The position numbers were made by a program, and so were the translations under genes. DNA of 58,209 nt from an uncultured Chiayiivirga sp. (GTDB taxonomy: Bacteria > Pseudomonadota > Gammaproteobacteria > Xanthomonadales > Xanthomonadaceae). How positions within the stretch are numbered: the stretch's first letter is position 1; each line of letters starts with the position of its first letter. The stretch is taken from the NCBI GenBank assembly GCA_934525595.1, contig CAKSZJ010000020.1, positions 1 to 58,209 of the forward strand, written 5' to 3'. Of this stretch, positions 1 to 58,209 are shown one piece after another. Under the pieces are notes generated by a model. It saw only the letters and a list, made by a program, of their open reading frames with translations, made no database searches and had not been told where the DNA came from.

Positions 1-2
1 GG

Positions 3-1190
3 TCGTGGAGCGGCCCAGCCTACGGCACCTGGCCCGCTTCGGTTCAAGGAAATTGCACTTCAGGGTTGAATCCGCCGGGGAAGTACCCGGAAGACTGGTG
101 GGAGATGCCGGTGCTTGCTCCAGCATCTGAGGAAAGACAATCCATTGGTTACGCAACACAAAAGCCATCAAGCCTCTTGGAACGTGTCATTGAAGCTGCA
201 TCGGATATAGGTGACACGGTGGCCGATTTCTTCGGCGGTTCCGGCACCACCGCCGCCGTCGCCGAAAAACTAGGTCGCCGCTGGATCACCACCGATCTCG
301 GCAAACCCGCCTGCATGATCATGCGCAAGCGCCTGATCGACCAGGGCGCCAAGCCCTTCCTGTATCAGGCCATCGGCGATTACCAGATCGAGGCAGCGCG
401 CAGCCATTTCGGGCGCGGCATGCGCATCGGCGATCTGTCCGCCGTGGTGCTGTCGCTGTATGGCGCGCTGCCGTTGCCGCCGGAGGAAAACCCGCTGCGC
501 AATCTCGGGCAGGTGACGTTCGGCGGCACGCGCACGCTGGTGCTGGTGGATTCACCGAACAAGCTCACCGGCGCGGCCACGCTGAAACGCGCCATTGCGC
601 AGCGCGATGCGCTGATGGGCGGTTGGGATCGTGTCGTGGTGCTGGGCTGGAACTTCGAGCCTGCCATCGGCGAAAGCATCACCGGGCTGAACGATCCGGC
701 GCTGGAAGTGCTGGTGATCCCGCCGGACCTGATCGACCGGCTGAAGAAGAAAGGCAGCGTCGAGAAACTGCGCGGGCAGGTGCGTTTTTCCAGCCTGCAA
801 TACCTCACCGTGCAGCCGGTGCGGCGCGAGCGCAGCGGCGAAGCGGAACACCTCGATGTGCAACTGGCCAATTACGTGCTGCTCTCGCCCGAGGCGATCA
901 ATCTGGACGAAGCCAACCGCGCCAAGCTGGTGAAAGTGATGAACGCCGAGCCGCTGGCGTTGATCGAGTACTGGGCGGTCGATCCCGATTACGACGGCCA
1001 GGTGTTCCGCTCGGTGTGGCAGGACTATCGCGGCAATACCGCCAACGATGACGATCCGCTGCGCGTCACCACCCGCGCCCGTTTCTCCGTGCCGTACCGC
1101 GCCGGCGAGCGCCGCGTCTGTGTACGGGCGGTGGATGTGTTCGGGTTCGAGTCCGAAGTGGTGCAGGTGGTGGCGGAGGTGGGGGCGTGA
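3..1190 (+). CDS. DNA methyltransferase of a type III-like R-M system, C-terminal part (cut by window start)
   Basis: The frame is open from base 3, so the 5' end lies outside the window; the TTG at 66 is not a convincing start. The visible 395 residues carry a DWWEMP stretch, a TQKP segment and the SAM-binding motif I FFGGSGTT (about 229-252), followed by GRRWITTD. This order, with motif I in the C-terminal half, is that of beta-class amino-methyltransferases such as type III Mod subunits; the DPPY motif would be upstream. The remaining roughly 290 residues are probably the target-recognition/Res-contact region and show no motif I recognise. The partner Res starts at 1845 on the same strand, but mod and res are separated by a minus-strand higBA pair, and mod ends only 8 bases before the end of higA. 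Predicted role: modifies host DNA to protect it from Res. Adenine-N6 specificity is inferred from the family. Confidence 0.85.
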
Positions 1191-1198
1191 TGGCCGTT

Positions 1199-1504
1199 TC
1201 AGGCGGCCAGCCGGTGCACGTTGTCCAGCGTGCCGGCCAGTTTGCGTTCGGTGGTCTTGAGGTCGTAATCGGTTTGCAGGCCCATCCAGAGTTGTGGCGA
1301 CTGGCCGAAGGCGCGCCCGAAGCGCAACGCAAGATCGGCAGTGACCGGGCGTGTTTCACGAACGACATGCGAAATGCGCATCGGAGATACACCAATGGCA
1401 CGCGCCAGTTCTGCCTGGCTCATGCCGCGATCTTCGAGAATCTCCCGCAGCAGTTCTCCGGGATGGATGGTGGGAAGTCCGTTGACGGTGGCAGGAATGG
1501 ACAT
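1199..1504 (-). CDS. higA: HigA-family antitoxin (XRE helix-turn-helix)
   Basis: This 101-residue protein opens with the HPGELLREILEDRGMSQ stretch typical of HigA/VapI antitoxins. A helix-turn-helix (MSQAELARAIGVSPMRISHV) follows, and the C-terminal tail runs through the usual LWMGLQTDYDL motif. It is the second gene of a toxin-first pair, 12 bases after higB. HigA proteins bind and neutralise the HigB RNase and repress their own promoter. The likely binding site is the palindrome at 1807-1825. It is convergent with the methyltransferase gene, whose stop is 8 bases away. Confidence 0.92.
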   Translation of the reverse strand: MSIPATVNGLPTIHPGELLREILEDRGMSQAELARAIGVSPMRISHVVRETRPVTADLALRFGRAFGQSPQLWMGLQTDYDLKTTERKLAGTLDNVHRLAA

Positions 1505-1516
1505 GGCGGGTGCTCC

Positions 1517-1798
1517 TCAGTGGTAATCGACGATTTCGACATCGAAGGCGTCGCCGTTCTCGAACCGGAAACAAAGACGCCATTGGTCGTTGACCCGCAC
1601 GCTCCACTGACCTTCCCGGTCGCCGGTCAGAAGTTCGAGGCGGTTGGACAGCGGTTCGCGCAGGTCGTCCGGCGAAGTCGCCAGACTCAGGTACTTCAGG
1701 CGAGCAAGCGCCCGTCGGACGATGTCCTGGGGAAGCCTTCGCGTCTTGCCGGTGGCAAACAGCCGCTCGGTTTCCCTGTCGGCGAAGCTGCGGATCAT
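1517..1798 (-). CDS. higB: HigB-family toxin (RelE superfamily mRNA interferase)
   Basis: A 93-residue protein starting MIRSFADRETERLF and ending with WRLCFRFENGDAFDVEIVDYH-type residues, the standard signature of HigB/RelE-fold toxins (ribosome-dependent mRNA cleavage). I use the ATG at 1798 because the protein then begins at the conserved family N-terminus. The frame stays open further upstream, but only through the palindromic operator. A promoter can be read immediately upstream (1805-1833), and its expected start point falls on the ATG itself, so the mRNA may be leaderless. The gene is first in a higBA operon and divergent from res with only 46 bases between the start codons. Confidence 0.92.
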   Translation of the reverse strand: MIRSFADRETERLFATGKTRRLPQDIVRRALARLKYLSLATSPDDLREPLSNRLELLTGDREGQWSVRVNDQWRLCFRFENGDAFDVEIVDYH

Positions 1799-1804
1799 GG
1801 CGGC

Positions 1805-1833
1805 ATCGTAAACATGATGTTTACGGTTTGCAA
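1805..1833 (-). promoter_or_regulatory. Predicted higBA promoter
   Basis: On the minus strand TTGCAA (1833-1828) and TACGAT (1810-1805) are separated by exactly 17 bases, a plausible sigma-70 pair (4/6 matches to each consensus hexamer). The predicted start point, 6-7 bases after the -10 element, coincides with the higB ATG at 1798. The spacer is filled by the palindrome at 1807-1825, so repressor binding there would block polymerase. Confidence 0.5.
1807..1825. promoter_or_regulatory. Palindromic operator, probable HigA site between higB and res
   Basis: Perfect inverted repeat CGTAAACA-TGA-TGTTTACG: two 8-base arms with a 3-base spacer. It is AT-rich against the GC-rich surroundings and lies in the 46-base gap between the divergent higB and res start codons. 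Position, symmetry and neighbourhood fit the autoregulatory operator of an XRE antitoxin. Binding by HigA is an inference. Because the site lies 20 bases upstream of the res ATG, it could also affect res transcription. Confidence 0.7.
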
Positions 1834-1844
1834 GGCGGCACGCC

Positions 1845-4799
1845 ATGTCTGAACAGCGCGCTTCGCTGCCACTGGCAGCCAATCTCACCCGCCGCACCCA
1901 GCGGCTTTGCCTCGGCCTGGAAGACGGCGATGCGGAGATTCTGGAACTGGTCACGCCCGCCACGGCGGAACTGCTGCGCTGGTGGTTCATGCGCGAGACC
2001 TGCGATACGCGTGCGGCGAATTTCCACGCCGGGCAACGTCAAGCCATTCTCAACACCATCGTCGCGCACGAGGTGCTGGGCAGCCACGACCTGAAGAGCC
2101 TGTACGAGCAGGTTTGCGCCGAAGCCTTGCTGGAAGGCGGGCGGCTGGCCGAGGTGAGCCAGCCCAAGCACGCGCATCCGAAGTATTGCCTGAAGATGGC
2201 GACCGGCACCGGCAAGACCTGGGTGTTGCAGGCGGTGCTGGTGTGGCAGGTGCTCAACGCGAATGCGGCGCGCGAGGAAGGGCGCGAGGATGCGCGCTTC
2301 ACCCGGCGCTTTCTGGTGGTGGCTCCTGGATTGATCGTGTATGAGCGTTTGCTCGATGCCTTTCTGGGCAAGGAGCGCGGCGATGGCAGCGGATTGCGCG
2401 ATGCGGCGCGCTCGGACTTGGCCGTATTCGGCGAACTGTTCGTGCCGCCGGCGCATCGCGAAGCGATGCTGCAGTTCGTCGCGGCCAACACCTGCGCCAA
2501 GCAGGAGATTGGGTTGAAGGCCACCGGCAACGGCCTGATCGCGATTGCCAACTGGCACCTGCTCAAGGATGCCGGTGAAGAAAACGAGGCGTGGGATGAG
2601 GACGCCATCGACGCGCCGGCCATCACGCCCGAAGCGCATATCGTCGCCAGACGTGCCTTGCCGCTGACACCGGGCACGTCCACCGGCAACGCGCTCGATG
2701 CGCTGGACCGGCGCTGGCAGCGCGGCAACGTGCTGGCCTATCTGGCCGAGCTGCCGGACCTCATGGTGTTCAACGACGAGGCGCACCACATCCACGAGGT
2801 GAAGAAGGACGGCGAAGTCACCGAGGTGGAATGGCAGAAAAGCCTGTCGCGCATCGCCGAAGGCAAGGGACGGCGCTTCGTGCAGGTGGATTTTTCGGCC
2901 ACGCCGTACAACGACGTGGGCGGCGGGCGGAACCGGCGCAAGGTGCATTTCCCGCATATCGTTGTGGATTTCGATCTGGTGGCGGCGATGAAGGCCGGGC
3001 TGGTGAAATCGCTGGTGCTGGACAAGCGCCGCGAACTGGGCGCGATGCCGTTGGATGCGCTGGACTTCAAGGCCGAGCGCGACGAAGACGGCAACATCGA
3101 ACTTTCCGCTGGCCAGCGCGTGATGCTGCGCGCCGGGGTGCACAAGCTGCGCAAGCTGGAGGCCGATTTCGCACGCATCGACCCGAGCCGGCATCCGAAG
3201 ATGCTGGTGGTGTGCGAAGACACCGGCGTTACACCGTTGGTGGCGCAGTTCCTCGAACAGGAAGGGCTGACCGACGACGAGGTGATGACCATCGACTCGG
3301 GCAAGAAAAAAGAACTTTCCGAGAAGGAATGGCTGCCGATCCGCGAGCGCTTGTTCAACGTGGATGCGCACGCCACGCCGCGCGTGATCATCAGCGTGCT
3401 GATGCTGCGCGAAGGCTTCGATGTGAACAACGTCTGCGTGATCGTGCCATTGCGCTCCTCACAGGCACCGATCCTGCTGGAACAACTGATCGGGCGCGGC
3501 CTGCGGCTGATGTGGCGCGGCGAGGAGTTCGAGGCGATCAAGCGCGAAAACCGTGAGCGCATTTCGCGTGGCGAGGAGCCGGGCAGCCTGATCGACGTGC
3601 TGTCCATCGTGGAGCATCCGGCCTTCGAGCAGTTCTACGACGAACTGATGCGCGAAGGGCTGGTCGGCACCACGGAGGGCGATGCGGATGCCGTATCGGC
3701 CACGGGTGATCTGGAAACCGTGGGGCTGCGTGAAGGTTTCGAGCGCTACGACTTCGCCATTCCCTTCGCGTTGCGCGAGGCCGACGAGGCGCTGGATCAT
3801 GCCGATATCGACGTGGCCGCGCTGCCGCCATTTCGCGAGATGGGCGTGGCGGAACTGGCGAAGCTGCTGGGTCGTGGCGACGTGTTCACCTCGCAGGACC
3901 TGCAAAGCCGCACCCTGTTCGGCGATTACCGCGTGGATGGCGCGGTGATGAACATTTCCGGCTACAACGAATGGCTTTCGCGCCTCACGCGCCGCATCGC
4001 GCAGGCCCTGCATGCGCCCTTGCCCGGCGGCAATCGCGTGGCCGAGCGCATGCCCAATCCGTATTGGCAGGGCGGCAGCGAGCGGCTCGCCGCGACGCTG
4101 GATGAGTACGTGCGCGAGCGGCTGTTCGATGCGCCGTTCGAGCCTTTCGAGGAGGAACAGTGGCGATTGTTGCTTCTGCAGCCGGTGGTCGATCACGTGG
4201 TGCGGGTGTTCGCGCTGGCACTCAAGCAGAGCGAGCAAGCGCAAGTGCTGGGTGATACCGAAGTGCGTTATCGGACTCTGTCCGAGGTGTCGCGCATCGT
4301 GGTGCGTGGGAGCAGCTCGCTGGACGTCGACAAGTGCATCTACCCGCGCCTGCCGTATCCGTCGCGCAGCGGCGGGCTGGAGCGTGCCTTCATCGAGTGG
4401 GCCGATGCCGACGCCGGCATCGCGGCGTTCTGCAAGGTGCATGAGCAGCGCCATGATTTCGTTCGGATGCGCTACGTGAAGGGCGATGGACTGGCGGCGA
4501 ATTACAGCCCGGATTTCCTCGTGCGTGCCGCAGACCGCGTGTATCTGGTGGAAACCAAGGCGCAGCAGCAGGTGAGCCATCCGAACGTGCAGCGCAAGCT
4601 GCGCGCGGCGGCGAACTGGTGCGAGCGGATCAATGCCTTGCCGGGTGAGCTGCGCGGCGGGTGCGAGTGGCATTACGCGCTGGTCGGTGAAACCGTGTTT
4701 TTCGAATGGCGGAAGCGCGGCGCGCGGCTGGCCGAATTGCTGGATTTTGCACGGGTGCGCGCGGCAACACAGGAGTCGCAAGGCCGGCTCGAGGTGTAG
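1845..4799 (+). CDS. Type III-like restriction enzyme Res subunit (DEAD-box helicase + PD-ExK nuclease)
   Basis: A 984-residue protein. A superfamily 2 helicase core is visible: Walker A ATGTGKT at about residues 119-125, and the DEAH motif II followed by a His at about 312. Motif VI-like residues LIGRGLRLMWRG lie in the second RecA lobe. Near the C-terminus (about 888-907) a PD...ETKAQ pattern matches a PD-(D/E)xK endonuclease site. This architecture is that of type III Res subunits, which translocate or switch on ATP hydrolysis and cut near unmodified sites together with Mod. The ATG at 1845 is preceded by an AAGG-CGG Shine-Dalgarno-like stretch. Unusually, res does not follow mod directly; higBA lies between them on the other strand, so res probably has its own promoter. 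Confidence 0.88.
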   Translation: MSEQRASLPLAANLTRRTQRLCLGLEDGDAEILELVTPATAELLRWWFMRETCDTRAANFHAGQRQAILNTIVAHEVLGSHDLKSLYEQVCAEALLEGGRLAEVSQPKHAHPKYCLKMATGTGKTWVLQAVLVWQVLNANAAREEGREDARFTRRFLVVAPGLIVYERLLDAFLGKERGDGSGLRDAARSDLAVFGELFVPPAHREAMLQFVAANTCAKQEIGLKATGNGLIAIANWHLLKDAGEENEAWDEDAIDAPAITPEAHIVARRALPLTPGTSTGNALDALDRRWQRGNVLAYLAELPDLMVFNDEAHHIHEVKKDGEVTEVEWQKSLSRIAEGKGRRFVQVDFSATPYNDVGGGRNRRKVHFPHIVVDFDLVAAMKAGLVKSLVLDKRRELGAMPLDALDFKAERDEDGNIELSAGQRVMLRAGVHKLRKLEADFARIDPSRHPKMLVVCEDTGVTPLVAQFLEQEGLTDDEVMTIDSGKKKELSEKEWLPIRERLFNVDAHATPRVIISVLMLREGFDVNNVCVIVPLRSSQAPILLEQLIGRGLRLMWRGEEFEAIKRENRERISRGEEPGSLIDVLSIVEHPAFEQFYDELMREGLVGTTEGDADAVSATGDLETVGLREGFERYDFAIPFALREADEALDHADIDVAALPPFREMGVAELAKLLGRGDVFTSQDLQSRTLFGDYRVDGAVMNISGYNEWLSRLTRRIAQALHAPLPGGNRVAERMPNPYWQGGSERLAATLDEYVRERLFDAPFEPFEEEQWRLLLLQPVVDHVVRVFALALKQSEQAQVLGDTEVRYRTLSEVSRIVVRGSSSLDVDKCIYPRLPYPSRSGGLERAFIEWADADAGIAAFCKVHEQRHDFVRMRYVKGDGLAANYSPDFLVRAADRVYLVETKAQQQVSHPNVQRKLRAAANWCERINALPGELRGGCEWHYALVGETVFFEWRKRGARLAELLDFARVRAATQESQGRLEV

Positions 4800-4816
4800 C
4801 CATGCCATGGCATGGC
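4799..4816. repeat. 18-bp perfect palindrome just after res
   Basis: GCCATGCCATGGCATGGC is its own reverse complement over all 18 bases. It starts at the last base of the res stop codon, in the 39-base gap between res and the convergent DUF4105 gene. As RNA it could form a short hairpin on either strand, but no T-run follows, so intrinsic termination is not obvious. It may instead be a protein-binding or junction site. Function unknown. Confidence 0.6.
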
Positions 4817-4838
4817 GAAGGGTGCCGATGGGTGGTGA

Positions 4839-6602
4839 TTACGGGTTTTCGTCTCCTTGCCCGGCCAATGAACGCAGGTGGGCGGAGAGGCGTTGCAGAT
4901 TGTCCTGCGTGCCGGTGATGGCGTTGCGTGCCGTGGGTGACAGGGTTTGCAGGGCGAGGTCGCGCAGGTGCCGGCTGCGGGTTTGCCAGTCGGCGTGCAT
5001 GGCTTGGGCTTGCGTGGCGGCGTGCTGGCGTTCGGCGTGCTGTGGCAGGCCGTAGCCGGGCATGTCACCGAGCAGGCTGGCGGGACGGGCGAGGGTGCCT
5101 TCCAGCGCCAGCGCATCGTCCAGCGCGGCCCGCATGGGATCTTGGCGATGCGCGTCCAGGCGACGCTTGAGCACATCGCGCGCGCGCAGTTCGGCGCGGC
5201 GCAGGGCGGCTTCTTCCAACACCAGCAGGGCGGCGCTGGCGCGCAGGTCGCCGGCGGTCATCCACGGGGCGCGCTTTTCGGGCGGGAGATCCAGCCAGCC
5301 GCGCATCGAGTGCGCGGGCAGCGCGAGCGAGCTGCGGGCGATGTCGAACAGTTCGGCGTAGTGCCGGTCGGCGGGCGGGAAGTAGTAGCCCAGACGAACC
5401 GCATCCCCGCGTGCCAGTGGCGCGGCGTCCGCGATGCCGGCATGTTCCAGCCGGCGCAGCAGCGATGTCGGTGCGACGGCGGCGATGGGCTCGTGCGCCA
5501 GGCGCGGTACGCCGTCGTGCAGCAGCTTGAAGGTTTCGCTGGCGCAGTTGTTGCCGAGGAAGGTGTAGCGGCCGTCGTAGCTCCAGTGCAGCTGCGCGGC
5601 GCGTTCGACGAGGCTGGCCTTTTCCGCGTCCGAAAGGTTCAGCGGCACCGAGCGCAGGCCGCGCAGTTCGATGGCGGTATATTCCTCGATGACCTGATCG
5701 AGCGGCAGCACGAACAGGCGGGAGGGATAGCGCCCGGTAAGGCCGCGCCAGCCGGAAACCTGCACGTCGTCGACGAAGGCGCGGAACGAGAGCACGCGGT
5801 GGTGTTGCAGATCGAAACGACAGTCCGGCCCCGGCGCGCGGCCGGGCGCGCAGATCACCAGGCGCAGCATGCTGTGACCCCAGCGGCTCATCGCGGCGTC
5901 GGTGGGTTCGGCCAGGAGGTATTCGACGCTGTGGATGCGGGCTGGATCGAGCGCTTCCAGGGCCGATTCACCGGCCGGAACGAGAAAGGGCAGGTGCGCT
6001 GCGCAGGTTGGTGATGCGGCATGGCGCGGCGTGCCGACGCGCGCCGCGAGGAAATCGAACAGCGCGGGACGGCGGCAGGCGTAGTCGGGATCGCGCAGGA
6101 AATGTTCGATGTTGACGGCGAGGAACTCGCGCGGCGAGGTCAGTTCGTAGGCGTCCGGCGAGCGGTCGCGCATGCGGTTCCGGGTGCGCAGGCCGAAGCG
6201 GCGCGGGCGCAGCTGCCAGCCGGCCAGATCGAGCAGGCGTGGCTCGCGCGAGAGCCCGGCGCGGCGGTCGAAGGCGTGCGCCAGTTCGTGCAGCAGGGCG
6301 TCGAGAGCGGAGGGGCCGCCGTCGTGCAGCAGAGTGCGCGCCAGGAAGAGGTGCCGGCCGCGCAGGCGACCGTGGACGGCGGCAGGCAGGTCGTCGCGAA
6401 AGGCGAGCGTCAGCGCCGGCAGGCGCTCGATCAGCGGTGCGGGAAGCAGCGAATCGGCCTGTTCGATCAGGCGTTGCGCGGCCGTCTGCTCGTCGGGCGT
6501 GAGCGTGGCGGTGTCCAGTCGGGGCGGCCATGCCCAGGCCTGCAGGGCGACGAGGGTGAGCAGCGCGCCGACGATGCCGCGCCGCAGCACCGGCCCGCTC
6601 AC
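4839..6602 (-). CDS. DUF4105 envelope protein with HELAH zinc-peptidase-like motif
   Basis: 587 residues beginning with a hydrophobic signal segment (about residues 8-24, ending AWA). The N-terminal third contains HELAH at 105-109 in an LLHELAHAFDRR context, resembling an HExxH metal site. The central part has the DUF4105 features, including SRWGHSMLRL and TFLGNNCASETF, whose GH...NNC pattern resembles a papain-like/NlpC-type fold. The tail is helical and Arg/Leu-rich. The start is a GTG at 6602 that overlaps the stop of the upstream DUF2388 gene by 4 bases (GTGA), so the two are translationally coupled. I recall DUF4105 and DUF2388 genes being paired in Pseudomonas too. Likely located in the periplasm or outer envelope; enzymatic activity is not established. 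Confidence 0.8.
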   Translation of the reverse strand: MSGPVLRRGIVGALLTLVALQAWAWPPRLDTATLTPDEQTAAQRLIEQADSLLPAPLIERLPALTLAFRDDLPAAVHGRLRGRHLFLARTLLHDGGPSALDALLHELAHAFDRRAGLSREPRLLDLAGWQLRPRRFGLRTRNRMRDRSPDAYELTSPREFLAVNIEHFLRDPDYACRRPALFDFLAARVGTPRHAASPTCAAHLPFLVPAGESALEALDPARIHSVEYLLAEPTDAAMSRWGHSMLRLVICAPGRAPGPDCRFDLQHHRVLSFRAFVDDVQVSGWRGLTGRYPSRLFVLPLDQVIEEYTAIELRGLRSVPLNLSDAEKASLVERAAQLHWSYDGRYTFLGNNCASETFKLLHDGVPRLAHEPIAAVAPTSLLRRLEHAGIADAAPLARGDAVRLGYYFPPADRHYAELFDIARSSLALPAHSMRGWLDLPPEKRAPWMTAGDLRASAALLVLEEAALRRAELRARDVLKRRLDAHRQDPMRAALDDALALEGTLARPASLLGDMPGYGLPQHAERQHAATQAQAMHADWQTRSRHLRDLALQTLSPTARNAITGTQDNLQRLSAHLRSLAGQGDENP

Positions 6603-6925
6603 TTCGCCAGGATTGCCTTTGCCAGCGCCAGGTCGCTGGCGCGCGCATCGACGCCAGGCTGCGCGCGCAGGTGGCGCAGCGCCGCCTCCAGACGCAGGCC
6701 GCGGATGCGACCTTGCGTGGCAACAAAGGCTGCGGCATCGCGTCGCGCCTCCAGGATCAGCTTGTCGTCACCCGAGGTGCTGCCGCTGGTGCCCGAGGTG
6801 CCGTTGGAGCTGGCGCCGGCGGATGTGCCGGCAGAGGTGCCCGCAAAGCTGCCGGCGATGGCCGGGCAGGCGGCGGCGAGCGCCAGGCCGAGCAGGGCGG
6901 TGATGCAGGTGAAGCGCAGTGACAT
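6599..6925 (-). CDS. DUF2388 small secreted protein
   Basis: 108 residues with a clear signal peptide (cleavage likely after PAIAG), then a Gly/Ser/Thr-rich linker, then the DUF2388 core: SGDDKLILEARRDAAAFVAT, RLEAAL and a closing LALAKAILAK. The usual family length is about 100 residues, so the gene is complete. It is first in a two-gene minus-strand operon with the DUF4105 gene, overlapping by 4 bases. The function of the family is unknown; export and co-expression with DUF4105 suggest a periplasmic partner. Confidence 0.85.
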   Translation of the reverse strand: MSLRFTCITALLGLALAAACPAIAGSFAGTSAGTSAGASSNGTSGTSGSTSGDDKLILEARRDAAAFVATQGRIRGLRLEAALRHLRAQPGVDARASDLALAKAILAK

Positions 6926-7109
6926 CGTGGCGATCCGCAGCAACGGGAGCGGCAGGATAACGCGACGCGCAGCGGGATGAGCGGGGGAGGCAAGCGGGGG
7001 CTGCTGCGCCGTCTTGCGCGGCATGACCGTTTTCTTTCGATTCGACAACGCGTTTTTAATGCCGGTGAAGTGAGGATATGCTCGACGCCGCACCGACTTC
7101 GGGACTTGC

Positions 7110-7656
7110 GTGACGACCCTTCCCTTGCCGCGACCTCCATCGCACGCCGCCGTGTTCCCGATGCCGGGCGCGGGGCTTCCCGCCTTTCCCGGGCTGGACG
7201 AACTGATCCGCCTTGCCGACCGCGCGGTCCGGCAGGGGGCGTCGCAGGCCGTGGTCGCGGCGCCGCATCGAGCTGCACCGCAGCCCGGAGACGGGCTATC
7301 AGATCCTTGCCATGATCTGGGCGCCCGGTCAGGACACGCCGATCCACGATCACGACGGTGCCTGGGGCGTCGAATCCACCTGGCACGGCGAGCTGCAGGC
7401 CACAGGTTTTCTGGCCACCGGGCAGCGCGACGATCTGTTTCGGCTGGAGGCACAGGACACCGTGCGTCTGGGCGTCGGAGCAGCGGCCGGGCTGGAGCCG
7501 GAGCAGGGGCTGCACATCTGCCGCAATCCGTCGCCGAGCAGCGTGGCGCTGACCGTGCATATCTACGCGCGTCCGCTGGAGGCGTTCCACGTGTACGCGG
7601 CGGCGGGTGACGGCTGGTATCGGCGCGAGGCGTTCCTGCCCGCGTTGGAACGCTGA
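7110..7656 (+). pseudogene. Cysteine dioxygenase-like gene, frameshifted and internally shortened
   Basis: The first about 48 codons from GTG 7110 read in one frame (ending FPGLDELIRLADRAVRQGASQ) and match the usual start of short bacterial cysteine dioxygenases. From about 7252 the family sequence continues in another frame: RIELHRSPETGYQILAMIW, then the cupin iron-binding motif TPIHDHDG and a late His-containing HICRNP...VHIY segment. Compared with family members of about 190-200 residues, some 30-40 residues before the RIELH segment appear to be missing at the same place. So this looks like a deletion plus frame change, not a single miscalled base. If intact, the enzyme would oxidise a thiol such as cysteine to its sulfinic acid. 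An assembly error remains possible. The next gene starts 15 bases downstream. Confidence 0.65.
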
Positions 7657-7670
7657 GACGGGCGCGGCGC

Positions 7671-9005
7671 TTGCGCTGGGACGTGGACATCGGGGTGGCG
7701 GGGGCCGGCTTTTCCGGGCTGGCGTTCTGCACGGCGCTGCTGACGCGCGACGCTGCGCTGCGCGTGGCGCAGTTCGGCGAGGCCGGACAGTTCGGTACCG
7801 GCCTCGCCTACGGCCCGGCCGCCGGTCGCTTCCTGCTCAACTCGCGTGCCGACCAGATGGGCCTCGACGCTGCGGAGCCCGGCGGATTCGCCGACTGGCT
7901 GGGGCTGGAAGGCGAGGCGCGGCGGAGCTTCCAGCCGCGCGCCGTCTTCGGGCGCTACCTCAAGGCGTGCAGCGAGCAGCTGGCGCGCACGCACGGCGAT
8001 CGGCTGCGGCAGGTGCCGCTGAAGCTGGTCGCCGCGGAGCGGCACGGCGACGGCTGGCGCGTGCGCGACGAGGCCGGGAGCGTGCTCGCGTGCCGCACCC
8101 TGGTGCTGGCCTGCGGCGCCCTGCCGGCCCGGCCGCTGCCGCCGGTCGTCGCGGCGGGGCTGGAGGGCGACCGCGACGTGATCGTCGATGCGCTGATTCC
8201 CGGCGCGCTTCGGCACGTCGATCCGGACGGCCAGGTGCTGATCGCCGGTACCGGCCCGACCATGATCGACGCCGCGCTCGGCCTGCTGGAGCAGGGCCAT
8301 CGCGGCCGCATCCTGGCCTTTTCACGCCGCGGACTGATTCCGCTGCCGCACCTGGAATCCCCGGCGCCCGCGTTGCCGCCGCCGCCGATGGCACGGGTCG
8401 ACGCGCGCGGCGGGCTTGCCATGCTGCGACACCTGGCGATCGAACAGGGCGACTGGCGCCCTGCCATGGATGGCCTGCGCGGCCAGTTCGCCGAGCTGTG
8501 GCGGCGCGCCGATGCGCCGCAGCGGCGGCGCTTCCTGCGTCACGTTGCGGCGTACTGGTCGGTGCACCGGCATCGTCTTCCGCCGCAGCAGTGGCAGCGG
8601 CTGGAGGCGGCGATCGCGCGCGGGCAGCTGCAGATCCACGCCGCGCGTCTGGAGGCCGTGGCCCGCGATGCGGACGGTTTGAGGGTCACCCTGCTGCCGC
8701 GCTGCGGGAATGCGCGGAACCTCGCCGCGGCGGCGCTGGTGCAGGCGACCGGCTTCGGCAGCCGGCTGGCCGACAACCCGCTGCTGGCCACGCTGCTCGA
8801 CGGCGGCTGGCTGCGACCCGATCCGCTCGCGCTCGGCGCCGATGTGGATGCCGCAGGCCGTGCCCTGGACCACGCGGGGCGGCCGTTGGAATCGCTGTAC
8901 CTCCTCGGTGCGCTGACCCGCGGGGAAGCCTGGGAAATCACCGCCGTGCCGGAGCTGCGCCAGGCCGCCGACCGCCTCGGCGCGCACCTTCTTGCTTCGA
9001 CCTGA
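7671..9005 (+). CDS. FAD/NAD(P)-binding protein (NAD_binding_9-like)
   Basis: About 444 residues. The N-terminus has a Rossmann dinucleotide fingerprint VAGAGFSG (residues 9-16) and the LLNSRADQMGL segment seen in FAD/NAD(P)-binding proteins of the NAD_binding_9 type. A second nucleotide-binding loop VLIAGTGPTMID lies near residues 188-199. The C-terminus has YLLGALTRGEAWEITAVPELR, typical of this family. The start is uncertain: TTG at 7671 gives the full fold, and GTG at 7683 is an alternative; no strong ribosome site is visible. It follows the broken cysteine dioxygenase by 15 bases, so it may act in oxidation of the same sulfur compound. That link is inference. Confidence 0.75.
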   Translation: MRWDVDIGVAGAGFSGLAFCTALLTRDAALRVAQFGEAGQFGTGLAYGPAAGRFLLNSRADQMGLDAAEPGGFADWLGLEGEARRSFQPRAVFGRYLKACSEQLARTHGDRLRQVPLKLVAAERHGDGWRVRDEAGSVLACRTLVLACGALPARPLPPVVAAGLEGDRDVIVDALIPGALRHVDPDGQVLIAGTGPTMIDAALGLLEQGHRGRILAFSRRGLIPLPHLESPAPALPPPPMARVDARGGLAMLRHLAIEQGDWRPAMDGLRGQFAELWRRADAPQRRRFLRHVAAYWSVHRHRLPPQQWQRLEAAIARGQLQIHAARLEAVARDADGLRVTLLPRCGNARNLAAAALVQATGFGSRLADNPLLATLLDGGWLRPDPLALGADVDAAGRALDHAGRPLESLYLLGALTRGEAWEITAVPELRQAADRLGAHLLAST

Positions 9006-9059
9006 GCCGCGACCGCGCGGCGCCGGATCCGCGCGCATGGGCATCCGCTGACGTAGGGG

Positions 9060-9076
9060 TGCGACACTCGGTCGCA
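9060..9076. promoter_or_regulatory. Candidate operator upstream of the copper receptor gene
   Basis: Inverted repeat TGCGAC-ACTCG-GTCGCA (6-base arms, 5-base spacer), 63 bases upstream of the chosen start codon. A -10-like TTTAAT lies at 9117-9122. The spacing places the palindrome just upstream of where a -35 element would sit, a usual position for an activator. The binding protein is unknown. Confidence 0.4.
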
Positions 9077-9138
9077 TCGTGCCGGGAGTCTCACCTTCCT
9101 ACCATTTGCACAGCGTTTTAATGGACTGGAAGCGAGCG

Positions 9139-11307
9139 ATGGACGCGTGTTGCAAGACCGCCGTGCGGCGGAATCGGGTGTGGGCGGTGCTGCCGCTGAT
9201 GGTGATGCCGCTGCCGGTGTGGGCCGCCGAGGCGAGCCTCGACGCCCGCGCCCTTGACGCCATCGTGGTGACCGCGCAGGCACCGGACGACGGCGTGGCC
9301 TGGGAAACCGATCCCAAGCTGCCGCGCCAGCCGGTGCCGGCCAGCGACGGTGCCGATTACCTCAAGACCATCCCCGGCTTCACCGCGATCCGCAACGGCG
9401 GCAGCAACGGCGACCCGGTGCTGCGCGGCATGTTCGGCTCGCGCCTGAATCTTCTTTCCAACAACGGCAGCATGCCCGGCGCCTGCCCGGCGCGGATGGA
9501 CAACCCGATGTCCTACGTGGCACCGGAAACCTTCGACCGGCTGGTGGTGGTGAAAGGCCCGCAGACGGTGCTCTGGGGGCCGGGAGCCTCGGCCGGCACG
9601 GTGCGCTTCGAGCGCGACGTGCCGCGCTTCGTGAATGAATCCGCGCGCGTTTCCGGCAGCGTGCTGGCCGGTTCGCACGGGCGCCGCGATGCCGTGGTGG
9701 ATGCCACCGCCGGCATGGCGCAGGGCTATGTGCGATTGAGCGGCAACACCTCGCGCGCCGATGACTACGAAGCCGGCGACGGCCAGCGCGTGCCGTCGCA
9801 GTGGGACAAGTGGAATGCCGACGTGGCCTTCGGCTGGACCCCGGACGAGGACACCCTGATCGAGCTGGGCCTCGGGCGTGGCGATGGCGAGGCGCGCTAT
9901 GCCGGCCGCGGCATGGATGGTTCGATGTTCGACCGCGACTCGGCTTCGCTGCGTTTCGAAAAGTCCGGCTTCGGTGGCGTGCTGCGGCGGGTCGAGGCGA
10001 GCGCGTACCGGAATCAGGTCGATCACGTGATGGACAACTACACCCTGCGCGATCCGAATCCGATGAGCATGATGCCGATGCCTATGGCCGCCGATGTGGA
10101 TCGTCTCACCCGGGGCGGGCGCGCGGCGCTGGAGTTCGCGGGGGCCGATTGGCAGGTCACCACCGGCGTGGATGCGCAGAACAGCCGGCTCCGCAGCCGC
10201 AGCAGCATGGGCCGCGGCGATGCGTATCGCCAGCAGCCCTGGGCGGACGATGCCGACCTGCGCAATCGCGGCCTGTTCGCCGAAGCGGTGCTGGATCGCG
10301 GACCGCATTCGCGCTGGATCGCCGGCCTGCGCGCCGACCGCGCCAGCGCGCGCGACCTGCGCATGGCCGCCGGCTCCGGCCATCACCACATGGATGCCGG
10401 TGCAAAGCAGGGCGGCCACGACGATCATGGCGACCCCGGCCACGCCGTTGAGCGGCAGCGCAGGCAAACCCTCGGCAGCGGCTTTCTGCGGCACGAATGG
10501 CGCGGCGCGCATGGGTTCACCGGCTATGCCGGCGTCGGCCACGCGCGCCGCATGCCCGACTACTGGGAGCTGTTCTCGCCCGAGGCCGGACCGATGGGCT
10601 CGGAAAATGCGTTCGAGGGCGTGCAGCCGGAGCGCACCACCCAGCTCGACGTCGGCCTCAACTACCGCTCGCAGCGCCTGGATGCCTGGGTGAGCGCGTA
10701 CTACGGCCGCATCGACGACTACATCCTGTTCCACTACGCCGCGGCCGGGCACGGGCACGGCGGGCACGGTCATGCCGGGCAGAAGCACGGCGGCAACGAT
10801 CACGACATGCCGCCGGGCAATCGCGCGATGAACGTGGACGCGGGAATCCGCGGGGCCGAGGCCGGTGTCCAGTACCGCCCGGTGGATCCGCTGAGCCTCG
10901 GGGCCACGTTGGCCTACGCCTGGGGCGAGAACCGCGACGCCGGCACCGCGCTGCCGCAGATGCCGCCGCTGGAAGTGCGCATGAGCGCCGCCTGGCAGGC
11001 GGAAGGCTGGAATCTCGGCCTGCTGTGGCGCGTGGTCGATGCGCAGGACCGCGTGGCCGAAGGGCAGGGCAACGTGGTGGGGCAGGACATTTCCGCCAGC
11101 AAGGGCTTTGGCACCCTGTCGCTCAACGGCAGCCTGCGCCTGGGCGACCTGTGGCGGCTGTCGGCCGGCATCGACAACCTGTTCGACCGCGCCTACAGCG
11201 AGCACCTGAATCTCGCCGGCAGCGCCGATTTCGGCTATCCGGCCGATCCGGTGCGCATCCTCGAACCGGGTCGCACCCTCTGGCTGAAACTGGACTTCAG
11301 CTATTGA
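9139..11307 (+). CDS. TonB-dependent copper receptor, OprC-like
   Basis: 722 residues from ATG 9139, chosen because GGAAG at 9128-9132 gives a good ribosome site and the protein then starts with a compact signal peptide (cleavage near WAA, residue 30). GTG 9079 and ATG 9121 are in-frame alternatives. A TonB-box-like AIVVTAQ and a plug domain follow. The plug contains CPARM (C116-M120), matching the CxxxM copper site described for Pseudomonas OprC, with a further Met at 124. External loops are metal-rich: NPMSMMPMPM at about 307-316, a His/Asp run at about 414-436 and another at about 537-564. The barrel ends with the expected terminal aromatic. Predicted role: outer-membrane uptake of copper using TonB energy. 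First gene of a tight cluster; the next starts 13 bases later. Confidence 0.88.
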   Translation: MDACCKTAVRRNRVWAVLPLMVMPLPVWAAEASLDARALDAIVVTAQAPDDGVAWETDPKLPRQPVPASDGADYLKTIPGFTAIRNGGSNGDPVLRGMFGSRLNLLSNNGSMPGACPARMDNPMSYVAPETFDRLVVVKGPQTVLWGPGASAGTVRFERDVPRFVNESARVSGSVLAGSHGRRDAVVDATAGMAQGYVRLSGNTSRADDYEAGDGQRVPSQWDKWNADVAFGWTPDEDTLIELGLGRGDGEARYAGRGMDGSMFDRDSASLRFEKSGFGGVLRRVEASAYRNQVDHVMDNYTLRDPNPMSMMPMPMAADVDRLTRGGRAALEFAGADWQVTTGVDAQNSRLRSRSSMGRGDAYRQQPWADDADLRNRGLFAEAVLDRGPHSRWIAGLRADRASARDLRMAAGSGHHHMDAGAKQGGHDDHGDPGHAVERQRRQTLGSGFLRHEWRGAHGFTGYAGVGHARRMPDYWELFSPEAGPMGSENAFEGVQPERTTQLDVGLNYRSQRLDAWVSAYYGRIDDYILFHYAAAGHGHGGHGHAGQKHGGNDHDMPPGNRAMNVDAGIRGAEAGVQYRPVDPLSLGATLAYAWGENRDAGTALPQMPPLEVRMSAAWQAEGWNLGLLWRVVDAQDRVAEGQGNVVGQDISASKGFGTLSLNGSLRLGDLWRLSAGIDNLFDRAYSEHLNLAGSADFGYPADPVRILEPGRTLWLKLDFSY

Positions 11308-11320
11308 TTGGGAGGTCGGC

Positions 11321-13462
11321 ATGTTGATCCATTTGCGGGCGACGCCGCGCGCGCCGCGGCTGTCGGCGGTCGTCGCGGTCGCACTGCTGTTTTCCGCCCC
11401 CGCTCTCGCGGACGCGGTTGCCGATGCCGACGTCGAGCGCGACAAGGCCGTCGTTCTCGATGAAGTCGAGGTGCGTGGCGTCGGGGACGCCCTCGAAATC
11501 CAGCGCGCGCTGACGCCGGGAGCCGTTGCCATCGTGGATGGCGAATCCTTCTATCGGCGTACGGTCAACCACCTGTCCGACGCATTGCGCTACGTGCCCG
11601 GCGTGTGGATGGAGAGCGGCACCGGTGGTGATGCCGTCTGGTTCTCCAGCCGCGGATCCAATCTGGACGCCACCGGCTATGACGGCAACGGTATCAAGCT
11701 GCTTCAGGACGGCCTGCCGGTGACGACCGCGGATGGAAACAACCACAACCGGGCGCTCGATCCGATGTCGGCACGACACCTCGTGGTCGCGCGCGGCGCC
11801 AATGTCCTGACCTACGGCGCCAGCAGTCTGGGCGGCGCGATCGATATCACCTCGCCCACCGCGCGCAACGGTGCCGGCAGCCAGGCGTTCTTCCTCGCCG
11901 GCAGCCACGGTCTGCGCAACGGGCGGGTGACGGCGGGCGGAGTAACTGGCGATTTCGACGCGCAGGTGACGCTGGATGCGAAGGAGCGCGATGGCTACCG
12001 CGAGCACAGCCGCCAGGAGCGCTCGGGCGTTTACGCCAACGGCGGCTGGCGGCCGTCCGGCGACTTCGACCTGCGCGTGTTCGCGACCTACATCGACAGC
12101 GACGAGGCGTTGGCCGGTCCGCTGACCCGCGCGCAGTTCGACGCTGACCCCTACCAGGCGCAGGCGACTGCGGTCACCGGGAACTTCCAGCTCAACGTGC
12201 GCACCAGCCGGCTGGCCGCCAAGGGCGACTGGCGCATCGACGACGACCGCCGTTTCGAGTTCGGCCTGTCCTGGGACGACCAGCATCTCTATCACCCCAT
12301 CGTCGACAAGGTCATGGTGGACTTCGACGGCCCCGGCCCGATGGAGCCGGTGGAGGTGTTCAGCCTGCTCAAGAACACCGACCAGCGCACGATGGCCGGC
12401 ATGGCGCGCTACAGCACCCGCCTCGGCAGCCACGACGTGCTGGCCGGCATCAATCTGGCCGACACGCACGAAACCGGCGGCCTTTACCGCAATGACGGCG
12501 GTCGCCGCAACGGGCTGTCCACCCTCGTGGACAACCGTTCCGGAAGCGTGGAGCTTTTCCTTGTGGACCGCTGGGGTTTCGCGCCCGACTGGACGCTGGT
12601 CTATGGCGCGCAGGGCGTGTTCACCCGTCGCGATGTGCGCAGCGTCACCGTCGCCACCGGCGCGTTGCAGAGCCCGAAGGGCGATTATTCTTCGATCAAC
12701 CCGCGCCTGGGCGTGATCCGTGCGCTTGGTGCGGACAGCGAGGTTTACGGCAGCCTGAGCCGGCTGTACGAGGCGCCCACCACGTTTGAGCTGGAGGACG
12801 ACGTGCGCGGCGGCGAGTCCACGCTCGATGCCATGCGCGGAGGCGTGGCCGAGTTCGGCGTGCGTGGCGCGTCCGGGGCAGGGGGCGGCGCCGCGCGCTG
12901 GCACTGGGACGTGTCGGCCTACTACGCGCGGATCCGCAACGAGATCCTGTCCGTGGACGATCCCGGCGCGCCTGGCACCAGCCTCTCGGCCAACATCGAT
13001 CGCACCGTCCACGCCGGCATCGAGGCCCTGTTTGGCGCGAGCGTGCCGCTGGGCGGCGCGCATCGCGTCGAACCGCTGGTCAGCGCGACGTACAACGCGT
13101 TCTCGTTCGATGGCGATGCGGTCTACGGCGACAACGACCTGCCGGCTGCGCCGGACTACGTGGTGCGCGGCGAGCTGATGTATCGCCACGACGGCGGTTT
13201 CCATGTCGGCCCGACCTTCGACCTGGTCGGCTCGCGCCACGCGGACTTCAGCAACGCCTACGCGGTGGGTTCGTACCGCCTGCTGGGCCTGCGCGCAGGC
13301 GTGGAGCGCGGGCGCTGGTCGGCGTTCGGCGAAGTGCGCAACGCGCTGGGCGAGAAGTACGTCGGCCTGCTGACCGTGCGCGACCGCGCAGGTGCGGACG
13401 ATGCCCTGCTGCAGGCCGGCGAGCCGCGCTCGGTCTATCTCGGCCTGCGGCTGAAGTTCTGA
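11321..13462 (+). CDS. TonB-dependent outer-membrane receptor, substrate unknown
   Basis: 713 residues with a signal peptide (about 1-31) and a strong GGGAGG ribosome site. The plug shows DEVEVRG, LRYVPGVWM and FSSRGSN; the TonB box is probably VLDEVEVRG. A 22-stranded barrel is implied by length and by the terminal LGLRLKF ending in Phe. Unlike the preceding receptor it has no His- or Met-rich loops, so it may bring in a chelated metal or another ligand. It lies between an OprC-like copper receptor (13 bases upstream) and a PepSY membrane protein (2 bases downstream), which suggests work in the same uptake pathway. The ligand cannot be read from the sequence. Confidence 0.85.
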   Translation: MLIHLRATPRAPRLSAVVAVALLFSAPALADAVADADVERDKAVVLDEVEVRGVGDALEIQRALTPGAVAIVDGESFYRRTVNHLSDALRYVPGVWMESGTGGDAVWFSSRGSNLDATGYDGNGIKLLQDGLPVTTADGNNHNRALDPMSARHLVVARGANVLTYGASSLGGAIDITSPTARNGAGSQAFFLAGSHGLRNGRVTAGGVTGDFDAQVTLDAKERDGYREHSRQERSGVYANGGWRPSGDFDLRVFATYIDSDEALAGPLTRAQFDADPYQAQATAVTGNFQLNVRTSRLAAKGDWRIDDDRRFEFGLSWDDQHLYHPIVDKVMVDFDGPGPMEPVEVFSLLKNTDQRTMAGMARYSTRLGSHDVLAGINLADTHETGGLYRNDGGRRNGLSTLVDNRSGSVELFLVDRWGFAPDWTLVYGAQGVFTRRDVRSVTVATGALQSPKGDYSSINPRLGVIRALGADSEVYGSLSRLYEAPTTFELEDDVRGGESTLDAMRGGVAEFGVRGASGAGGGAARWHWDVSAYYARIRNEILSVDDPGAPGTSLSANIDRTVHAGIEALFGASVPLGGAHRVEPLVSATYNAFSFDGDAVYGDNDLPAAPDYVVRGELMYRHDGGFHVGPTFDLVGSRHADFSNAYAVGSYRLLGLRAGVERGRWSAFGEVRNALGEKYVGLLTVRDRAGADDALLQAGEPRSVYLGLRLKF

Positions 13463-13464
13463 CG

Positions 13465-14754
13465 ATGGCCGGTCAGCGCGATGCCGCCAGCGGGCCGACG
13501 GTGCAAGGCGACCTGCGCCGTCGCGCCTGGCGCTGGCATTTCCTTGCCGCGCTGCTGGTGATCCCCTTCGTGCTCTGGCAGTCGGCCACGGGCGTGCTGT
13601 ACCTGTGGTCGGAACGCTGGATGGATCATCGTCACGCCGAGCTGCGCTTCGTCGAGGTGGCCGGTGACGTGGTGCCGCTCGATGCGCAGGTGCAGGCGGC
13701 GCGCGCGTTCCATGCAGGCCGGCAGGTCGGTGCCGTGCATGTGCCGGTCGATCCTTCGCGCAGCACGCAGGTCATGTTCAGCGACGACCGCGGCCTGCCG
13801 TTGGCGGCGTTCGTCGACCCGTATCGCGGCGTGCTGCTCGGGACCCTGGAAGGCAGCGCGTGGCCGGTGGGATGGAGCCGCAGCCTGCACGGCGGCTGGC
13901 CGCTGGGCGACGCCGGCAGCTGGCTGCTGGAGGTCGGCGCCTGCTGGACGATCGTGATGCTGCTTACGGGGCTGTACCTGTGGTGGCCGCGCAACGGGCG
14001 CGGCGTGCGCGCATTGCTGCCGCGCCTGCGCCGCGGCGGGCGAACGCTCCTGCGCGATCTGCACGCCTGCACGGCGGTGTGGTTCGCGCTGCTGATCGCG
14101 CTGTTCCTGTGCACGGCGATGCCGTGGACGAGTTTCTGGGGCGGCAAGGTCTTGCAGCCCGCGCTGCAGGTGCTGCAGCAGCAGGCCCCGCGCGCAGCGG
14201 GATTCGCGCCGGTGTTCGCCGGCGGTGCGCAGGGCGGGGCGAGTCTGCAAGCGATGCTCGACGCGGCCCGCGCGGACGGCCTGGATGGCGACCTGCTGTT
14301 CCTGATGGTGGACGGTCCGCCCGGCTCGGCGGTTTCCGTGCGCGAGGAGAAGGCGCGCTCGTCGCAGGAGCGATATCTGCTGATGGATCGCGGCGATGGT
14401 GGGGTGCTGGAGCGCGCCGACTGGAGCCGGTTTCCGGTCATGGCGAGGGCGGTCGCGACGGGCGTGGATATCCACGAGGCCAGCTATTTCGGGCGCGTCG
14501 GGCCGTGGATCAATACCGGCTTTGCGCTCGCCCTGGTCTGGCTGTGCGTCACCGGTGCGCTGTCGTGGTGGAAGCGCAGGCCGGCGGGGTCGCCGGGCGT
14601 GCCGCCGCGCGCCCGCGGACGCTGGCCGGGCTGGCTGCGGATCGTCGCGGCCGCCTTGTTCCTGCTGCTGCCGCTGCTGGCCCTGTCGGCCGCGGCGCTG
14701 TGGCTGGCCGAGTCCCTGTGGGCATGGAGGCGGCCGCACGGGAGGCGGGCATGA
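13465..14754 (+). CDS. PepSY-associated membrane protein
   Basis: 429 residues with a PepSY_TM arrangement. There is an N-terminal membrane helix after RRRAWRWHFLAALLVIPFVL, a second near WTIVMLLTGLYLWWP, a pair near LHACTAVWFALLIALFLC, and two more at the C-terminus around FALALVWLCVTGALSWW and LFLLLPLLALSAAALWL. Conserved His residues accompany the helices (RWHF, SLHGGWP, DLHA, DIHEAS). The family is commonly found beside siderophore or metal receptors and includes proteins proposed to reduce imported metal at the inner membrane. Two bases separate it from the TonB receptor, and its TGA overlaps the ATG of a mini-frame leading to the copper chaperone. A role in copper handling is inferred from context. 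Confidence 0.82.
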   Translation: MAGQRDAASGPTVQGDLRRRAWRWHFLAALLVIPFVLWQSATGVLYLWSERWMDHRHAELRFVEVAGDVVPLDAQVQAARAFHAGRQVGAVHVPVDPSRSTQVMFSDDRGLPLAAFVDPYRGVLLGTLEGSAWPVGWSRSLHGGWPLGDAGSWLLEVGACWTIVMLLTGLYLWWPRNGRGVRALLPRLRRGGRTLLRDLHACTAVWFALLIALFLCTAMPWTSFWGGKVLQPALQVLQQQAPRAAGFAPVFAGGAQGGASLQAMLDAARADGLDGDLLFLMVDGPPGSAVSVREEKARSSQERYLLMDRGDGGVLERADWSRFPVMARAVATGVDIHEASYFGRVGPWINTGFALALVWLCVTGALSWWKRRPAGSPGVPPRARGRWPGWLRIVAAALFLLLPLLALSAAALWLAESLWAWRRPHGRRA

Positions 14755-14795
14755 GCGCTGCGGCAGGCGGGTGGGAATCGGAGATGAATCGATGA
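14751..14795 (+). CDS. 14-residue mini-frame coupling two copper genes
   Basis: ATG at 14751 overlaps the PepSY-gene stop as ATGA, and its own TGA (14793-14795) overlaps the ATG of the copper chaperone, again as ATGA. The product would be MSAAAGGWESEMNR. It has no domain and is probably not a functional protein. The double overlap would let ribosomes leaving the PepSY gene re-initiate and arrive at the chaperone start. It could also be coincidence, because a GGAG site at about 14780 serves the chaperone directly. Confidence 0.3.
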   Translation: MSAAAGGWESEMNR

Positions 14796-15274
14796 CGATG
14801 AAATGGTTGGCATTGGCGCTGGCGCTTGTCGGACTGGCGGCGTGCGGCCGGGTCGAGCATCACGCGCGGATCGGCGAGCTGGAAGTGACGCTGCCGTGGT
14901 CGCGCGAGGTTTCTCCGCATGCACCGGTGGCGGCGGGGTTCCTGTCGATCCGCAATCGCGGGGAGGCCGACGACCGGCTCGTTGCCGTGCGCAGCGACGC
15001 CGTCGAGCGCGTGGAAATCCACGAACTGCGGCACGAGGACGGCATGGTGCGCATGCGCGAACTCGCCGAAGGGTTGCCGCTGCCCGGCGGTGCCACGGTG
15101 GAACTCAAGCCGGGTGGCCACCACCTGATGTTCTTCGCTCCGGGCAATGCCTTCACGGCAGGCCGCCGGGTCAAGGCGACGCTGGTGTTCGCCGCGGCGG
15201 GGGAGCTGGAGGTCATGTTCGACGTCAGGTTGGTCGCGGCCGACAGCGACAGGCCGGCACGGCCGCATCATTGA
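14792..15274 (+). CDS. PCu(A)C-family periplasmic copper chaperone (lipoprotein)
   Basis: 160 residues. The signal sequence ends in GLAAC, making Cys18 a probable lipid-anchored residue. The copper site of the family is visible: H77, then M88 after ten residues, then HHLM giving H111 and M113. The M-to-H interval is one residue longer than the usual 21. The surrounding FLSIRN, VELKPGGHH and MFF elements are typical of PCu(A)C. Such proteins bind Cu(I) and deliver it to the CuA centre of cytochrome oxidase. The gene follows the PepSY membrane protein with overlapping start/stop signals, completing a route from outer membrane to respiratory-enzyme assembly. Confidence 0.9.
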   Translation: MTMKWLALALALVGLAACGRVEHHARIGELEVTLPWSREVSPHAPVAAGFLSIRNRGEADDRLVAVRSDAVERVEIHELRHEDGMVRMRELAEGLPLPGGATVELKPGGHHLMFFAPGNAFTAGRRVKATLVFAAAGELEVMFDVRLVAADSDRPARPHH

Positions 15275-15358
15275 GGGCGTGGTAACTCCCGCCGGCAATC
15301 GCTTTTTCCGCTCACCGGCGCCGATGGCAGCGACGCATCCCGGTGGCATGCTGTCGGC

Positions 15359-16579
15359 ATGAGTACCGATCGCACTTCGCTTATCGCCACGCTCGTCACG
15401 CTGCGCTGGCTCTCGGTGGCCGGGCAGGCGGTAGCGGTGGCCGCGGTGGTGTTCGCGCTGGGCGTGCCGCTGCCGCTCGTGCCGATGGCGCTGGCGATCG
15501 CGCTGCTGGCCGCGTTCAATGTCTATGCGATGCGGCGCGCGCGGCGCGCTGACGAGCCGGCCGCCGCCGAAGTGTTCGCACACATCGCGGTCGACGTTGC
15601 CGAGCTGGCTTTCCTGATCGGCTGCAGCGGCGGGCCGGCCAATCCCTTCACCTCGCTGTTCCTGGTGCCGATCGCCTTCGCCGCGCTGGCGCTGCCGCGT
15701 CGCTGGATCCTTGCGGCGGCGCTGCTGTGCGGGCTCGGCTACGCGCTTGCGGCGGCGTTCGGCCGGCCGTTGCCGCACGTGCACGGCGTGGCGATGGACA
15801 GCTTCGACCTGCACCTGTGGGGCATGGCCGCCAATTTCGTGATTTCCGCCGCGGTGTTTTCCGGCATCCTCGCGCGCATGGCGCGCCAGCGGCGTGTGCG
15901 CGAGGCGGAGCTCGCGCGGCTGCGCGAACGCTTCGCGCGCGACGAGGGCATCCTCGCGCTCGCCACCCACGCCGCCTCGGTCGCGCACGAACTCAATACC
16001 CCGCTGGCAACGATGCTGATGGCGCTGGACGAACTGGACGCGGAGGACCTGCCCGATGCGCTCGCGGACGATCTCGCGCTGATCCACGCGCTGGCCGAAA
16101 CCTGCCGTGATCGGGTGCGCGAGCTGGCGCGCGCGGCGCAGCGCGGCGAGGACATCGATCCCGAGCAGGTGGTATCGCGCTGGCAGCTGCTGCGGCCCGC
16201 GGTGGTGCTGGAGCGCGAGGCGACGCTGCCTGCCGGCCTGCGCGTGGACGCCGCGGTCGGCCACCTGCTGCGCGTGCTGCTCGACAACGCCGCCGACGCC
16301 GGTGCCGCCGCGGGCGACGCGCGGGTCACGCTCGGGCTGCGGTGCGAGGACGGCTGGCTGCTGGGCCGGGTGCGCGATCGCGGCTTCGGCATCGACTCCG
16401 AACGCGCGCTGCGCGACGATCCGCGCGGCAGCGCCAAGCCGGATGGTCTGGGCGTGGGCCTGGCGCTGTCGCGCGCGGCGCTGGAGCGCATCGGTGGCGA
16501 AATGCGTCTGGATCCGGCGGAAGGTGGCGGCACCTGCGTGCGTCTGCGCGTGCCTCTACGCGATGCGGAGCCGGGCTGA
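15359..16579 (+). CDS. RegB/PrrB-type redox sensor histidine kinase
   Basis: 406 residues with six predicted membrane segments in the first about 175. The loop GGPANPF at 91-97 matches the GGXXNPF quinone-binding motif of RegB. The phospho-acceptor is H210 in VAHELNTPLAT. C249 (ETCRD) lies 39 residues later, close to the position of RegB Cys265, the redox-active cysteine whose spacing in RegB is 40. The ATP-binding domain shows DNAADAG, RDRGFGI and GLGVGLALSRA. RegB kinases sense quinone pool and redox state and phosphorylate RegA. The stop codon overlaps the response-regulator start by one base. It lies 84 bases after the copper chaperone on the same strand. Confidence 0.9.
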   Translation: MSTDRTSLIATLVTLRWLSVAGQAVAVAAVVFALGVPLPLVPMALAIALLAAFNVYAMRRARRADEPAAAEVFAHIAVDVAELAFLIGCSGGPANPFTSLFLVPIAFAALALPRRWILAAALLCGLGYALAAAFGRPLPHVHGVAMDSFDLHLWGMAANFVISAAVFSGILARMARQRRVREAELARLRERFARDEGILALATHAASVAHELNTPLATMLMALDELDAEDLPDALADDLALIHALAETCRDRVRELARAAQRGEDIDPEQVVSRWQLLRPAVVLEREATLPAGLRVDAAVGHLLRVLLDNAADAGAAAGDARVTLGLRCEDGWLLGRVRDRGFGIDSERALRDDPRGSAKPDGLGVGLALSRAALERIGGEMRLDPAEGGGTCVRLRVPLRDAEPG

Positions 16580-17112
16580 TGCACGGCATCGTGCTGGATG
16601 ACGATGAGCCCTATCGCCGCGTGCTGGCGCGTGCGCTGGAGCGCCGCGGCCTGACGGTGTATCCGGCGGCGGAGGTTGCCGAGGCGCTGCGCCTGGCGCG
16701 CCAGCATGCCCCCGACTTCGCCCTGCTGGATCTCAAGCTGGCCGATGGCGACGGCAGCGGGCTGGAGCTGATCGCACCCTTGCGCAACGCCGTGCCCGGC
16801 ATGCGCATCGTGCTGGTAACCGGCTACGCCAGCGTGGCCACGGCGGTGGAGGCGATCAAGCGCGGTGCCGACGACTACCTGCCCAAACCGGCCTCGGTGG
16901 AGGCGATCCTGCGCGCGCTGCACGGCGAGGCGGTCGAGCACGTGCCCGAGCCGGTGGCGATGACGCCGCTGGCGCGGATCGAGTGGGAGCACATCCAGCA
17001 GGCGCTGGCGGAAACCGGCGGCAACATTTCCGCCACGGCACGCCTGCTCGGCATGCACCGGCGCTCGCTGCAGCGCAAGCTGGCCAAACGCCCGCCCGGC
17101 GAGGGCGTCTGA
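16579..17112 (+). CDS. RegA/PrrA/ActR-type response regulator
   Basis: 177 residues. The receiver domain has the acidic pair LDDD near 6-9, the phospho-acceptor D51 in LLDLKLADGDG, Thr in LVTGYAS and Lys in YLPKPAS. A short linker leads to a Fis-type helix-turn-helix, IEWEHIQQALAETGGNISAT, then RLLGMHRRSLQRKLAKR, which is the RegA signature. RegA regulators control respiration, terminal oxidases, nitrogen and carbon fixation genes according to redox state. Overlaps the sensor kinase gene by one base (TGATG), so the two are co-translated. Targets are unknown; the copper genes just upstream are obvious candidates. Confidence 0.92.
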   Translation: MHGIVLDDDEPYRRVLARALERRGLTVYPAAEVAEALRLARQHAPDFALLDLKLADGDGSGLELIAPLRNAVPGMRIVLVTGYASVATAVEAIKRGADDYLPKPASVEAILRALHGEAVEHVPEPVAMTPLARIEWEHIQQALAETGGNISATARLLGMHRRSLQRKLAKRPPGEGV

Positions 17113-17222
17113 GAAACGGGTGCCGGGCGCGCCGGTGCCGGCGTGCCACAATGCGCGGCATCGCGCCGCGCCGGTACCGGACACCTTCCATCCCGCCGCC
17201 AGCGGCGCGCCTGGAGCCCTTG

Positions 17223-18407
17223 ATGAAGCTGTCCACCCGCGCCCGGCGCATCGAACCCTTCTACGTGATGGAAGTCGGCAAGGCCGCCGCGCAGCTCGCG
17301 CGCGAGGTGGCGGGCGGCGACCGTCCGGTGATCGCGCTCAACATCGGCGAGCCGGACTTCACCGCGCCGGCGCAGGTGCGCGAAGCCGCCGCGCGGGCGA
17401 TCCGGGACGGCACCACGCAGTACAGCCCGGCGCTGGGCCTGCCGGCGCTGCGCGAGCGCATCGCCGCGTGGTACGGGCAGCGCTTCGGCGTGGAGGTGCC
17501 TGCTTCGCGCATCGTGGTGACCGCCGGCGCTTCGGCCGCACTGCACCTGATCTGCCTTGCGCTGATCGAGGCGGGCGACGAGGTGCTGATGGCTGATCCC
17601 GGTTACCCCTGCAACCGCCACTTCGTGCTGGCCGCCGAAGGCCGGCCGGTGCTGATCCCGGCCGGTGCGCAGGATCGCTACCAGCTCAGCGCCGGGAAGG
17701 TGCGCGCGCACTGGGGGCCGGCCACGCGCGGCGTGCTGCTGGCCTCGCCGTCCAATCCCACCGGCACCTCGATCGATCCGGAGGAGCTGCGCCGCATCCA
17801 CGCCTTCGTGCGCGAGCGCGGCGGCGTCACCCTGCTCGACGAGATCTATCTGGGCCTGAGTCACGACGCCGCGTTCGGTCGTACCGGGCTGGCGCTGGGC
17901 GGGGACCTCGTCAGCATCAACAGCTTCTCCAAGTACTTCAGCATGACCGGCTGGCGCCTGGGCTGGCTGGTGGTGCCCGAGCCGCTGGTAGCGGTTCTGG
18001 AGCGGCTCGCGCAGAACCTCTTCATCTGCCCCAGCGTCATCGCCCAGCACGCCGCGCTGGCCTGCTTCGAGCCCGAAAGCCTGGCCGAATACGAGCGTCG
18101 CCGCGCCGAGTTCCGCGCCCGTCGCGACTACTTCATCCCCGAGCTTCAGCGCCTCGGTTTCAGCGTGCCGGTGCAGCCCGATGGCGCGTTCTACGCCTGG
18201 GCCGACGCCTCGGCCTGGTTCGAGCGCCTGGGCGTCGGCAACAGCTGGGATTTCGTGTTCGAGGTGCTGCGCCGCAGCCACCTCGCCCTTACTCCGGGCC
18301 GCGATTTCGGTCAGGCCGAAACTGCCCGCTTCGTGCGATTCTCCACCGCCAATTCGATGGACGCCCTGCGCGAGGCGGTCGCGCGGCTGGAGGCGCTGGG
18401 AGGATAG
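17223..18407 (+). CDS. Class I/II PLP-dependent aminotransferase
   Basis: 394 residues of fold-type I aminotransferase, aspartate-aminotransferase branch. Motifs: NIGEPDF near the N-terminus, YSPALGLPALRERIA, SPSNPTGT, DEIYLGL, the PLP-lysine segment SFSKYFSMTGWRLGW, and the substrate-carboxylate Arg near VRFSTANS. ATG 17223 matches the family N-terminus; a longer GTG/ATG start upstream would overlap the response regulator in another frame. The substrate is not determined by sequence alone; glutamate/aspartate/aromatic specificity is possible. A 110-base gap separates it from the response regulator. Convergent with recG. Confidence 0.88.
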   Translation: MKLSTRARRIEPFYVMEVGKAAAQLAREVAGGDRPVIALNIGEPDFTAPAQVREAAARAIRDGTTQYSPALGLPALRERIAAWYGQRFGVEVPASRIVVTAGASAALHLICLALIEAGDEVLMADPGYPCNRHFVLAAEGRPVLIPAGAQDRYQLSAGKVRAHWGPATRGVLLASPSNPTGTSIDPEELRRIHAFVRERGGVTLLDEIYLGLSHDAAFGRTGLALGGDLVSINSFSKYFSMTGWRLGWLVVPEPLVAVLERLAQNLFICPSVIAQHAALACFEPESLAEYERRRAEFRARRDYFIPELQRLGFSVPVQPDGAFYAWADASAWFERLGVGNSWDFVFEVLRRSHLALTPGRDFGQAETARFVRFSTANSMDALREAVARLEALGG

Positions 18408-18491
18408 CGGTCTCGATTCGCGGTGCAGCAGGCGCACGATGCGGCGCCGCGCGGATCATGTGCCGGCGCGCCCGTCGAGCAGGCGGCTCGC

Positions 18492-20618
18492 TCACGCGTC
18501 GGCGTAGCGCACCGCTTGGCCGATCCAGCGTTCGATCAGGCGATCGGCCACCTGCGGCGCACGTGCGAGCAGTGCGTCCGCGGCCGCCTGCACCTGCGGC
18601 AGCAGGGCGGCGTCGCGCAGCGGGTCGGCAATGCGGAAGCCGGCGAGGCCGGTCTGGCGGGTTCCCAGCAGCTCGCCGGGGCCGCGCAGCGCCAGATCCT
18701 TTTCCGCGATGCGGAAGCCGTCGCTGGTCTCGCGCATCACCGCCAGGCGCTCGCGCGCGGCCTGCGACAGCGGCGAGCGGTACATCAGCACGCAGGTCGA
18801 TGCCTCCGAACCGCGCCCGACGCGGCCGCGCAGCTGATGCAGCTGGGCCAGCCCGAGGCGCTCGGCGTTTTCGACCAGCATCAGGCTGGCGTTCGGGACG
18901 TCCACGCCCACCTCGATCACCGTGGTGGCGACGAGCAGCTGGATTTCGCCGGCCTTGAACGCCGCCATCGCGGCCTGCTTTTCCGCCGGCTTCATGCGTC
19001 CGTGCACCAGGCCGACGCGCACGCCGGGAAGCTGTTCGCTCAGCTGTTCGTAGGCGGTCTGGGCGGCCTGTGCCTCGATTTTCACCATGCCCGGCGCGCT
19101 GGGCTCCTCGCTTTCCTCGATCAGGGTGCAGACCCAGTAGGCCTGCCGCCCGTGGGAAAGGGCGGCGCGGATGCGTTCCACCAGTTCGTCGCGCCGCAGT
19201 GCGTCCACCGCGACAGTCTGCACCGGCGTGCGGCCGGGCGGCAGTTCGTCGATCACCGAAACGTCGAGATCGGCGTAGGCGGTCATCGCCAGCGTGCGCG
19301 GGATCGGCGTGGCGGTCATCACCAGCTGATGCGGGACATGCCGCCCATCGGCGCCCTTGTCGCGCAGCACCAGGCGCTGGTGCACGCCAAATCGGTGCTG
19401 TTCGTCGACGATCACCAGCGCCAGCCGCGCGAAGGCGACCGGCTCCTGCAGCAGCGCGTGGGTGCCGATCACCAGCGGTGTGCCGGCGGCGATGCGCTCC
19501 AGCGCGGCGGTACGGGCTTTGCCCTTCACCTTGCCGGAGAGCCACACCGCCTCCACGCCGAGCGGCTCGAACCATGCGGCGAAGGCCTGCGCGTGCTGCT
19601 CGGCCAGAAGTTCGGTGGGTGCCATCAGCGCCACCTGCGCGCCGGCCTCGATCGCGGCCAGCGCGGCGAAGGCCGCGACGATGGTCTTGCCGGAGCCGAC
19701 GTCGCCCTGCACCAGGCGCAGCATCGGCTCGCTGCGCGACAGGTCGTCGGCAATCTCGCGCAGCACGCGGCGTTGCGCCGCGGTGAGCCGGAACGGCAGC
19801 GCGGCCGCGAGCCGGCGCGCCAGCCTGCCGCGTGCTTCGAGCGCCAGCGCGCCCTGGCGCTTCATCGAGAGGCGCTGGCGGCGCATGCTGAGCTGGTGCG
19901 CGAGCAGTTCTTCAAGGGCCAGCCGCTGCTGCGCCGGATGCCGGAACTGCGCCAGTTCCGCCAGATCCACGCCGGGCGGCGGACGGTGCAGGAAGCGCAC
20001 CGCCTCGCACCAGCGCGGCAGCGCGAGATCGCCGAAGGCCGAGGCAGGAAGCAGCTCCAGCGCGTCGCTTTCGGGCAGGTGATCGAGCGCCGCCGACACC
20101 AGCCGCGCAAGCTGCACCGGGCCGATGCCTTCGATCGCCGGATACACCGGGTCGAGCCGGTCTCCCAGCGCCGGCTCGGCGGCGTCGGCGAGCACGCGGT
20201 ATCCGGGATGCACCATTTCCACGCCGAAATGGCCGGCGCGCGCCTCGCCGTGGCACAGGATGCGGGCCCCTACCGACAGCGCCCTGAGCTGCGCCGCATG
20301 GACGTGGAAGAAGCGCAGCACCAGGCTGGCGCCCGACGCGTCGCCCACCGCCACGCGAAGCATCGGACGGCCGCGGAATCCGCGTTCGACCGCTTCGATG
20401 CGTCCCAGGACCTGCGCCGTATCGCCGTGGCGCAGCGCGCGGATCGGCGTCAGACGGGTGCGGTCCTCGTAGCGCAGCGGCAGGTGCAGCCAAAGATCCT
20501 GCAGCGTCGTGATGCCGCGCGCGGCGAGCCGTGCGGTCAGCGCCGGCCCGGCGCCCTTGAGCCCGGTGACCGGCATGCGCGCGGGATCCGCGCGCGCGCT
20601 GCTCGCGTCCGGCTGCAT
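18492..20618 (-). CDS. recG: ATP-dependent DNA helicase RecG
   Basis: 708 residues with the whole RecG architecture: N-terminal helix and wedge OB-fold (RGITTLQDLWLHLPLRYEDR), then helicase motifs GDVGSGKT (Walker A), DEQHRFG (motif II), TATPIPRT (motif III), TTVIEVGVDVPNA and QLRGRVGRG. The C-terminal TRG-type element includes ARERLAVM...SDGFRIAEKDLALRGPGE. RecG reverses stalled replication forks and branch-migrates recombination intermediates. It is the last gene of the minus-strand gmk-rpoZ-spoT-ridA-recG order, 13 bases after ridA. Confidence 0.97.
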   Translation of the reverse strand: MQPDASSARADPARMPVTGLKGAGPALTARLAARGITTLQDLWLHLPLRYEDRTRLTPIRALRHGDTAQVLGRIEAVERGFRGRPMLRVAVGDASGASLVLRFFHVHAAQLRALSVGARILCHGEARAGHFGVEMVHPGYRVLADAAEPALGDRLDPVYPAIEGIGPVQLARLVSAALDHLPESDALELLPASAFGDLALPRWCEAVRFLHRPPPGVDLAELAQFRHPAQQRLALEELLAHQLSMRRQRLSMKRQGALALEARGRLARRLAAALPFRLTAAQRRVLREIADDLSRSEPMLRLVQGDVGSGKTIVAAFAALAAIEAGAQVALMAPTELLAEQHAQAFAAWFEPLGVEAVWLSGKVKGKARTAALERIAAGTPLVIGTHALLQEPVAFARLALVIVDEQHRFGVHQRLVLRDKGADGRHVPHQLVMTATPIPRTLAMTAYADLDVSVIDELPPGRTPVQTVAVDALRRDELVERIRAALSHGRQAYWVCTLIEESEEPSAPGMVKIEAQAAQTAYEQLSEQLPGVRVGLVHGRMKPAEKQAAMAAFKAGEIQLLVATTVIEVGVDVPNASLMLVENAERLGLAQLHQLRGRVGRGSEASTCVLMYRSPLSQAARERLAVMRETSDGFRIAEKDLALRGPGELLGTRQTGLAGFRIADPLRDAALLPQVQAAADALLARAPQVADRLIERWIGQAVRYADA

Positions 20619-20631
20619 CGGATCGATGGGC

Positions 20632-21015
20632 TCAGTCGAGCACCATCACCAGGTCGATTTCCACCTGCGCGCTCTTCGGCAGGGCCGAGACCTGGATGGT
20701 GGATCGCGCCGGATACGGCTCGGAGAAGTACTCCTTCATCACCGCATTGACGGTGGCGAAGTGCGCCAGATCGGTCATGTAGATGCCCACGCGCACCACC
20801 TTGGCGAAGCTGCCGCCGGCCGCCTCGCATACCGCGGCGAGGTTCTTGAACACCTGGCGCGCCTGCGCCTCGATGTCGCCCTCGACCAGCGCCATGGTGG
20901 CCGGGTCAAGCGGGGTCTGGCCGGAGAGGTAGACGGTTTTGTCCACGCGCACGGCCTGGGAGTACGGGCCGATGGCCGCCGGTGCGGCATCGGTGTGGAT
21001 GATCTGTCGGGACAT
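20632..21015 (-). CDS. ridA: RidA family enamine/imine deaminase
   Basis: 127 residues covering the complete RidA (YjgF/YER057c/UK114) fold: [34 protein letters not shown] and the terminal [13 protein letters not shown]...VEIDLVMV. The Arg in the PARST motif is the substrate-carboxylate-binding residue. RidA hydrolyses reactive 2-aminoacrylate released by PLP enzymes to pyruvate and ammonia. ATG 21015 gives the family N-terminus; the open frame extends slightly further without a better start. Lies between spoT and recG, as is usual in Xanthomonadales. Confidence 0.95.
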
Positions 21016-21079
21016 GGCGCAGCCTCGCTTGGGGATGGGGAGCGGCAAGTTTAGCCGTGCCGGCGCGCGGCGGGATCGG

Positions 21080-23260
21080 TCAGCGCCGCTGCACGCCGAT
21101 CACCACCGGTAGGCGGCGCACCTTGCGGATCACGTCGGCCAGGTGCTTGCGGTTACGCACGTTCATGGTGAACACAATCACCGCGGCCTGCTGGTCGCGG
21201 TCCTGGTATTCGACGTTCTCGATGTTGGCGCCGGTTTCTCCGATGGCGCTGGCGACGCGCGCGAGGACGCTCGGCTTGTTCTCCACTTCAACCCGCATCG
21301 TGGAGCGGAAGTCGCCCTGAACCTCGCGCCCCCAGCCGATCGGCACCCAGCGCTCGGGCGTCTTGCGCAGCTCCGGCACGTTGCGGCAGTCGGCGCGGTG
21401 CACGACGATGCCCTTGCCGGTGGAGAGGTAGCCCATGATGTCGTCGCCGGGCACCGGCAGGCAGCAGTCCGGGAAGGTGAGCACGCCGCGCTCGCCGCCG
21501 GTGATGAGGATCTTCTCGGCGCTGGGCGCGTGCGGCACGTGGTTCTGCCCGTCCACGTTGCGGGTGAGCGTCTGCGCCACCTGCGCGGCCATGCGGTTGC
21601 CCAGGGCTATTTCCGAGAGCAGCTCCTCCAGGCGGCGCAGGCGCGATTCGGACAGGTACTGGTCGAGCACCTTGGAAGGAATCCTGTCGAGCGAGCTGTC
21701 CACCGCCTCCAGCGCGCGATCCAGCATGCGGTGGCCCAGCTCCACGGCGTCCTCGTGCTGCAGGCGCTTGAGGAAGTGGCGGATCGAGGTGCGCGCGCGG
21801 CTGGACACGACCCAGTCCAGCCAGCTCGTATTGGGCGTGGCCGAAGGTGCGGTGATGATCTCCACGGTCTGGCCGCTGGCCAGGCGTGCGCGCAGCGGCA
21901 CCAGTTTCTTGTCCACCCGTGCGGCGACCGCGTGGTCGCCCACGTCGGTGTGCACCGCATAGGCGTAGTCGAGCGCGGTGGCGTGGCGCGGCAGCGAGAG
22001 GATGTCGCCCTTGGGCGAGAAGAGGTAAACCTCGTCGGGGAAGAGGTCCACCTTGACGTTGTCGAGGAACTCGATCGAGGAGCCGGCCGCCTTCTGGTTC
22101 TCCAGCAGGCCCGACAGCCAGGCCTGGGCGCGGCTCTGGGCGCTCGACTGGGTGCCGTTGGGCGACTTGTACAGCCAGTGCGCCGCGATGCCGCGCTCGG
22201 CGACCTGATCCATGTCCTCGGTGCGGATCTGCACCTCCACCGGCGAGCCGAAGGGGCTGAACAGGAGGGTGTGCAGCGACTGGTAGCCGTTGGCCTTGGG
22301 GATGGCGATGAAGTCGCGGAAGCGCTGTTCCACCGGCTTGTAGAGACTGTGCACCGCGCCCAGCGCCATGTAGCACTCCATGACCCGCGCAACCACCACG
22401 CGGAATCCGAACACGTCCATCACCTGGTCGAAGCTCTTCTGCTCCAGCTTCATCTTGCGGTAGATGCTGTAGGCCGACTTCACCCGCCACACGATGCGGT
22501 GCGGGATGTCTTCCTGGGCCAGCCGCTGGTCGATCGCCGCCTCGATCCGGCCCATCGCTTCGCGCCGCGATACCGGGAGGGTCCGGATGCGGCGGGTGAT
22601 GACGTCGTAGCGACGCGGGTGAAGGCCGCGGAAGCCGAGCTCCTGCAACTCGCCCTTGATCCGGTTCATGCCCAGGCGCTGGGCGATGGGTGCGTAGATG
22701 TCGAGGGTTTCGCGCGCGATGCGACGGCGCGAATCGGGGCTCATGGAGTCGATCGTGCGCATGTTGTGCAGCCGATCGGCCAGTTTGATCAGGATGACGC
22801 GGAGATCGCGCGCCATGGCCAGCAGCATCTTGCGGAAGCTCTCGGCGGCGGCCTCCTGGCGATCGCGGAAGCTCAGCTTGTCGAGCTTGGTGACGCCATC
22901 GACCAGTTCGGCAACCGTTTCGCCGAACTCGTCGGCAATTCGCGCGCGCTCGACCGGCGTGTCTTCCAGCACGTCGTGCAGAATCGCCGCGCAGAGCGTT
23001 TCCACGTCCATGCCCAGATCGACGAGCACCGTGGCCACCGCGACCGGATGGGTGATGTAGGCTTCGCCGCTCTTGCGGGTCTGGCCATCGTGCGCAGCGG
23101 CACCGAGGCGATAGGCCTGGCGGATCAGCCCGAGCTGGTCGGCGGGCAGGTAGGTTGCGGCGCGCCGAACGAGGTCGTCGACCTGCTCCGGACACGGATC
23201 AGGGACACTGTCGGTCGAAGCTGCAGCGGGCGCAGCGGCGGCGGGGAAGGAATCATGCAT
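21080..23260 (-). CDS. spoT: Bifunctional (p)ppGpp synthetase/hydrolase
   Basis: 726 residues in RelA/SpoT order: HD hydrolase domain ([15 protein letters not shown]), synthetase domain ([24 protein letters not shown]), TGS domain ([27 protein letters not shown]), a helical region and a C-terminal ACT domain ([15 protein letters not shown]). The HD motif is intact, so hydrolysis of the stringent alarmone should be possible, and this is the SpoT-type enzyme. It lies downstream of rpoZ, as in E. coli. An unusual N-terminal Ala/Pro-rich extension of about 25 residues precedes the HD domain. The 102-base gap to rpoZ contains two strong hairpins. Confidence 0.96.
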
Positions 23261-23300
23261 GCCGCCAGACTACGCAGCATCGCCGTTAAGGGCAATGATG

Positions 23301-23351
23301 GCGGGCCGTGGCCCGCACCTGCGTTGATGGTGCGCCGGCGCGGGGCCGGCG
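23301..23351 (-). other. Two tandem hairpins between rpoZ and spoT
   Basis: GCGGGCC-GT-GGCCCGC at 23301-23316 (7-bp stem) and CGCCGGC / GCCGGCG at 23333-23351 (7-bp stem, 5-base loop) lie in the short rpoZ-spoT spacer. No T-run follows on the minus strand. They could limit read-through from rpoZ into spoT or protect the upstream mRNA after processing; a role is not shown. Confidence 0.4.
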
Positions 23352-23362
23352 GCACGGGGCGA

Positions 23363-23662
23363 TCAGAGGTCGTCGCCGCCCTTGGAAAGGTCGTCGTCGA
23401 CCTCGGCCGCGGCCCACTCCAGCGCCTCGCGCTCGCGGCGCTCGCGTTCGATCCGGTCCACTTCGGCGATGGTTGCGTCGTCGATGCTGCGCGAGGCGAT
23501 CTCGCGCAGCGCCAGAACGGTGGGCTTGTCGTCGTCCTCTTCGCCTTCCAGCGTGCTGGGCGCGCCCTTGGCGAGCTGGCGCGCGCGGCGCGACGCCATG
23601 ATGACCAGTTCGAAACGGTTGTCGACCACTTCGAGGCAATCTTCTACGGTGACACGAGCCAT
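23363..23662 (-). CDS. rpoZ: RNA polymerase omega subunit
   Basis: 99 residues starting [11 protein letters not shown], then the hallmark [18 protein letters not shown] and [11 protein letters not shown]. The C-terminal acidic tail ([13 protein letters not shown]) and the length of 99 fit xanthomonad omega rather than the 91-residue enterobacterial form. ATG 23662 is the family start; an upstream in-frame ATG at 23755 would add unrelated residues. Omega stabilises the beta' subunit and forms part of a ppGpp-binding site, so linkage to spoT makes regulatory sense. Confidence 0.97.
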
Positions 23663-23797
23663 GGGGGCTTCCTCGGCCAAAGCCGGAATGACAAACGAAC
23701 CCGGCATTTTAGGGGAGGCATGAAGGCGGAAGCAAATCCGGCCTTGCCCGGACATTCGCCTGCACGCGGACGTGTTCCGCGCAACACCGAGGCCCGC

Positions 23798-24418
23798 TCA
23801 GGCCAGCAGCGCGTCCAGCAGGCCGGGATGATGCGCGAGCTGCGCGGCGGTGCGCAGGCGCTGGGCGCGGATGATCGACAGGAGATCGTCGGTGGCGCGG
23901 GCGAAATCGCGGTTCACCACCAGATAGTCGAATTCCGGCGCGTGCTCCATTTCACCGCGAGACCCCGCGAGCCGGCGCAGGATGGTTTCCTCGGAATCCT
24001 GCCCGCGCGTGCGCAGGCGGCGCTCCAGTTCCTCGCGCGAGGGCGGCAGGATGAAGATCGTCACGCAGTCGGGCACCTTCTGGCGCACCTGGCGCGCGCC
24101 CTGCCAGTCGATCTCCAGGAGGACATCGCGCCCGGCAGCAAGGTGCGGCTCCACCGACTGGCGTGCCGTGCCCTTGTAGTCGCCGTGCACGATGGCGTAT
24201 TCGAAGAAATCGCCGGCCTCGATCATGCGCCGGAATTCGTCAGAGCTGATGAAGTTGTAGTGCTGGGCGTGGCGTTCGCTCGGGCGTGGATCGCGCGAGG
24301 TGAACGAAATGGAGAGCGAGATCTCCGGTTCGCGTGCCAGCACGGCATTCACCAGCGAAGACTTCCCCGCCCCGGAGGGCGCGGCGATGACGAAAAGGCA
24401 GCCGCGGCGCGCGCTCAT
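23798..24418 (-). CDS. gmk: Guanylate kinase
   Basis: 206 residues. The P-loop is APSGAGKSSLV near residue 13, followed by the GMP-binding SFTSRDPRPSE and the HYNFIS and FFEYAIVHGDYKGT segments. DVLLEIDWQGARQV and the LID region with RLRTRGQDSEE complete the kinase. It phosphorylates GMP to GDP with ATP. First gene of the gmk-rpoZ-spoT-ridA-recG group; 135 bases separate it from rpoZ. No intrinsic terminator seen between them. Confidence 0.97.
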   Translation of the reverse strand: MSARRGCLFVIAAPSGAGKSSLVNAVLAREPEISLSISFTSRDPRPSERHAQHYNFISSDEFRRMIEAGDFFEYAIVHGDYKGTARQSVEPHLAAGRDVLLEIDWQGARQVRQKVPDCVTIFILPPSREELERRLRTRGQDSEETILRRLAGSRGEMEHAPEFDYLVVNRDFARATDDLLSIIRAQRLRTAAQLAHHPGLLDALLA

Positions 24419-24560
24419 GCGCCAGGACGCTTGCAGGACGGGATCAGGATCGTCACACGGAAACTCCGGGCCAGCTCGCCGGCGCGAATCGCCGCGAGGG
24501 GGCGGAATGGTACTACGCGGGATTCCGGTGCGGTGTGCTCGCCGGAACCGGATCGTGCGC

Positions 24561-24878
24561 TCAGAAGACGAACGTGACGCCGATGACCTGCGCCTTGCCG
24601 TCGGTGAGCTTGACCCGGCAGTCGAGCGTCTGGGTGTACTGCGACTGCAGGCCGGTGTCGAAGGTCACCGGCGCCCGGAGCCGGAGCGCGTCCTTGCCCT
24701 CGCTCGCCGCGCTTTGCTCCAGGGCCTTGGGATCCACCGCAAGGAGCTTGCCCTCGGCGCGCTCCTTGGCGGCATCTGCGCAGGCCGCTGCCGCTCGCGC
24801 GGCAGGCGAGTCGCCGCACCCTGCCAGCGCCGATGCCACGGCCAGCGCCATGATGATTCGCGTCGCATGCCCTGTCAT
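24561..24878 (-). CDS. Small predicted lipoprotein, unknown function
   Basis: 105 residues with a classical lipobox: ALAVASALAGC, so Cys21 is probably lipidated. A GGGAGGACGGC ribosome site precedes the ATG at 24878. After an Ala-rich linker (CADAAKERAEG) the mature part contains one further Cys in LDCRVKL, near the C-terminus, and ends KAQVIGVTFVF, beta-rich in character. I do not recognise a named domain. Lies on the same strand upstream of gmk with a 142-base gap, so probably independent. Confidence 0.65.
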   Translation of the reverse strand: MTGHATRIIMALAVASALAGCGDSPAARAAAACADAAKERAEGKLLAVDPKALEQSAASEGKDALRLRAPVTFDTGLQSQYTQTLDCRVKLTDGKAQVIGVTFVF

Positions 24879-25054
24879 GCCGTCCTCCCTGTGCGCTTCG
24901 CGGGCTGCCTTGCAGGGCGGCCGTTGAAGTCATTCCCGAGAAACAGGACGAGAAAATAGCGCAACTGCCGAACGTTTCCAGTACTTGATGCAAGATTTGC
25001 ATCAATTCACATTTCCCGACGCGGCGCGCGGACGGCAGACGCTGCTGCGGGCGA

Positions 25055-25981
25055 TCAGTAGCGCGCCACCGAAGGATCGATGCGCTGCGACCAGGCGTCG
25101 ATGCCTTCCTCGACGTTCCAGACATCGCGGAAGCCCAGGGCGCGGAAGTGTTCGGCGGCCTGGCGGCTGGAGTTGCCGTGGTGGCAGAGGAAAGCGATCG
25201 GCGTGTCCTTGTCCAGCGCCTCCAGGCGGCTGCGCGAATCCTCGTCGAGCACCTCGTGATTGCCGGAAAACGGCGCGATCGAGCGCGCCGCGATGGGGCG
25301 CACGTCGATCACCGTGATGCTGCCGGCCGCCAGGCGGTCGCGCAGCGTCTCGACCGCGAGCGACTTCACCGCCGGCGGGGCATTGGGATTGCGGATCGTC
25401 AGGCCGGCGCCGCGCACGTCTTCGACCCAGTCGATTTCCAGGCCGCGCGCGCGCTGGGCGCTGGCGAGATCGAAGTGCACCGCGATGCCTTCGGATTCGG
25501 AGACCACGTCGCCCGGCGCGGGCGGCGCCAGCTGGAACTGGGCTTCGTAGCGCGGGCCGATCGACAGGTGCAGGGCGAGGCCGTCGGCGTCGCCCATCGC
25601 GCCGCGGATCGCGCTGGCCGCCGCCGGGGTGATGCGGATCTGCGGCGGGGTGCGGTCCGGCGCGGCAACGCCCAGCAGCGGGAACAGTTCGCCCGATTCC
25701 ATCAGGCCGGAAATGATGTCGCTGCCCCCGATCAGCTCGCCGCGCACGTAGAGCTGCGGGATCGTGGGCCAGTTGCCGAACACCTTGATGCCCTCGCGGA
25801 TTTCCGCGTCGGCCAGCACGTTGATGCTGGCGTATTCCACGCCGAGGCTGTCGAGGATGCCGGAGGCCTTGGCGGAGAACCCGCACTGCGGCGCGCCCTG
25901 CACGCCCTTCATGAAGAGCACGACGGAGTTCTGCGCCAGCAGCGTTTCGATGCGCCCGCGCACGATGGAATCGAGGGACAT
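25055..25981 (-). CDS. grxD: Monothiol glutaredoxin (Grx4/CGFS type) fused to a HesB-like and a rhodanese domain
   Basis: 308 residues, about three times the length of E. coli GrxD. Residues 1-105: CGFS-type monothiol glutaredoxin (KGVQGAPQCGFSAK, FGNWPTIPQLYV, GGSDI). Residues 115-202: an A-type iron-sulfur carrier (HesB/IscA)-like segment, IRITPAAASAIRG ... WVEDVRGAGLTIRNPNA, which has none of the ligand cysteines. Residues 205-300: rhodanese domain with active loop CHHGNSS (C266) and the VIDVRP entry motif. CGFS glutaredoxins bind and transfer [2Fe-2S] clusters with glutathione; rhodaneses move sulfane sulfur. The fusion may couple sulfur supply to cluster carriage. Start ATG 25981 is the glutaredoxin start. 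Same strand as the PLP sulfur enzyme upstream (83-base gap). Confidence 0.9.
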   Translation of the reverse strand: MSLDSIVRGRIETLLAQNSVVLFMKGVQGAPQCGFSAKASGILDSLGVEYASINVLADAEIREGIKVFGNWPTIPQLYVRGELIGGSDIISGLMESGELFPLLGVAAPDRTPPQIRITPAAASAIRGAMGDADGLALHLSIGPRYEAQFQLAPPAPGDVVSESEGIAVHFDLASAQRARGLEIDWVEDVRGAGLTIRNPNAPPAVKSLAVETLRDRLAAGSITVIDVRPIAARSIAPFSGNHEVLDEDSRSRLEALDKDTPIAFLCHHGNSSRQAAEHFRALGFRDVWNVEEGIDAWSQRIDPSVARY

Positions 25982-26064
25982 GGTGTGTTTCCTTGCGAAA
26001 AGATGGGAAGTGCCAACTCGCGCGGATTCTACGCCGCACCGCGGCAACGCCGCGTGAGCCGGAA

Positions 26065-27228
26065 TCAGGCGGTCAGCGCCGAATCCAGGTCGCGGCGCAG
26101 ATCCTCCAGGTCTTCCACGCCCACCGACAGGCGGACCAGGTTGTCGGTGATGCCCAGCGCGGCGCGGGTTTCGGCCGGAATCGAGGCGTGGGTCATGATG
26201 GCCGGATGGTTGACCAGGCTCTCCACGCCGCCCAGCGACTCGGCGCAGGCGAAGAGTTCGGTGCGCTCCATCATCCGTCGCGCCCCCGCCAGACCGCCCT
26301 TCACGAAGATCGTGATCATGCCGCCGAAGCCGTGCATCTGCTGTGCCGCCAGCGCGTGCTGCGGGTGCGAGGCGAGGCCGGGGTGCAGCACCCGTTCCAC
26401 CGCCGGATGCGTTTCCAGCCACTGCGCCAGTGCCAGCGCGTTGTCGCAGTGCGCGCGCATGCGCAGGTGCAGGGTCTTCAGCCCGCGCAGCGCCAGGAAG
26501 CTGTCGAACGGGCCCTGGATGCCGCCGACGGCGTTCTGCAGGAAGCCGATGCGCTCGGCCAGCTCGGCGTCATCGCCCACCACGGCGACGCCGCCGATGA
26601 TGTCCGAATGCCCGTTGAGATACTTGGTGGCTGAATGCACCACCGCGTGCGCGCCGAGCTCCAGCGGGCGCTGCAGCATGGGCGAGGCGAAGGTGTTGTC
26701 GACCACCAGCCAGATGCCGCGCGCCCGGGCGAATTCCGCCAGCCGCGCCAGATCGACGATCTTCAGCAGCGGGTTGGTCGGCGTCTCGCACCAGATCATG
26801 CGCGTATCGGGCCGCGTGGCGGCTTCCAGCGCGGCCATGTCGTTGAGGTCGACGAAAGAGAAGTCCAGCCCTGACGAGCGCCGCCGCACCCGCTCCATGA
26901 TGCGATAGGTGCCGCCGTACACGTCGTCCATGCAGATGACGTGGCTGCCCGAATCCAGCGCTTCCAGCACGGTGCCGGTCGCCGCCAGTCCGGAGGCGAA
27001 AGCAAAGCCGTGCGTGCCGGATTCGAGCGAGGCCACGCAGCGCTCGTAGGCGAAGCGGGTGGGATTGTGGCTGCGTGAATACTCGTAGCCCTGGTGAACC
27101 CCGGGACTTTTCTGGACGTAGGTGGAGGTGGCGTAGATCGGCGTCATCACGGCGCCGGTGGAGGGGTCGGGCGACTGCCCTGCGTGGATGGCGCGGGTGC
27201 CGAAGCCGAGGTTGTGCTCTGATGTCAT
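26065..27228 (-). CDS. Cystathionine gamma-synthase / gamma- or beta-lyase (Cys/Met metabolism PLP enzyme)
   Basis: 387 residues of the trans-sulfuration PLP family. Seen: GFGTRAIHAGQSPD at the N-terminus, YSRSHNPTR, the cofactor-stacking FASGLAAT, NPLLKIVDL, VVDNTFASP, and the PLP lysine segment SATKYLNGHSD. C-terminal SLGGVESL and ITDNLVRLSVGVEDLEDLRRDL are also characteristic. Members interconvert cysteine, homoserine and cystathionine; synthase versus lyase cannot be told apart by these motifs. Located just upstream of the Grx-rhodanese fusion on the same strand, giving a small sulfur-handling neighbourhood. Confidence 0.92.
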   Translation of the reverse strand: MTSEHNLGFGTRAIHAGQSPDPSTGAVMTPIYATSTYVQKSPGVHQGYEYSRSHNPTRFAYERCVASLESGTHGFAFASGLAATGTVLEALDSGSHVICMDDVYGGTYRIMERVRRRSSGLDFSFVDLNDMAALEAATRPDTRMIWCETPTNPLLKIVDLARLAEFARARGIWLVVDNTFASPMLQRPLELGAHAVVHSATKYLNGHSDIIGGVAVVGDDAELAERIGFLQNAVGGIQGPFDSFLALRGLKTLHLRMRAHCDNALALAQWLETHPAVERVLHPGLASHPQHALAAQQMHGFGGMITIFVKGGLAGARRMMERTELFACAESLGGVESLVNHPAIMTHASIPAETRAALGITDNLVRLSVGVEDLEDLRRDLDSALTA

Positions 27229-27294
27229 GGTGTGCTGACCGGAAGGAGTCTGGCGCCGATCATAGCCGGCCCGCGCCGCGCCGTTCCCGCCCGG

Positions 27295-28392
27295 CTATTG
27301 CCTGCCGCGGAAATGCAGCCAGGAGCCGAGCATCACCAGCAGCGGCGGCAGCGCGTAGGCCAGCCGCAGGTCGAGGTGATAGACCTGCGCGAGGTTTACC
27401 GACAGCGTTTGCGCGGTGAACATACCCACGCCGAGCACGATGCCGACGAAGAGCCGTTTGCCGAAACCGCCCGAGCGCAGCGTGCCGAAGGCGAACGGCA
27501 GCGCCGCCAGGCACAGCGCCAGCGTCGAGAAGGGGTAGAAGATGCGCGCCCAGTAGGCGGCCGCGAATTCGCCCGAATCCAGCGCGTTGCGCTCCAGGTA
27601 GTCCAGGCTGTTGCGCAGTTCCGCCATGCGCAGGTAGCGCGGCTTGGTGACGCCCAGCTGCAGCACGTCGGGATTGAGCCGCGAAGCCCAGCGCTCCTCG
27701 GACACCCGTTCGCTCAGCACCTCGCGCGCACCGAAGCGCGAGCGGTGCACGTCGCGCAGCTCCCAGGCGCCGCTGCGGTGCAGCGCCTTCTGCGCCACTG
27801 CGATCGAGCCCAGCCGCCCGTCCGGATCGAACTCGTAGAGCGTCACGCCGGACAGCTCGATGGTGGCATCGGCTCCGCGGCCCACCACGTTGCCCTGCTT
27901 CGCGTTGAGGAAGGTGTCGCCCTCGCGCGCCCAGAGGCCCGAGCCGCGCAGGTTCTTGATGTCCGAACTCTTGGCGTGCATCGCCAGGCTCTGGGCCTGC
28001 TGCTCGCCGGCCGGGCCAATGGTTTCGGCCACCGTCACCATGGCCAGGGTCAGCAGCCCGACGACCATGACCGCCGCCGCGCATATCCGCAGCCGCGACA
28101 GTCCGATCGCGCGCAGCGCGGTCAGTTCCGAACTCGCTGCCAGCGCGCCCAGGCCCAGCAGCGAGCCGATCACCGCAGCCGTGGGAAAGAGCGTGTAGGC
28201 GCGTCGTGGAAGGGTGTAGGCGGTGTAGACCAGCGTCTGGGAGAAGCCGTAGTCGCCCTGTCCGACGTCGGCCAATTCGCCTACCAGCGCGGTGATTGCA
28301 TCGAAGCCCACCAGCACGAACCACGTCGCCCCCAGCGCCGCCAGCACGCGCGTTGCGATCAGGCGATCCGCCAGTCCGAACCGCGTGCGCAT
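27295..28392 (-). CDS. lptG: LPS export permease LptG
   Basis: 365 residues with the YjgP/YjgQ permease pattern: an N-terminal membrane helix (ATRVLAALGATWFVLVGF), two more near residues 60-115 (FPTAAVIGSLLGLGALAASSELTALRAIGLS, where the SELTALRA coupling helix contacts LptB), a periplasmic beta-jellyroll, and three C-terminal helices. LptG works with LptF and the ATPase LptB to pull lipopolysaccharide from the inner membrane to the LptC-A-D bridge. Start ATG 28392 overlaps the lptF stop by one base. LptG is usually second in the pair, as here. Confidence 0.95.
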   Translation of the reverse strand: MRTRFGLADRLIATRVLAALGATWFVLVGFDAITALVGELADVGQGDYGFSQTLVYTAYTLPRRAYTLFPTAAVIGSLLGLGALAASSELTALRAIGLSRLRICAAAVMVVGLLTLAMVTVAETIGPAGEQQAQSLAMHAKSSDIKNLRGSGLWAREGDTFLNAKQGNVVGRGADATIELSGVTLYEFDPDGRLGSIAVAQKALHRSGAWELRDVHRSRFGAREVLSERVSEERWASRLNPDVLQLGVTKPRYLRMAELRNSLDYLERNALDSGEFAAAYWARIFYPFSTLALCLAALPFAFGTLRSGGFGKRLFVGIVLGVGMFTAQTLSVNLAQVYHLDLRLAYALPPLLVMLGSWLHFRGRQ

Positions 28393-29489
28393 CAGCCCGC
28401 TCCCTTCGGACGCGGCAGGCGCTCGTCGCGCCAGAGCAGGTACAGGGCGATGCCCGCCGCCGGCAGGTGCACCCACCACAGCCCTATCCACACCGGCATC
28501 GCGCCCGAGGCGATCAAGGCACGGCCCAGCGCCAGCATGTTCAGGTAGACGATGTAGCCCAGCAGCGCCACCAGCACGCGTCCGTAGCGCGCGCTGCGCG
28601 GCGGCGAATGCGCCAGCGGCAGCGCCAGCAGCGCGAGCACCAGGGTCGCCAGCGGCGTGGCGAGGCGCCAGTGCAGCTCGGCGCGCTCTTCCGGCGCGTC
28701 GATGCGCGCCAGCTCCAGCGTGGTCATGCGCTGCTCGGTCCGCCCGACGTGGCCCGGCTCGGCGTCCGGCACGCGGATGTCGTTGCCTGCGAAGCGCATC
28801 ATGCGGAAGGCATCGCTGCCCAGCGCGCCCTCCACCCGGAAGCCGTCGAGCAGGCGCAGGTAGCGCTCTTCACCCTGGCTTTCCTGGAACAGTTCGCCGG
28901 CCTGCGCCGTCACCACGTCGATGCGGCCGTCGCGCTCGTTGTGCACGAACAGGTGGCGGAAGCGGCGGCCGTCGTCGTCCATCTGGCTGATGTAGACCAC
29001 GCCGTTGCGGCCGGGAATCTCGACGAAGCGGCCCGGTTCCAGCCCAGCCACCAGCAGCGACTTGTTGGCCGCTTCGATCATCGCCTGCGAGGTGCGCAGC
29101 GCCGCCGGCGAAAGCCACAGCGAGGTCACTCCGACCGCCACTGCCACCGGCACCGCAAGCCACAGCAGCGGCCGCGCCAGACGACGGATGCCCATTCCCG
29201 CCGCCGCCAGCACCGCCATCTCGCTGTCGCGGTACAGGCGTCCGTAGGCCAGCAGCACCGCGAGGAACAGCGACAGCGGCAGCAGCAGCGGCAGGAAGTC
29301 CAGTGCGCGCAGGCCCAGCTGGGAAATCAACAGTCCCGGGGGCAGCTTGCCGCGCGCGATCTTGCCCAGAAGATCGGCCACCAATCCGCCCATGCTCACC
29401 AGCACCAGCACCACCAGGCTCGCGCCGAACGCGGCCAGGAGCTGACCCAGCACGTAACGGTCGATGATCGGCCAGCGCGGCCGGCTCAT
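28392..29489 (-). CDS. lptF: LPS export permease LptF
   Basis: 365 residues. Starts with IIDRYVLGQLLAAFGASLVVLVLV, the usual LptF opening, followed by PLLLPLSLFLAVLLAYGRLYRDSEMAVLAAAGM, the coupling-helix region contacted by LptB. The central periplasmic domain contains RFVEIPGRNGVVYI, and three membrane helices close the protein (LHWRLATPLATLVLALLALPLAH). First gene of lptFG, divergent from pepA. Its ATG at 29489 lies 175 bases from the pepA start, so the two promoters share this gap, as in E. coli. Confidence 0.95.
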   Translation of the reverse strand: MSRPRWPIIDRYVLGQLLAAFGASLVVLVLVSMGGLVADLLGKIARGKLPPGLLISQLGLRALDFLPLLLPLSLFLAVLLAYGRLYRDSEMAVLAAAGMGIRRLARPLLWLAVPVAVAVGVTSLWLSPAALRTSQAMIEAANKSLLVAGLEPGRFVEIPGRNGVVYISQMDDDGRRFRHLFVHNERDGRIDVVTAQAGELFQESQGEERYLRLLDGFRVEGALGSDAFRMMRFAGNDIRVPDAEPGHVGRTEQRMTTLELARIDAPEERAELHWRLATPLATLVLALLALPLAHSPPRSARYGRVLVALLGYIVYLNMLALGRALIASGAMPVWIGLWWVHLPAAGIALYLLWRDERLPRPKGAG

Positions 29490-29572
29490 GCGCCGACGCC
29501 CCACGTGCGGGCGCCGACGGCGATGCCCGGCGCGCTGGCGCGGCGGCTGGTAGGAGCAGGATGGGTATGCAC

Positions 29573-29578
29573 TAGAAT
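29573..29578 (+). promoter_or_regulatory. Possible -10 element for pepA
   Basis: TAGAAT (5/6 to TATAAT) in the lptF-pepA divergent gap, about 87 bases before the pepA ATG. No convincing -35 hexamer is seen at 16-18 bases upstream, so confidence is low. Confidence 0.3.
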
Positions 29579-29664
29579 GGTTCGTGGTCGCGGTTGCGCC
29601 GCGACATGGTATCGGCGCCGGCAGCGTGTCGAAGTATCGCCCGTCTCCCCACAGCAGGAAAACC

Positions 29665-31140
29665 ATGAGTCTGAACACGAGTTTGCTGCGCGCCGACCCC
29701 GCGCAGGTCGACGCCGACGCCATCATCGCCGCGGTTTTCGAGGATCAGGGGCTTTCGCCCGCCGCGCGGCGGCTCGACGAGGCCTGCGGGGGGCGCATCA
29801 CGGCCCTGCTCCAGAGCGGCGACGTGTCCGGCAAGGCGGGGCGCTGCGCCCTGCTGCTCGCGCTCGACGGCATCCGCGCCCGGCGCGTGCTGCTGGTCGG
29901 TGTGGGCGAAGCGGGCCGGCTGGATACCGCGCGTTATCTCAGCGCCTGCACCGATTCGATCCGCTCCCTGCGCAATGGTCCGGCCGCGCGTGTCCACAGC
30001 ACCCTGACCGAGCTCGACGTGGCCGGCCGCGGCGCGGCGTGGAAGATCCGCCACTGCGCGCTCGCCGCGCTGCACGTCAGCTACACCTACTCGGCCACGC
30101 GCACCTCCGCCAAGGCGTCGCAGCTCGTCGCGCTGAGCCTTTCCGGCGATGACGATTGCGCCGACGAGCTGCGTATCGCCCGGGGCATCGCCGACGGCGT
30201 CACGCTGGCGCGCGAGCTGGGCAACCTGCCACCCAACATCTGCACCCCGGTCTATCTCGCCGAGCAGGCCGCCAAGATCGCCGAGGTGAGCGAAAAGGTG
30301 TCGCTCGAGGTACTGGATACCGAACAGATGAAGGCGCTGGGCATGGGCGCCCTGCTCGGCGTGGCGCAGGGCAGCGCCAACCCGCCGCGCCTCATCGTGC
30401 TGCGCTACAGCGGCGCCGCGGAGAACCGGAAGCCGCACGTGCTGGTGGGCAAGGGCATCACCTTCGACACCGGCGGCATCTCGATCAAGCCCGGCCCCTC
30501 CATGGACGAAATGAAGTTCGACATGTGTGGCGCCGCGAGCGTGCTGGGCGCCTTCCTGGCGGCCGCCACGCTCGGCCTGCGCATCAATCTGGTGGCCATT
30601 GCGGCGGCAGCGGAAAACATGCCCGACGGAACGTCCTACCGCCCGGGCGACATCCTCACCTCGATGTCCGGAAAGACCATCGAGGTGCTCAACACCGACG
30701 CCGAGGGCCGCCTGATCCTGTGCGACGCGCTCACCTACGCGCAGCGCTTCGAACCGGCCACCCTGATCGACGTGGCCACCCTCACCGGCGCCTGCGTGAT
30801 CGCGCTGGGCAAGCATGCCCACGGCCTGATGAGCCGCGACGACGCGCTGGCCGAGGAGATCCTCGCCGCCGGCCAGGCCAGTCACGACCGCGCCTGGCGC
30901 ATGCCGCTGTGGGACGACTACCAGCCCCAGCTCGATTCGGTCTGCGCCGACATGGCCAACATCGGTGGCAAGTCCGCCGGTGCCATCACCGCGGCCTGCT
31001 TCCTCGCCCGCTTCACCGAAGGCCAGACCCGCTGGGCGCATCTGGACATCGCCGGCACCGCCTGGGACGAAGGCCGCAAGGGACTGGCCACCGGCCGCCC
31101 GGTGAACCTTCTGGTGGAGTGGTTGATCGGTCGCCAGTGA
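29665..31140 (+). CDS. pepA: Leucyl aminopeptidase PepA
   Basis: 491 residues, M17 family length. The C-terminal catalytic domain shows VGKGITFDTGGISIKP (metal- and substrate-binding Lys and Asp), MKFDMCGAASVLG, the NTDAEGRLILCDAL signature, and a further ADMANIGGKSAGAITAACFL segment. It forms hexamers, removes N-terminal residues from peptides using two metal ions, and in E. coli also binds DNA in plasmid recombination and carAB control. AGGA before the ATG is the ribosome site. holC begins two bases after its stop, the same arrangement as in other gammaproteobacteria. Confidence 0.96.
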   Translation: MSLNTSLLRADPAQVDADAIIAAVFEDQGLSPAARRLDEACGGRITALLQSGDVSGKAGRCALLLALDGIRARRVLLVGVGEAGRLDTARYLSACTDSIRSLRNGPAARVHSTLTELDVAGRGAAWKIRHCALAALHVSYTYSATRTSAKASQLVALSLSGDDDCADELRIARGIADGVTLARELGNLPPNICTPVYLAEQAAKIAEVSEKVSLEVLDTEQMKALGMGALLGVAQGSANPPRLIVLRYSGAAENRKPHVLVGKGITFDTGGISIKPGPSMDEMKFDMCGAASVLGAFLAAATLGLRINLVAIAAAAENMPDGTSYRPGDILTSMSGKTIEVLNTDAEGRLILCDALTYAQRFEPATLIDVATLTGACVIALGKHAHGLMSRDDALAEEILAAGQASHDRAWRMPLWDDYQPQLDSVCADMANIGGKSAGAITAACFLARFTEGQTRWAHLDIAGTAWDEGRKGLATGRPVNLLVEWLIGRQ

Positions 31141-31141
31141 C

Positions 31142-31567
31142 ATGCCGCGCGCGGACTTCTACCTGATCGGCAAGCCGCGTTTCGAGGGCGACCCGCTGCT
31201 GCTGGTCTGCGAGCTGGCCAAGCGTTGTTTCCGTACCGGCAAGCCCACCCTGATCCTGGCGCGCGACCTGGCCCAGGCCGAGCTGCTCGACGGCCGGCTC
31301 TGGGACTTCGAGGACGAGGCCTTCATCCCGCACCAGATCGCCGGCGAGGACGAGGACGACGAGGACACGCCGGTGCTCATCCTCCCGCCCGAGGTCGACG
31401 TGCCGGACCGTCCCTACATCATCAACCTGCGCGACGCCGCCTTCCGCGGCACCTGCGAGCGCGTGTTCGAAGTCGTCCCCGCCGACCCGGCCGCACGCGA
31501 GCCGCTGCGCGGGCGCTGGCGCGACTACAAGGTGCGCGGGTTCGATCTTCGCAAGTACGACATGTAA
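31142..31567 (+). CDS. holC: DNA polymerase III chi subunit
   Basis: 141 residues. Family features: RADFYLIGKP at the start, LLLVCELAKRCFRTGKPTLILA, LWDFEDEAFIPHQIAGE, PVLIL and YIINLRD, and the closing GRWRDYKVRGFDLRKYDM. Chi links the clamp-loader to single-stranded DNA-binding protein through the psi subunit. One base after the pepA stop, so co-transcribed. Confidence 0.95.
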   Translation: MPRADFYLIGKPRFEGDPLLLVCELAKRCFRTGKPTLILARDLAQAELLDGRLWDFEDEAFIPHQIAGEDEDDEDTPVLILPPEVDVPDRPYIINLRDAAFRGTCERVFEVVPADPAAREPLRGRWRDYKVRGFDLRKYDM

Positions 31568-31735
31568 CGCGGCCGCACGCGTCGCTGTCGGTGGCGCGGA
31601 CCCTCGTCGCCTGCCGCGGGCAGGTTCGGGCACGCGCTGGCGGCATCGGGGCCGGCGCGCCTTCGGGCAGCGCATCGGTGATGGCGCCGGCCTCACCGCC
31701 GCAGGCGCGGGCGGCGGGAGACAGCCTGCCGCTCC

Positions 31736-31747
31736 TATACTTGGGCG
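31736..31747 (+). promoter_or_regulatory. Possible -10 element placing uvrB on a leaderless mRNA
   Basis: TATACT (5/6 to the consensus) at 31736-31741 is the only AT-rich hexamer in a strongly GC-rich 180-base gap between holC and uvrB. It ends six bases before the uvrB ATG at 31748. A transcript started there would begin at or next to the A of ATG. No Shine-Dalgarno sequence precedes the ATG, consistent with leaderless initiation. No SOS box is recognised. Confidence 0.4.
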
Positions 31748-33784
<2,037 letters not shown>

Positions 33785-33785
33785 T

Positions 33786-33797
33786 TCCCCGCGGGGA
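33786..33797. repeat. 12-bp palindrome between convergent uvrB and ENPP-like genes
   Basis: TCCCCGCGGGGA, its own reverse complement, begins two bases after the uvrB stop codon. It could form a short hairpin but has no T-run; termination is possible but not supported. Confidence 0.3.
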
Positions 33798-33817
33798 TCC
33801 GTCGCGCGCGCCTGAGG

Positions 33818-35098
33818 CTAGCGGCGGCGCGGAGTGAAGTCGCGGCCTTCGCGCATCATCGGCAGGGTGGTCGACGGGTCGCCGTCGTTGGGCTCGGGCG
33901 CGATCCGCAGCAGGCGCGCCAGCAGGGGATACACGTCGACGTTGTCGAAGGGTTCGGTGACGAAACCGCTGCGGAAGTCCGGCCCGCGCGCGATGAACAC
34001 GGCGGCCATCGACTCCAGCGCCGGATCGAAACCGTGCGCGCCGGGGTTGGGCGGATGGCGTTCGAGCTGGGCGCGATCGGCGATGGTCCAGCCTTCGTCG
34101 GCCAGGCAGACCCAGGCGGGAATGCGGCGGTGGCTGCCGAAGCGGAACCGCTCCGGTACGCGCGCCTTGGGCCAGCACTGCGCGTGCGGAATCGGGCGCG
34201 CGAGCGCGGCTTCGAAGGCCGGCTCCGCTCCCACCACCGGCTCCAGCCCGGCGACCGCACCGCGATTGACCAGCCGGTAGGTTCCGGCCGGCAGGTGGTC
34301 GTCAATCACGACGACCTGGTGGGGCGGGGTTTCCGCCATGCCGTGGTCGGAAACCACGACCAGATTGCTGGTTTCCCACAGGCCGCGCTGCTTGAGGCCG
34401 GCGACCAGCCCGGCGAGCGCGGCATCGGTGCGGCGGACCGCGGCGAGGGCCTCATCGGAGCCCGGTCCGTGCAGGTGGGCGTCGTGATCGACCTGGTCGA
34501 AGTAGAGCGTCAGGAGGTCGGGGCGTCGCGCTGCCGGCAGGTCGAGCCAGGCCAGCACCTGGGCGACGCGATCCTGCGGCGGCAGGGCCATGTCGAAGCG
34601 GCGCCAGTAGTGCGGGTGGTGGCCGCGGATCGGGGCTTCGGAGCCGGGCCAGAACATGGTCGCGCTGCGCAGCCCGGCGCGGCGCGCGGTGTTCCAGATC
34701 GGTTCGCCGTCCTGCCACCAGAGCGGATTCTCCACCGCCTCGCGGTTGGAGAGGCGGAATACCTGATCGGTGGCGGTCGGATCGGTCATCTGGTTGTGCA
34801 CCACGCCGTGGTGGTCGGGCACCAGGCCGGTCACCAGGGTGTAGTGGTTCGGGAAGGTGAGCGAGGGGAACGCGGGCCGCATCGCGCGGGCGCGCACGCC
34901 CTCGTGCGCGATGGCCCGGAGCGTGGGCGTTGCGACCGGGTCCAGATAGTCCGGGTGGAAGCCGTCGATGGACACCAGAATCAGGGGCGGGGGGCGGAAG
35001 TCGGTGGTGTCGCTGCGGACAGCGGGCCGGCAGGCCGCGAGGAGCAGGATGCCGGCAACGACGAGGAACCACGGGAAAAGGCGGCGGACGAGGCGCAT
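33818..35098 (-). CDS. Ectonucleotide pyrophosphatase/phosphodiesterase-like lipoprotein
   Basis: 426 residues. The leader ends in LLLAAC, so Cys23 is a probable lipoprotein anchor. The alkaline-phosphatase-superfamily NPP features are all visible: ILVSIDGFHPDYL (metal Asp45), the nucleophile T81 in FPSLTFPNHYTLVTG, YFDQVDHDAHLHGP (metal Asp and His), VVSDHGM, and a late HGFDP containing the final His. NPP enzymes hydrolyse nucleotide or lipid phosphodiester bonds; a bacterial member from Xanthomonas has been characterised. Likely anchored in the periplasm. Convergent with uvrB and divergent from the Ser/Thr kinase gene with a 283-base gap in which I see no clear element. Confidence 0.88.
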   Translation of the reverse strand: MRLVRRLFPWFLVVAGILLLAACRPAVRSDTTDFRPPPLILVSIDGFHPDYLDPVATPTLRAIAHEGVRARAMRPAFPSLTFPNHYTLVTGLVPDHHGVVHNQMTDPTATDQVFRLSNREAVENPLWWQDGEPIWNTARRAGLRSATMFWPGSEAPIRGHHPHYWRRFDMALPPQDRVAQVLAWLDLPAARRPDLLTLYFDQVDHDAHLHGPGSDEALAAVRRTDAALAGLVAGLKQRGLWETSNLVVVSDHGMAETPPHQVVVIDDHLPAGTYRLVNRGAVAGLEPVVGAEPAFEAALARPIPHAQCWPKARVPERFRFGSHRRIPAWVCLADEGWTIADRAQLERHPPNPGAHGFDPALESMAAVFIARGPDFRSGFVTEPFDNVDVYPLLARLLRIAPEPNDGDPSTTLPMMREGRDFTPRRR

Positions 35099-35381
35099 GA
35101 CTTGGAAATCTGATGGGTGCGTGGGTGCCGGATGATGACAGAAGGCGGGTGTCCGGATGGCGGCCGTTTGCCTGCGGGCGGGTCGCGCGACGCATCGATC
35201 GCAGGCGGCGCGGGGCGTCGGCGCGCCGCCGGATTTCAGGTAGGATGCCGGTTCGGGCAGGCGCCCGCAGGTGGCCCGCCGGGCTGTGCGAGGTGTCGCC
35301 GCATGGCCTCATGCCGGGGGCATTCACCGCCGATGGCCGGCGCCTGCCATAGTTCGCGATCGGGTTGCCGTTTCATCCGCC

Positions 35382-37808
35382 ATGTCCTCGCTTCCGCACC
35401 AGGATCTGTCGCCAAGCGAGCTCGACGAGCTGCTCAATGCCGTGCTGCCCGATATCCCCGGCTACCGCGTGGTGCGCCTGCTCGGGCGTGGCGGCATGTC
35501 CTACGTCTACCTCGGCATCCAGGAGTCGCTCGACCGCCAGGTCGCCATCAAGGTGATCTCGCCGCTGGCGCTCAACGACGAAGTGAGCCTGCTGCGCTTC
35601 GAGAAGGAAGCGCGCACCATCGCCAAGCTCCAGCATCCGTCCATCGTCGGCATCCATGCGGTCGGTCGGATGGATCTGGGGCTGCTGTATTACGTGATGC
35701 CCTATCTCTCGCGCGGCCATGTGGGACGGCGCGACCTGCGCAATGAACAGGCCCGTATCATCGGCGTGCTGCGCGCGTTGCTGGGTGCGCTGGACTATGC
35801 CCACGCCCAGGGCATCGTGCATCGCGACGTCAAGGCCGAGAACGTGTTGTTCGACCAGAACGATCGGCCCATGCTGACCGATTTCGGCATCGCCACCAGC
35901 AAGCGCGACAAGAGCCGCATGACGGGTGCAGGCAACGCGATCGGCAGCTGGGGCTACATGGCCCCGGAGCAGGCGCGTGGCGAGCAGGTGGATGCCCGCG
36001 CCGACCTCTACAGCGTAGGCGTGCTGACCTACGAGATGCTTGCCGGAACGCTGCCGTTCCGTAGCGAGGACACCGTCGCGCTGGCCCTGATGCACGCCAT
36101 GGATCCGGTGCCCCGCCTGCCGCCGGACAAGGCGCATTGGCAGGACTTCGTCGATCGTGCGCTGGCCAAGCGTCCGGAAAACCGCTTCGCCAGCGCCCGG
36201 GAAATGCTGCTGGCGCTGGATGCCATCGCGCTGGAGCGCGCCGCTACGCCGGGTGAACCGCCCGATCGCGCAGCCCGCGCGCGAGGCGCGCTGGCGCAGG
36301 CGCCGGCTTGGCTGCGTGGCTGGGCCCCGCGTCTGCGCGGTTCGCGCGTGACGCGGGGCGAACCGGCCTCCGCACCGCGCGGGAGATGGCCGCGCCCGGC
36401 CGCATTTGCCGCCGGATCGCTGGTGCTGCTGGCGCTCGTGCTGGTTTCGGGCGCGTGGTTTTCCGCGAGAGGTGGATCCGAATCGGCGTCATCGCCTGCG
36501 GCCGTATCGGTGACGGATCCTGCGCGCCAGGCGCCCGCAGTCCAGCCCCGCGCGACCGCATCCGGCAGTGCATCGCCTGCGGCCGCGCCGCAAGCCGTCA
36601 CGGACGGCGGCGCGCTGGATACGAGCGACGCCGCTGCGGCAGACCCCGCCACGCGTGATCCGGGTGCGTGGCCGGAGGACGAGACGCGCGATGATGCGTC
36701 GGCTGATTTCGACCAGATCCTGCTCACGCTGTCGCCGGGCGAGGTCGCATTGATGACCGCAGGCGACCAGATCCGGCGCAAGCGGCTGACGCAGCCCAAG
36801 GGCGACAGTGCGCTCGATGCGCTGCTGGCCGCGCGCCGGCTGCTGGGGCCGGATCCGCGCGTGGCCGCGACGGCGGTACGCTGGCTGGACGCGGTGACGC
36901 CTTACGTGAAGACGGCGCTGGAGCGGCGCGACGACGCCGGAGTCATGGTGTTCATGGGGCATGTCGACCGCCTGGAGCAGGGGCTGGCGATGGGCGGAAT
37001 CGAGGGGGCGGACGCCCTGCGCGAGTCGCTCCCGGCGGCCGTGCGCACCGACCTGCGCGACGCGATCGGACGCACTGATCTGGCCGCCCTGCGCGCGGCG
37101 CGGCAGCGTGCCGGACGGCTGGGCGTGGCGCCGGCCGTACTGGAGCCGGAGTATTCGCAGCCCATCGTCACCGGCAAGGTAGGCGATGCGCTGCGCGGCA
37201 GTGTCGCCACCGTGATCGTGCGGATGCCGGAGGGCGATGCCCCCGGGCTTGCCGCAATGCCGGCCGCGGTGACGCAGGGCGAGTACGGCGCCTATGTGAG
37301 CGCCACCGGCCGGCCTTCCAGCCCGTGCCGGATACGCACCGCCGTGGTCACGGTGAAGACGCGCAGCTGGAAGGCCCCCGGCTTTGCGCACTCCGCCGAT
37401 CATCCGGTGGTGTGCGTGAGCGAGGCCGACGCGCACGCCTATGCCGCCTGGGTCGGGCAGCGTGACGGGGTGCGCTACCGCATTCCCACCCAGGCCGAAT
37501 GGCAGCTTGCGACCGGCGCCCCGGCGGATGCCGCCTGCGGTGCGGCGGGCGTGCGCTGCCAGCCCGGCGGAACCGCACCCGCGATGGCCGGTGCGCGGGG
37601 CGGGAACGGCGTGCATTCGACCGTGGGCAACGTGCGCGAGTGGAGCAGCGACTGCGCCGGCTGTCGCGAGCGCCCGACCGCGGGCCTGGGCTGGCGCGAT
37701 GCGGAACCCTCGCGCAAGGGCGCACAGGTCAATCCCGAGTTCGGCTACGACGATCTCGGCTTCCGGCTGGTGCGCGAGGTGCCACGCGAAGCGGTCGAAC
37801 AGCGCTGA
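35382..37808 (+). CDS. Transmembrane Ser/Thr protein kinase with C-terminal FGE/SUMF1-like domain
   Basis: 808 residues. Kinase domain about 26-285: glycine loop GRGGMSYVYLG, VAIKVI, catalytic HRDVKAENVLF, DFGIA, APEQARG; all key residues are present. After an Ala/Arg-rich linker a single membrane helix (about 338-361) is followed by a low-complexity Ala/Ser/Asp segment and a helical region. The C-terminal about 190 residues resemble formylglycine-generating-enzyme domains: VTQGEYGAYVSATG, PVVCVSEADAHAYAAWVG, YRIPTQAEWQLATG, GNVREWS and DDLGFRL. The cysteine pair that normally lies between the last two blocks is absent, so it is probably a non-catalytic sensor or binding module outside the membrane. 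ATG 35382 is used since the kinase N-terminus begins shortly after. Confidence 0.88.
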   Translation: MSSLPHQDLSPSELDELLNAVLPDIPGYRVVRLLGRGGMSYVYLGIQESLDRQVAIKVISPLALNDEVSLLRFEKEARTIAKLQHPSIVGIHAVGRMDLGLLYYVMPYLSRGHVGRRDLRNEQARIIGVLRALLGALDYAHAQGIVHRDVKAENVLFDQNDRPMLTDFGIATSKRDKSRMTGAGNAIGSWGYMAPEQARGEQVDARADLYSVGVLTYEMLAGTLPFRSEDTVALALMHAMDPVPRLPPDKAHWQDFVDRALAKRPENRFASAREMLLALDAIALERAATPGEPPDRAARARGALAQAPAWLRGWAPRLRGSRVTRGEPASAPRGRWPRPAAFAAGSLVLLALVLVSGAWFSARGGSESASSPAAVSVTDPARQAPAVQPRATASGSASPAAAPQAVTDGGALDTSDAAAADPATRDPGAWPEDETRDDASADFDQILLTLSPGEVALMTAGDQIRRKRLTQPKGDSALDALLAARRLLGPDPRVAATAVRWLDAVTPYVKTALERRDDAGVMVFMGHVDRLEQGLAMGGIEGADALRESLPAAVRTDLRDAIGRTDLAALRAARQRAGRLGVAPAVLEPEYSQPIVTGKVGDALRGSVATVIVRMPEGDAPGLAAMPAAVTQGEYGAYVSATGRPSSPCRIRTAVVTVKTRSWKAPGFAHSADHPVVCVSEADAHAYAAWVGQRDGVRYRIPTQAEWQLATGAPADAACGAAGVRCQPGGTAPAMAGARGGNGVHSTVGNVREWSSDCAGCRERPTAGLGWRDAEPSRKGAQVNPEFGYDDLGFRLVREVPREAVEQR

Positions 37809-37926
37809 GCCTGTCCGGGTGCTGCGCCGCCGCCGTGCGGAAGACCGGATGCGCCAGCGTCACATTTCCGGAGCCGGGCCGACGGATATGGCAGCCTGGA
37901 ATCCACCACGCCCGAGGAGCCGCCTC

Positions 37927-39600
37927 ATGAAGCACGTCATTCACGCCCTTGCCGCCGCCGCACTGTTCGCGCCGTGCACCCATGCCCACGCCCTGAGCGA
38001 CGAGGCGCTCGTCGCCATCGTCGACCAGCGCCTTGCCGGTGACCGCACCGGCGCCTGTCTGGCCGTCGCGGTGGTCGAGAAGGACGCGGTGGCGCGCGCC
38101 TTCCGCTGCGCCGATCCGAAGGAAGCCGCGCGCATCGGTGCCGACAGCGCGTTCGAGATCGGTTCGGTCAGCAAGACCATGACCGCGGTGCTGCTGGCCG
38201 AGCTGATCGGCCAGGGCAAGGCCGCGCTGGACGATCCGCTGGCCGACTGGCTGCCCGAAGGCACCGCGGTGCCGATGTTCGAGGACCAGCCGATCCTGCT
38301 GCGCCACGTGGTCACCCACACCAGCGGGCTGCCGGCGCTGCCCTCGCGGCTGGGAGCAGCCGACATGGACGATCCCTACGCCAACCTGACCGAAGAGGCC
38401 CTGCTGGCCTCACTTGGCGACGTCGTGCCGACGCGCGCGCCGGGCGCGCAGTTCGAGTACTCCAATTTCGCGTCGATGGTGCTGTCCTTCGCGGTCGCGC
38501 GCCGCGCCGGAAGCGATATGGAAACCCTGCTCAGGCAGCGCCTGTTCGCGCCGCTGGGGATGGCGCAGGCGTACATCGCCACGCCGCCCGCCGGGGTGCG
38601 CACCGCGATCGGCCACGCGGCCACTGCGAAGGCCGTACCCGCATGGCGCTTCGCGACCAATCTGGCCGGCGTCGGCGGCGTGCGCGCCACGCTGCAGGAC
38701 ATGGTGCGCTACGTGCAGGGCAATCTCGGGCTCATCGAATCGCCGCTTTTCCCCTCGCTGGAGCGGGCGCAGAAACAGGTCGGCGAACAGCCGCCGATGG
38801 CGATGAACTGGATGCTGGTGCCGATCAAGGGGCGCGTGGTGCACATGCACGAGGGAGGCACCGGCGGCTTTTCGGCGTTCGTCGCGGTGGATCGGGAGGC
38901 GCAGCGCGGCGTGGTGATCCTGTCCGACACCGCCTGGCATTCGCTCGGCGGGCTGGGCAGCCTCGGGCTGCACCTGGTCGATGCCTCGCTGCCGCTGGGC
39001 GAAGCGCGCCGCCGGCAGACGCCGCCGCAGGAACTGCTCGATGCGCTGGTCGGGGAATACCAGATCGAGGGGGCAATGCGGATGACGCTGACGCAGCGCG
39101 ACGGCGCACTGTTCGCGAAGCCGGCGGGGCAGCCCGAGCTTGCGCTGGGCTACGACAGCGCCGGTGACTTTTTCCCGCTGGAGCTGGATGCGCTGCTGAC
39201 GCCGCGCAAAAAGGCCGACGGTAATTACGGCTTCGTCTGGACGCAAATGGGCGCGGCGCTGCCGGCCCGCCGGGTGGCCGATGACGGTATGACTGCGGCG
39301 ACGCCGGCGCTTTCCGACCAGGAGCTGGCCGCCTACGCGGGCGACTATGCGCTGATGCCGGGTGTCGTTCTGACGGTGCGCGACCGCGCTGGACGGCTGC
39401 ACGCGCAGGCCACCGGCCAGGGCGAGTTTCCGCTCGATGCCGTTGGCAAGGAGCGCTTCGAGGCGGTGGCCTACGGCATCGAAATCGTGTTCCGGCGCGA
39501 TGATGCCGGTAGCGTCGTCGCGCTGGAGCTGCATCAGGGCGGGCAGGTGCTGCACGGCGCGCGGAATCGGCAAGCGGCATCGCCGCCGGCGACGCACTGA
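37927..39600 (+). CDS. Class C beta-lactamase-fold serine hydrolase, secreted
   Basis: 557 residues with a signal peptide (cleavage near THAHA, about residue 23). The catalytic SxxK is SVSK at 80-83 in FEIGSVSKTMTAVL, the YxN is YSN near 178, and a HEGG segment (MHEGGTGGFSAF) stands for the third KTG-like box. HTSGLP also marks the family. The last about 180 residues form a lipocalin-like C-terminal region (ELLDALVGEYQIEGAMRMTL), common in the beta-lactamase-related esterase/peptidase group. So a D-amino peptidase, esterase or carboxypeptidase is as likely as a beta-lactamase. Gap of 118 bases to the kinase gene on the same strand. Confidence 0.85.
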   Translation: MKHVIHALAAAALFAPCTHAHALSDEALVAIVDQRLAGDRTGACLAVAVVEKDAVARAFRCADPKEAARIGADSAFEIGSVSKTMTAVLLAELIGQGKAALDDPLADWLPEGTAVPMFEDQPILLRHVVTHTSGLPALPSRLGAADMDDPYANLTEEALLASLGDVVPTRAPGAQFEYSNFASMVLSFAVARRAGSDMETLLRQRLFAPLGMAQAYIATPPAGVRTAIGHAATAKAVPAWRFATNLAGVGGVRATLQDMVRYVQGNLGLIESPLFPSLERAQKQVGEQPPMAMNWMLVPIKGRVVHMHEGGTGGFSAFVAVDREAQRGVVILSDTAWHSLGGLGSLGLHLVDASLPLGEARRRQTPPQELLDALVGEYQIEGAMRMTLTQRDGALFAKPAGQPELALGYDSAGDFFPLELDALLTPRKKADGNYGFVWTQMGAALPARRVADDGMTAATPALSDQELAAYAGDYALMPGVVLTVRDRAGRLHAQATGQGEFPLDAVGKERFEAVAYGIEIVFRRDDAGSVVALELHQGGQVLHGARNRQAASPPATH

Positions 39601-39611
39601 GGTGCCTTGCG

Positions 39612-40094
39612 CTACGGCAGCGCGCCTTCCAGCTGAAGCAGGAACCGCTTGATCGGCAGGCCGCCGCTGAAACCGGTCAGGCTGCCGTCGGCGCCAATCA
39701 CGCGATGGCAGGGCAGCACGATCGGCAGCGGATTGCGCCCGTTGGCGGCGCCGACCGCGCGGCTTGCCGCGGGGCGGCCGACCCGTGCGGCCAGCTGTGC
39801 GTAGCTGAGGGTCTGCCCGTACGGGATCGCGGCCAGCGCGAGCCACACCTCGCGCTGGAACGCCGTGCCGAGCGGCGCCAGCGGCAGGTCGAAGTCGCGC
39901 CGCGTGCCGTCGAAGTACTGATCAAGCTGCTGCCGGGTGCGCTCGATCAGCGGATGCACGCCTTCCCGCCAGTCCGGACCGCGTTGCACCGGATGGCGCG
40001 AGGAGTGGAACCCGATGGCCCGCAGGCCCTCGTCGCCGACCGCCAGGAAGAGCGGGCCAATCGGACTTTCAAGCGTGCTGCAGATCGTGCTCAT
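39612..40094 (-). CDS. ogt: Methylated-DNA-[protein]-cysteine S-methyltransferase
   Basis: 160 residues. The acceptor site [21 protein letters not shown] and the preceding [26 protein letters not shown] helix-turn-helix are complete. The protein takes the methyl group of O6-methylguanine (or O4-methylthymine) onto its Cys and is used up. ATG 40094 overlaps the stop of the Ada-AlkA gene by four bases (ATGA), so the two are co-translated. Together they supply all activities of an Ada/AlkA response. Confidence 0.95.
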
Positions 40095-41677
40095 CGGCGT
40101 TCTCCGCTGACCGGCGTGTGCTTCGCGCGTGTGGGTCTGGAAGATGAAGAGGCTGCCGCGCGCGGCGCGGCGGCCGCGGGGTCCTGCTGCGCGGCGTCCG
40201 CGGCCTTCCGCCACAGCTGGATGGCTGCGTAGGCGCGCCACGGGCGCCAGGCTTCGGCGCGTATCGACAGCGCCCGCGAGGTCGGCGCGGATTCGCCCCC
40301 GGCGGCGCGGCGCAGCACCAGGTCGCCGCCCGGGAAGGCATCCGGGTGGCCGAGCGCGCGCAGCGCGATGTACTGCGCGGTCCACGGCCCGATGCCCGGA
40401 AGCGCGGTCCAGCGGGCGGTGGCGTCGTCGAGCGTGCGTTCGGCGTTGAAGTCGACCCGGCCGTCGAGCAGGGCGCGGGCGACGCCGCGTATGGTCTCGG
40501 CACGCGCCTGCGTCACGCCGATCGATGCGAGATCGGCATCGGCCAGCGCTGCGGGTGACGGGAACAGGCGGTCGAGTCCGGGCGCACAGGGCGCCGTCAA
40601 CGGGTGTCCGAACCGCTGCGACAGCCGTACTGCCAGCGTCCGCGCCGCCGCCATGCTGACCTGCTGCCCGAGGACGGCACGTACCGCGATCTCGAAGCCA
40701 TCCCAGCCGCTCGGCAGGCGCAGGCCGGGATGGCGGCGCAGGAGCGGCTCCAGGAGCCTGTCGTGCGACAGCGTTGCGGCAATCACCTGCGGGTTGGCAT
40801 CGAGATCGAACATGCGTCGCAGACGCGTCACGATCGGCAACAGTCGCGCTGGTGCCACGCCGTGCACTTCAAGCCGCAGCGCGTGCTCGCTGCCGGCGGC
40901 GGCCGATATGCGCAGCCAGCCCGGCGGCGCGCCGGGATCATCATCGGGCGGCGCGATCACCCGCACGTAGCTGTCGCCGTCCACCGCCTCCACGCCCGGC
41001 AGCGCGCGACTGCGCAGGACGTCGAGCATCGCGTCGAATGAGTACGGCGGCCGATAGCCCAGCTGCAGGGTCAGCGGTTCGTCGATCGGTGCACGCGGCC
41101 GCCTGCGCAGTTCGCGCGGCGCCATGCGGTAAGCCTCGCGAAAGCTGGCGTTGAAGCGCCGCAGACTTCCGAATCCGGCCGCCAGCGCGACTTCGGTGAT
41201 CGGCAGCGTGGTCTCGGTCAAAAGCTGCTTGGCGAACAGCAGTCGGCGGGTACCGTGCACGCCCAGCGGTGCGGCACCGAGCCGCTCCACGAAGAGCCGC
41301 CGGAGCTGGCGCTCGCCCAGCCCGAGCCGCTGCGCCAGGGCCGCCAGCGGCGCGTCCGCCAGCAGGCCCTGATCGATCAGCGTGAGCGCGCGCGCCACGG
41401 TCGCATCGCCGCGGTGCCACGCGTCGTCGCCGGGCGACAGCTCGGGCCGGCAGCGCAGGCACGGCCGGAATCCCGCCGCTTCCGCCGCAGCGGCAGTGGG
41501 GTAGTAGGTGACGTTCTCGCGCCGCGGCGGCGGCGCCGGGCACACGGGCCGGCAATAGATGCCCGTGGTGGTGACCGCGGTGAAGAACAGCCCGTCGAAG
41601 CGCGCATCGCGGCTCAGCCTGGCCTGTTCGCAGACCTGCGGATCAGGGGTGATGGCGAGGGCGGTGGCGGATGGCAT
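40091..41677 (-). CDS. Ada methyl-sensor regulator fused to AlkA-type 3-methyladenine DNA glycosylase
   Basis: 528 residues. N-terminal Ada zinc domain with Cys ligands in YCRPVC and PCLRC (about residues 40-75), where one Cys takes methyl groups from DNA phosphotriesters. Then an AraC-type helix-turn-helix ([36 protein letters not shown]). The second half is an AlkA-type glycosylase: N-terminal AlkA domain, [16 protein letters not shown], the helix-hairpin-helix [18 protein letters not shown] and the catalytic Asp in FPGGDLVL. It probably senses methylation damage, activates transcription and removes alkylated purines. It lacks the Ogt domain of E. coli Ada, which is encoded next door. A low-complexity Ala/Ser tail closes the protein. 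Confidence 0.93.
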
Positions 41678-41759
41678 GGGCGCAGGCTAGCACCGCTTCC
41701 GGAGCGGAACTCGCCGCTTTCGGACGTGAATGATCGATGCCACATCGGCGCGGAGCGGC

Positions 41760-41790
41760 GATAATCGCCGGATCGCTGTCCAAGGAGTCG
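41760..41790 (+). promoter_or_regulatory. Candidate -10 and ribosome site for hutU
   Basis: GATAAT (41760-41765, 5/6 to consensus) precedes AAGGAG (about 41782-41787), which is at good spacing to the hutU ATG at 41793. No convincing -35 is seen. This suggests that hutU has its own promoter. Confidence 0.35.
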
Positions 41791-41792
41791 CC

Positions 41793-43460
41793 ATGTCCAC
41801 CCGTCACGACCCGTCCCGCCGCATCCGCGCTCCGCGTGGCAATACGCTGAGCTGCCGGTCCTGGCTGACCGAAGCGCCGTACCGGATGCTGCAGAACAAC
41901 CTCGATCCCGAGGTGGCCGAGCGGCCCGAGGATCTGGTGGTCTACGGCGGCATCGGCCGCGCCGCGCGTGACTGGGAAAGCTATGACGCCATTCTTGCCT
42001 CGCTGCGCACCCTGGGTGATGACGAAACCCTGCTGGTGCAGTCGGGCAAGCCGGTCGGGGTGTTCCGCACGCACAGTGACGCGCCGCGCGTGCTGATCGC
42101 CAATTCCAACCTGGTGCCGCACTGGGCCACGTGGGAGCACTTCAACGAACTCGACCGCAAAGGCCTGATGATGTACGGCCAGATGACCGCGGGCAGCTGG
42201 ATCTACATCGGCTCGCAGGGCATCGTGCAGGGCACCTACGAAACCTTCGTGGAGATGGGTCGCCAGCACTACGGCGGCAGCCTGAAGGGGCGCTGGATCC
42301 TCACCGCAGGTCTTGGCGGCATGGGCGGCGCGCAGCCGCTGGCGGCCTCGTTGGCCGGTGCCTGTTCGCTGAACATCGAATGCCAGCAGAAGTGCATCGA
42401 TTTCCGTCTGCGCACGCGCTATGTCGATGAACAGGCCACCGATCTGGATGACGCACTCGCGCGCATCGAAAAATACACCCGAGCCGGCGAGGCCAAGTCC
42501 ATCGCCCTGCTGGGCAATGCCGCCGAAATCCTGCCGGAGCTGGTGCGTCGCGGGGCCAGGCCCGATTGCGTCACCGACCAGACCAGCGCGCATGATCCGG
42601 TGCACGGCTACCTGCCGATCGGTTGGAGCGTCGAACACTGGCTGGCCGAGCAGAAAGCCAACCCCGAGCGCGTCCGCGATGCGGCCAAGAAATCCATGCG
42701 GGTGCATGTCGAGGCCATGTTGGCCTTCCACGCCCAGGGCATTCCGACCGTCGATTACGGCAACAACATCCGCCAGATGGCGCAGGACGAAGGCTGCGAA
42801 AACGCCTTCGATTTCCCCGGCTTCGTGCCGGCCTACGTGCGCCCGCTGTTCTGCCGCGGCATCGGCCCGTTCCGCTGGGTGGCGCTGTCTGGCGACCCGG
42901 AAGACATCTACAAGACCGACGCCAAGGTCAAGGAACTGATTCCGGACGACGCCCACCTGCACACCTGGCTGGACATGGCGCGCGAGCGCATTGCGTTCCA
43001 GGGCTTGCCGGCGCGCATCTGCTGGGTGGGCCTGGGCCTGCGCCACACGCTCGGTCTGGCGTTCAACGAAATGGTGCGCAACGGCGAATTGAAGGCGCCC
43101 ATCGTGATCGGCCGCGACCATCTCGATTCCGGCTCCGTGGCGTCGCCCAATCGCGAAACCGAAGCGATGGCCGACGGCTCCGATGCGGTCAGCGACTGGC
43201 CGCTGCTCAACGCCATGCTCAATGTCGCCGGCGGCGCGACCTGGGTGAGTCTGCATCACGGCGGCGGTGTCGGCATGGGCTACTCGCAGCACAGCGGCGT
43301 GGTGATCGTCTGCGACGGCACGCCCGAGGCCGATCAACGCATCGCCCGCGTGCTGTGGAACGATCCCGGCACCGGGGTGATGCGCCATGCCGATGCCGGT
43401 TACGACATCGCCAGGCAGTGCGCCAGGGAGCAGGGCCTCAAGCTGCCGATGCTGGGCTGA
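41793..43460 (+). CDS. hutU: Urocanate hydratase
   Basis: 555 residues, the family length. Signatures: [74 protein letters not shown] (NAD site), [19 protein letters not shown] and [15 protein letters not shown]. The enzyme adds water to urocanate to give imidazolonepropionate, the second step of histidine degradation, with tightly bound NAD. No hutH, hutI, hutG or hutC is present in the window, so the gene stands alone between repair genes and an oppositely oriented methyltransferase. The other steps are presumably encoded elsewhere. Confidence 0.97.
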
Positions 43461-43489
43461 GGGCGAGGGCAGCCGTCGTGCGGTGCCTT

Positions 43490-44185
43490 TCAGCCGGCGC
43501 GTGAGGTTGCTTCGGCGGTACGCGGTGCGGTCTCGCGCCGCAGCGCGTAGACCACGGTGTCGAGCGCGCTGACGCCCTGTCTGGAGAACGAGGGCTGCGC
43601 GGCGAGGATGTCGCGCCGTTCCGCGACGTCGACGCGCCAGTCCGGCGTCAGCAGCGCGCGCACTTCGGACTCCCGCACCGAGAACGGCGGCCCGTCCTTT
43701 TCCGCCTGCGGGTATTCCAGGGTGATCATCAGGCCGCGGCATCCGTGCGGCAGGCGCGCGTAGACGCTTTCGGCATAGCGCTGGCGCAGGTCGGGCGGCA
43801 GCGCGATGATCGCCGCGCGGTCGTAGACCGCATCGCAGCCGGCCAGCGTGGCCGCATCCAGCGCGAAGGCATCGCCCTCGATCAGTTCGATCCGGCCGGC
43901 GTGGTAGTGGCGTCCGAGCGGCGAATCCCGGGTCGTGGCCGTCAGCCCGTTTTCTTGCAGGAACTGCGCGATCGCCAGCGGCGAGATTTCCACGCCCAGC
44001 ACCCGACAGCCCTGCGCCGCCAGCCAGAGCATGTCCACGCTCTTGCCGCACAGCGGCACCAGCACGCGGCGGTCGGGCGGCAGCGCGAGCTGCTGCCAGT
44101 GTTCGACCAGCAGCGGCATGGGCGCCTCGTGATGGAAGCCGATGCGGCCTTCGCGCCACCGCTGCTGCCAGAACTCGGCGTCCAC
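43490..44185 (-). CDS. tpm: Thiopurine S-methyltransferase family protein
   Basis: 231 residues from GTG 44185, chosen because the family begins with a DAEFWQQRW-type sequence; no ATG fits. SAM-binding features: VLVPLCGKSVDMLWLAAQG, VLGVEISPLAI, DAVYDRAAIIALPPDLRQRY. The family methylates thiopurines and, in Pseudomonas, selenite/tellurite compounds. It lies 14 bases downstream of the DsbA-like gene and is probably co-transcribed with it. Confidence 0.92.
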   Translation of the reverse strand: MDAEFWQQRWREGRIGFHHEAPMPLLVEHWQQLALPPDRRVLVPLCGKSVDMLWLAAQGCRVLGVEISPLAIAQFLQENGLTATTRDSPLGRHYHAGRIELIEGDAFALDAATLAGCDAVYDRAAIIALPPDLRQRYAESVYARLPHGCRGLMITLEYPQAEKDGPPFSVRESEVRALLTPDWRVDVAERRDILAAQPSFSRQGVSALDTVVYALRRETAPRTAEATSRAG

Positions 44186-44199
44186 GGCCCGGCTCCCGT

Positions 44200-44874
44200 T
44201 CAGCCGATGCGGCCGGCGGCGATCTGCCGCAGGGCCTGTTCGAACACCTCGGGCGGCTGCCCGCCGGAGATCAGGTGCTGGTCTTCGATGATGACGGCCG
44301 GCACCGAGCGCACCCCGCGCATCTGGAAATGGCGCTCGGCGTCGCGCACCTGGGCGGCGCATGCGTCGCTGGACAGCAGCGCGGCGGCGCGTAACGGGTC
44401 GAGCCTGCAGGTTGCCGCGAGCTCCGCCAGAACTTCGCGATCGCTGATGGTGCGCCCCTCGGCGAAGTGCGCCCTGAAGAGCGCGCGTTTGAGCGCCAGC
44501 GCGTCGCCGCGTGTTTCCTTCGCCCAGTGCAGCAGGCGGTGGGCGTCGAAGGTGTTCCAGGTGCGGCTGCGGGCGTGCATTTCGAAGACCAGGCCCAGCG
44601 CCGCGCCGCGTGCGCGAATCGCCTCCTGGTTCTGTGCCAGCTGCTGCTCGCTCATCCCGTATTTGCTGCGCAGATTCTCGGCCACGTCGCGCCCTTCCGG
44701 CGGCGTGGCCGGATCGAGCTCGAAGGGCTGCAGGTGGATGTCGGCGCGGATTTCTCCTTCGAGCCGCCGCAGCGCCTCTTCCAGCGAGGCCAGCCCGATC
44801 GCGCACCACGGACACACCACGTCGGAGACGAAGTCGATGCGCAGGGTGACGGGCTCGGCGGCAGTCGGATTCAT
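44200..44874 (-). CDS. DsbA-family oxidoreductase, FrnE-like
   Basis: 224 residues from ATG 44874. The active site CPWC sits in IDFVSDVVCPWCAIGLASLEEAL, and the cis-Pro loop is VRSVPAVIIEDQHLISGGQPPEVF. The helical insertion with WNTFDAHRLLHWAKE is typical of the FrnE/2-hydroxychromene-2-carboxylate-isomerase-like branch. There is no signal peptide, so it is cytoplasmic and probably a disulfide isomerase or thiol transferase. An in-frame GTG 30 bases upstream is possible but adds a Pro-rich stretch. First gene of a pair with tpm. Confidence 0.9.
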   Translation of the reverse strand: MNPTAAEPVTLRIDFVSDVVCPWCAIGLASLEEALRRLEGEIRADIHLQPFELDPATPPEGRDVAENLRSKYGMSEQQLAQNQEAIRARGAALGLVFEMHARSRTWNTFDAHRLLHWAKETRGDALALKRALFRAHFAEGRTISDREVLAELAATCRLDPLRAAALLSSDACAAQVRDAERHFQMRGVRSVPAVIIEDQHLISGGQPPEVFEQALRQIAAGRIG

Positions 44875-45016
44875 GGGCGGATCGGGCGGAAGAACGGTTC
44901 GCACGATAGCAGGCCGGCGCTGCCGCGCACGGCTGCCAAGCGCGTGCGGGGCGATTCACGGAAGCGCGGCGCGGCGCCGGTATCCTGTGCGCCACGTTCC
45001 GCTGCCATCTGCACCA

Positions 45017-46249
45017 ATGATCGCTCTGCTCCGCCCGACCGCCGCCGTGCTGCTGCTCGCCTTCGCCGTGGCGGCCGCTGCCGCATCTCCGCGCTTCGGC
45101 GTGCGCTACGACGTGGGGTTCCTCCCCGCCACCGGAGAGGCGGAAGTCACCCTGACGCTGGAGCCGGACGAAGCGAAGGTGAAGAAGCTCGTGTTCACCA
45201 TGCCCGAGGATCGCTATTCGCGCGTGGCGGGCGACGGCAGCGTGACGCGCGAGGGTGACGAGGTGGTGTGGATTCCGCCCGGCCGCGGCGGCGCGCTCGC
45301 GTGGCGTTACCGCATCGATCGGAAGCGCGCCAACGGCGCCTACGATGCGCGCATCACCCGTGACTGGGCGATCGTGCGCGGTGACCGCCTGGTGCCGCCG
45401 GCCCGCGTCACCGCGACCCGCGGCTCGCGGTCCGACGCGCGCCTGAAACTGCATCTTCCGCCCGGCTGGAGCCACGCCGATACGCCCTGGCTGCCGGCGA
45501 AGGACGGCGACGGCTTCGTCGTGAGCAACGGACAGCGCGCGCTGGCGCGCCCCACCGGCTGGATGATCGCCGGCGACATCGGCACGCGCCGCGACGTGGT
45601 CGAGGACATGGAAATCGCGGTGGCGGCACCCAAGGGGCTGTCCACGCCGCGCATGGATCTCCTGGCGATGCTCACCGCGGTCGCGCCGTCCCTGCGCGAG
45701 GCGTTCGGACAGCTTCCGGAAAAGATCCTGGTGGTGCGCGCCGGCGATCCCATGTGGCGCGGCGGCCTTTCCGGCCCGCGCTCGATGTGGCTGCACGCCG
45801 ATCGCCCGCTGATCAGCGAGAACGGCTCCTCCACCCTGATGCACGAAACCATCCATCTGGTCACGCGTATCCGCGGAGTGGCCGGGGACGACTGGATTGC
45901 CGAGGGCATCGCCGAGTACTACGGCACCCAGATGCTGCGTCGCGGCGGCCTGCTGAGCGATGCGCGTGCGGAGAAGGCGGTCGCCTGGATGCGCCGCCAC
46001 GGCCGCGAGGTGCGCACCCTGCACGCGGCTGACTCCAGCGGCAAGCGCACTGCGCGCGCGGTGGCGCTGTTCGCCGATCTGGATGCCGAGATCCGCGAAG
46101 GCAGCGAGGGGCGCCGCAGCCTCGATGACGTGGCGCGCGCGCTGATGCGCGACGGCGCGCGGGTCTCCACCGCGGACCTGCGCGAGGCAGCGGAAGCCGC
46201 GCTGGGCGCGCCGTCGAAGGTGCTCGCAACGCCGCTGCTGGACCTCTGA
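45017..46249 (+). CDS. Secreted zinc metallopeptidase-like protein (gluzincin motif)
   Basis: 410 residues with a signal peptide (about 1-22, ending AAAAAS). The metal site is HETIH (H276-H280) followed about 16-20 residues later by WIAEGIAEYYGT, so the third ligand would be E296 or E300, the pattern of gluzincins such as M61 glycyl aminopeptidases and M1 relatives. The N-terminal beta-rich part (FGVRYDVGFLPATGEAEVTLTLEP) resembles the M61 N-domain. No C-terminal PDZ domain is present, unlike many M61 proteins. A complete secreted or periplasmic protein whose substrate is unknown. Divergent from the DsbA-like gene. Confidence 0.72.
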   Translation: MIALLRPTAAVLLLAFAVAAAAASPRFGVRYDVGFLPATGEAEVTLTLEPDEAKVKKLVFTMPEDRYSRVAGDGSVTREGDEVVWIPPGRGGALAWRYRIDRKRANGAYDARITRDWAIVRGDRLVPPARVTATRGSRSDARLKLHLPPGWSHADTPWLPAKDGDGFVVSNGQRALARPTGWMIAGDIGTRRDVVEDMEIAVAAPKGLSTPRMDLLAMLTAVAPSLREAFGQLPEKILVVRAGDPMWRGGLSGPRSMWLHADRPLISENGSSTLMHETIHLVTRIRGVAGDDWIAEGIAEYYGTQMLRRGGLLSDARAEKAVAWMRRHGREVRTLHAADSSGKRTARAVALFADLDAEIREGSEGRRSLDDVARALMRDGARVSTADLREAAEAALGAPSKVLATPLLDL

Positions 46250-46272
46250 GCCGCCCGCTGCCGGATGTCTCC

Positions 46273-47679
46273 TCAGCGCTCGGGCGGTGCCTTGGGCGCG
46301 CTGCCGAAGCCTGCGTCGGATTCCGCCGCCAGCCAGGTGAATACCGCGTAGGCCGCGACGTTCTGGTCCAGCGCGCTGGCCTCGACCTTGTCGAGGGTGT
46401 CGTTGGCGGTGTGGTGGTAGTCGAAATAGTCGGTGCCGTCCTGCGCCAGCCAGGCCCAGGCCATGCCCTGCCGTGCCATCGGGATCAGGTCGGGGCCGGC
46501 GCTGCCTTCGCCGGGGCGGTGTTCGATGCCCAGCGGCGCCAGCGCCGCGGCAATCTTCTCCACCGCTTCGCGCGCGCCCTCGGGTACGGCGCTGGTGGAA
46601 AACGCGTAGATGCGTCCGGCGCCGAAGTCGCTCTCTGCGCCGATGACGTGCTGTGCCACCGCATCAGCGTGGGCGTGCGCATAGGCGAAGCCGCCCAGGA
46701 GGCCCTGCTCCTCGTTGGCGAAGGCCACCACGTGCACGCTGCGGCGCGGACGCTCGGGCAGGGATGCGATCAGCGCACCGGCGCGCGCGGTGATCGCGAT
46801 GCCGGCGGCGTCGTCGATCGCGCCGGTGCCAAGATCCCAGGAATCCAGGTGCGCGCCGATGAGGACGATTTCGTCCGGGCGCTCGCGTCCGCGCACTTCG
46901 GCGATGACGTTGGCCGATTCGTATTCGGCCTCCATGCCGGCATCGATGTCGAGCGCCAGGGTCACCGGCTGGCCGCGACGCAGCATGTTCGACAGCAGGT
47001 CGGCGTCGGGGTTGGAGAGCGCCGCCGCGGCGATCTGGCGCACGCCGTCCACGTAGCCCATCGTGCCGGTATGCGGCAGGCGGTCGCTGTCGGTGCCGAC
47101 CGAGCGCAACAGGAACGCCACCGCGCCCTTGCGCGCCGCCGCCGAGGCGCCCTTGCCGCGCGCCGCCGAGGCCGGGCCGTAGCCGCCGCCGCTGCGCATC
47201 CGCTCCATGCGATGGCTCACGTAGGCGATCTTTCCGGCGAGGCTGCCCTCGGCCGCGTCTTCCAGGGCCTTGAGTGTGGCAAATTCCACCACCTCGGCCT
47301 CGATCCGCCCGCCGGTGCCGACGCTGCGGCCCAGCGCGGTCAGGTGCAGCGGCTGCGGATAGGGTGAAAGCACCTCGGCGCGCTCGTGTCCGCGCCGCCA
47401 CACCGGAAAGCGCACCGGCTCGGTGTAGACCCTGTCGAACCCCATGCCGCGGAATTTCTCCACCGCCCAGGCCACGGCGCGCGCGTCGGCTGGGGTGCCG
47501 GCCATGCGCGGGCCGACTTCCGTGGTGAGCGACTCGACCACCTCGTAGGCGCCGCTGCCCGCCAGCGCCCGTTCGCGCAGCTGCGCGGCGATCTCGAGCG
47601 CGTCCTGCGACGGCGCGGCGGATGCTGCAGCGGCCGCCAGGGGAACGAGGAGGGCGCAGCCCAGGAGCAGCTTCTTCAT
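46273..47679 (-). CDS. Secreted M28-family zinc aminopeptidase
   Basis: 468 residues with a signal peptide (MKKLLLGCALLVPLAAAAASA). The co-catalytic two-zinc site is visible: GAHLDSWDLGTGAIDDAAG (His and bridging Asp), ANEEQGLLGG (general base and ligand Glu), GAESDFG and FDYHHTANDTLDKV (final His). A PA-type insert lies between about residues 110 and 260 (AGKIAYVSHRMER ... ARKGAVAFLLRS). The family takes N-terminal residues from peptides, including the glutamate carboxypeptidase-like group. Downstream end is convergent with the metallopeptidase above with a 23-base gap. Its start lies just beyond the mscL terminator. Confidence 0.92.
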   Translation of the reverse strand: MKKLLLGCALLVPLAAAAASAAPSQDALEIAAQLRERALAGSGAYEVVESLTTEVGPRMAGTPADARAVAWAVEKFRGMGFDRVYTEPVRFPVWRRGHERAEVLSPYPQPLHLTALGRSVGTGGRIEAEVVEFATLKALEDAAEGSLAGKIAYVSHRMERMRSGGGYGPASAARGKGASAAARKGAVAFLLRSVGTDSDRLPHTGTMGYVDGVRQIAAAALSNPDADLLSNMLRRGQPVTLALDIDAGMEAEYESANVIAEVRGRERPDEIVLIGAHLDSWDLGTGAIDDAAGIAITARAGALIASLPERPRRSVHVVAFANEEQGLLGGFAYAHAHADAVAQHVIGAESDFGAGRIYAFSTSAVPEGAREAVEKIAAALAPLGIEHRPGEGSAGPDLIPMARQGMAWAWLAQDGTDYFDYHHTANDTLDKVEASALDQNVAAYAVFTWLAAESDAGFGSAPKAPPER

Positions 47680-47697
47680 GTGGATTTCCTTCGATGG

Positions 47698-47727
47698 AAA
47701 ACCGGCGCCGCCGCGCGGCGACGCCGG
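47698..47727 (-). terminator. Rho-independent terminator after mscL
   Basis: On the minus strand a 26-base near-perfect stem (CCGGCG-T-CGCCGC pairing with GCGGCG-G-CGCCGG, one U-G wobble) at 47727-47702 is followed directly by TTTT (47701-47698). It lies 14 bases past the mscL stop and ends before the M28 gene start, so it separates the two. Confidence 0.7.
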
Positions 47728-47741
47728 GAACGGCCGTGGTC

Positions 47742-48170
47742 TCAGCGCTGCGATGCCTGTGCCTTGAGCAGGTCGCGGATTTCGGTCAGCAGCTGCTGGT
47801 CGGCGGTCGGCTCGGGCGGGGCTTCGGGCTCGTCCGCCTTGTTGCGGTGCAGCGAGTTGATCAGCTTGATCACCATGAAGATGGCGAAGGCGATGATGGT
47901 GAACTGGATCAGGGTGTTGATGAAATCGCCGATGCCCAGCACCACCGCCGGCACCGCCTCGCCGGCGGCGTCGACGCCGGCTTCCTTCAGCGTGACCGCC
48001 CAGCTGGAAAAATCCACGCCGCCGATCAGCAGGCCGATTGGCGGCATGATGATCTTGTCCACCATCGCGGTGACGATCTTGCCGAATGCGCCACCGATCA
48101 CGACGCCGACCGCCAGGTCGATGACGCTGCCGCGCATGGCAAATTCACGGAATTCCTGAAGCATTCCCAT
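47742..48170 (-). CDS. mscL: Large-conductance mechanosensitive channel
   Basis: 142 residues. Family opening [46 protein letters not shown] gives the first membrane helix with the gate; the second helix is [23 protein letters not shown]. The cytoplasmic helix at the C-terminus ([12 protein letters not shown]) is present. The pentameric channel opens under membrane tension to release solutes on osmotic downshock. It is followed by a clear terminator and lies 92 bases after the FAA hydrolase gene. Confidence 0.97.
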
Positions 48171-48262
48171 CGTTGGATTCTCCTGTATGCATGTATTTCG
48201 CCGGCCACGGCGGCCGTGGGGGGAACAATCTACACCGTGTCGCGTCGCCCGCGACGGGCCGC

Positions 48263-48955
48263 TCAGCCGATCGCGCCGGAGAAGGCCACCAGCCCGTCCA
48301 CGCCCGCCACCCAGCGATCGCCGTGCACCAGCGGGCCGACCCCTGCGGGCGTTCCCATGAACACCAGGTCGCCGGCGCGCAGCTCGAAGCGCAGCGACAG
48401 CTCGTGCAGGATGTCGGCCACCGTGAATATCATGTCCGAGAGCGGCGCCTGCTGCCGGCGTTCGCCGTTCACCTCCAGCCACAGCAGCGCGTCGGGCGCG
48501 GGCGTCGCCTCGCTCGCGGGCACGATGGCCGAGATCGGCGCGGAACGGTCGAATGCCTTGGCCACGTCCCAGGGCAGCCCCTTGGCCTTGGCGGCCGCCT
48601 GCAGGTCGCGGCGCGTGAGGTCCAGGCCGACGGCGTAACCGAAGACGTGCTGCGCGGCGTCCTGGTGCGCGATCGCGCCGCAGGCTCCGCGCCCCAGGGC
48701 CACCACCAGTTCGACCTCGTGGTGCAGATCCTGCGTGGCGGAGGGATAGGGCTGCCGCCCGCCGGACGGCAGCACCGCGTCGGCCGGCTTGGTGAAGAAC
48801 ACCGGCGTGCCGCGCTCCACCGGCGCACCCATTTCCCGCGCATGGTCGGCGAAATTGCGCCCGACGCAGTAGATCCGGCGCACCGGGAAGAGATCGGAGC
48901 GGCCCTGCACCGGCACCGCCGGCGTGGGCGCAGGGAGGAACACGAACCGGCTCAT
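48263..48955 (-). CDS. Fumarylacetoacetate hydrolase family protein
   Basis: 230 residues with the FAH_C fold: [28 protein letters not shown], the metal-binding E..E...D set in [12 protein letters not shown] and [11 protein letters not shown], then [16 protein letters not shown] and [15 protein letters not shown]. The family includes acylpyruvases and hydrolases of C-C bonds in aromatic and keto-acid catabolism; the short size fits the acylpyruvase/oxaloacetate tautomerase group. Divergent from pilR with a 175-base gap. Confidence 0.93.
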
Positions 48956-49130
48956 GGGCAGACCTCGGGCGGGAAAACGTCATGCTGACGGGTGTGCAAC
49001 CGGCTGGCCAGTGACTCCGGTCATGAATTGCGGCCTGATGCACGCTCCTTGGCCTTGTGTGAGACAGTTGGCAGATTTGGGCCGAGCCGCTAAGGTTTCC
49101 TTGCCGATTCACGTCCCTGCCATCCCGCCC

Positions 49131-50528
49131 ATGACCAACCCCCGCACCGCGCTGATCGTCGATGACGAACGGGACATCCGTGAACTGCTGGTGCTGACCC
49201 TGGGGCGCATGGGCCTGCGCGTGGACACTGCGGCCGACGTGGGCCAGGCCCGCGCCCTGCTGGCCGCCAACCGCTACGACCTGTGTTTCACCGACATGCG
49301 CCTGCCCGACGGCTCGGGCCAGTCGATCATCGAGCTGATCGCGGAAAAGTATCCCGAGACGCCGGTCGCCATGATTACCGCGCACGGCAACGTCGATGCC
49401 GCCGTGGACGCGCTCAAGGCCGGCGCCTTCGATTTCGTTTCCAAGCCGGTCGATCTCGCGGTGCTGCGGCGGCTGGTGCAGAACGCGCTGCGTCTGGGCG
49501 AAGAGCGTCGCGCGCAGGCCGCGGAGGAGCATTCCTCCGCAGGGCGCCTGCTGGGCGAGTCGCCCGCGATGCAGGCGTTGCGCGCCACCATCACCAAGGT
49601 CGCGCGCAGCCAGGCGCCGGTCTACATCAGCGGTGAATCCGGCGTGGGCAAGGAGCTGGTCGCCCGGCTCATCCACGAGCAGGGCCCGCGCGCCGGTGGG
49701 CCCTTCGTGCCGGTCAACTGCGGCGCCATTCCCACCGAGCTGATGGAAAGCGAGTTCTTCGGCCACCGCAAGGGCAGCTTCACCGGCGCCAGCGGCGACA
49801 AGGAAGGACTGTTCCAGACCGCGCACGGTGGAACCCTGTTCCTGGACGAGGTGGCCGAGCTGCCGCTGCACATGCAGGTCAAGCTGCTGCGCGTGATCCA
49901 GGAAAAGTCGGTGCGTCCGATCGGCGCCAACGTCGAGGCCCCGGTGGACGTGCGCATCCTTTCGGCCACGCACAAGAATCTGGCGCAGCTGGTGGAGGAC
50001 GGGCGCTTTCGGCACGACCTGTTCTACCGCATCAACGTCATCGAACTGGTTGTTCCGCCGCTGCGCGATCGCCGGGCGGACATCCCGCAACTGGCGCAGG
50101 CGGTGCTGGCGCGCCTCGCCGCCGAACTGGGCGAACCGGCGCCGCCCATCGCGCACGACGCCATGGCGCGGCTGGTGGACTACCCGTTTCCCGGCAACGT
50201 GCGCGAACTGGAGAACATCCTGGAGCGCGCGCTCGCGCTCTCCGACGGCACCGGCATTTCGGTGGAAGACCTGCGCCTGCCGAGCCTGCGCGAATCGAAC
50301 GATCATGCGCAGGATCCGTCCGTCGGCGTGGTCGGAAGGCCCGCCTTCGTCACCGGCCAGCAGGCCGCGGTGCCGGCCGACCTGCCCGACTACATCGAGC
50401 GCATGGAGCGTGACGTGATCGTCAAGGCGCTGGAAGAGTGCCGCTACAACAAGACCCGCGCGGCCGCCAAGCTCGGCATCACCTTCCGCGCGCTGCGCTA
50501 CAAGCTCAAGAAGCTCGGCATCGACTGA
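49131..50528 (+). CDS. pilR: NtrC-family sigma-54 activator, PilR-like
   Basis: 465 residues. Receiver domain with D55 in [12 protein letters not shown] and Lys in [11 protein letters not shown]+ domain: GESGVGKE (about 168-175), GSFTGASG in the sigma-54 contact loop (a common variant of GAFTGA), [28 protein letters not shown] and [12 protein letters not shown]-terminal Fis-type helix-turn-helix [26 protein letters not shown]. Closest resemblance is to PilR, which turns on pilA for type IV pili. Normally pilS lies directly upstream; here the upstream gene is an FAA hydrolase on the other strand, so the partner kinase must be elsewhere or this is another NtrC-type regulator. Confidence 0.8.
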
Positions 50529-50578
50529 GCGCGGGGCGGCCGTGCTGCGGCGCCGGCCTCACCGCCAGCGCCGCCGCA

Positions 50579-51208
50579 TCACGCGTGCCGCGCCGATCCC
50601 GGGTGCAGTTCCCCGCTGGTCACGATGCGCGCGCCGCGCTCGCGCAGCCGTGCCAGGTGCGCGGCCTCGGCGGCGGCGTCCAGCGGGGTGGCGGCGTCGG
50701 CGATGAAGTTCACCTCGAAGCCTTCGTCCAGTGCGTCCAGCGCGCTGAAGTGCACGCAGATGTCGCCGGCCAGGCCGCACAGCCACAGCGCCTTCGCCCC
50801 GCGTCCGCGCAGGAAGTCGGCCAGGCCGGTGGCCTTGCGCCGGCCGTTGTCGAAAAAGGCGCTGTAGCTGTCGATCGCCGGGTCCATGCCCTTGCGGAAG
50901 ATCGCCTCGACCCGGCGCGTGTCCAGTTCGGCGGAAAATTCCGCGCCGCGGCTGCCCTGTACGCAGTGGTCGGGCCACAGGGTCTGCTCCAGGCCGTGCA
51001 GATCGATGCGTTCGAACGGCGCGCGGCCCGGATGGCTGGAGGCGAAGCTGCCGTGCCCGTGCGGGTGCCAGTCCTGCGCCGCGACCACCAGGTCGAAGCC
51101 GCTGCCGATGCGGTTGATGATCGGCACGATCGCGCCGCTGCCGGGTACCTCCAGCGCCCCGCCGGGCAGGAAATCGTTCTGTACGTCGATGATGAGCAGG
51201 GTGTTCAT
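50579..51208 (-). CDS. pncA: Nicotinamidase
   Basis: 209 residues. Catalytic Asp10-region IIDVQNDFLPGGAL, the metal-binding AAQDWHPHGHGSF (Asp and two His), active Lys in FRKGMDP and catalytic Cys in LWLCGLAGDICVHFSALDAL. Hydrolyses nicotinamide to nicotinic acid. ATG 51208 overlaps the stop of pncB by four bases, so both steps of the salvage pathway are co-translated. Confidence 0.95.
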   Translation of the reverse strand: MNTLLIIDVQNDFLPGGALEVPGSGAIVPIINRIGSGFDLVVAAQDWHPHGHGSFASSHPGRAPFERIDLHGLEQTLWPDHCVQGSRGAEFSAELDTRRVEAIFRKGMDPAIDSYSAFFDNGRRKATGLADFLRGRGAKALWLCGLAGDICVHFSALDALDEGFEVNFIADAATPLDAAAEAAHLARLRERGARIVTSGELHPGSARHA

Positions 51209-52626
51209 GCGGACTCCTCCGGCTTGAGCTTCGCCCGACGCAGGCGTTCGCGCATCTCGTGCAGGGCGTCGCTGATGCCCACCTTCCAGGCGTGCGGATT
51301 TTCGAAACGACGGTATTCGGGCGGCAGCAGCGCCAGGCGCGCCGCCGCGTGCGCGCGGATTTCCGCCACCGGGCGCGGCGCGTGCAGGCGCTGGCCGTCC
51401 CGCATCACCGGCCGCAGCAGCGCTTCGCTGCGCAGCGCAGGCAGGCGCATGGACTGGTGCGGCTCGAACGGGTGGGTGAGGGCGCGCGGCGGCGCCTCGT
51501 CTTCCAGTGCCACCCCGTCCACGCCGTGGAACTGGCCGTCCGGCGCGAAATACCGGTGCACCTGTTTGGGGCCGGGCAGGGTGGTCTTGACCAGGTTGTC
51601 CGACACCTTGATGCGCGGCTCGCCGTGCGCGCTGGCGAGTTTGTAGACCCCGTCCAGCGCCGCGTCGGGCTGGCCGGTGACCAGGCTGGTGCCGACGCCG
51701 AAGATATCGATGGGCGCGCCCTGCTGGCGCAGGCTGCGCACCACGTATTCGTCGAGCTGGTTGGACGCGGCGATCTTCACCTCGTGCAGACCGGCGGCGT
51801 CGAGCATGGCGCGGGCGCGGCGTGCGAAGAAGGCCAGGTCGCCGCTGTCCAGGCGGATTGCCCGCAGTCGCTCGCCGCGCGCCGCCATTTCGCGCCCCAC
51901 GGTGATGGCGTTGGGGACGCCGCTTTCCAGCGTGCTGTAGGTGTCCACCAGCAGCACGGTATTGTCGGGATGGGCCTGCGCGAAGGTTCGGAAAGCCGCC
52001 AGCTCGTCGCCGTGCCACTGGATGAAGGAATGCGCCATCGTGCCTTCGGCGCGCAGGCCGTAGCGCTGCGCCGCGTAGACGTTGCTGGTGGAGTCGAATC
52101 CGCCGATCACCGCGGCGCGCGCGGCCGCAATCCCGGCCGGGCCCTGCGCGCGGCGCAGCCCGAACTCGCTCAGGATCGCGTCCCCCGCCACCTCGCGGAT
52201 GCGCGCCGCCTTGGTGGCGATGAGCGAGGGAAAGTTGAGCGCGTTGAGCAGCAGTGTCTCGACCAGCTGCGCCTCCACCACGCCGGCCTCCACCCGCAGG
52301 ATCGGCGCGGTGGGAAACACCACGTCGCCTTCGCGCGCGGCCAGGATGCTGCCGGAAAAGCGCAGCGTGCGCAGGTAGTCGAGATAGGCCGCATCGAAGC
52401 CGTGGCCAGCCAGAAAGTCGATGTCATCGGCGGTGAAGCGCCAGGATTCGAGCGTGTCGATCAGGTCTTCCAGCCCGGCGAACACCACGTAGCCGCCCTC
52501 GAACGGCAGCTTGCGGAAAAAATAGTCGAAGCTGGCGCGGCGCCGGTGCTGGCCGTCGCGGAACAGCGACTGGCCCATGGCGATCTGGTAGAGGTCGGTG
52601 TAGGTGCCGGTGGTATCGATGCGCAT
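51205..52626 (-). CDS. pncB: Nicotinate phosphoribosyltransferase
   Basis: 473 residues starting MRIDTTGTYTDLYQIAMGQS. Family motifs: FRKLPFEGGYVVFAGLEDLI, ALLNFPSLIATKAARI-type region, SEFGLRRAQG, GGFDSTSNVYAAQRYGL, TMAHSFIQ, VLLVDTYSTLESGVPNAI, IRLDSGDLA and FGVGTSLVTG. Converts nicotinate and PRPP to nicotinate mononucleotide, the entry into NAD by the Preiss-Handler route. First gene of the pncB-pncA operon. Confidence 0.96.
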   Translation of the reverse strand: MRIDTTGTYTDLYQIAMGQSLFRDGQHRRRASFDYFFRKLPFEGGYVVFAGLEDLIDTLESWRFTADDIDFLAGHGFDAAYLDYLRTLRFSGSILAAREGDVVFPTAPILRVEAGVVEAQLVETLLLNALNFPSLIATKAARIREVAGDAILSEFGLRRAQGPAGIAAARAAVIGGFDSTSNVYAAQRYGLRAEGTMAHSFIQWHGDELAAFRTFAQAHPDNTVLLVDTYSTLESGVPNAITVGREMAARGERLRAIRLDSGDLAFFARRARAMLDAAGLHEVKIAASNQLDEYVVRSLRQQGAPIDIFGVGTSLVTGQPDAALDGVYKLASAHGEPRIKVSDNLVKTTLPGPKQVHRYFAPDGQFHGVDGVALEDEAPPRALTHPFEPHQSMRLPALRSEALLRPVMRDGQRLHAPRPVAEIRAHAAARLALLPPEYRRFENPHAWKVGISDALHEMRERLRRAKLKPEESA

Positions 52627-52792
52627 GGGCGTGTGCCTGGATCCGCGAGGCGACCATTGTGCCGCAGGGGCGTTGAATACTCGCGATCCACGCCGTTCGC
52701 GGTGCATGTGAAGCCTTGGTCGCACGCTGCGGGAACGGTCCGGGCGGAGGGCGAAGGCGGCTGGAGTGGCGGGATTCTTGACGCCTTGTTTG

Positions 52793-52815
52793 GTAACGAG
52801 AATCATTTCCATTAC
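52793..52815. promoter_or_regulatory. Probable Fur box before a TonB receptor gene
   Basis: A 23-base imperfect palindrome centred on C52804 (8 of 11 pairs match) with the core GAGAATCATTTCC, close to the Fur GATAATCATTATC core. It begins GTAAC and ends ATTAC. TTGACG at 52778-52783 with a 17-base spacer to AATCAT, or TACAAT at 52813-52818, could be promoter elements overlapped by the site. It lies about 180 bases upstream of the receptor ATG in a gap otherwise rich in G+C. Confidence 0.55.
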
Positions 52816-52818
52816 AAT

Positions 52819-52837
52819 GGCCGCCTCTGCGGCGGCC
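52819..52837 (+). other. Hairpin at the start of the TonB-receptor leader
   Basis: GGCCGCC-TCTGC-GGCGGCC, a 7-bp perfect stem with a 5-base loop, lies just after the predicted promoter. The remaining leader to 52993 is GC-rich with no riboswitch consensus I recognise. The part of the 367-base gap before 52770 holds the pncB upstream region and no other clear element. Confidence 0.4.
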
Positions 52838-52993
52838 CCGCGCCGGGCCTTCGTCCGGGCGGCGCAAACCGTGCCCGGCAGCGCGTTCCATCCGGCCTGC
52901 CGCCGCGCGCCGCATGTGTCCGGCGCGCTTCCGCTCCGGATTCCACCGAACCCGATCCCGTCAGCGCTCGCTGACCGAGCCTCGAGACTCCCC

Positions 52994-55159
52994 ATGAAGC
53001 CACTGCTCCCCACGCTGACGACCTTCGCCCTGCTGGTCGCGGCGATCCATCCCGGCGCCGCGCAGGCCTCCGATGCCCCCGACGGCACCGCGCGCGACCC
53101 GGCCACCCGGCTCGATACCCTGACGGTGATGGGCACCCGGACCGAAGTTTCGGTGAAGGACAATCCGGTGTCGGTGTCGGTCGTGGATCGCCACGATACC
53201 GGGCGCCAGGCGGCCGACAGCATCGCCGAGCTGCTGCGCGACCTGCCGGGCGTGTCCATCGTGGACGCGACCATGCCGGGCATGAAGCGCATCCGCATGC
53301 GCGGCGAATCCTCGCGTCGGGTCACGGTGCTGGTGGATGGTCAGGAAATCACCGACCACAGCACCTACGGCACGCCGATTCCGATCGATCCCTCGAACGT
53401 GGAGCGGATCGAGGTGCTGCGCGGCTCGGCCTCGGTCCTGTACGGCGGCAAGGCGATCGGCGGGGTGGTCAACATCATCACCCGCCGCGGCGCGCCGGTG
53501 CCTTTCGAACTGGAGGCCGGCGGCAGCTTCTATACCGGCTCCGACGGCTGGCAGGGCTGGCTGGCGCCCTCCGGCACGGTGGGCGGCTTCGATTACCGTG
53601 CCACCGTGAGCATGGACCGGCATCATGACCGCGAGGTGCCCAGGGGGCGCTACAGCGACAGCGGCACGCTCGACGACTCCGCCTACCACAACGGCGACGT
53701 GGCCCTGCACTTGGGGCGCACCTTCGGCGAGCGCGGCAACCATTACCTCGCGCTCAAGGCCAACCGCCACTGGCTCGACACCGAGGCCTGGAGCGACCCC
53801 AGTTCCTACGAATACCCGGTGACCAGTTTCGGCATCGAGATGCCCCGGCGCGACATGGACAAGGTCGGGCTGCACTATGACGCCACCGACCTCGGTCCGG
53901 TGCTGCGCAAGGTCCATGTCGATGCCTACCACCAGAGCGTGGCGCGCCTGTTCGCCAATCGCGTGACCATGCAGCCCACGCCGATGATCAACGTCGACAT
54001 CACCTCGACCTCGGACGATGACAACATCAACTATGGCGGCACCGCGCAGATCGACCTGCAGCTCGCGCCGACGCACTACGCCATCATCGGAATCCAGACC
54101 CTGATGGACGATCTGGACTCGGACAAGTCCACCGTCACCCAGACCGCGATCGGGCCGCGCCCGCCGACGCGCCAGACCGAGCGGCGGCGCGATCGCGCCT
54201 CGTTCAGGACCGTGTCGGCCTTCCTGCAGGACGAGTGGTCGATCGCCCCGACCGTCAAGCTGACCGGCGGCGCGCGCTGGTACCACGTCACCAGCGCCCT
54301 GGATGAAAGCTCCGAGGCCATTCGTCCGGACCAGCGTTCGCGCACCACCGCCGACTGGGTGACCTCGCTGGGGTCGACCTGGGCAGTGGCTGAGGGAGCC
54401 ACGCTGCGTGCGCTGTATTCGGAGGGCTACATCATGCCCACCCTGCTGCAGCTGTTCACCGACAGCGCCGCCGGCCGCGGCACCGTGACCTACGGCAATC
54501 CGAAGCTGGCGCCGGAGACGTCCCGCAACTTCGAACTGGGCGCGCGCTACCAGCGCCAGGGCCTGCAGCTGGATCTGGCGATCTACCACACCCGCGCCGA
54601 CAGCTTCATCACCAGCCAGGAGTGCGGCGAAGGCAGCCGCGGGGCGTGCCCGGGCGCTGCGCTTCCCGGCAGCTTCGTCTACGTCAATGCCGATCGCGCC
54701 ACCTCGCGCGGCGTCGAGCTGATGGCCGAATACGCGCTGCCGGACAGCGCCTTCAGCATCTACGGTTCGGCGGCCTGGGCGCAGCGCCGACTGGAGCTTG
54801 CGCTGCTGTCGCAGACGTTTGCCGACTCCAGCCTGCCCCGGTTGACCAGCCGCGTAGGCGTGCGCTACGACGACATTTTCGCCCGGCATGACGCCTGGGC
54901 CGATCTGTTCGTGCGCGGCGCCACGCATTCGCAGCAGATCCTGGTGGCCGATGGCGCGCATACCCACGCCCAGCACGGCCAGTACTTCCCCGGCTGGGGC
55001 ACGGTCAATCTTTCGGCCGGAATCACGCTGGGTGCCGAGCGCCGGCAGAAGCTCGGCCTGCACCTGGAAAACCTCTTCGACCGCAGCTACCGCACCTCGG
55101 TGGACGAGCTGCCGGCGCTGGGGCGCAGCGCGGTGGCGACCTTCCAGCTGGCGTTCTGA
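52994..55159 (+). CDS. TonB-dependent receptor, probably Fur-regulated siderophore/metal uptake
   Basis: 721 residues from ATG 52994, which gives a compact signal peptide (LPTLTTFALLVAAIHPGAAQA). TonB-box region LDTLTVMGTR; plug with LLRDLPGVSI, IRMRGESSRRVTVLVDGQEITD, IERIEVLRGSASVLYGGKAIGGVVNIIT. Barrel with YSEGYIMPTLLQLFTDSAAGRG, LAPETSRNFELGARY and a terminal GRSAVATFQLAF ending in Phe. These are the hallmarks of FepA/CirA-type receptors. A Fur-like site upstream supports iron-siderophore uptake. The ligand is unknown. Confidence 0.88.
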   Translation: MKPLLPTLTTFALLVAAIHPGAAQASDAPDGTARDPATRLDTLTVMGTRTEVSVKDNPVSVSVVDRHDTGRQAADSIAELLRDLPGVSIVDATMPGMKRIRMRGESSRRVTVLVDGQEITDHSTYGTPIPIDPSNVERIEVLRGSASVLYGGKAIGGVVNIITRRGAPVPFELEAGGSFYTGSDGWQGWLAPSGTVGGFDYRATVSMDRHHDREVPRGRYSDSGTLDDSAYHNGDVALHLGRTFGERGNHYLALKANRHWLDTEAWSDPSSYEYPVTSFGIEMPRRDMDKVGLHYDATDLGPVLRKVHVDAYHQSVARLFANRVTMQPTPMINVDITSTSDDDNINYGGTAQIDLQLAPTHYAIIGIQTLMDDLDSDKSTVTQTAIGPRPPTRQTERRRDRASFRTVSAFLQDEWSIAPTVKLTGGARWYHVTSALDESSEAIRPDQRSRTTADWVTSLGSTWAVAEGATLRALYSEGYIMPTLLQLFTDSAAGRGTVTYGNPKLAPETSRNFELGARYQRQGLQLDLAIYHTRADSFITSQECGEGSRGACPGAALPGSFVYVNADRATSRGVELMAEYALPDSAFSIYGSAAWAQRRLELALLSQTFADSSLPRLTSRVGVRYDDIFARHDAWADLFVRGATHSQQILVADGAHTHAQHGQYFPGWGTVNLSAGITLGAERRQKLGLHLENLFDRSYRTSVDELPALGRSAVATFQLAF

Positions 55160-55178
55160 TCGCGCGCCGTGGGGGATT

Positions 55179-55207
55179 CCGGCGGCGCCGCCTGGAGCCG
55201 CCGGGCC
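55179..55207. terminator. Possible bidirectional terminator between TonB receptor and miaB
   Basis: CCGGCGGC (55179-55186) and GCCGCCGG (55197-55204) form an 8-bp stem with a 10-base loop in the gap between two convergent genes. Only three T's follow on the plus strand, so an intrinsic terminator is plausible but weak. Confidence 0.45.
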
Positions 55208-55219
55208 TTTCAGAGCGAC

Positions 55220-56557
55220 TCAGCCGGCGATGCGGCCGCGCAGGGTGTTGGCCCTGGTGGCAGTGATCGCGACGTCGATGAACTGGCCGATCAGGCTGGC
55301 ATGCTGCGCGGCGCTGGCGGGAAAGTTCACGTAGCGCATGTTCTCTGTGCGGCCGGTCAGTTCGTCGCGGTTCTTGCGGCTCGGGCCTTCCACCAGAACC
55401 TTCTGCACGCTGCCGACCATGGATTCGGCGATGCGCCTGGCGTTGGCATCGATGGCCGATTGCAGGCGCGCCAGGCGCTCCTTCTTCACCTCGGCGGGCG
55501 TGTCGTCGGGCAGGCTGGATGCCGGCGTGCCGGGGCGCTGGGAGTAGATGAAGCTGAAGCTGGCGTCGAAGCCGATGTCCTCCACCAGCTTCAGGGTCTT
55601 CTCGAAATCGGCGTCGGTCTCGCCGGGGAAGCCGACGATGAAGTCGGTGGCGATCGAGATGTCCGGACGCACCTCGCGCAGCTTGCGGATGCGCTGCCTG
55701 TACTCGACCGCGGTGTAGCCGCGCTTCATCGCCGAGAGCACCCGGTCGGAACCGGCCTGCACGGGCAAGTGCAGGTAGTTGGCCAGCTGCGGCACGTCGC
55801 GGTAGGCCTCGATCAGCGAGTCGGAAAACTCGTTGGGATGCGAGGTGGTGAAACGGATTCGCCCGATGCCCTCGATCTGGGCGATGGCGCGGATCAGGAA
55901 GCCGAGGTCCGCGATGGAGCCGTCGTGCATCGAACCGCGGTAGGCGTTGACGTTCTGCCCGAGGAGATTCACCTCGCGCACACCCTGGCCGGCGAGCTGC
56001 GCCACCTCCACGATCACGTCGTCGAAGGGGCGGCTGATTTCTTCGCCGCGGGTGTAGGGCACCACGCAATACGAGCAGTACTTGGAGCAGCCCTCCATGA
56101 TCGACACGAAGGCGGTGGGGCCTTCCGCGCGCGGCTCGGGCAGGCGATCGAACTTCTCGATCTCCGGGAAGCTGATGTCCACCTGCGGCTTCCCGCTCTC
56201 GCGCCGCGCCCGGATCATCTGCGGCAGGCGGTGCAGGGTCTGCGGACCGAACACCAGATCCACGTGCGGGGCACGCTTGAGGATCGCATCGCCTTCCTGC
56301 GACGCCACGCAGCCGGCCACGCCGATGATCACGCTGTCGTTCCCGGCCTTGATTTCCTTCCAGCGCCCGAGCTGGCTGAACACCTTCTCCTGCGCCTTCT
56401 CGCGGATCGCGCAGGTGTTCACCAGAATCACGTCGGCCTCGGCCTCGACCTCGGTGGGCGACAGGCCGTATTCGGCGCGCAGCACGTCGGCCATCTTGGC
56501 TGAGTCGTACTCGTTCATCTGGCAACCGTAGGTCTTGATGTAGAACTTTCCGGGCAT
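55220..56557 (-). CDS. miaB: tRNA-2-methylthio-N6-dimethylallyladenosine synthase
   Basis: 445 residues. The N-terminal methylthiotransferase domain has three cluster cysteines in YGCQMN, NTCAIRE and GCVAS. The radical-SAM site is [21 protein letters not shown]-terminal TRAM domain: [29 protein letters not shown]. MiaB adds a methylthio group to i6A37 of tRNAs that read codons starting with U, using two 4Fe-4S clusters and SAM. ATG 56557 matches the [15 protein letters not shown] opening. Divergent from the lytic transglycosylase gene with a 114-base gap. Confidence 0.97.
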
Positions 56558-56671
56558 GATCGATCAGGCGGTCAGTGCCGCCCCTGGGGCTGTGGAAACC
56601 GCGCATTGTACGCCGCGCCGCGCCGATCGGCAGGCGTGCGCCGGCGCTTTCCGCTTGGCTTTTGCTCCGTG

Positions 56672-57643
56672 ATGGTAAAAACTGCCCCCGTGAAGCCCTC
56701 CCTGCGCCCGCACCGGATCCTGTGGCTCTTCGCGCTTTTCGGCGCGATGGCAGGGCTCGCCGTGCCCGCAGCGCAGGCCAGCGCGCTGTATCGCTGCAAG
56801 GACAAGAACGGCATCACCGCCTATACCAGCAGCACCGCCGGTTACAGCGGGTGCAGCCTGGTCGGCAACTTCCCGTCCGACAAACACGCCGCGCCCGCGG
56901 CAGAAACGCCCGCGCCGGCAGCAGCGCCTTCCGCTGCGGCGGTGGAGTTTCGCACCGCGCCCGGCGGTGCCGAACCCAAGGCCGTGCCCACGGGCGACGC
57001 CAAACCGCGGGTCTCGCGCGGCGCGGTGTACCGGTTCACCCGCGACGGCGTCACCCATTACACCAACCGCCCGCCAGCCGGCGCCGGTGCCAAAGTCCTG
57101 TTCACGTACATTGAAACCTGCTTCGCCTGCAGTCTCTCGCGAGGCCTGGACTTCAACAGCGTCGGTTTGAACCTGACCGCCTACGCCAGCGAAATCTCCG
57201 CCGCAGCCGCGCGCAACGGCGTCGAGGAAGCGCTGGTGCGGGCGGTCATCCACGCCGAGTCGGCGTTCAACCCCAACGCAGTCTCGCGCGCCGGCGCCCA
57301 GGGGCTGATGCAGCTCATGCCGGCCACCGCGACGCGCTTCGGCGTGACCGAGCCCTTCACCCCGCAGCAGAACATCGACGGGGGCGTGCAATACCTCGCG
57401 TGGCTCAGCCAGCGCTTCGGCGGCGACCTGAAACGGATTGCCGCCGGCTACAACGCCGGCGAGGGCGCCGTGGACCGCTACGACGGCGTGCCTCCGTATC
57501 AGGAGACCATCGTCTACGTCGAACGGGTGGGCATCCTGCTGGAACGCTACCGCAAGGAGCTGGCCACGCCGGCGCCCGCCGCAGGCGCTGCCGCGCCGGT
57601 CGTTGCGGGAGCCGCGTCGGCCGCCGCTGCGATCGGCGGTTGA
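56672..57643 (+). CDS. Lytic transglycosylase with two DUF4124-like segments
   Basis: 323 residues with a signal peptide (ILWLFALFGAMAGLAVPAAQA). Two DUF4124-like repeats: LYRCKDKNGITAYTSS (about 39-54) and VYRFTRDGVTHYTNRPPAG (about 119-137), joined by an Ala/Pro-rich linker. The catalytic SLT domain starts near residue 190: HAESAFNPNAVSRAGAQGLMQLMP with the active Glu, then YNAGEGAVDRYDGVPPYQET. The enzyme cleaves peptidoglycan between MurNAc and GlcNAc with anhydro formation, usually for growth, secretion systems or pili. ATG 56672 was preferred over an upstream alternative because it is followed closely by the signal peptide. Confidence 0.93.
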   Translation: MVKTAPVKPSLRPHRILWLFALFGAMAGLAVPAAQASALYRCKDKNGITAYTSSTAGYSGCSLVGNFPSDKHAAPAAETPAPAAAPSAAAVEFRTAPGGAEPKAVPTGDAKPRVSRGAVYRFTRDGVTHYTNRPPAGAGAKVLFTYIETCFACSLSRGLDFNSVGLNLTAYASEISAAAARNGVEEALVRAVIHAESAFNPNAVSRAGAQGLMQLMPATATRFGVTEPFTPQQNIDGGVQYLAWLSQRFGGDLKRIAAGYNAGEGAVDRYDGVPPYQETIVYVERVGILLERYRKELATPAPAAGAAAPVVAGAASAAAAIGG

Positions 57644-58136
57644 TCGAGCCTTGGCGGCCTGCTGGGCGCCGACAGTCGCGCGAAGCGGCCTCGCGGCATT
57701 TTCCGCCGCATGCCGGAGAGGGCGGAAGATTCGCCATGAAGGCGTCGATTCACTCCCTTCAATGCCTGATCCGAGCGGACTTGCGCTTTCTCATGAAAAG
57801 TATCCGATCCACCTTGTCCAGATTCCGCGCCTCACTTGCCGGATGACACCGGCCGGTGTGGCCAGTGCCCGACATCATCTGCAAGATCGCATAGAGCTTG
57901 CTTGCTGGGGTGGACCGCGCATGGAATTGGATAGGTTGTGGCTTAGGAAGCACACCGAGCACTTCGGCCGCCTGTTCGTAAAGCCGCCCCGATCTGGCGG
58001 CTCCCGCGGCACGGAACCGTGAGGCGCATCACGAAAATGAAGAAAGTCGTAAAAGTACTACGTGTTTATCAGAAATTTCCTAGGGACTTTCCGACGCCAC
58101 TGACCTTTGATGGCGTAAACCCTTGGAGAGCTGGTC
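57644..58136 (+). other. Intergenic leader region, AT-richer at its right end
   Basis: 493 bases with no gene I can support. A frame of 36 codons at 57736-57846 has no ribosome site and no recognised motif. ACACCGGCCGGTGT (57846-57859) is a perfect 14-bp palindrome. From about 58032 the sequence becomes AT-rich and contains GAAAGTC (58042-58048) facing GACTTTC (58085-58091), then ACGCCA (58094-58099) facing TGGCGT (58111-58116) before a GGAGAG ribosome site at 58125-58130. This looks like a promoter and structured 5' leader for the gene at 58137. Confidence 0.4.
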
Positions 58137-58209
58137 ATGGTCAGAGTGAGCACGGTGTGCTTTGGGTTGTGCGGTTGGCTTTCCCTGGCGCTGCTGCTGA
58201 GTGGGGCAC
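58137..58209 (+). CDS. N-terminus of a secreted protein, cut by the window end
   Basis: ATG 58137 follows GGAGAG by 6 bases. The 24 visible codons read MVRVSTVCFGLCGWLSLALL then LSGA: a short basic start and a long hydrophobic stretch typical of a signal peptide or lipoprotein leader. No function can be given. A longer AT-rich leader precedes it. Confidence 0.5.
   Translation, partial: MVRVSTVCFGLCGWLSLALLLSGA

What the first reader, a model, noticed from the sequence alone, without database searches (positions are those of the whole stretch)
9139..17112. Copper-acquisition cluster joined to a RegBA-type redox switch
Six co-directional genes run from an OprC-like copper receptor through a second TonB receptor, a PepSY membrane protein and a PCu(A)C chaperone to a RegB/RegA pair. 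All gaps but one are under 15 bases; the exception is 84 bases before the kinase. The likely logic is that copper is imported, handled at the inner membrane and loaded into CuA of cytochrome oxidase. A sensor of quinone/redox state, possibly itself responding to oxidase status, adjusts it. I do not recall this linkage being described as a unit.
Basis: partly seen in the sequence, partly recalled or inferred. Interest (0 to 1): 0.72.

Follow-up and report, generated by a model that had tools for sequence, protein, structure and literature searches.

The report
Copper-uptake operon wired to redox switch
A bacterial operon for taking up copper carries its own redox-sensing switch and a likely binding site for it; in relatives the same site precedes copper-uptake and respiration genes, and here it may stand in for the usual built-in copper sensor.

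Summary
The six genes are real: OprC copper receptor, second TonB receptor, PepSY_TM protein, PCuAC chaperone, RegB-type kinase, RegA-type regulator (9139-17112). Corrections: the PepSY-PCuAC gap is 37 bases, and the second receptor is PqqU/YncD-like, not CrtA.

New: a perfect palindrome, TGCGAC-N5-GTCGCA (9060-9076), lies 62 bases before oprC and occurs exactly once in the window (0.007 expected). In relatives with an orthologous RegB it precedes regB in 54 of 80 loci (at most one mismatch), against 0 of 21 for a paralogous pair. It precedes OprC-type genes in 20 of 25, against 0 of 4 in genomes lacking this RegB. There are 115 exact sites in 44 genomes with this RegB, 8 in 44 without. Some precede cydA, COX1, COX2-type and PCuAC genes. 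I read it as the RegA box.

Copper-type genes lie beside regBA in 20 of 80 loci, in several layouts. Orthologues of both receptors are often headed by CruR, a copper-sensing leader ORF; the window has none. All 10 CruR-less OprC genes proper carry the box.

Binding and expression were not measured. Closest precedent: regB-senC-regA. A new variant of a known kind.

The parts
9060..9076 (.). Perfect palindrome TGCGAC-ACTCG-GTCGCA, proposed RegA box at the head of the operon
   Evidence: Only exact match in the window, 0.0067 expected; conserved before regB and oprC in relatives
9139..11307 (+). oprC: TonB-dependent copper receptor
   Evidence: TIGR01778 745 bits, cut-off 472; OprC structure 739 bits
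11321..13462 (+). Second TonB-dependent receptor, PqqU/YncD-like, probably for copper
   Evidence: Plug and barrel; 212 bits to YncD, 59 to CrtA; orthologues headed by a CruR-like ORF in 10 of 10 loci and followed by PCuAC in 7 of 10
13465..14754 (+). PepSY_TM membrane protein, possible metal reductase
   Evidence: PF03929 180 bits; no PDB relative by sequence
14792..15274 (+). PCuAC-type periplasmic copper chaperone
   Evidence: PF04314 114 bits; H-X10-M-X22-H-X-M
15275..15358 (.). 84-base gap before the kinase gene: no terminator-like site and no palindrome
15359..16579 (+). regB-type sensor kinase
   Evidence: Best NCBIfam model ActS/PrrB/RegB, below cut-off; GGPANPF, His210, Cys249
16579..17112 (+). 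regA-type response regulator, overlaps the kinase stop by one base
   Evidence: Receiver and Fis-type HTH; best NCBIfam model ActR/PrrA/RegA, below cut-off; no cysteine (translation)

Best explanation
One transcription unit (or one with a further start in the 84-base gap) makes the route by which copper reaches the respiratory oxidases and also the RegBA-type switch that controls it. Two outer-membrane receptors bring copper in, the PepSY protein handles and perhaps reduces it, and PCuAC passes it on. RegB reads the quinone pool and a redox cysteine; RegA binds the palindrome 62 bases before oprC and sets transcription. Because oxidases oxidise quinol and need copper, poor oxidase activity (little oxygen or little copper) would leave the pool reduced, switch RegB on and raise copper supply: copper sensed through its use. 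Supported by sequence comparison: gene identities, the palindrome, its going together with this RegB, and its place before regB, oprC, some PCuAC and some oxidase genes in relatives. Inferred: that RegA binds it, the sign of regulation, the reductase step, delivery to CuA, and the feedback loop.
For: Pattern fixed from the window, then found before regB in 54 of 80 class-1 loci with at most one mismatch (23 exact) against 0.30 and 0.02 in shuffles, and in 0 of 21 class-2 loci; before OprC-type genes in 20 of 25 against 0.15 in shuffles, and 0 of 4 in genomes without class-1 RegB; 115 exact sites in 44 class-1 genomes against 8 in 44 without, while a control palindrome gives 125 and 95. Oxidase genes among the neighbours of exact sites. 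Half-sites and spacing fit the RegR box GNGRCRTTNNGNCGC but for one base. Copper-type genes beside regBA in 20 of 80 loci; 5 of 62 PCuAC genes and 5 of 28 OprC matches lie beside regB where 0.12 and 0.05 would by chance.
Against: No binding or expression data. The window's own regB has no box of its own, and 26 of 80 class-1 regB genes have none with at most one mismatch. PCuAC has the box in only 5 of 30 loci read in class-1 genomes (against 0 of 30, Fisher p 0.052). 60 of 80 class-1 loci have no copper-type gene found beside regBA. Exact sites also precede genes with no evident tie, such as exonuclease VII and a starch-synthase-type gene, and 9 of 40 ORFs scanned had no family. Two class-1 genomes keep a CruR-headed second receptor without the box (L132, L136). 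The genomes are related, so counts are not independent.
Confidence: 0.7

Rival explanations
1. The palindrome belongs to another regulator that co-occurs with this RegB lineage and controls regBA, oxidases and copper genes; RegA is one of its targets, not its owner.
For: Presence of the box only goes together with class-1 RegB; binding was not shown. Published RegA, PrrA and RegR motifs are degenerate and dissimilar (PMC5506826, passages).
Against: The half-sites and spacing fit the RegR box but for one base, the box lies before regB itself in 54 of 80 loci, and neighbours include oxidase genes, classical RegA targets (that they are classical targets is general knowledge, cydA also in PMC5359404 passages).
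Confidence: 0.15
2. regBA lies beside the copper genes by chance or only shares a promoter with them; there is no functional tie.
For: 60 of 80 class-1 loci show no copper-type neighbour; the full order was seen nowhere else.
Against: PCuAC and OprC lie beside regB far more often than expected, and the box precedes oprC also where oprC is far from regBA.
Confidence: 0.06
3. The second receptor and the PepSY protein serve PQQ or a ferric siderophore, so the operon is a mixed one and only OprC and PCuAC concern copper.
For: Nearest solved relatives of the receptor are YncD and the PQQ transporter; known PepSY_TM enzymes reduce ferric siderophores (PMC13038864 abstract); PQQ-domain dehydrogenase genes lie beside exact sites in G006 (L260, L262).
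Against: 10 of 10 orthologous receptor loci have a CruR-like ORF at the head by motif (6 of the 10 put to Pfam, 6 match DUF2946) and 7 of 10 have PCuAC within 1 kb downstream. His325 is invariant in the 120 listed homologues and the aligned residue in YncD is not His.
Confidence: 0.12

Closest known systems
regB-senC-regA of alphaproteobacteria (group 1 RegBA)
   Same: RegBA encoded with a periplasmic copper chaperone needed for oxidase assembly (PMC9147068, passages)
   Different: Here the chaperone is PCuAC, two outer-membrane receptors and a PepSY protein are included, no senC was found among the genes scanned beside it, and RegA lacks the cysteine of group 1 RegA
cruR-crtA-crpH operon of Bordetella pertussis
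   Same: A TonB copper receptor followed by a PepSY_TM gene, serving heme-copper oxidases (PMC12914433 sections 4, 7, 11; PMC13038864 sections 20, 21, 23); PCuAC in a few such operons
   Different: The receptor is not CrtA, no CruR is present, and RegB is not mentioned in either paper
Copper-starvation operon with PcuB and PcuC of Bradyrhizobium japonicum; TccA and PccA of Caulobacter
   Same: A TonB receptor and a PCuAC-type chaperone for oxidases (PMC12617631, passages)
   Different: RegB does not occur in that paper's main text; no redox regulator in the unit as described there
RegBA control of metal genes: RegR and copCAB; RegA and iron uptake
   Same: RegA-type regulators acting on metal-handling genes (PMC4064962; PMC13274454; PMC5359404; passages)
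   Different: Those are copper homeostasis or iron uptake genes; outer-membrane copper import with a conserved box was not described in the passages seen

Membership tests
OprC copper receptors (TIGR01778) | Score above the curated cut-off | tested here: met
   745 bits, cut-off 472
OprC copper receptors (TIGR01778) | Copper-site Cys/Met residues (which residues form the site is recalled) | tested here: met
   GACPxRMD and MMPMPMA stretches conserved in the alignment to 6fok
CrtA copper receptors | Sequence cluster of CrtA | tested here: not met
   59 bits to CrtA 9rvq against 212 to YncD
CrtA copper receptors | Ligand-site residues Y130, W265, E337, Q356, H358, R395 | not tested
   No residue-level alignment to CrtA was made
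CrpH-type PepSY_TM proteins | PepSY_TM domain | tested here: met
   PF03929 180 bits, cut-off 28.8
CrpH-type PepSY_TM proteins | Membership of the CrpH sequence cluster | not tested
   No CrpH sequence was compared
PCuAC chaperones | PF04314 above cut-off | tested here: met
   114 bits, cut-off 29.4
PCuAC chaperones | H(M)X10MX21HXM (as quoted in PMC12617631) | tested here: inconclusive
   H-X10-M-X22-H-X-M, one residue longer
RegB/PrrB/ActS kinases | GGXXNPF, H-box and conserved cytosolic Cys (PMC8191878, passages) | tested here: met
   GGPANPF from 91, His210, Cys249
RegB/PrrB/ActS kinases | NCBIfam NF033792 cut-off | tested here: not met
   162 bits, cut-off 350, though the best of the models; hence RegB-type
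RegA/PrrA/ActR regulators | NCBIfam NF033791 cut-off | tested here: not met
   168 bits, cut-off 250, though the best of the models; hence RegA-type
Group 1 RegA (copper-promoted dimer) | Conserved Cys156 | tested here: not met
   The protein has no cysteine (translation)
Operon regulated by RegA | RegA binds its promoter | not testable with these tools
   Box conservation is indirect evidence
CruR-controlled copper operons | DUF2946 leader ORF with CXXC and a RAPP-like end | tested here: not met
   None in the window by motif search; the space before oprC is 133 bases

The most novel reading that the evidence does not exclude
In this lineage a redox two-component system has taken over from a copper-sensing leader ORF as the control of copper import. 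Orthologues of both receptors are often headed by CruR, which reads copper itself. Where CruR is missing before an OprC gene proper, a RegA box is there (10 of 10, window included), and ten other genomes carry both. In the window the exchange looks complete: no CruR, RegA box at the head, regBA at the tail. The cell would then judge its copper supply by how well its oxidases keep the quinone pool oxidised, not by metal level.
Probability: 0.35. Interest if true: 0.82.

Novelty: new variant of a known kind. Interest (0 to 1): 0.68.

Why it matters
How bacteria match copper import to oxidase demand is poorly known, and the import control described in the papers seen (CruR) reads copper itself. 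A conserved site before regB, oprC and some PCuAC and terminal-oxidase genes gives a concrete, testable case in which import is set by respiratory redox state. It also offers a natural series of promoters (CruR only, CruR plus box, box only) in which the two kinds of control can be compared, and a sharper candidate RegA site for this family than the degenerate published motifs quoted in PMC5506826.

Tried and rejected
CrtA membership of the second receptor: considered after the CrtA papers, rejected by profile scores. RegA as a copper-binding protein through Cys156: rejected, the protein has no cysteine. The PrrA motif YSCGGC(5)GWCRMA has no match in the window; the R. capsulatus motif SSGNVRDNHYSNCSS matches 238 times and says nothing. 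The RegR motif with one mismatch is no more frequent than in shuffles (17 against 19.5). A PDB relative of the PepSY protein: none by sequence. A sigma-70-like promoter in 8900-17300: none found. The TonB receptors called c31 beside some regBA genes score as siderophore-type (two scored) and were not counted as copper genes; this may be too strict, since in L053 one of them stands in the order exact box, DUF2946 ORF, receptor, PCuAC. Clustering of ORFs lost the kinase in 8 of 56 loci; counts therefore use the tblastn maps.

What the counts leave out. Class 1 means a kinase hit below E 1e-50: 52 of 149 genomes plus the four genomes of L001-L004, so 56 loci, some cut short by contig ends; the 24 later loci are the best-scoring new ones of the 179 class-1 genomes and were read only 1.5 kb out. 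Class-2 loci: 21 read of 27 such hits listed; one of the 21 (L145) was fetched because a receptor lay there, and it is the one with copper genes. One search counts include duplicate loci and are superseded. The pattern search used 44 of the 56 class-1 genomes. OprC upstream regions were read for 25 of 28 matches, three of them OprC-like proteins of 31-34% identity; without these the count is 19 of 22. PCuAC upstream regions: 30 of 62 genes in class-1 genomes and 30 of 45 in the others, the best-scoring ones. Pfam on ORFs beside exact sites: 40 ORFs chosen for length and closeness, 9 without a family at 1e-6.
Full report
WHAT IS THERE. The window (70% G+C) holds six co-directional genes from 9139 to 17112: OprC copper receptor, far above its curated cut-off and close to the solved OprC; a second TonB receptor, a PepSY_TM protein and PCuAC; a kinase whose best model is ActS/PrrB/RegB and a regulator whose best model is ActR/PrrA/RegA, both below the curated cut-offs, hence RegBA-type. 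The kinase has GGPANPF, His210 and Cys249, the kind of landmarks listed for RegB in PMC8191878 (passages). Junctions are 13, 2, 37, 84 and -1 bases, so the statement that only one gap exceeds 15 bases is wrong. Upstream lie a cupin-type ORF (7213) and an FAD/NAD(P)-binding protein ending at 9005; downstream an aminotransferase (17223) and recG on the other strand.

THE SECOND RECEPTOR. It looked at first like CrtA, the copper receptor followed in over 75% of loci by a PepSY_TM gene (PMC12914433, section 4). By profile it is not: 59 bits to CrtA's structure against 212 to YncD and 210 to the PQQ transporter. Orthologues of 60-73% identity occur in 10 of 247 genomes searched. Seven of those 10 loci have PCuAC within 1 kb downstream, and one, L130, has PepSY (70%), receptor (71%) and PCuAC (58%) together. 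All 10 have a CruR-like ORF at the head by motif, in L130 ahead of the PepSY gene; six of the 10 were put to Pfam and all six match DUF2946 above its cut-off. CruR is the copper-reading leader ORF of B. pertussis (PMC9426467, passages). His325 is invariant in the 120 listed homologues, the window's own included, and the residue aligned to it in YncD is not His. So it is probably a copper receptor of a subfamily of its own.

IS THE LINK TO RegBA CONSERVED? Class-1 RegB orthologues (kinase hits below E 1e-50) were found in 52 of 149 genomes and in the genomes of L001-L004, 56 loci in all. In 14 of 56 a copper-type gene lies within about 5 kb of the regB start: PCuAC in G005, G122, G142, G120, G020; OprC in G010 and G062; OprC-like proteins in G152, G072, G099 (two of the three scored, both below the OprC cut-off); a relative of the second receptor in G003, G020, G091, G117; PepSY in G120 (59%) and G002 (33%). 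In 24 further class-1 loci, read only 1.5 kb out, 6 have PCuAC right after regBA, convergent. That is 20 of 80, or 13 of 80 counting only PCuAC and OprC proper. The layouts differ: convergent after regBA, co-directional after it (L003), or upstream (L002, L083, L086, L089, L098). By chance the 62 PCuAC genes and 28 OprC matches of the 56 genomes would give 0.12 and 0.05 neighbours within 4 kb, against 5 and 5 (related genomes are not independent). The only PepSY hit above 41% identity in these 56 genomes is the one beside PCuAC and regBA in G120. A paralogous pair (class 2, about 33% identity) has copper genes in 1 of 21 loci, the one that was fetched for that reason. Many class-1 loci have recurring neighbours that look like housekeeping genes (ispG-like and pgi-like by my reading of translations) and no copper gene. 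The window's exact order was seen nowhere else, and no kinase listed is more than 55% identical to it.

THE PALINDROME. The stretch before oprC holds TGCGAC-ACTCG-GTCGCA at 9060-9076, the only exact match to half-sites and spacing in 58 kb, 0.0067 expected; with two mismatches allowed the pattern is no more frequent than in shuffles (11 against 8.9). With the pattern fixed from the window I scanned relatives. Within 350 bases of class-1 regB: 23 of 80 exact and 54 of 80 with at most one mismatch, against 0.02 and 0.30 in shuffles; class-2 regB 0 of 21; the window's regB none. Within 700 bases of OprC-type genes in class-1 genomes: 20 of 25 (9 exact) against 0.15 in shuffles; 0 of 4 in genomes without class-1 RegB. 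Before PCuAC: 5 of 30 against 0 of 30 (Fisher p 0.052); further exact sites before PCuAC were seen in L297, L308 and L311. Whole genomes: 115 exact sites in 44 class-1 genomes (33 have one) and 8 in 44 genomes without class-1 RegB (7 have one), while a control palindrome gives 125 and 95. Among 40 ORFs scanned beside exact sites are cytochrome bd subunit I (L222, L257), a bd subunit II domain (L255), COX1 (L251), COX2 with COX_ARM (L247), PepSY_TM (L253), nine TonB receptors and two PQQ-domain dehydrogenases (L260, L262), but also genes with no evident tie such as exonuclease VII and a starch-synthase type, and 9 without a family. Half-sites and spacing fit the RegR box of B. japonicum but for one base. 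I conclude that it is the RegA box of this lineage; this is inference.

CruR VERSUS RegA BOX. Of the 25 OprC-type genes, 22 were matched by the plug pattern used to read their leaders. In ten the box is followed by a CruR-like ORF and then oprC (L199, L200, L201, L203, L204, L205, L206, L212, L213, L215); in the seven measured, the ORF has 135-155 residues and starts 34-61 bases after the box, and all seven match DUF2946. Three have the CruR-like ORF without the box (L202, L209, L211). Nine have the box and no CruR-like ORF (L051, L054, L207, L208, L210, L214, L216, L217, L218), as has the window: 10 of 10 CruR-less leaders of OprC proper carry the box. The three OprC-like genes fall outside: L083 has a box with one mismatch, L081 and L098 have none, and no CruR-like ORF was seen before them. 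In the four genomes without class-1 RegB, three oprC genes have a CruR-like ORF and no box (L313-L315); the fourth, L316, has no box and only a looser CruR-like match without Pfam support. For the second receptor and its relatives 18 of 20 loci have a CruR-like ORF; the receptor loci beside regBA that I checked (L003, L086, L088, L089) have none. Against a simple exchange: G191 and G238 have class-1 RegB and still a CruR-headed second receptor without the box (L136, L132); in G122 (L053) a c31-type receptor beside regBA has box, DUF2946 ORF and PCuAC together. The window has no CruR-like ORF by motif.

HOW IT MOST LIKELY WORKS. Copper enters through two receptors, is handled by the PepSY protein (its relative CrpH is speculated by its authors to be a copper reductase, PMC13038864, sections 20, 21 and 23) and is carried by PCuAC towards the oxidases. 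RegB activity is set by the quinone pool and by a cysteine (PMC9147068, passages). RegA acting at the head of the operon would tie import to respiratory state and, as regBA is at the tail, to its own level. In many relatives regB has its own box; in the window that place is empty and the box stands at the operon's head, as expected if regBA is driven from there. The sign of regulation is unknown.

WHAT IS KNOWN. Group 1 regBA is reported as invariably cotranscribed with senC (PMC9147068), so a tie of RegBA to copper delivery has a precedent. RegR acts on copCAB (PMC4064962); RegA on iron uptake in Methylomonas (PMC13274454) and R. capsulatus (PMC5359404); regBA lies with the rus and cta operons in iron-oxidising acidithiobacilli (PMC5506826). 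All of these were seen as passages only. In the library searched I found no paper tying RegBA to OprC, CruR or outer-membrane copper import (searches; most hits seen only as listings; subscription papers are mostly not held). The OprC paper PMC8610252 was seen only in a listing.

VERDICT. A real copper operon with its own regulator, a new variant of a known kind. The comparative case for redox control of copper import in this family is strong but indirect; the exchange of a copper sensor for a redox sensor is the boldest reading that the data allow and is not proven.

Noticed in passing
L145, L149-L168: A second, paralogous RegBA-type pair (kinase about 33% identical) in related genomes; all 21 read have GGxxNPF and a Cys 42 residues after the H-box His, and none has the palindrome before its kinase gene.
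   Followed up: partly
L222, L257, L255, L251, L247, L260, L262: Exact palindromes beside cytochrome bd, COX1 and COX2-type oxidase genes and PQQ-domain dehydrogenase genes: a predicted wider RegA regulon.
   Followed up: partly
L129-L139, L142-L148, L199-L215: DUF2946/CruR-like leader ORFs head many copper-receptor operons of this family; their ends read RGPP or QAPP more often than RAPP.
   Followed up: partly
L235 (G098), L226 (G099), L053 (G122): Siderophore-type TonB receptors beside regBA with exact palindromes before them, two copies in G098; in L053 with a DUF2946 ORF and PCuAC.
   Followed up: partly
window 14751-14795: A 14-codon ORF bridges the PepSY and PCuAC genes with start/stop overlaps at both ends; may be a coupling device or chance.
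   Followed up: no
window 6706-6722: A one-mismatch copy of the palindrome about 100 bases upstream of the minus-strand Lnb_N/DUF7844 gene (4842-6602); could be chance.
   Followed up: no
window 66-4799: A DNA methylase-type ORF and a ResIII-type ORF in one direction, like a restriction-modification unit.
   Followed up: no
L238, L268, L270, L276: Exact palindromes beside genes with no evident tie to respiration or copper (AMP-binding enzyme, HDOD-GGDEF, exonuclease VII, starch-synthase type).
   Followed up: no
window 48924-50528 and 52766-55159: An NtrC-type response regulator and a further TonB-dependent receptor elsewhere in the window.
   Followed up: no
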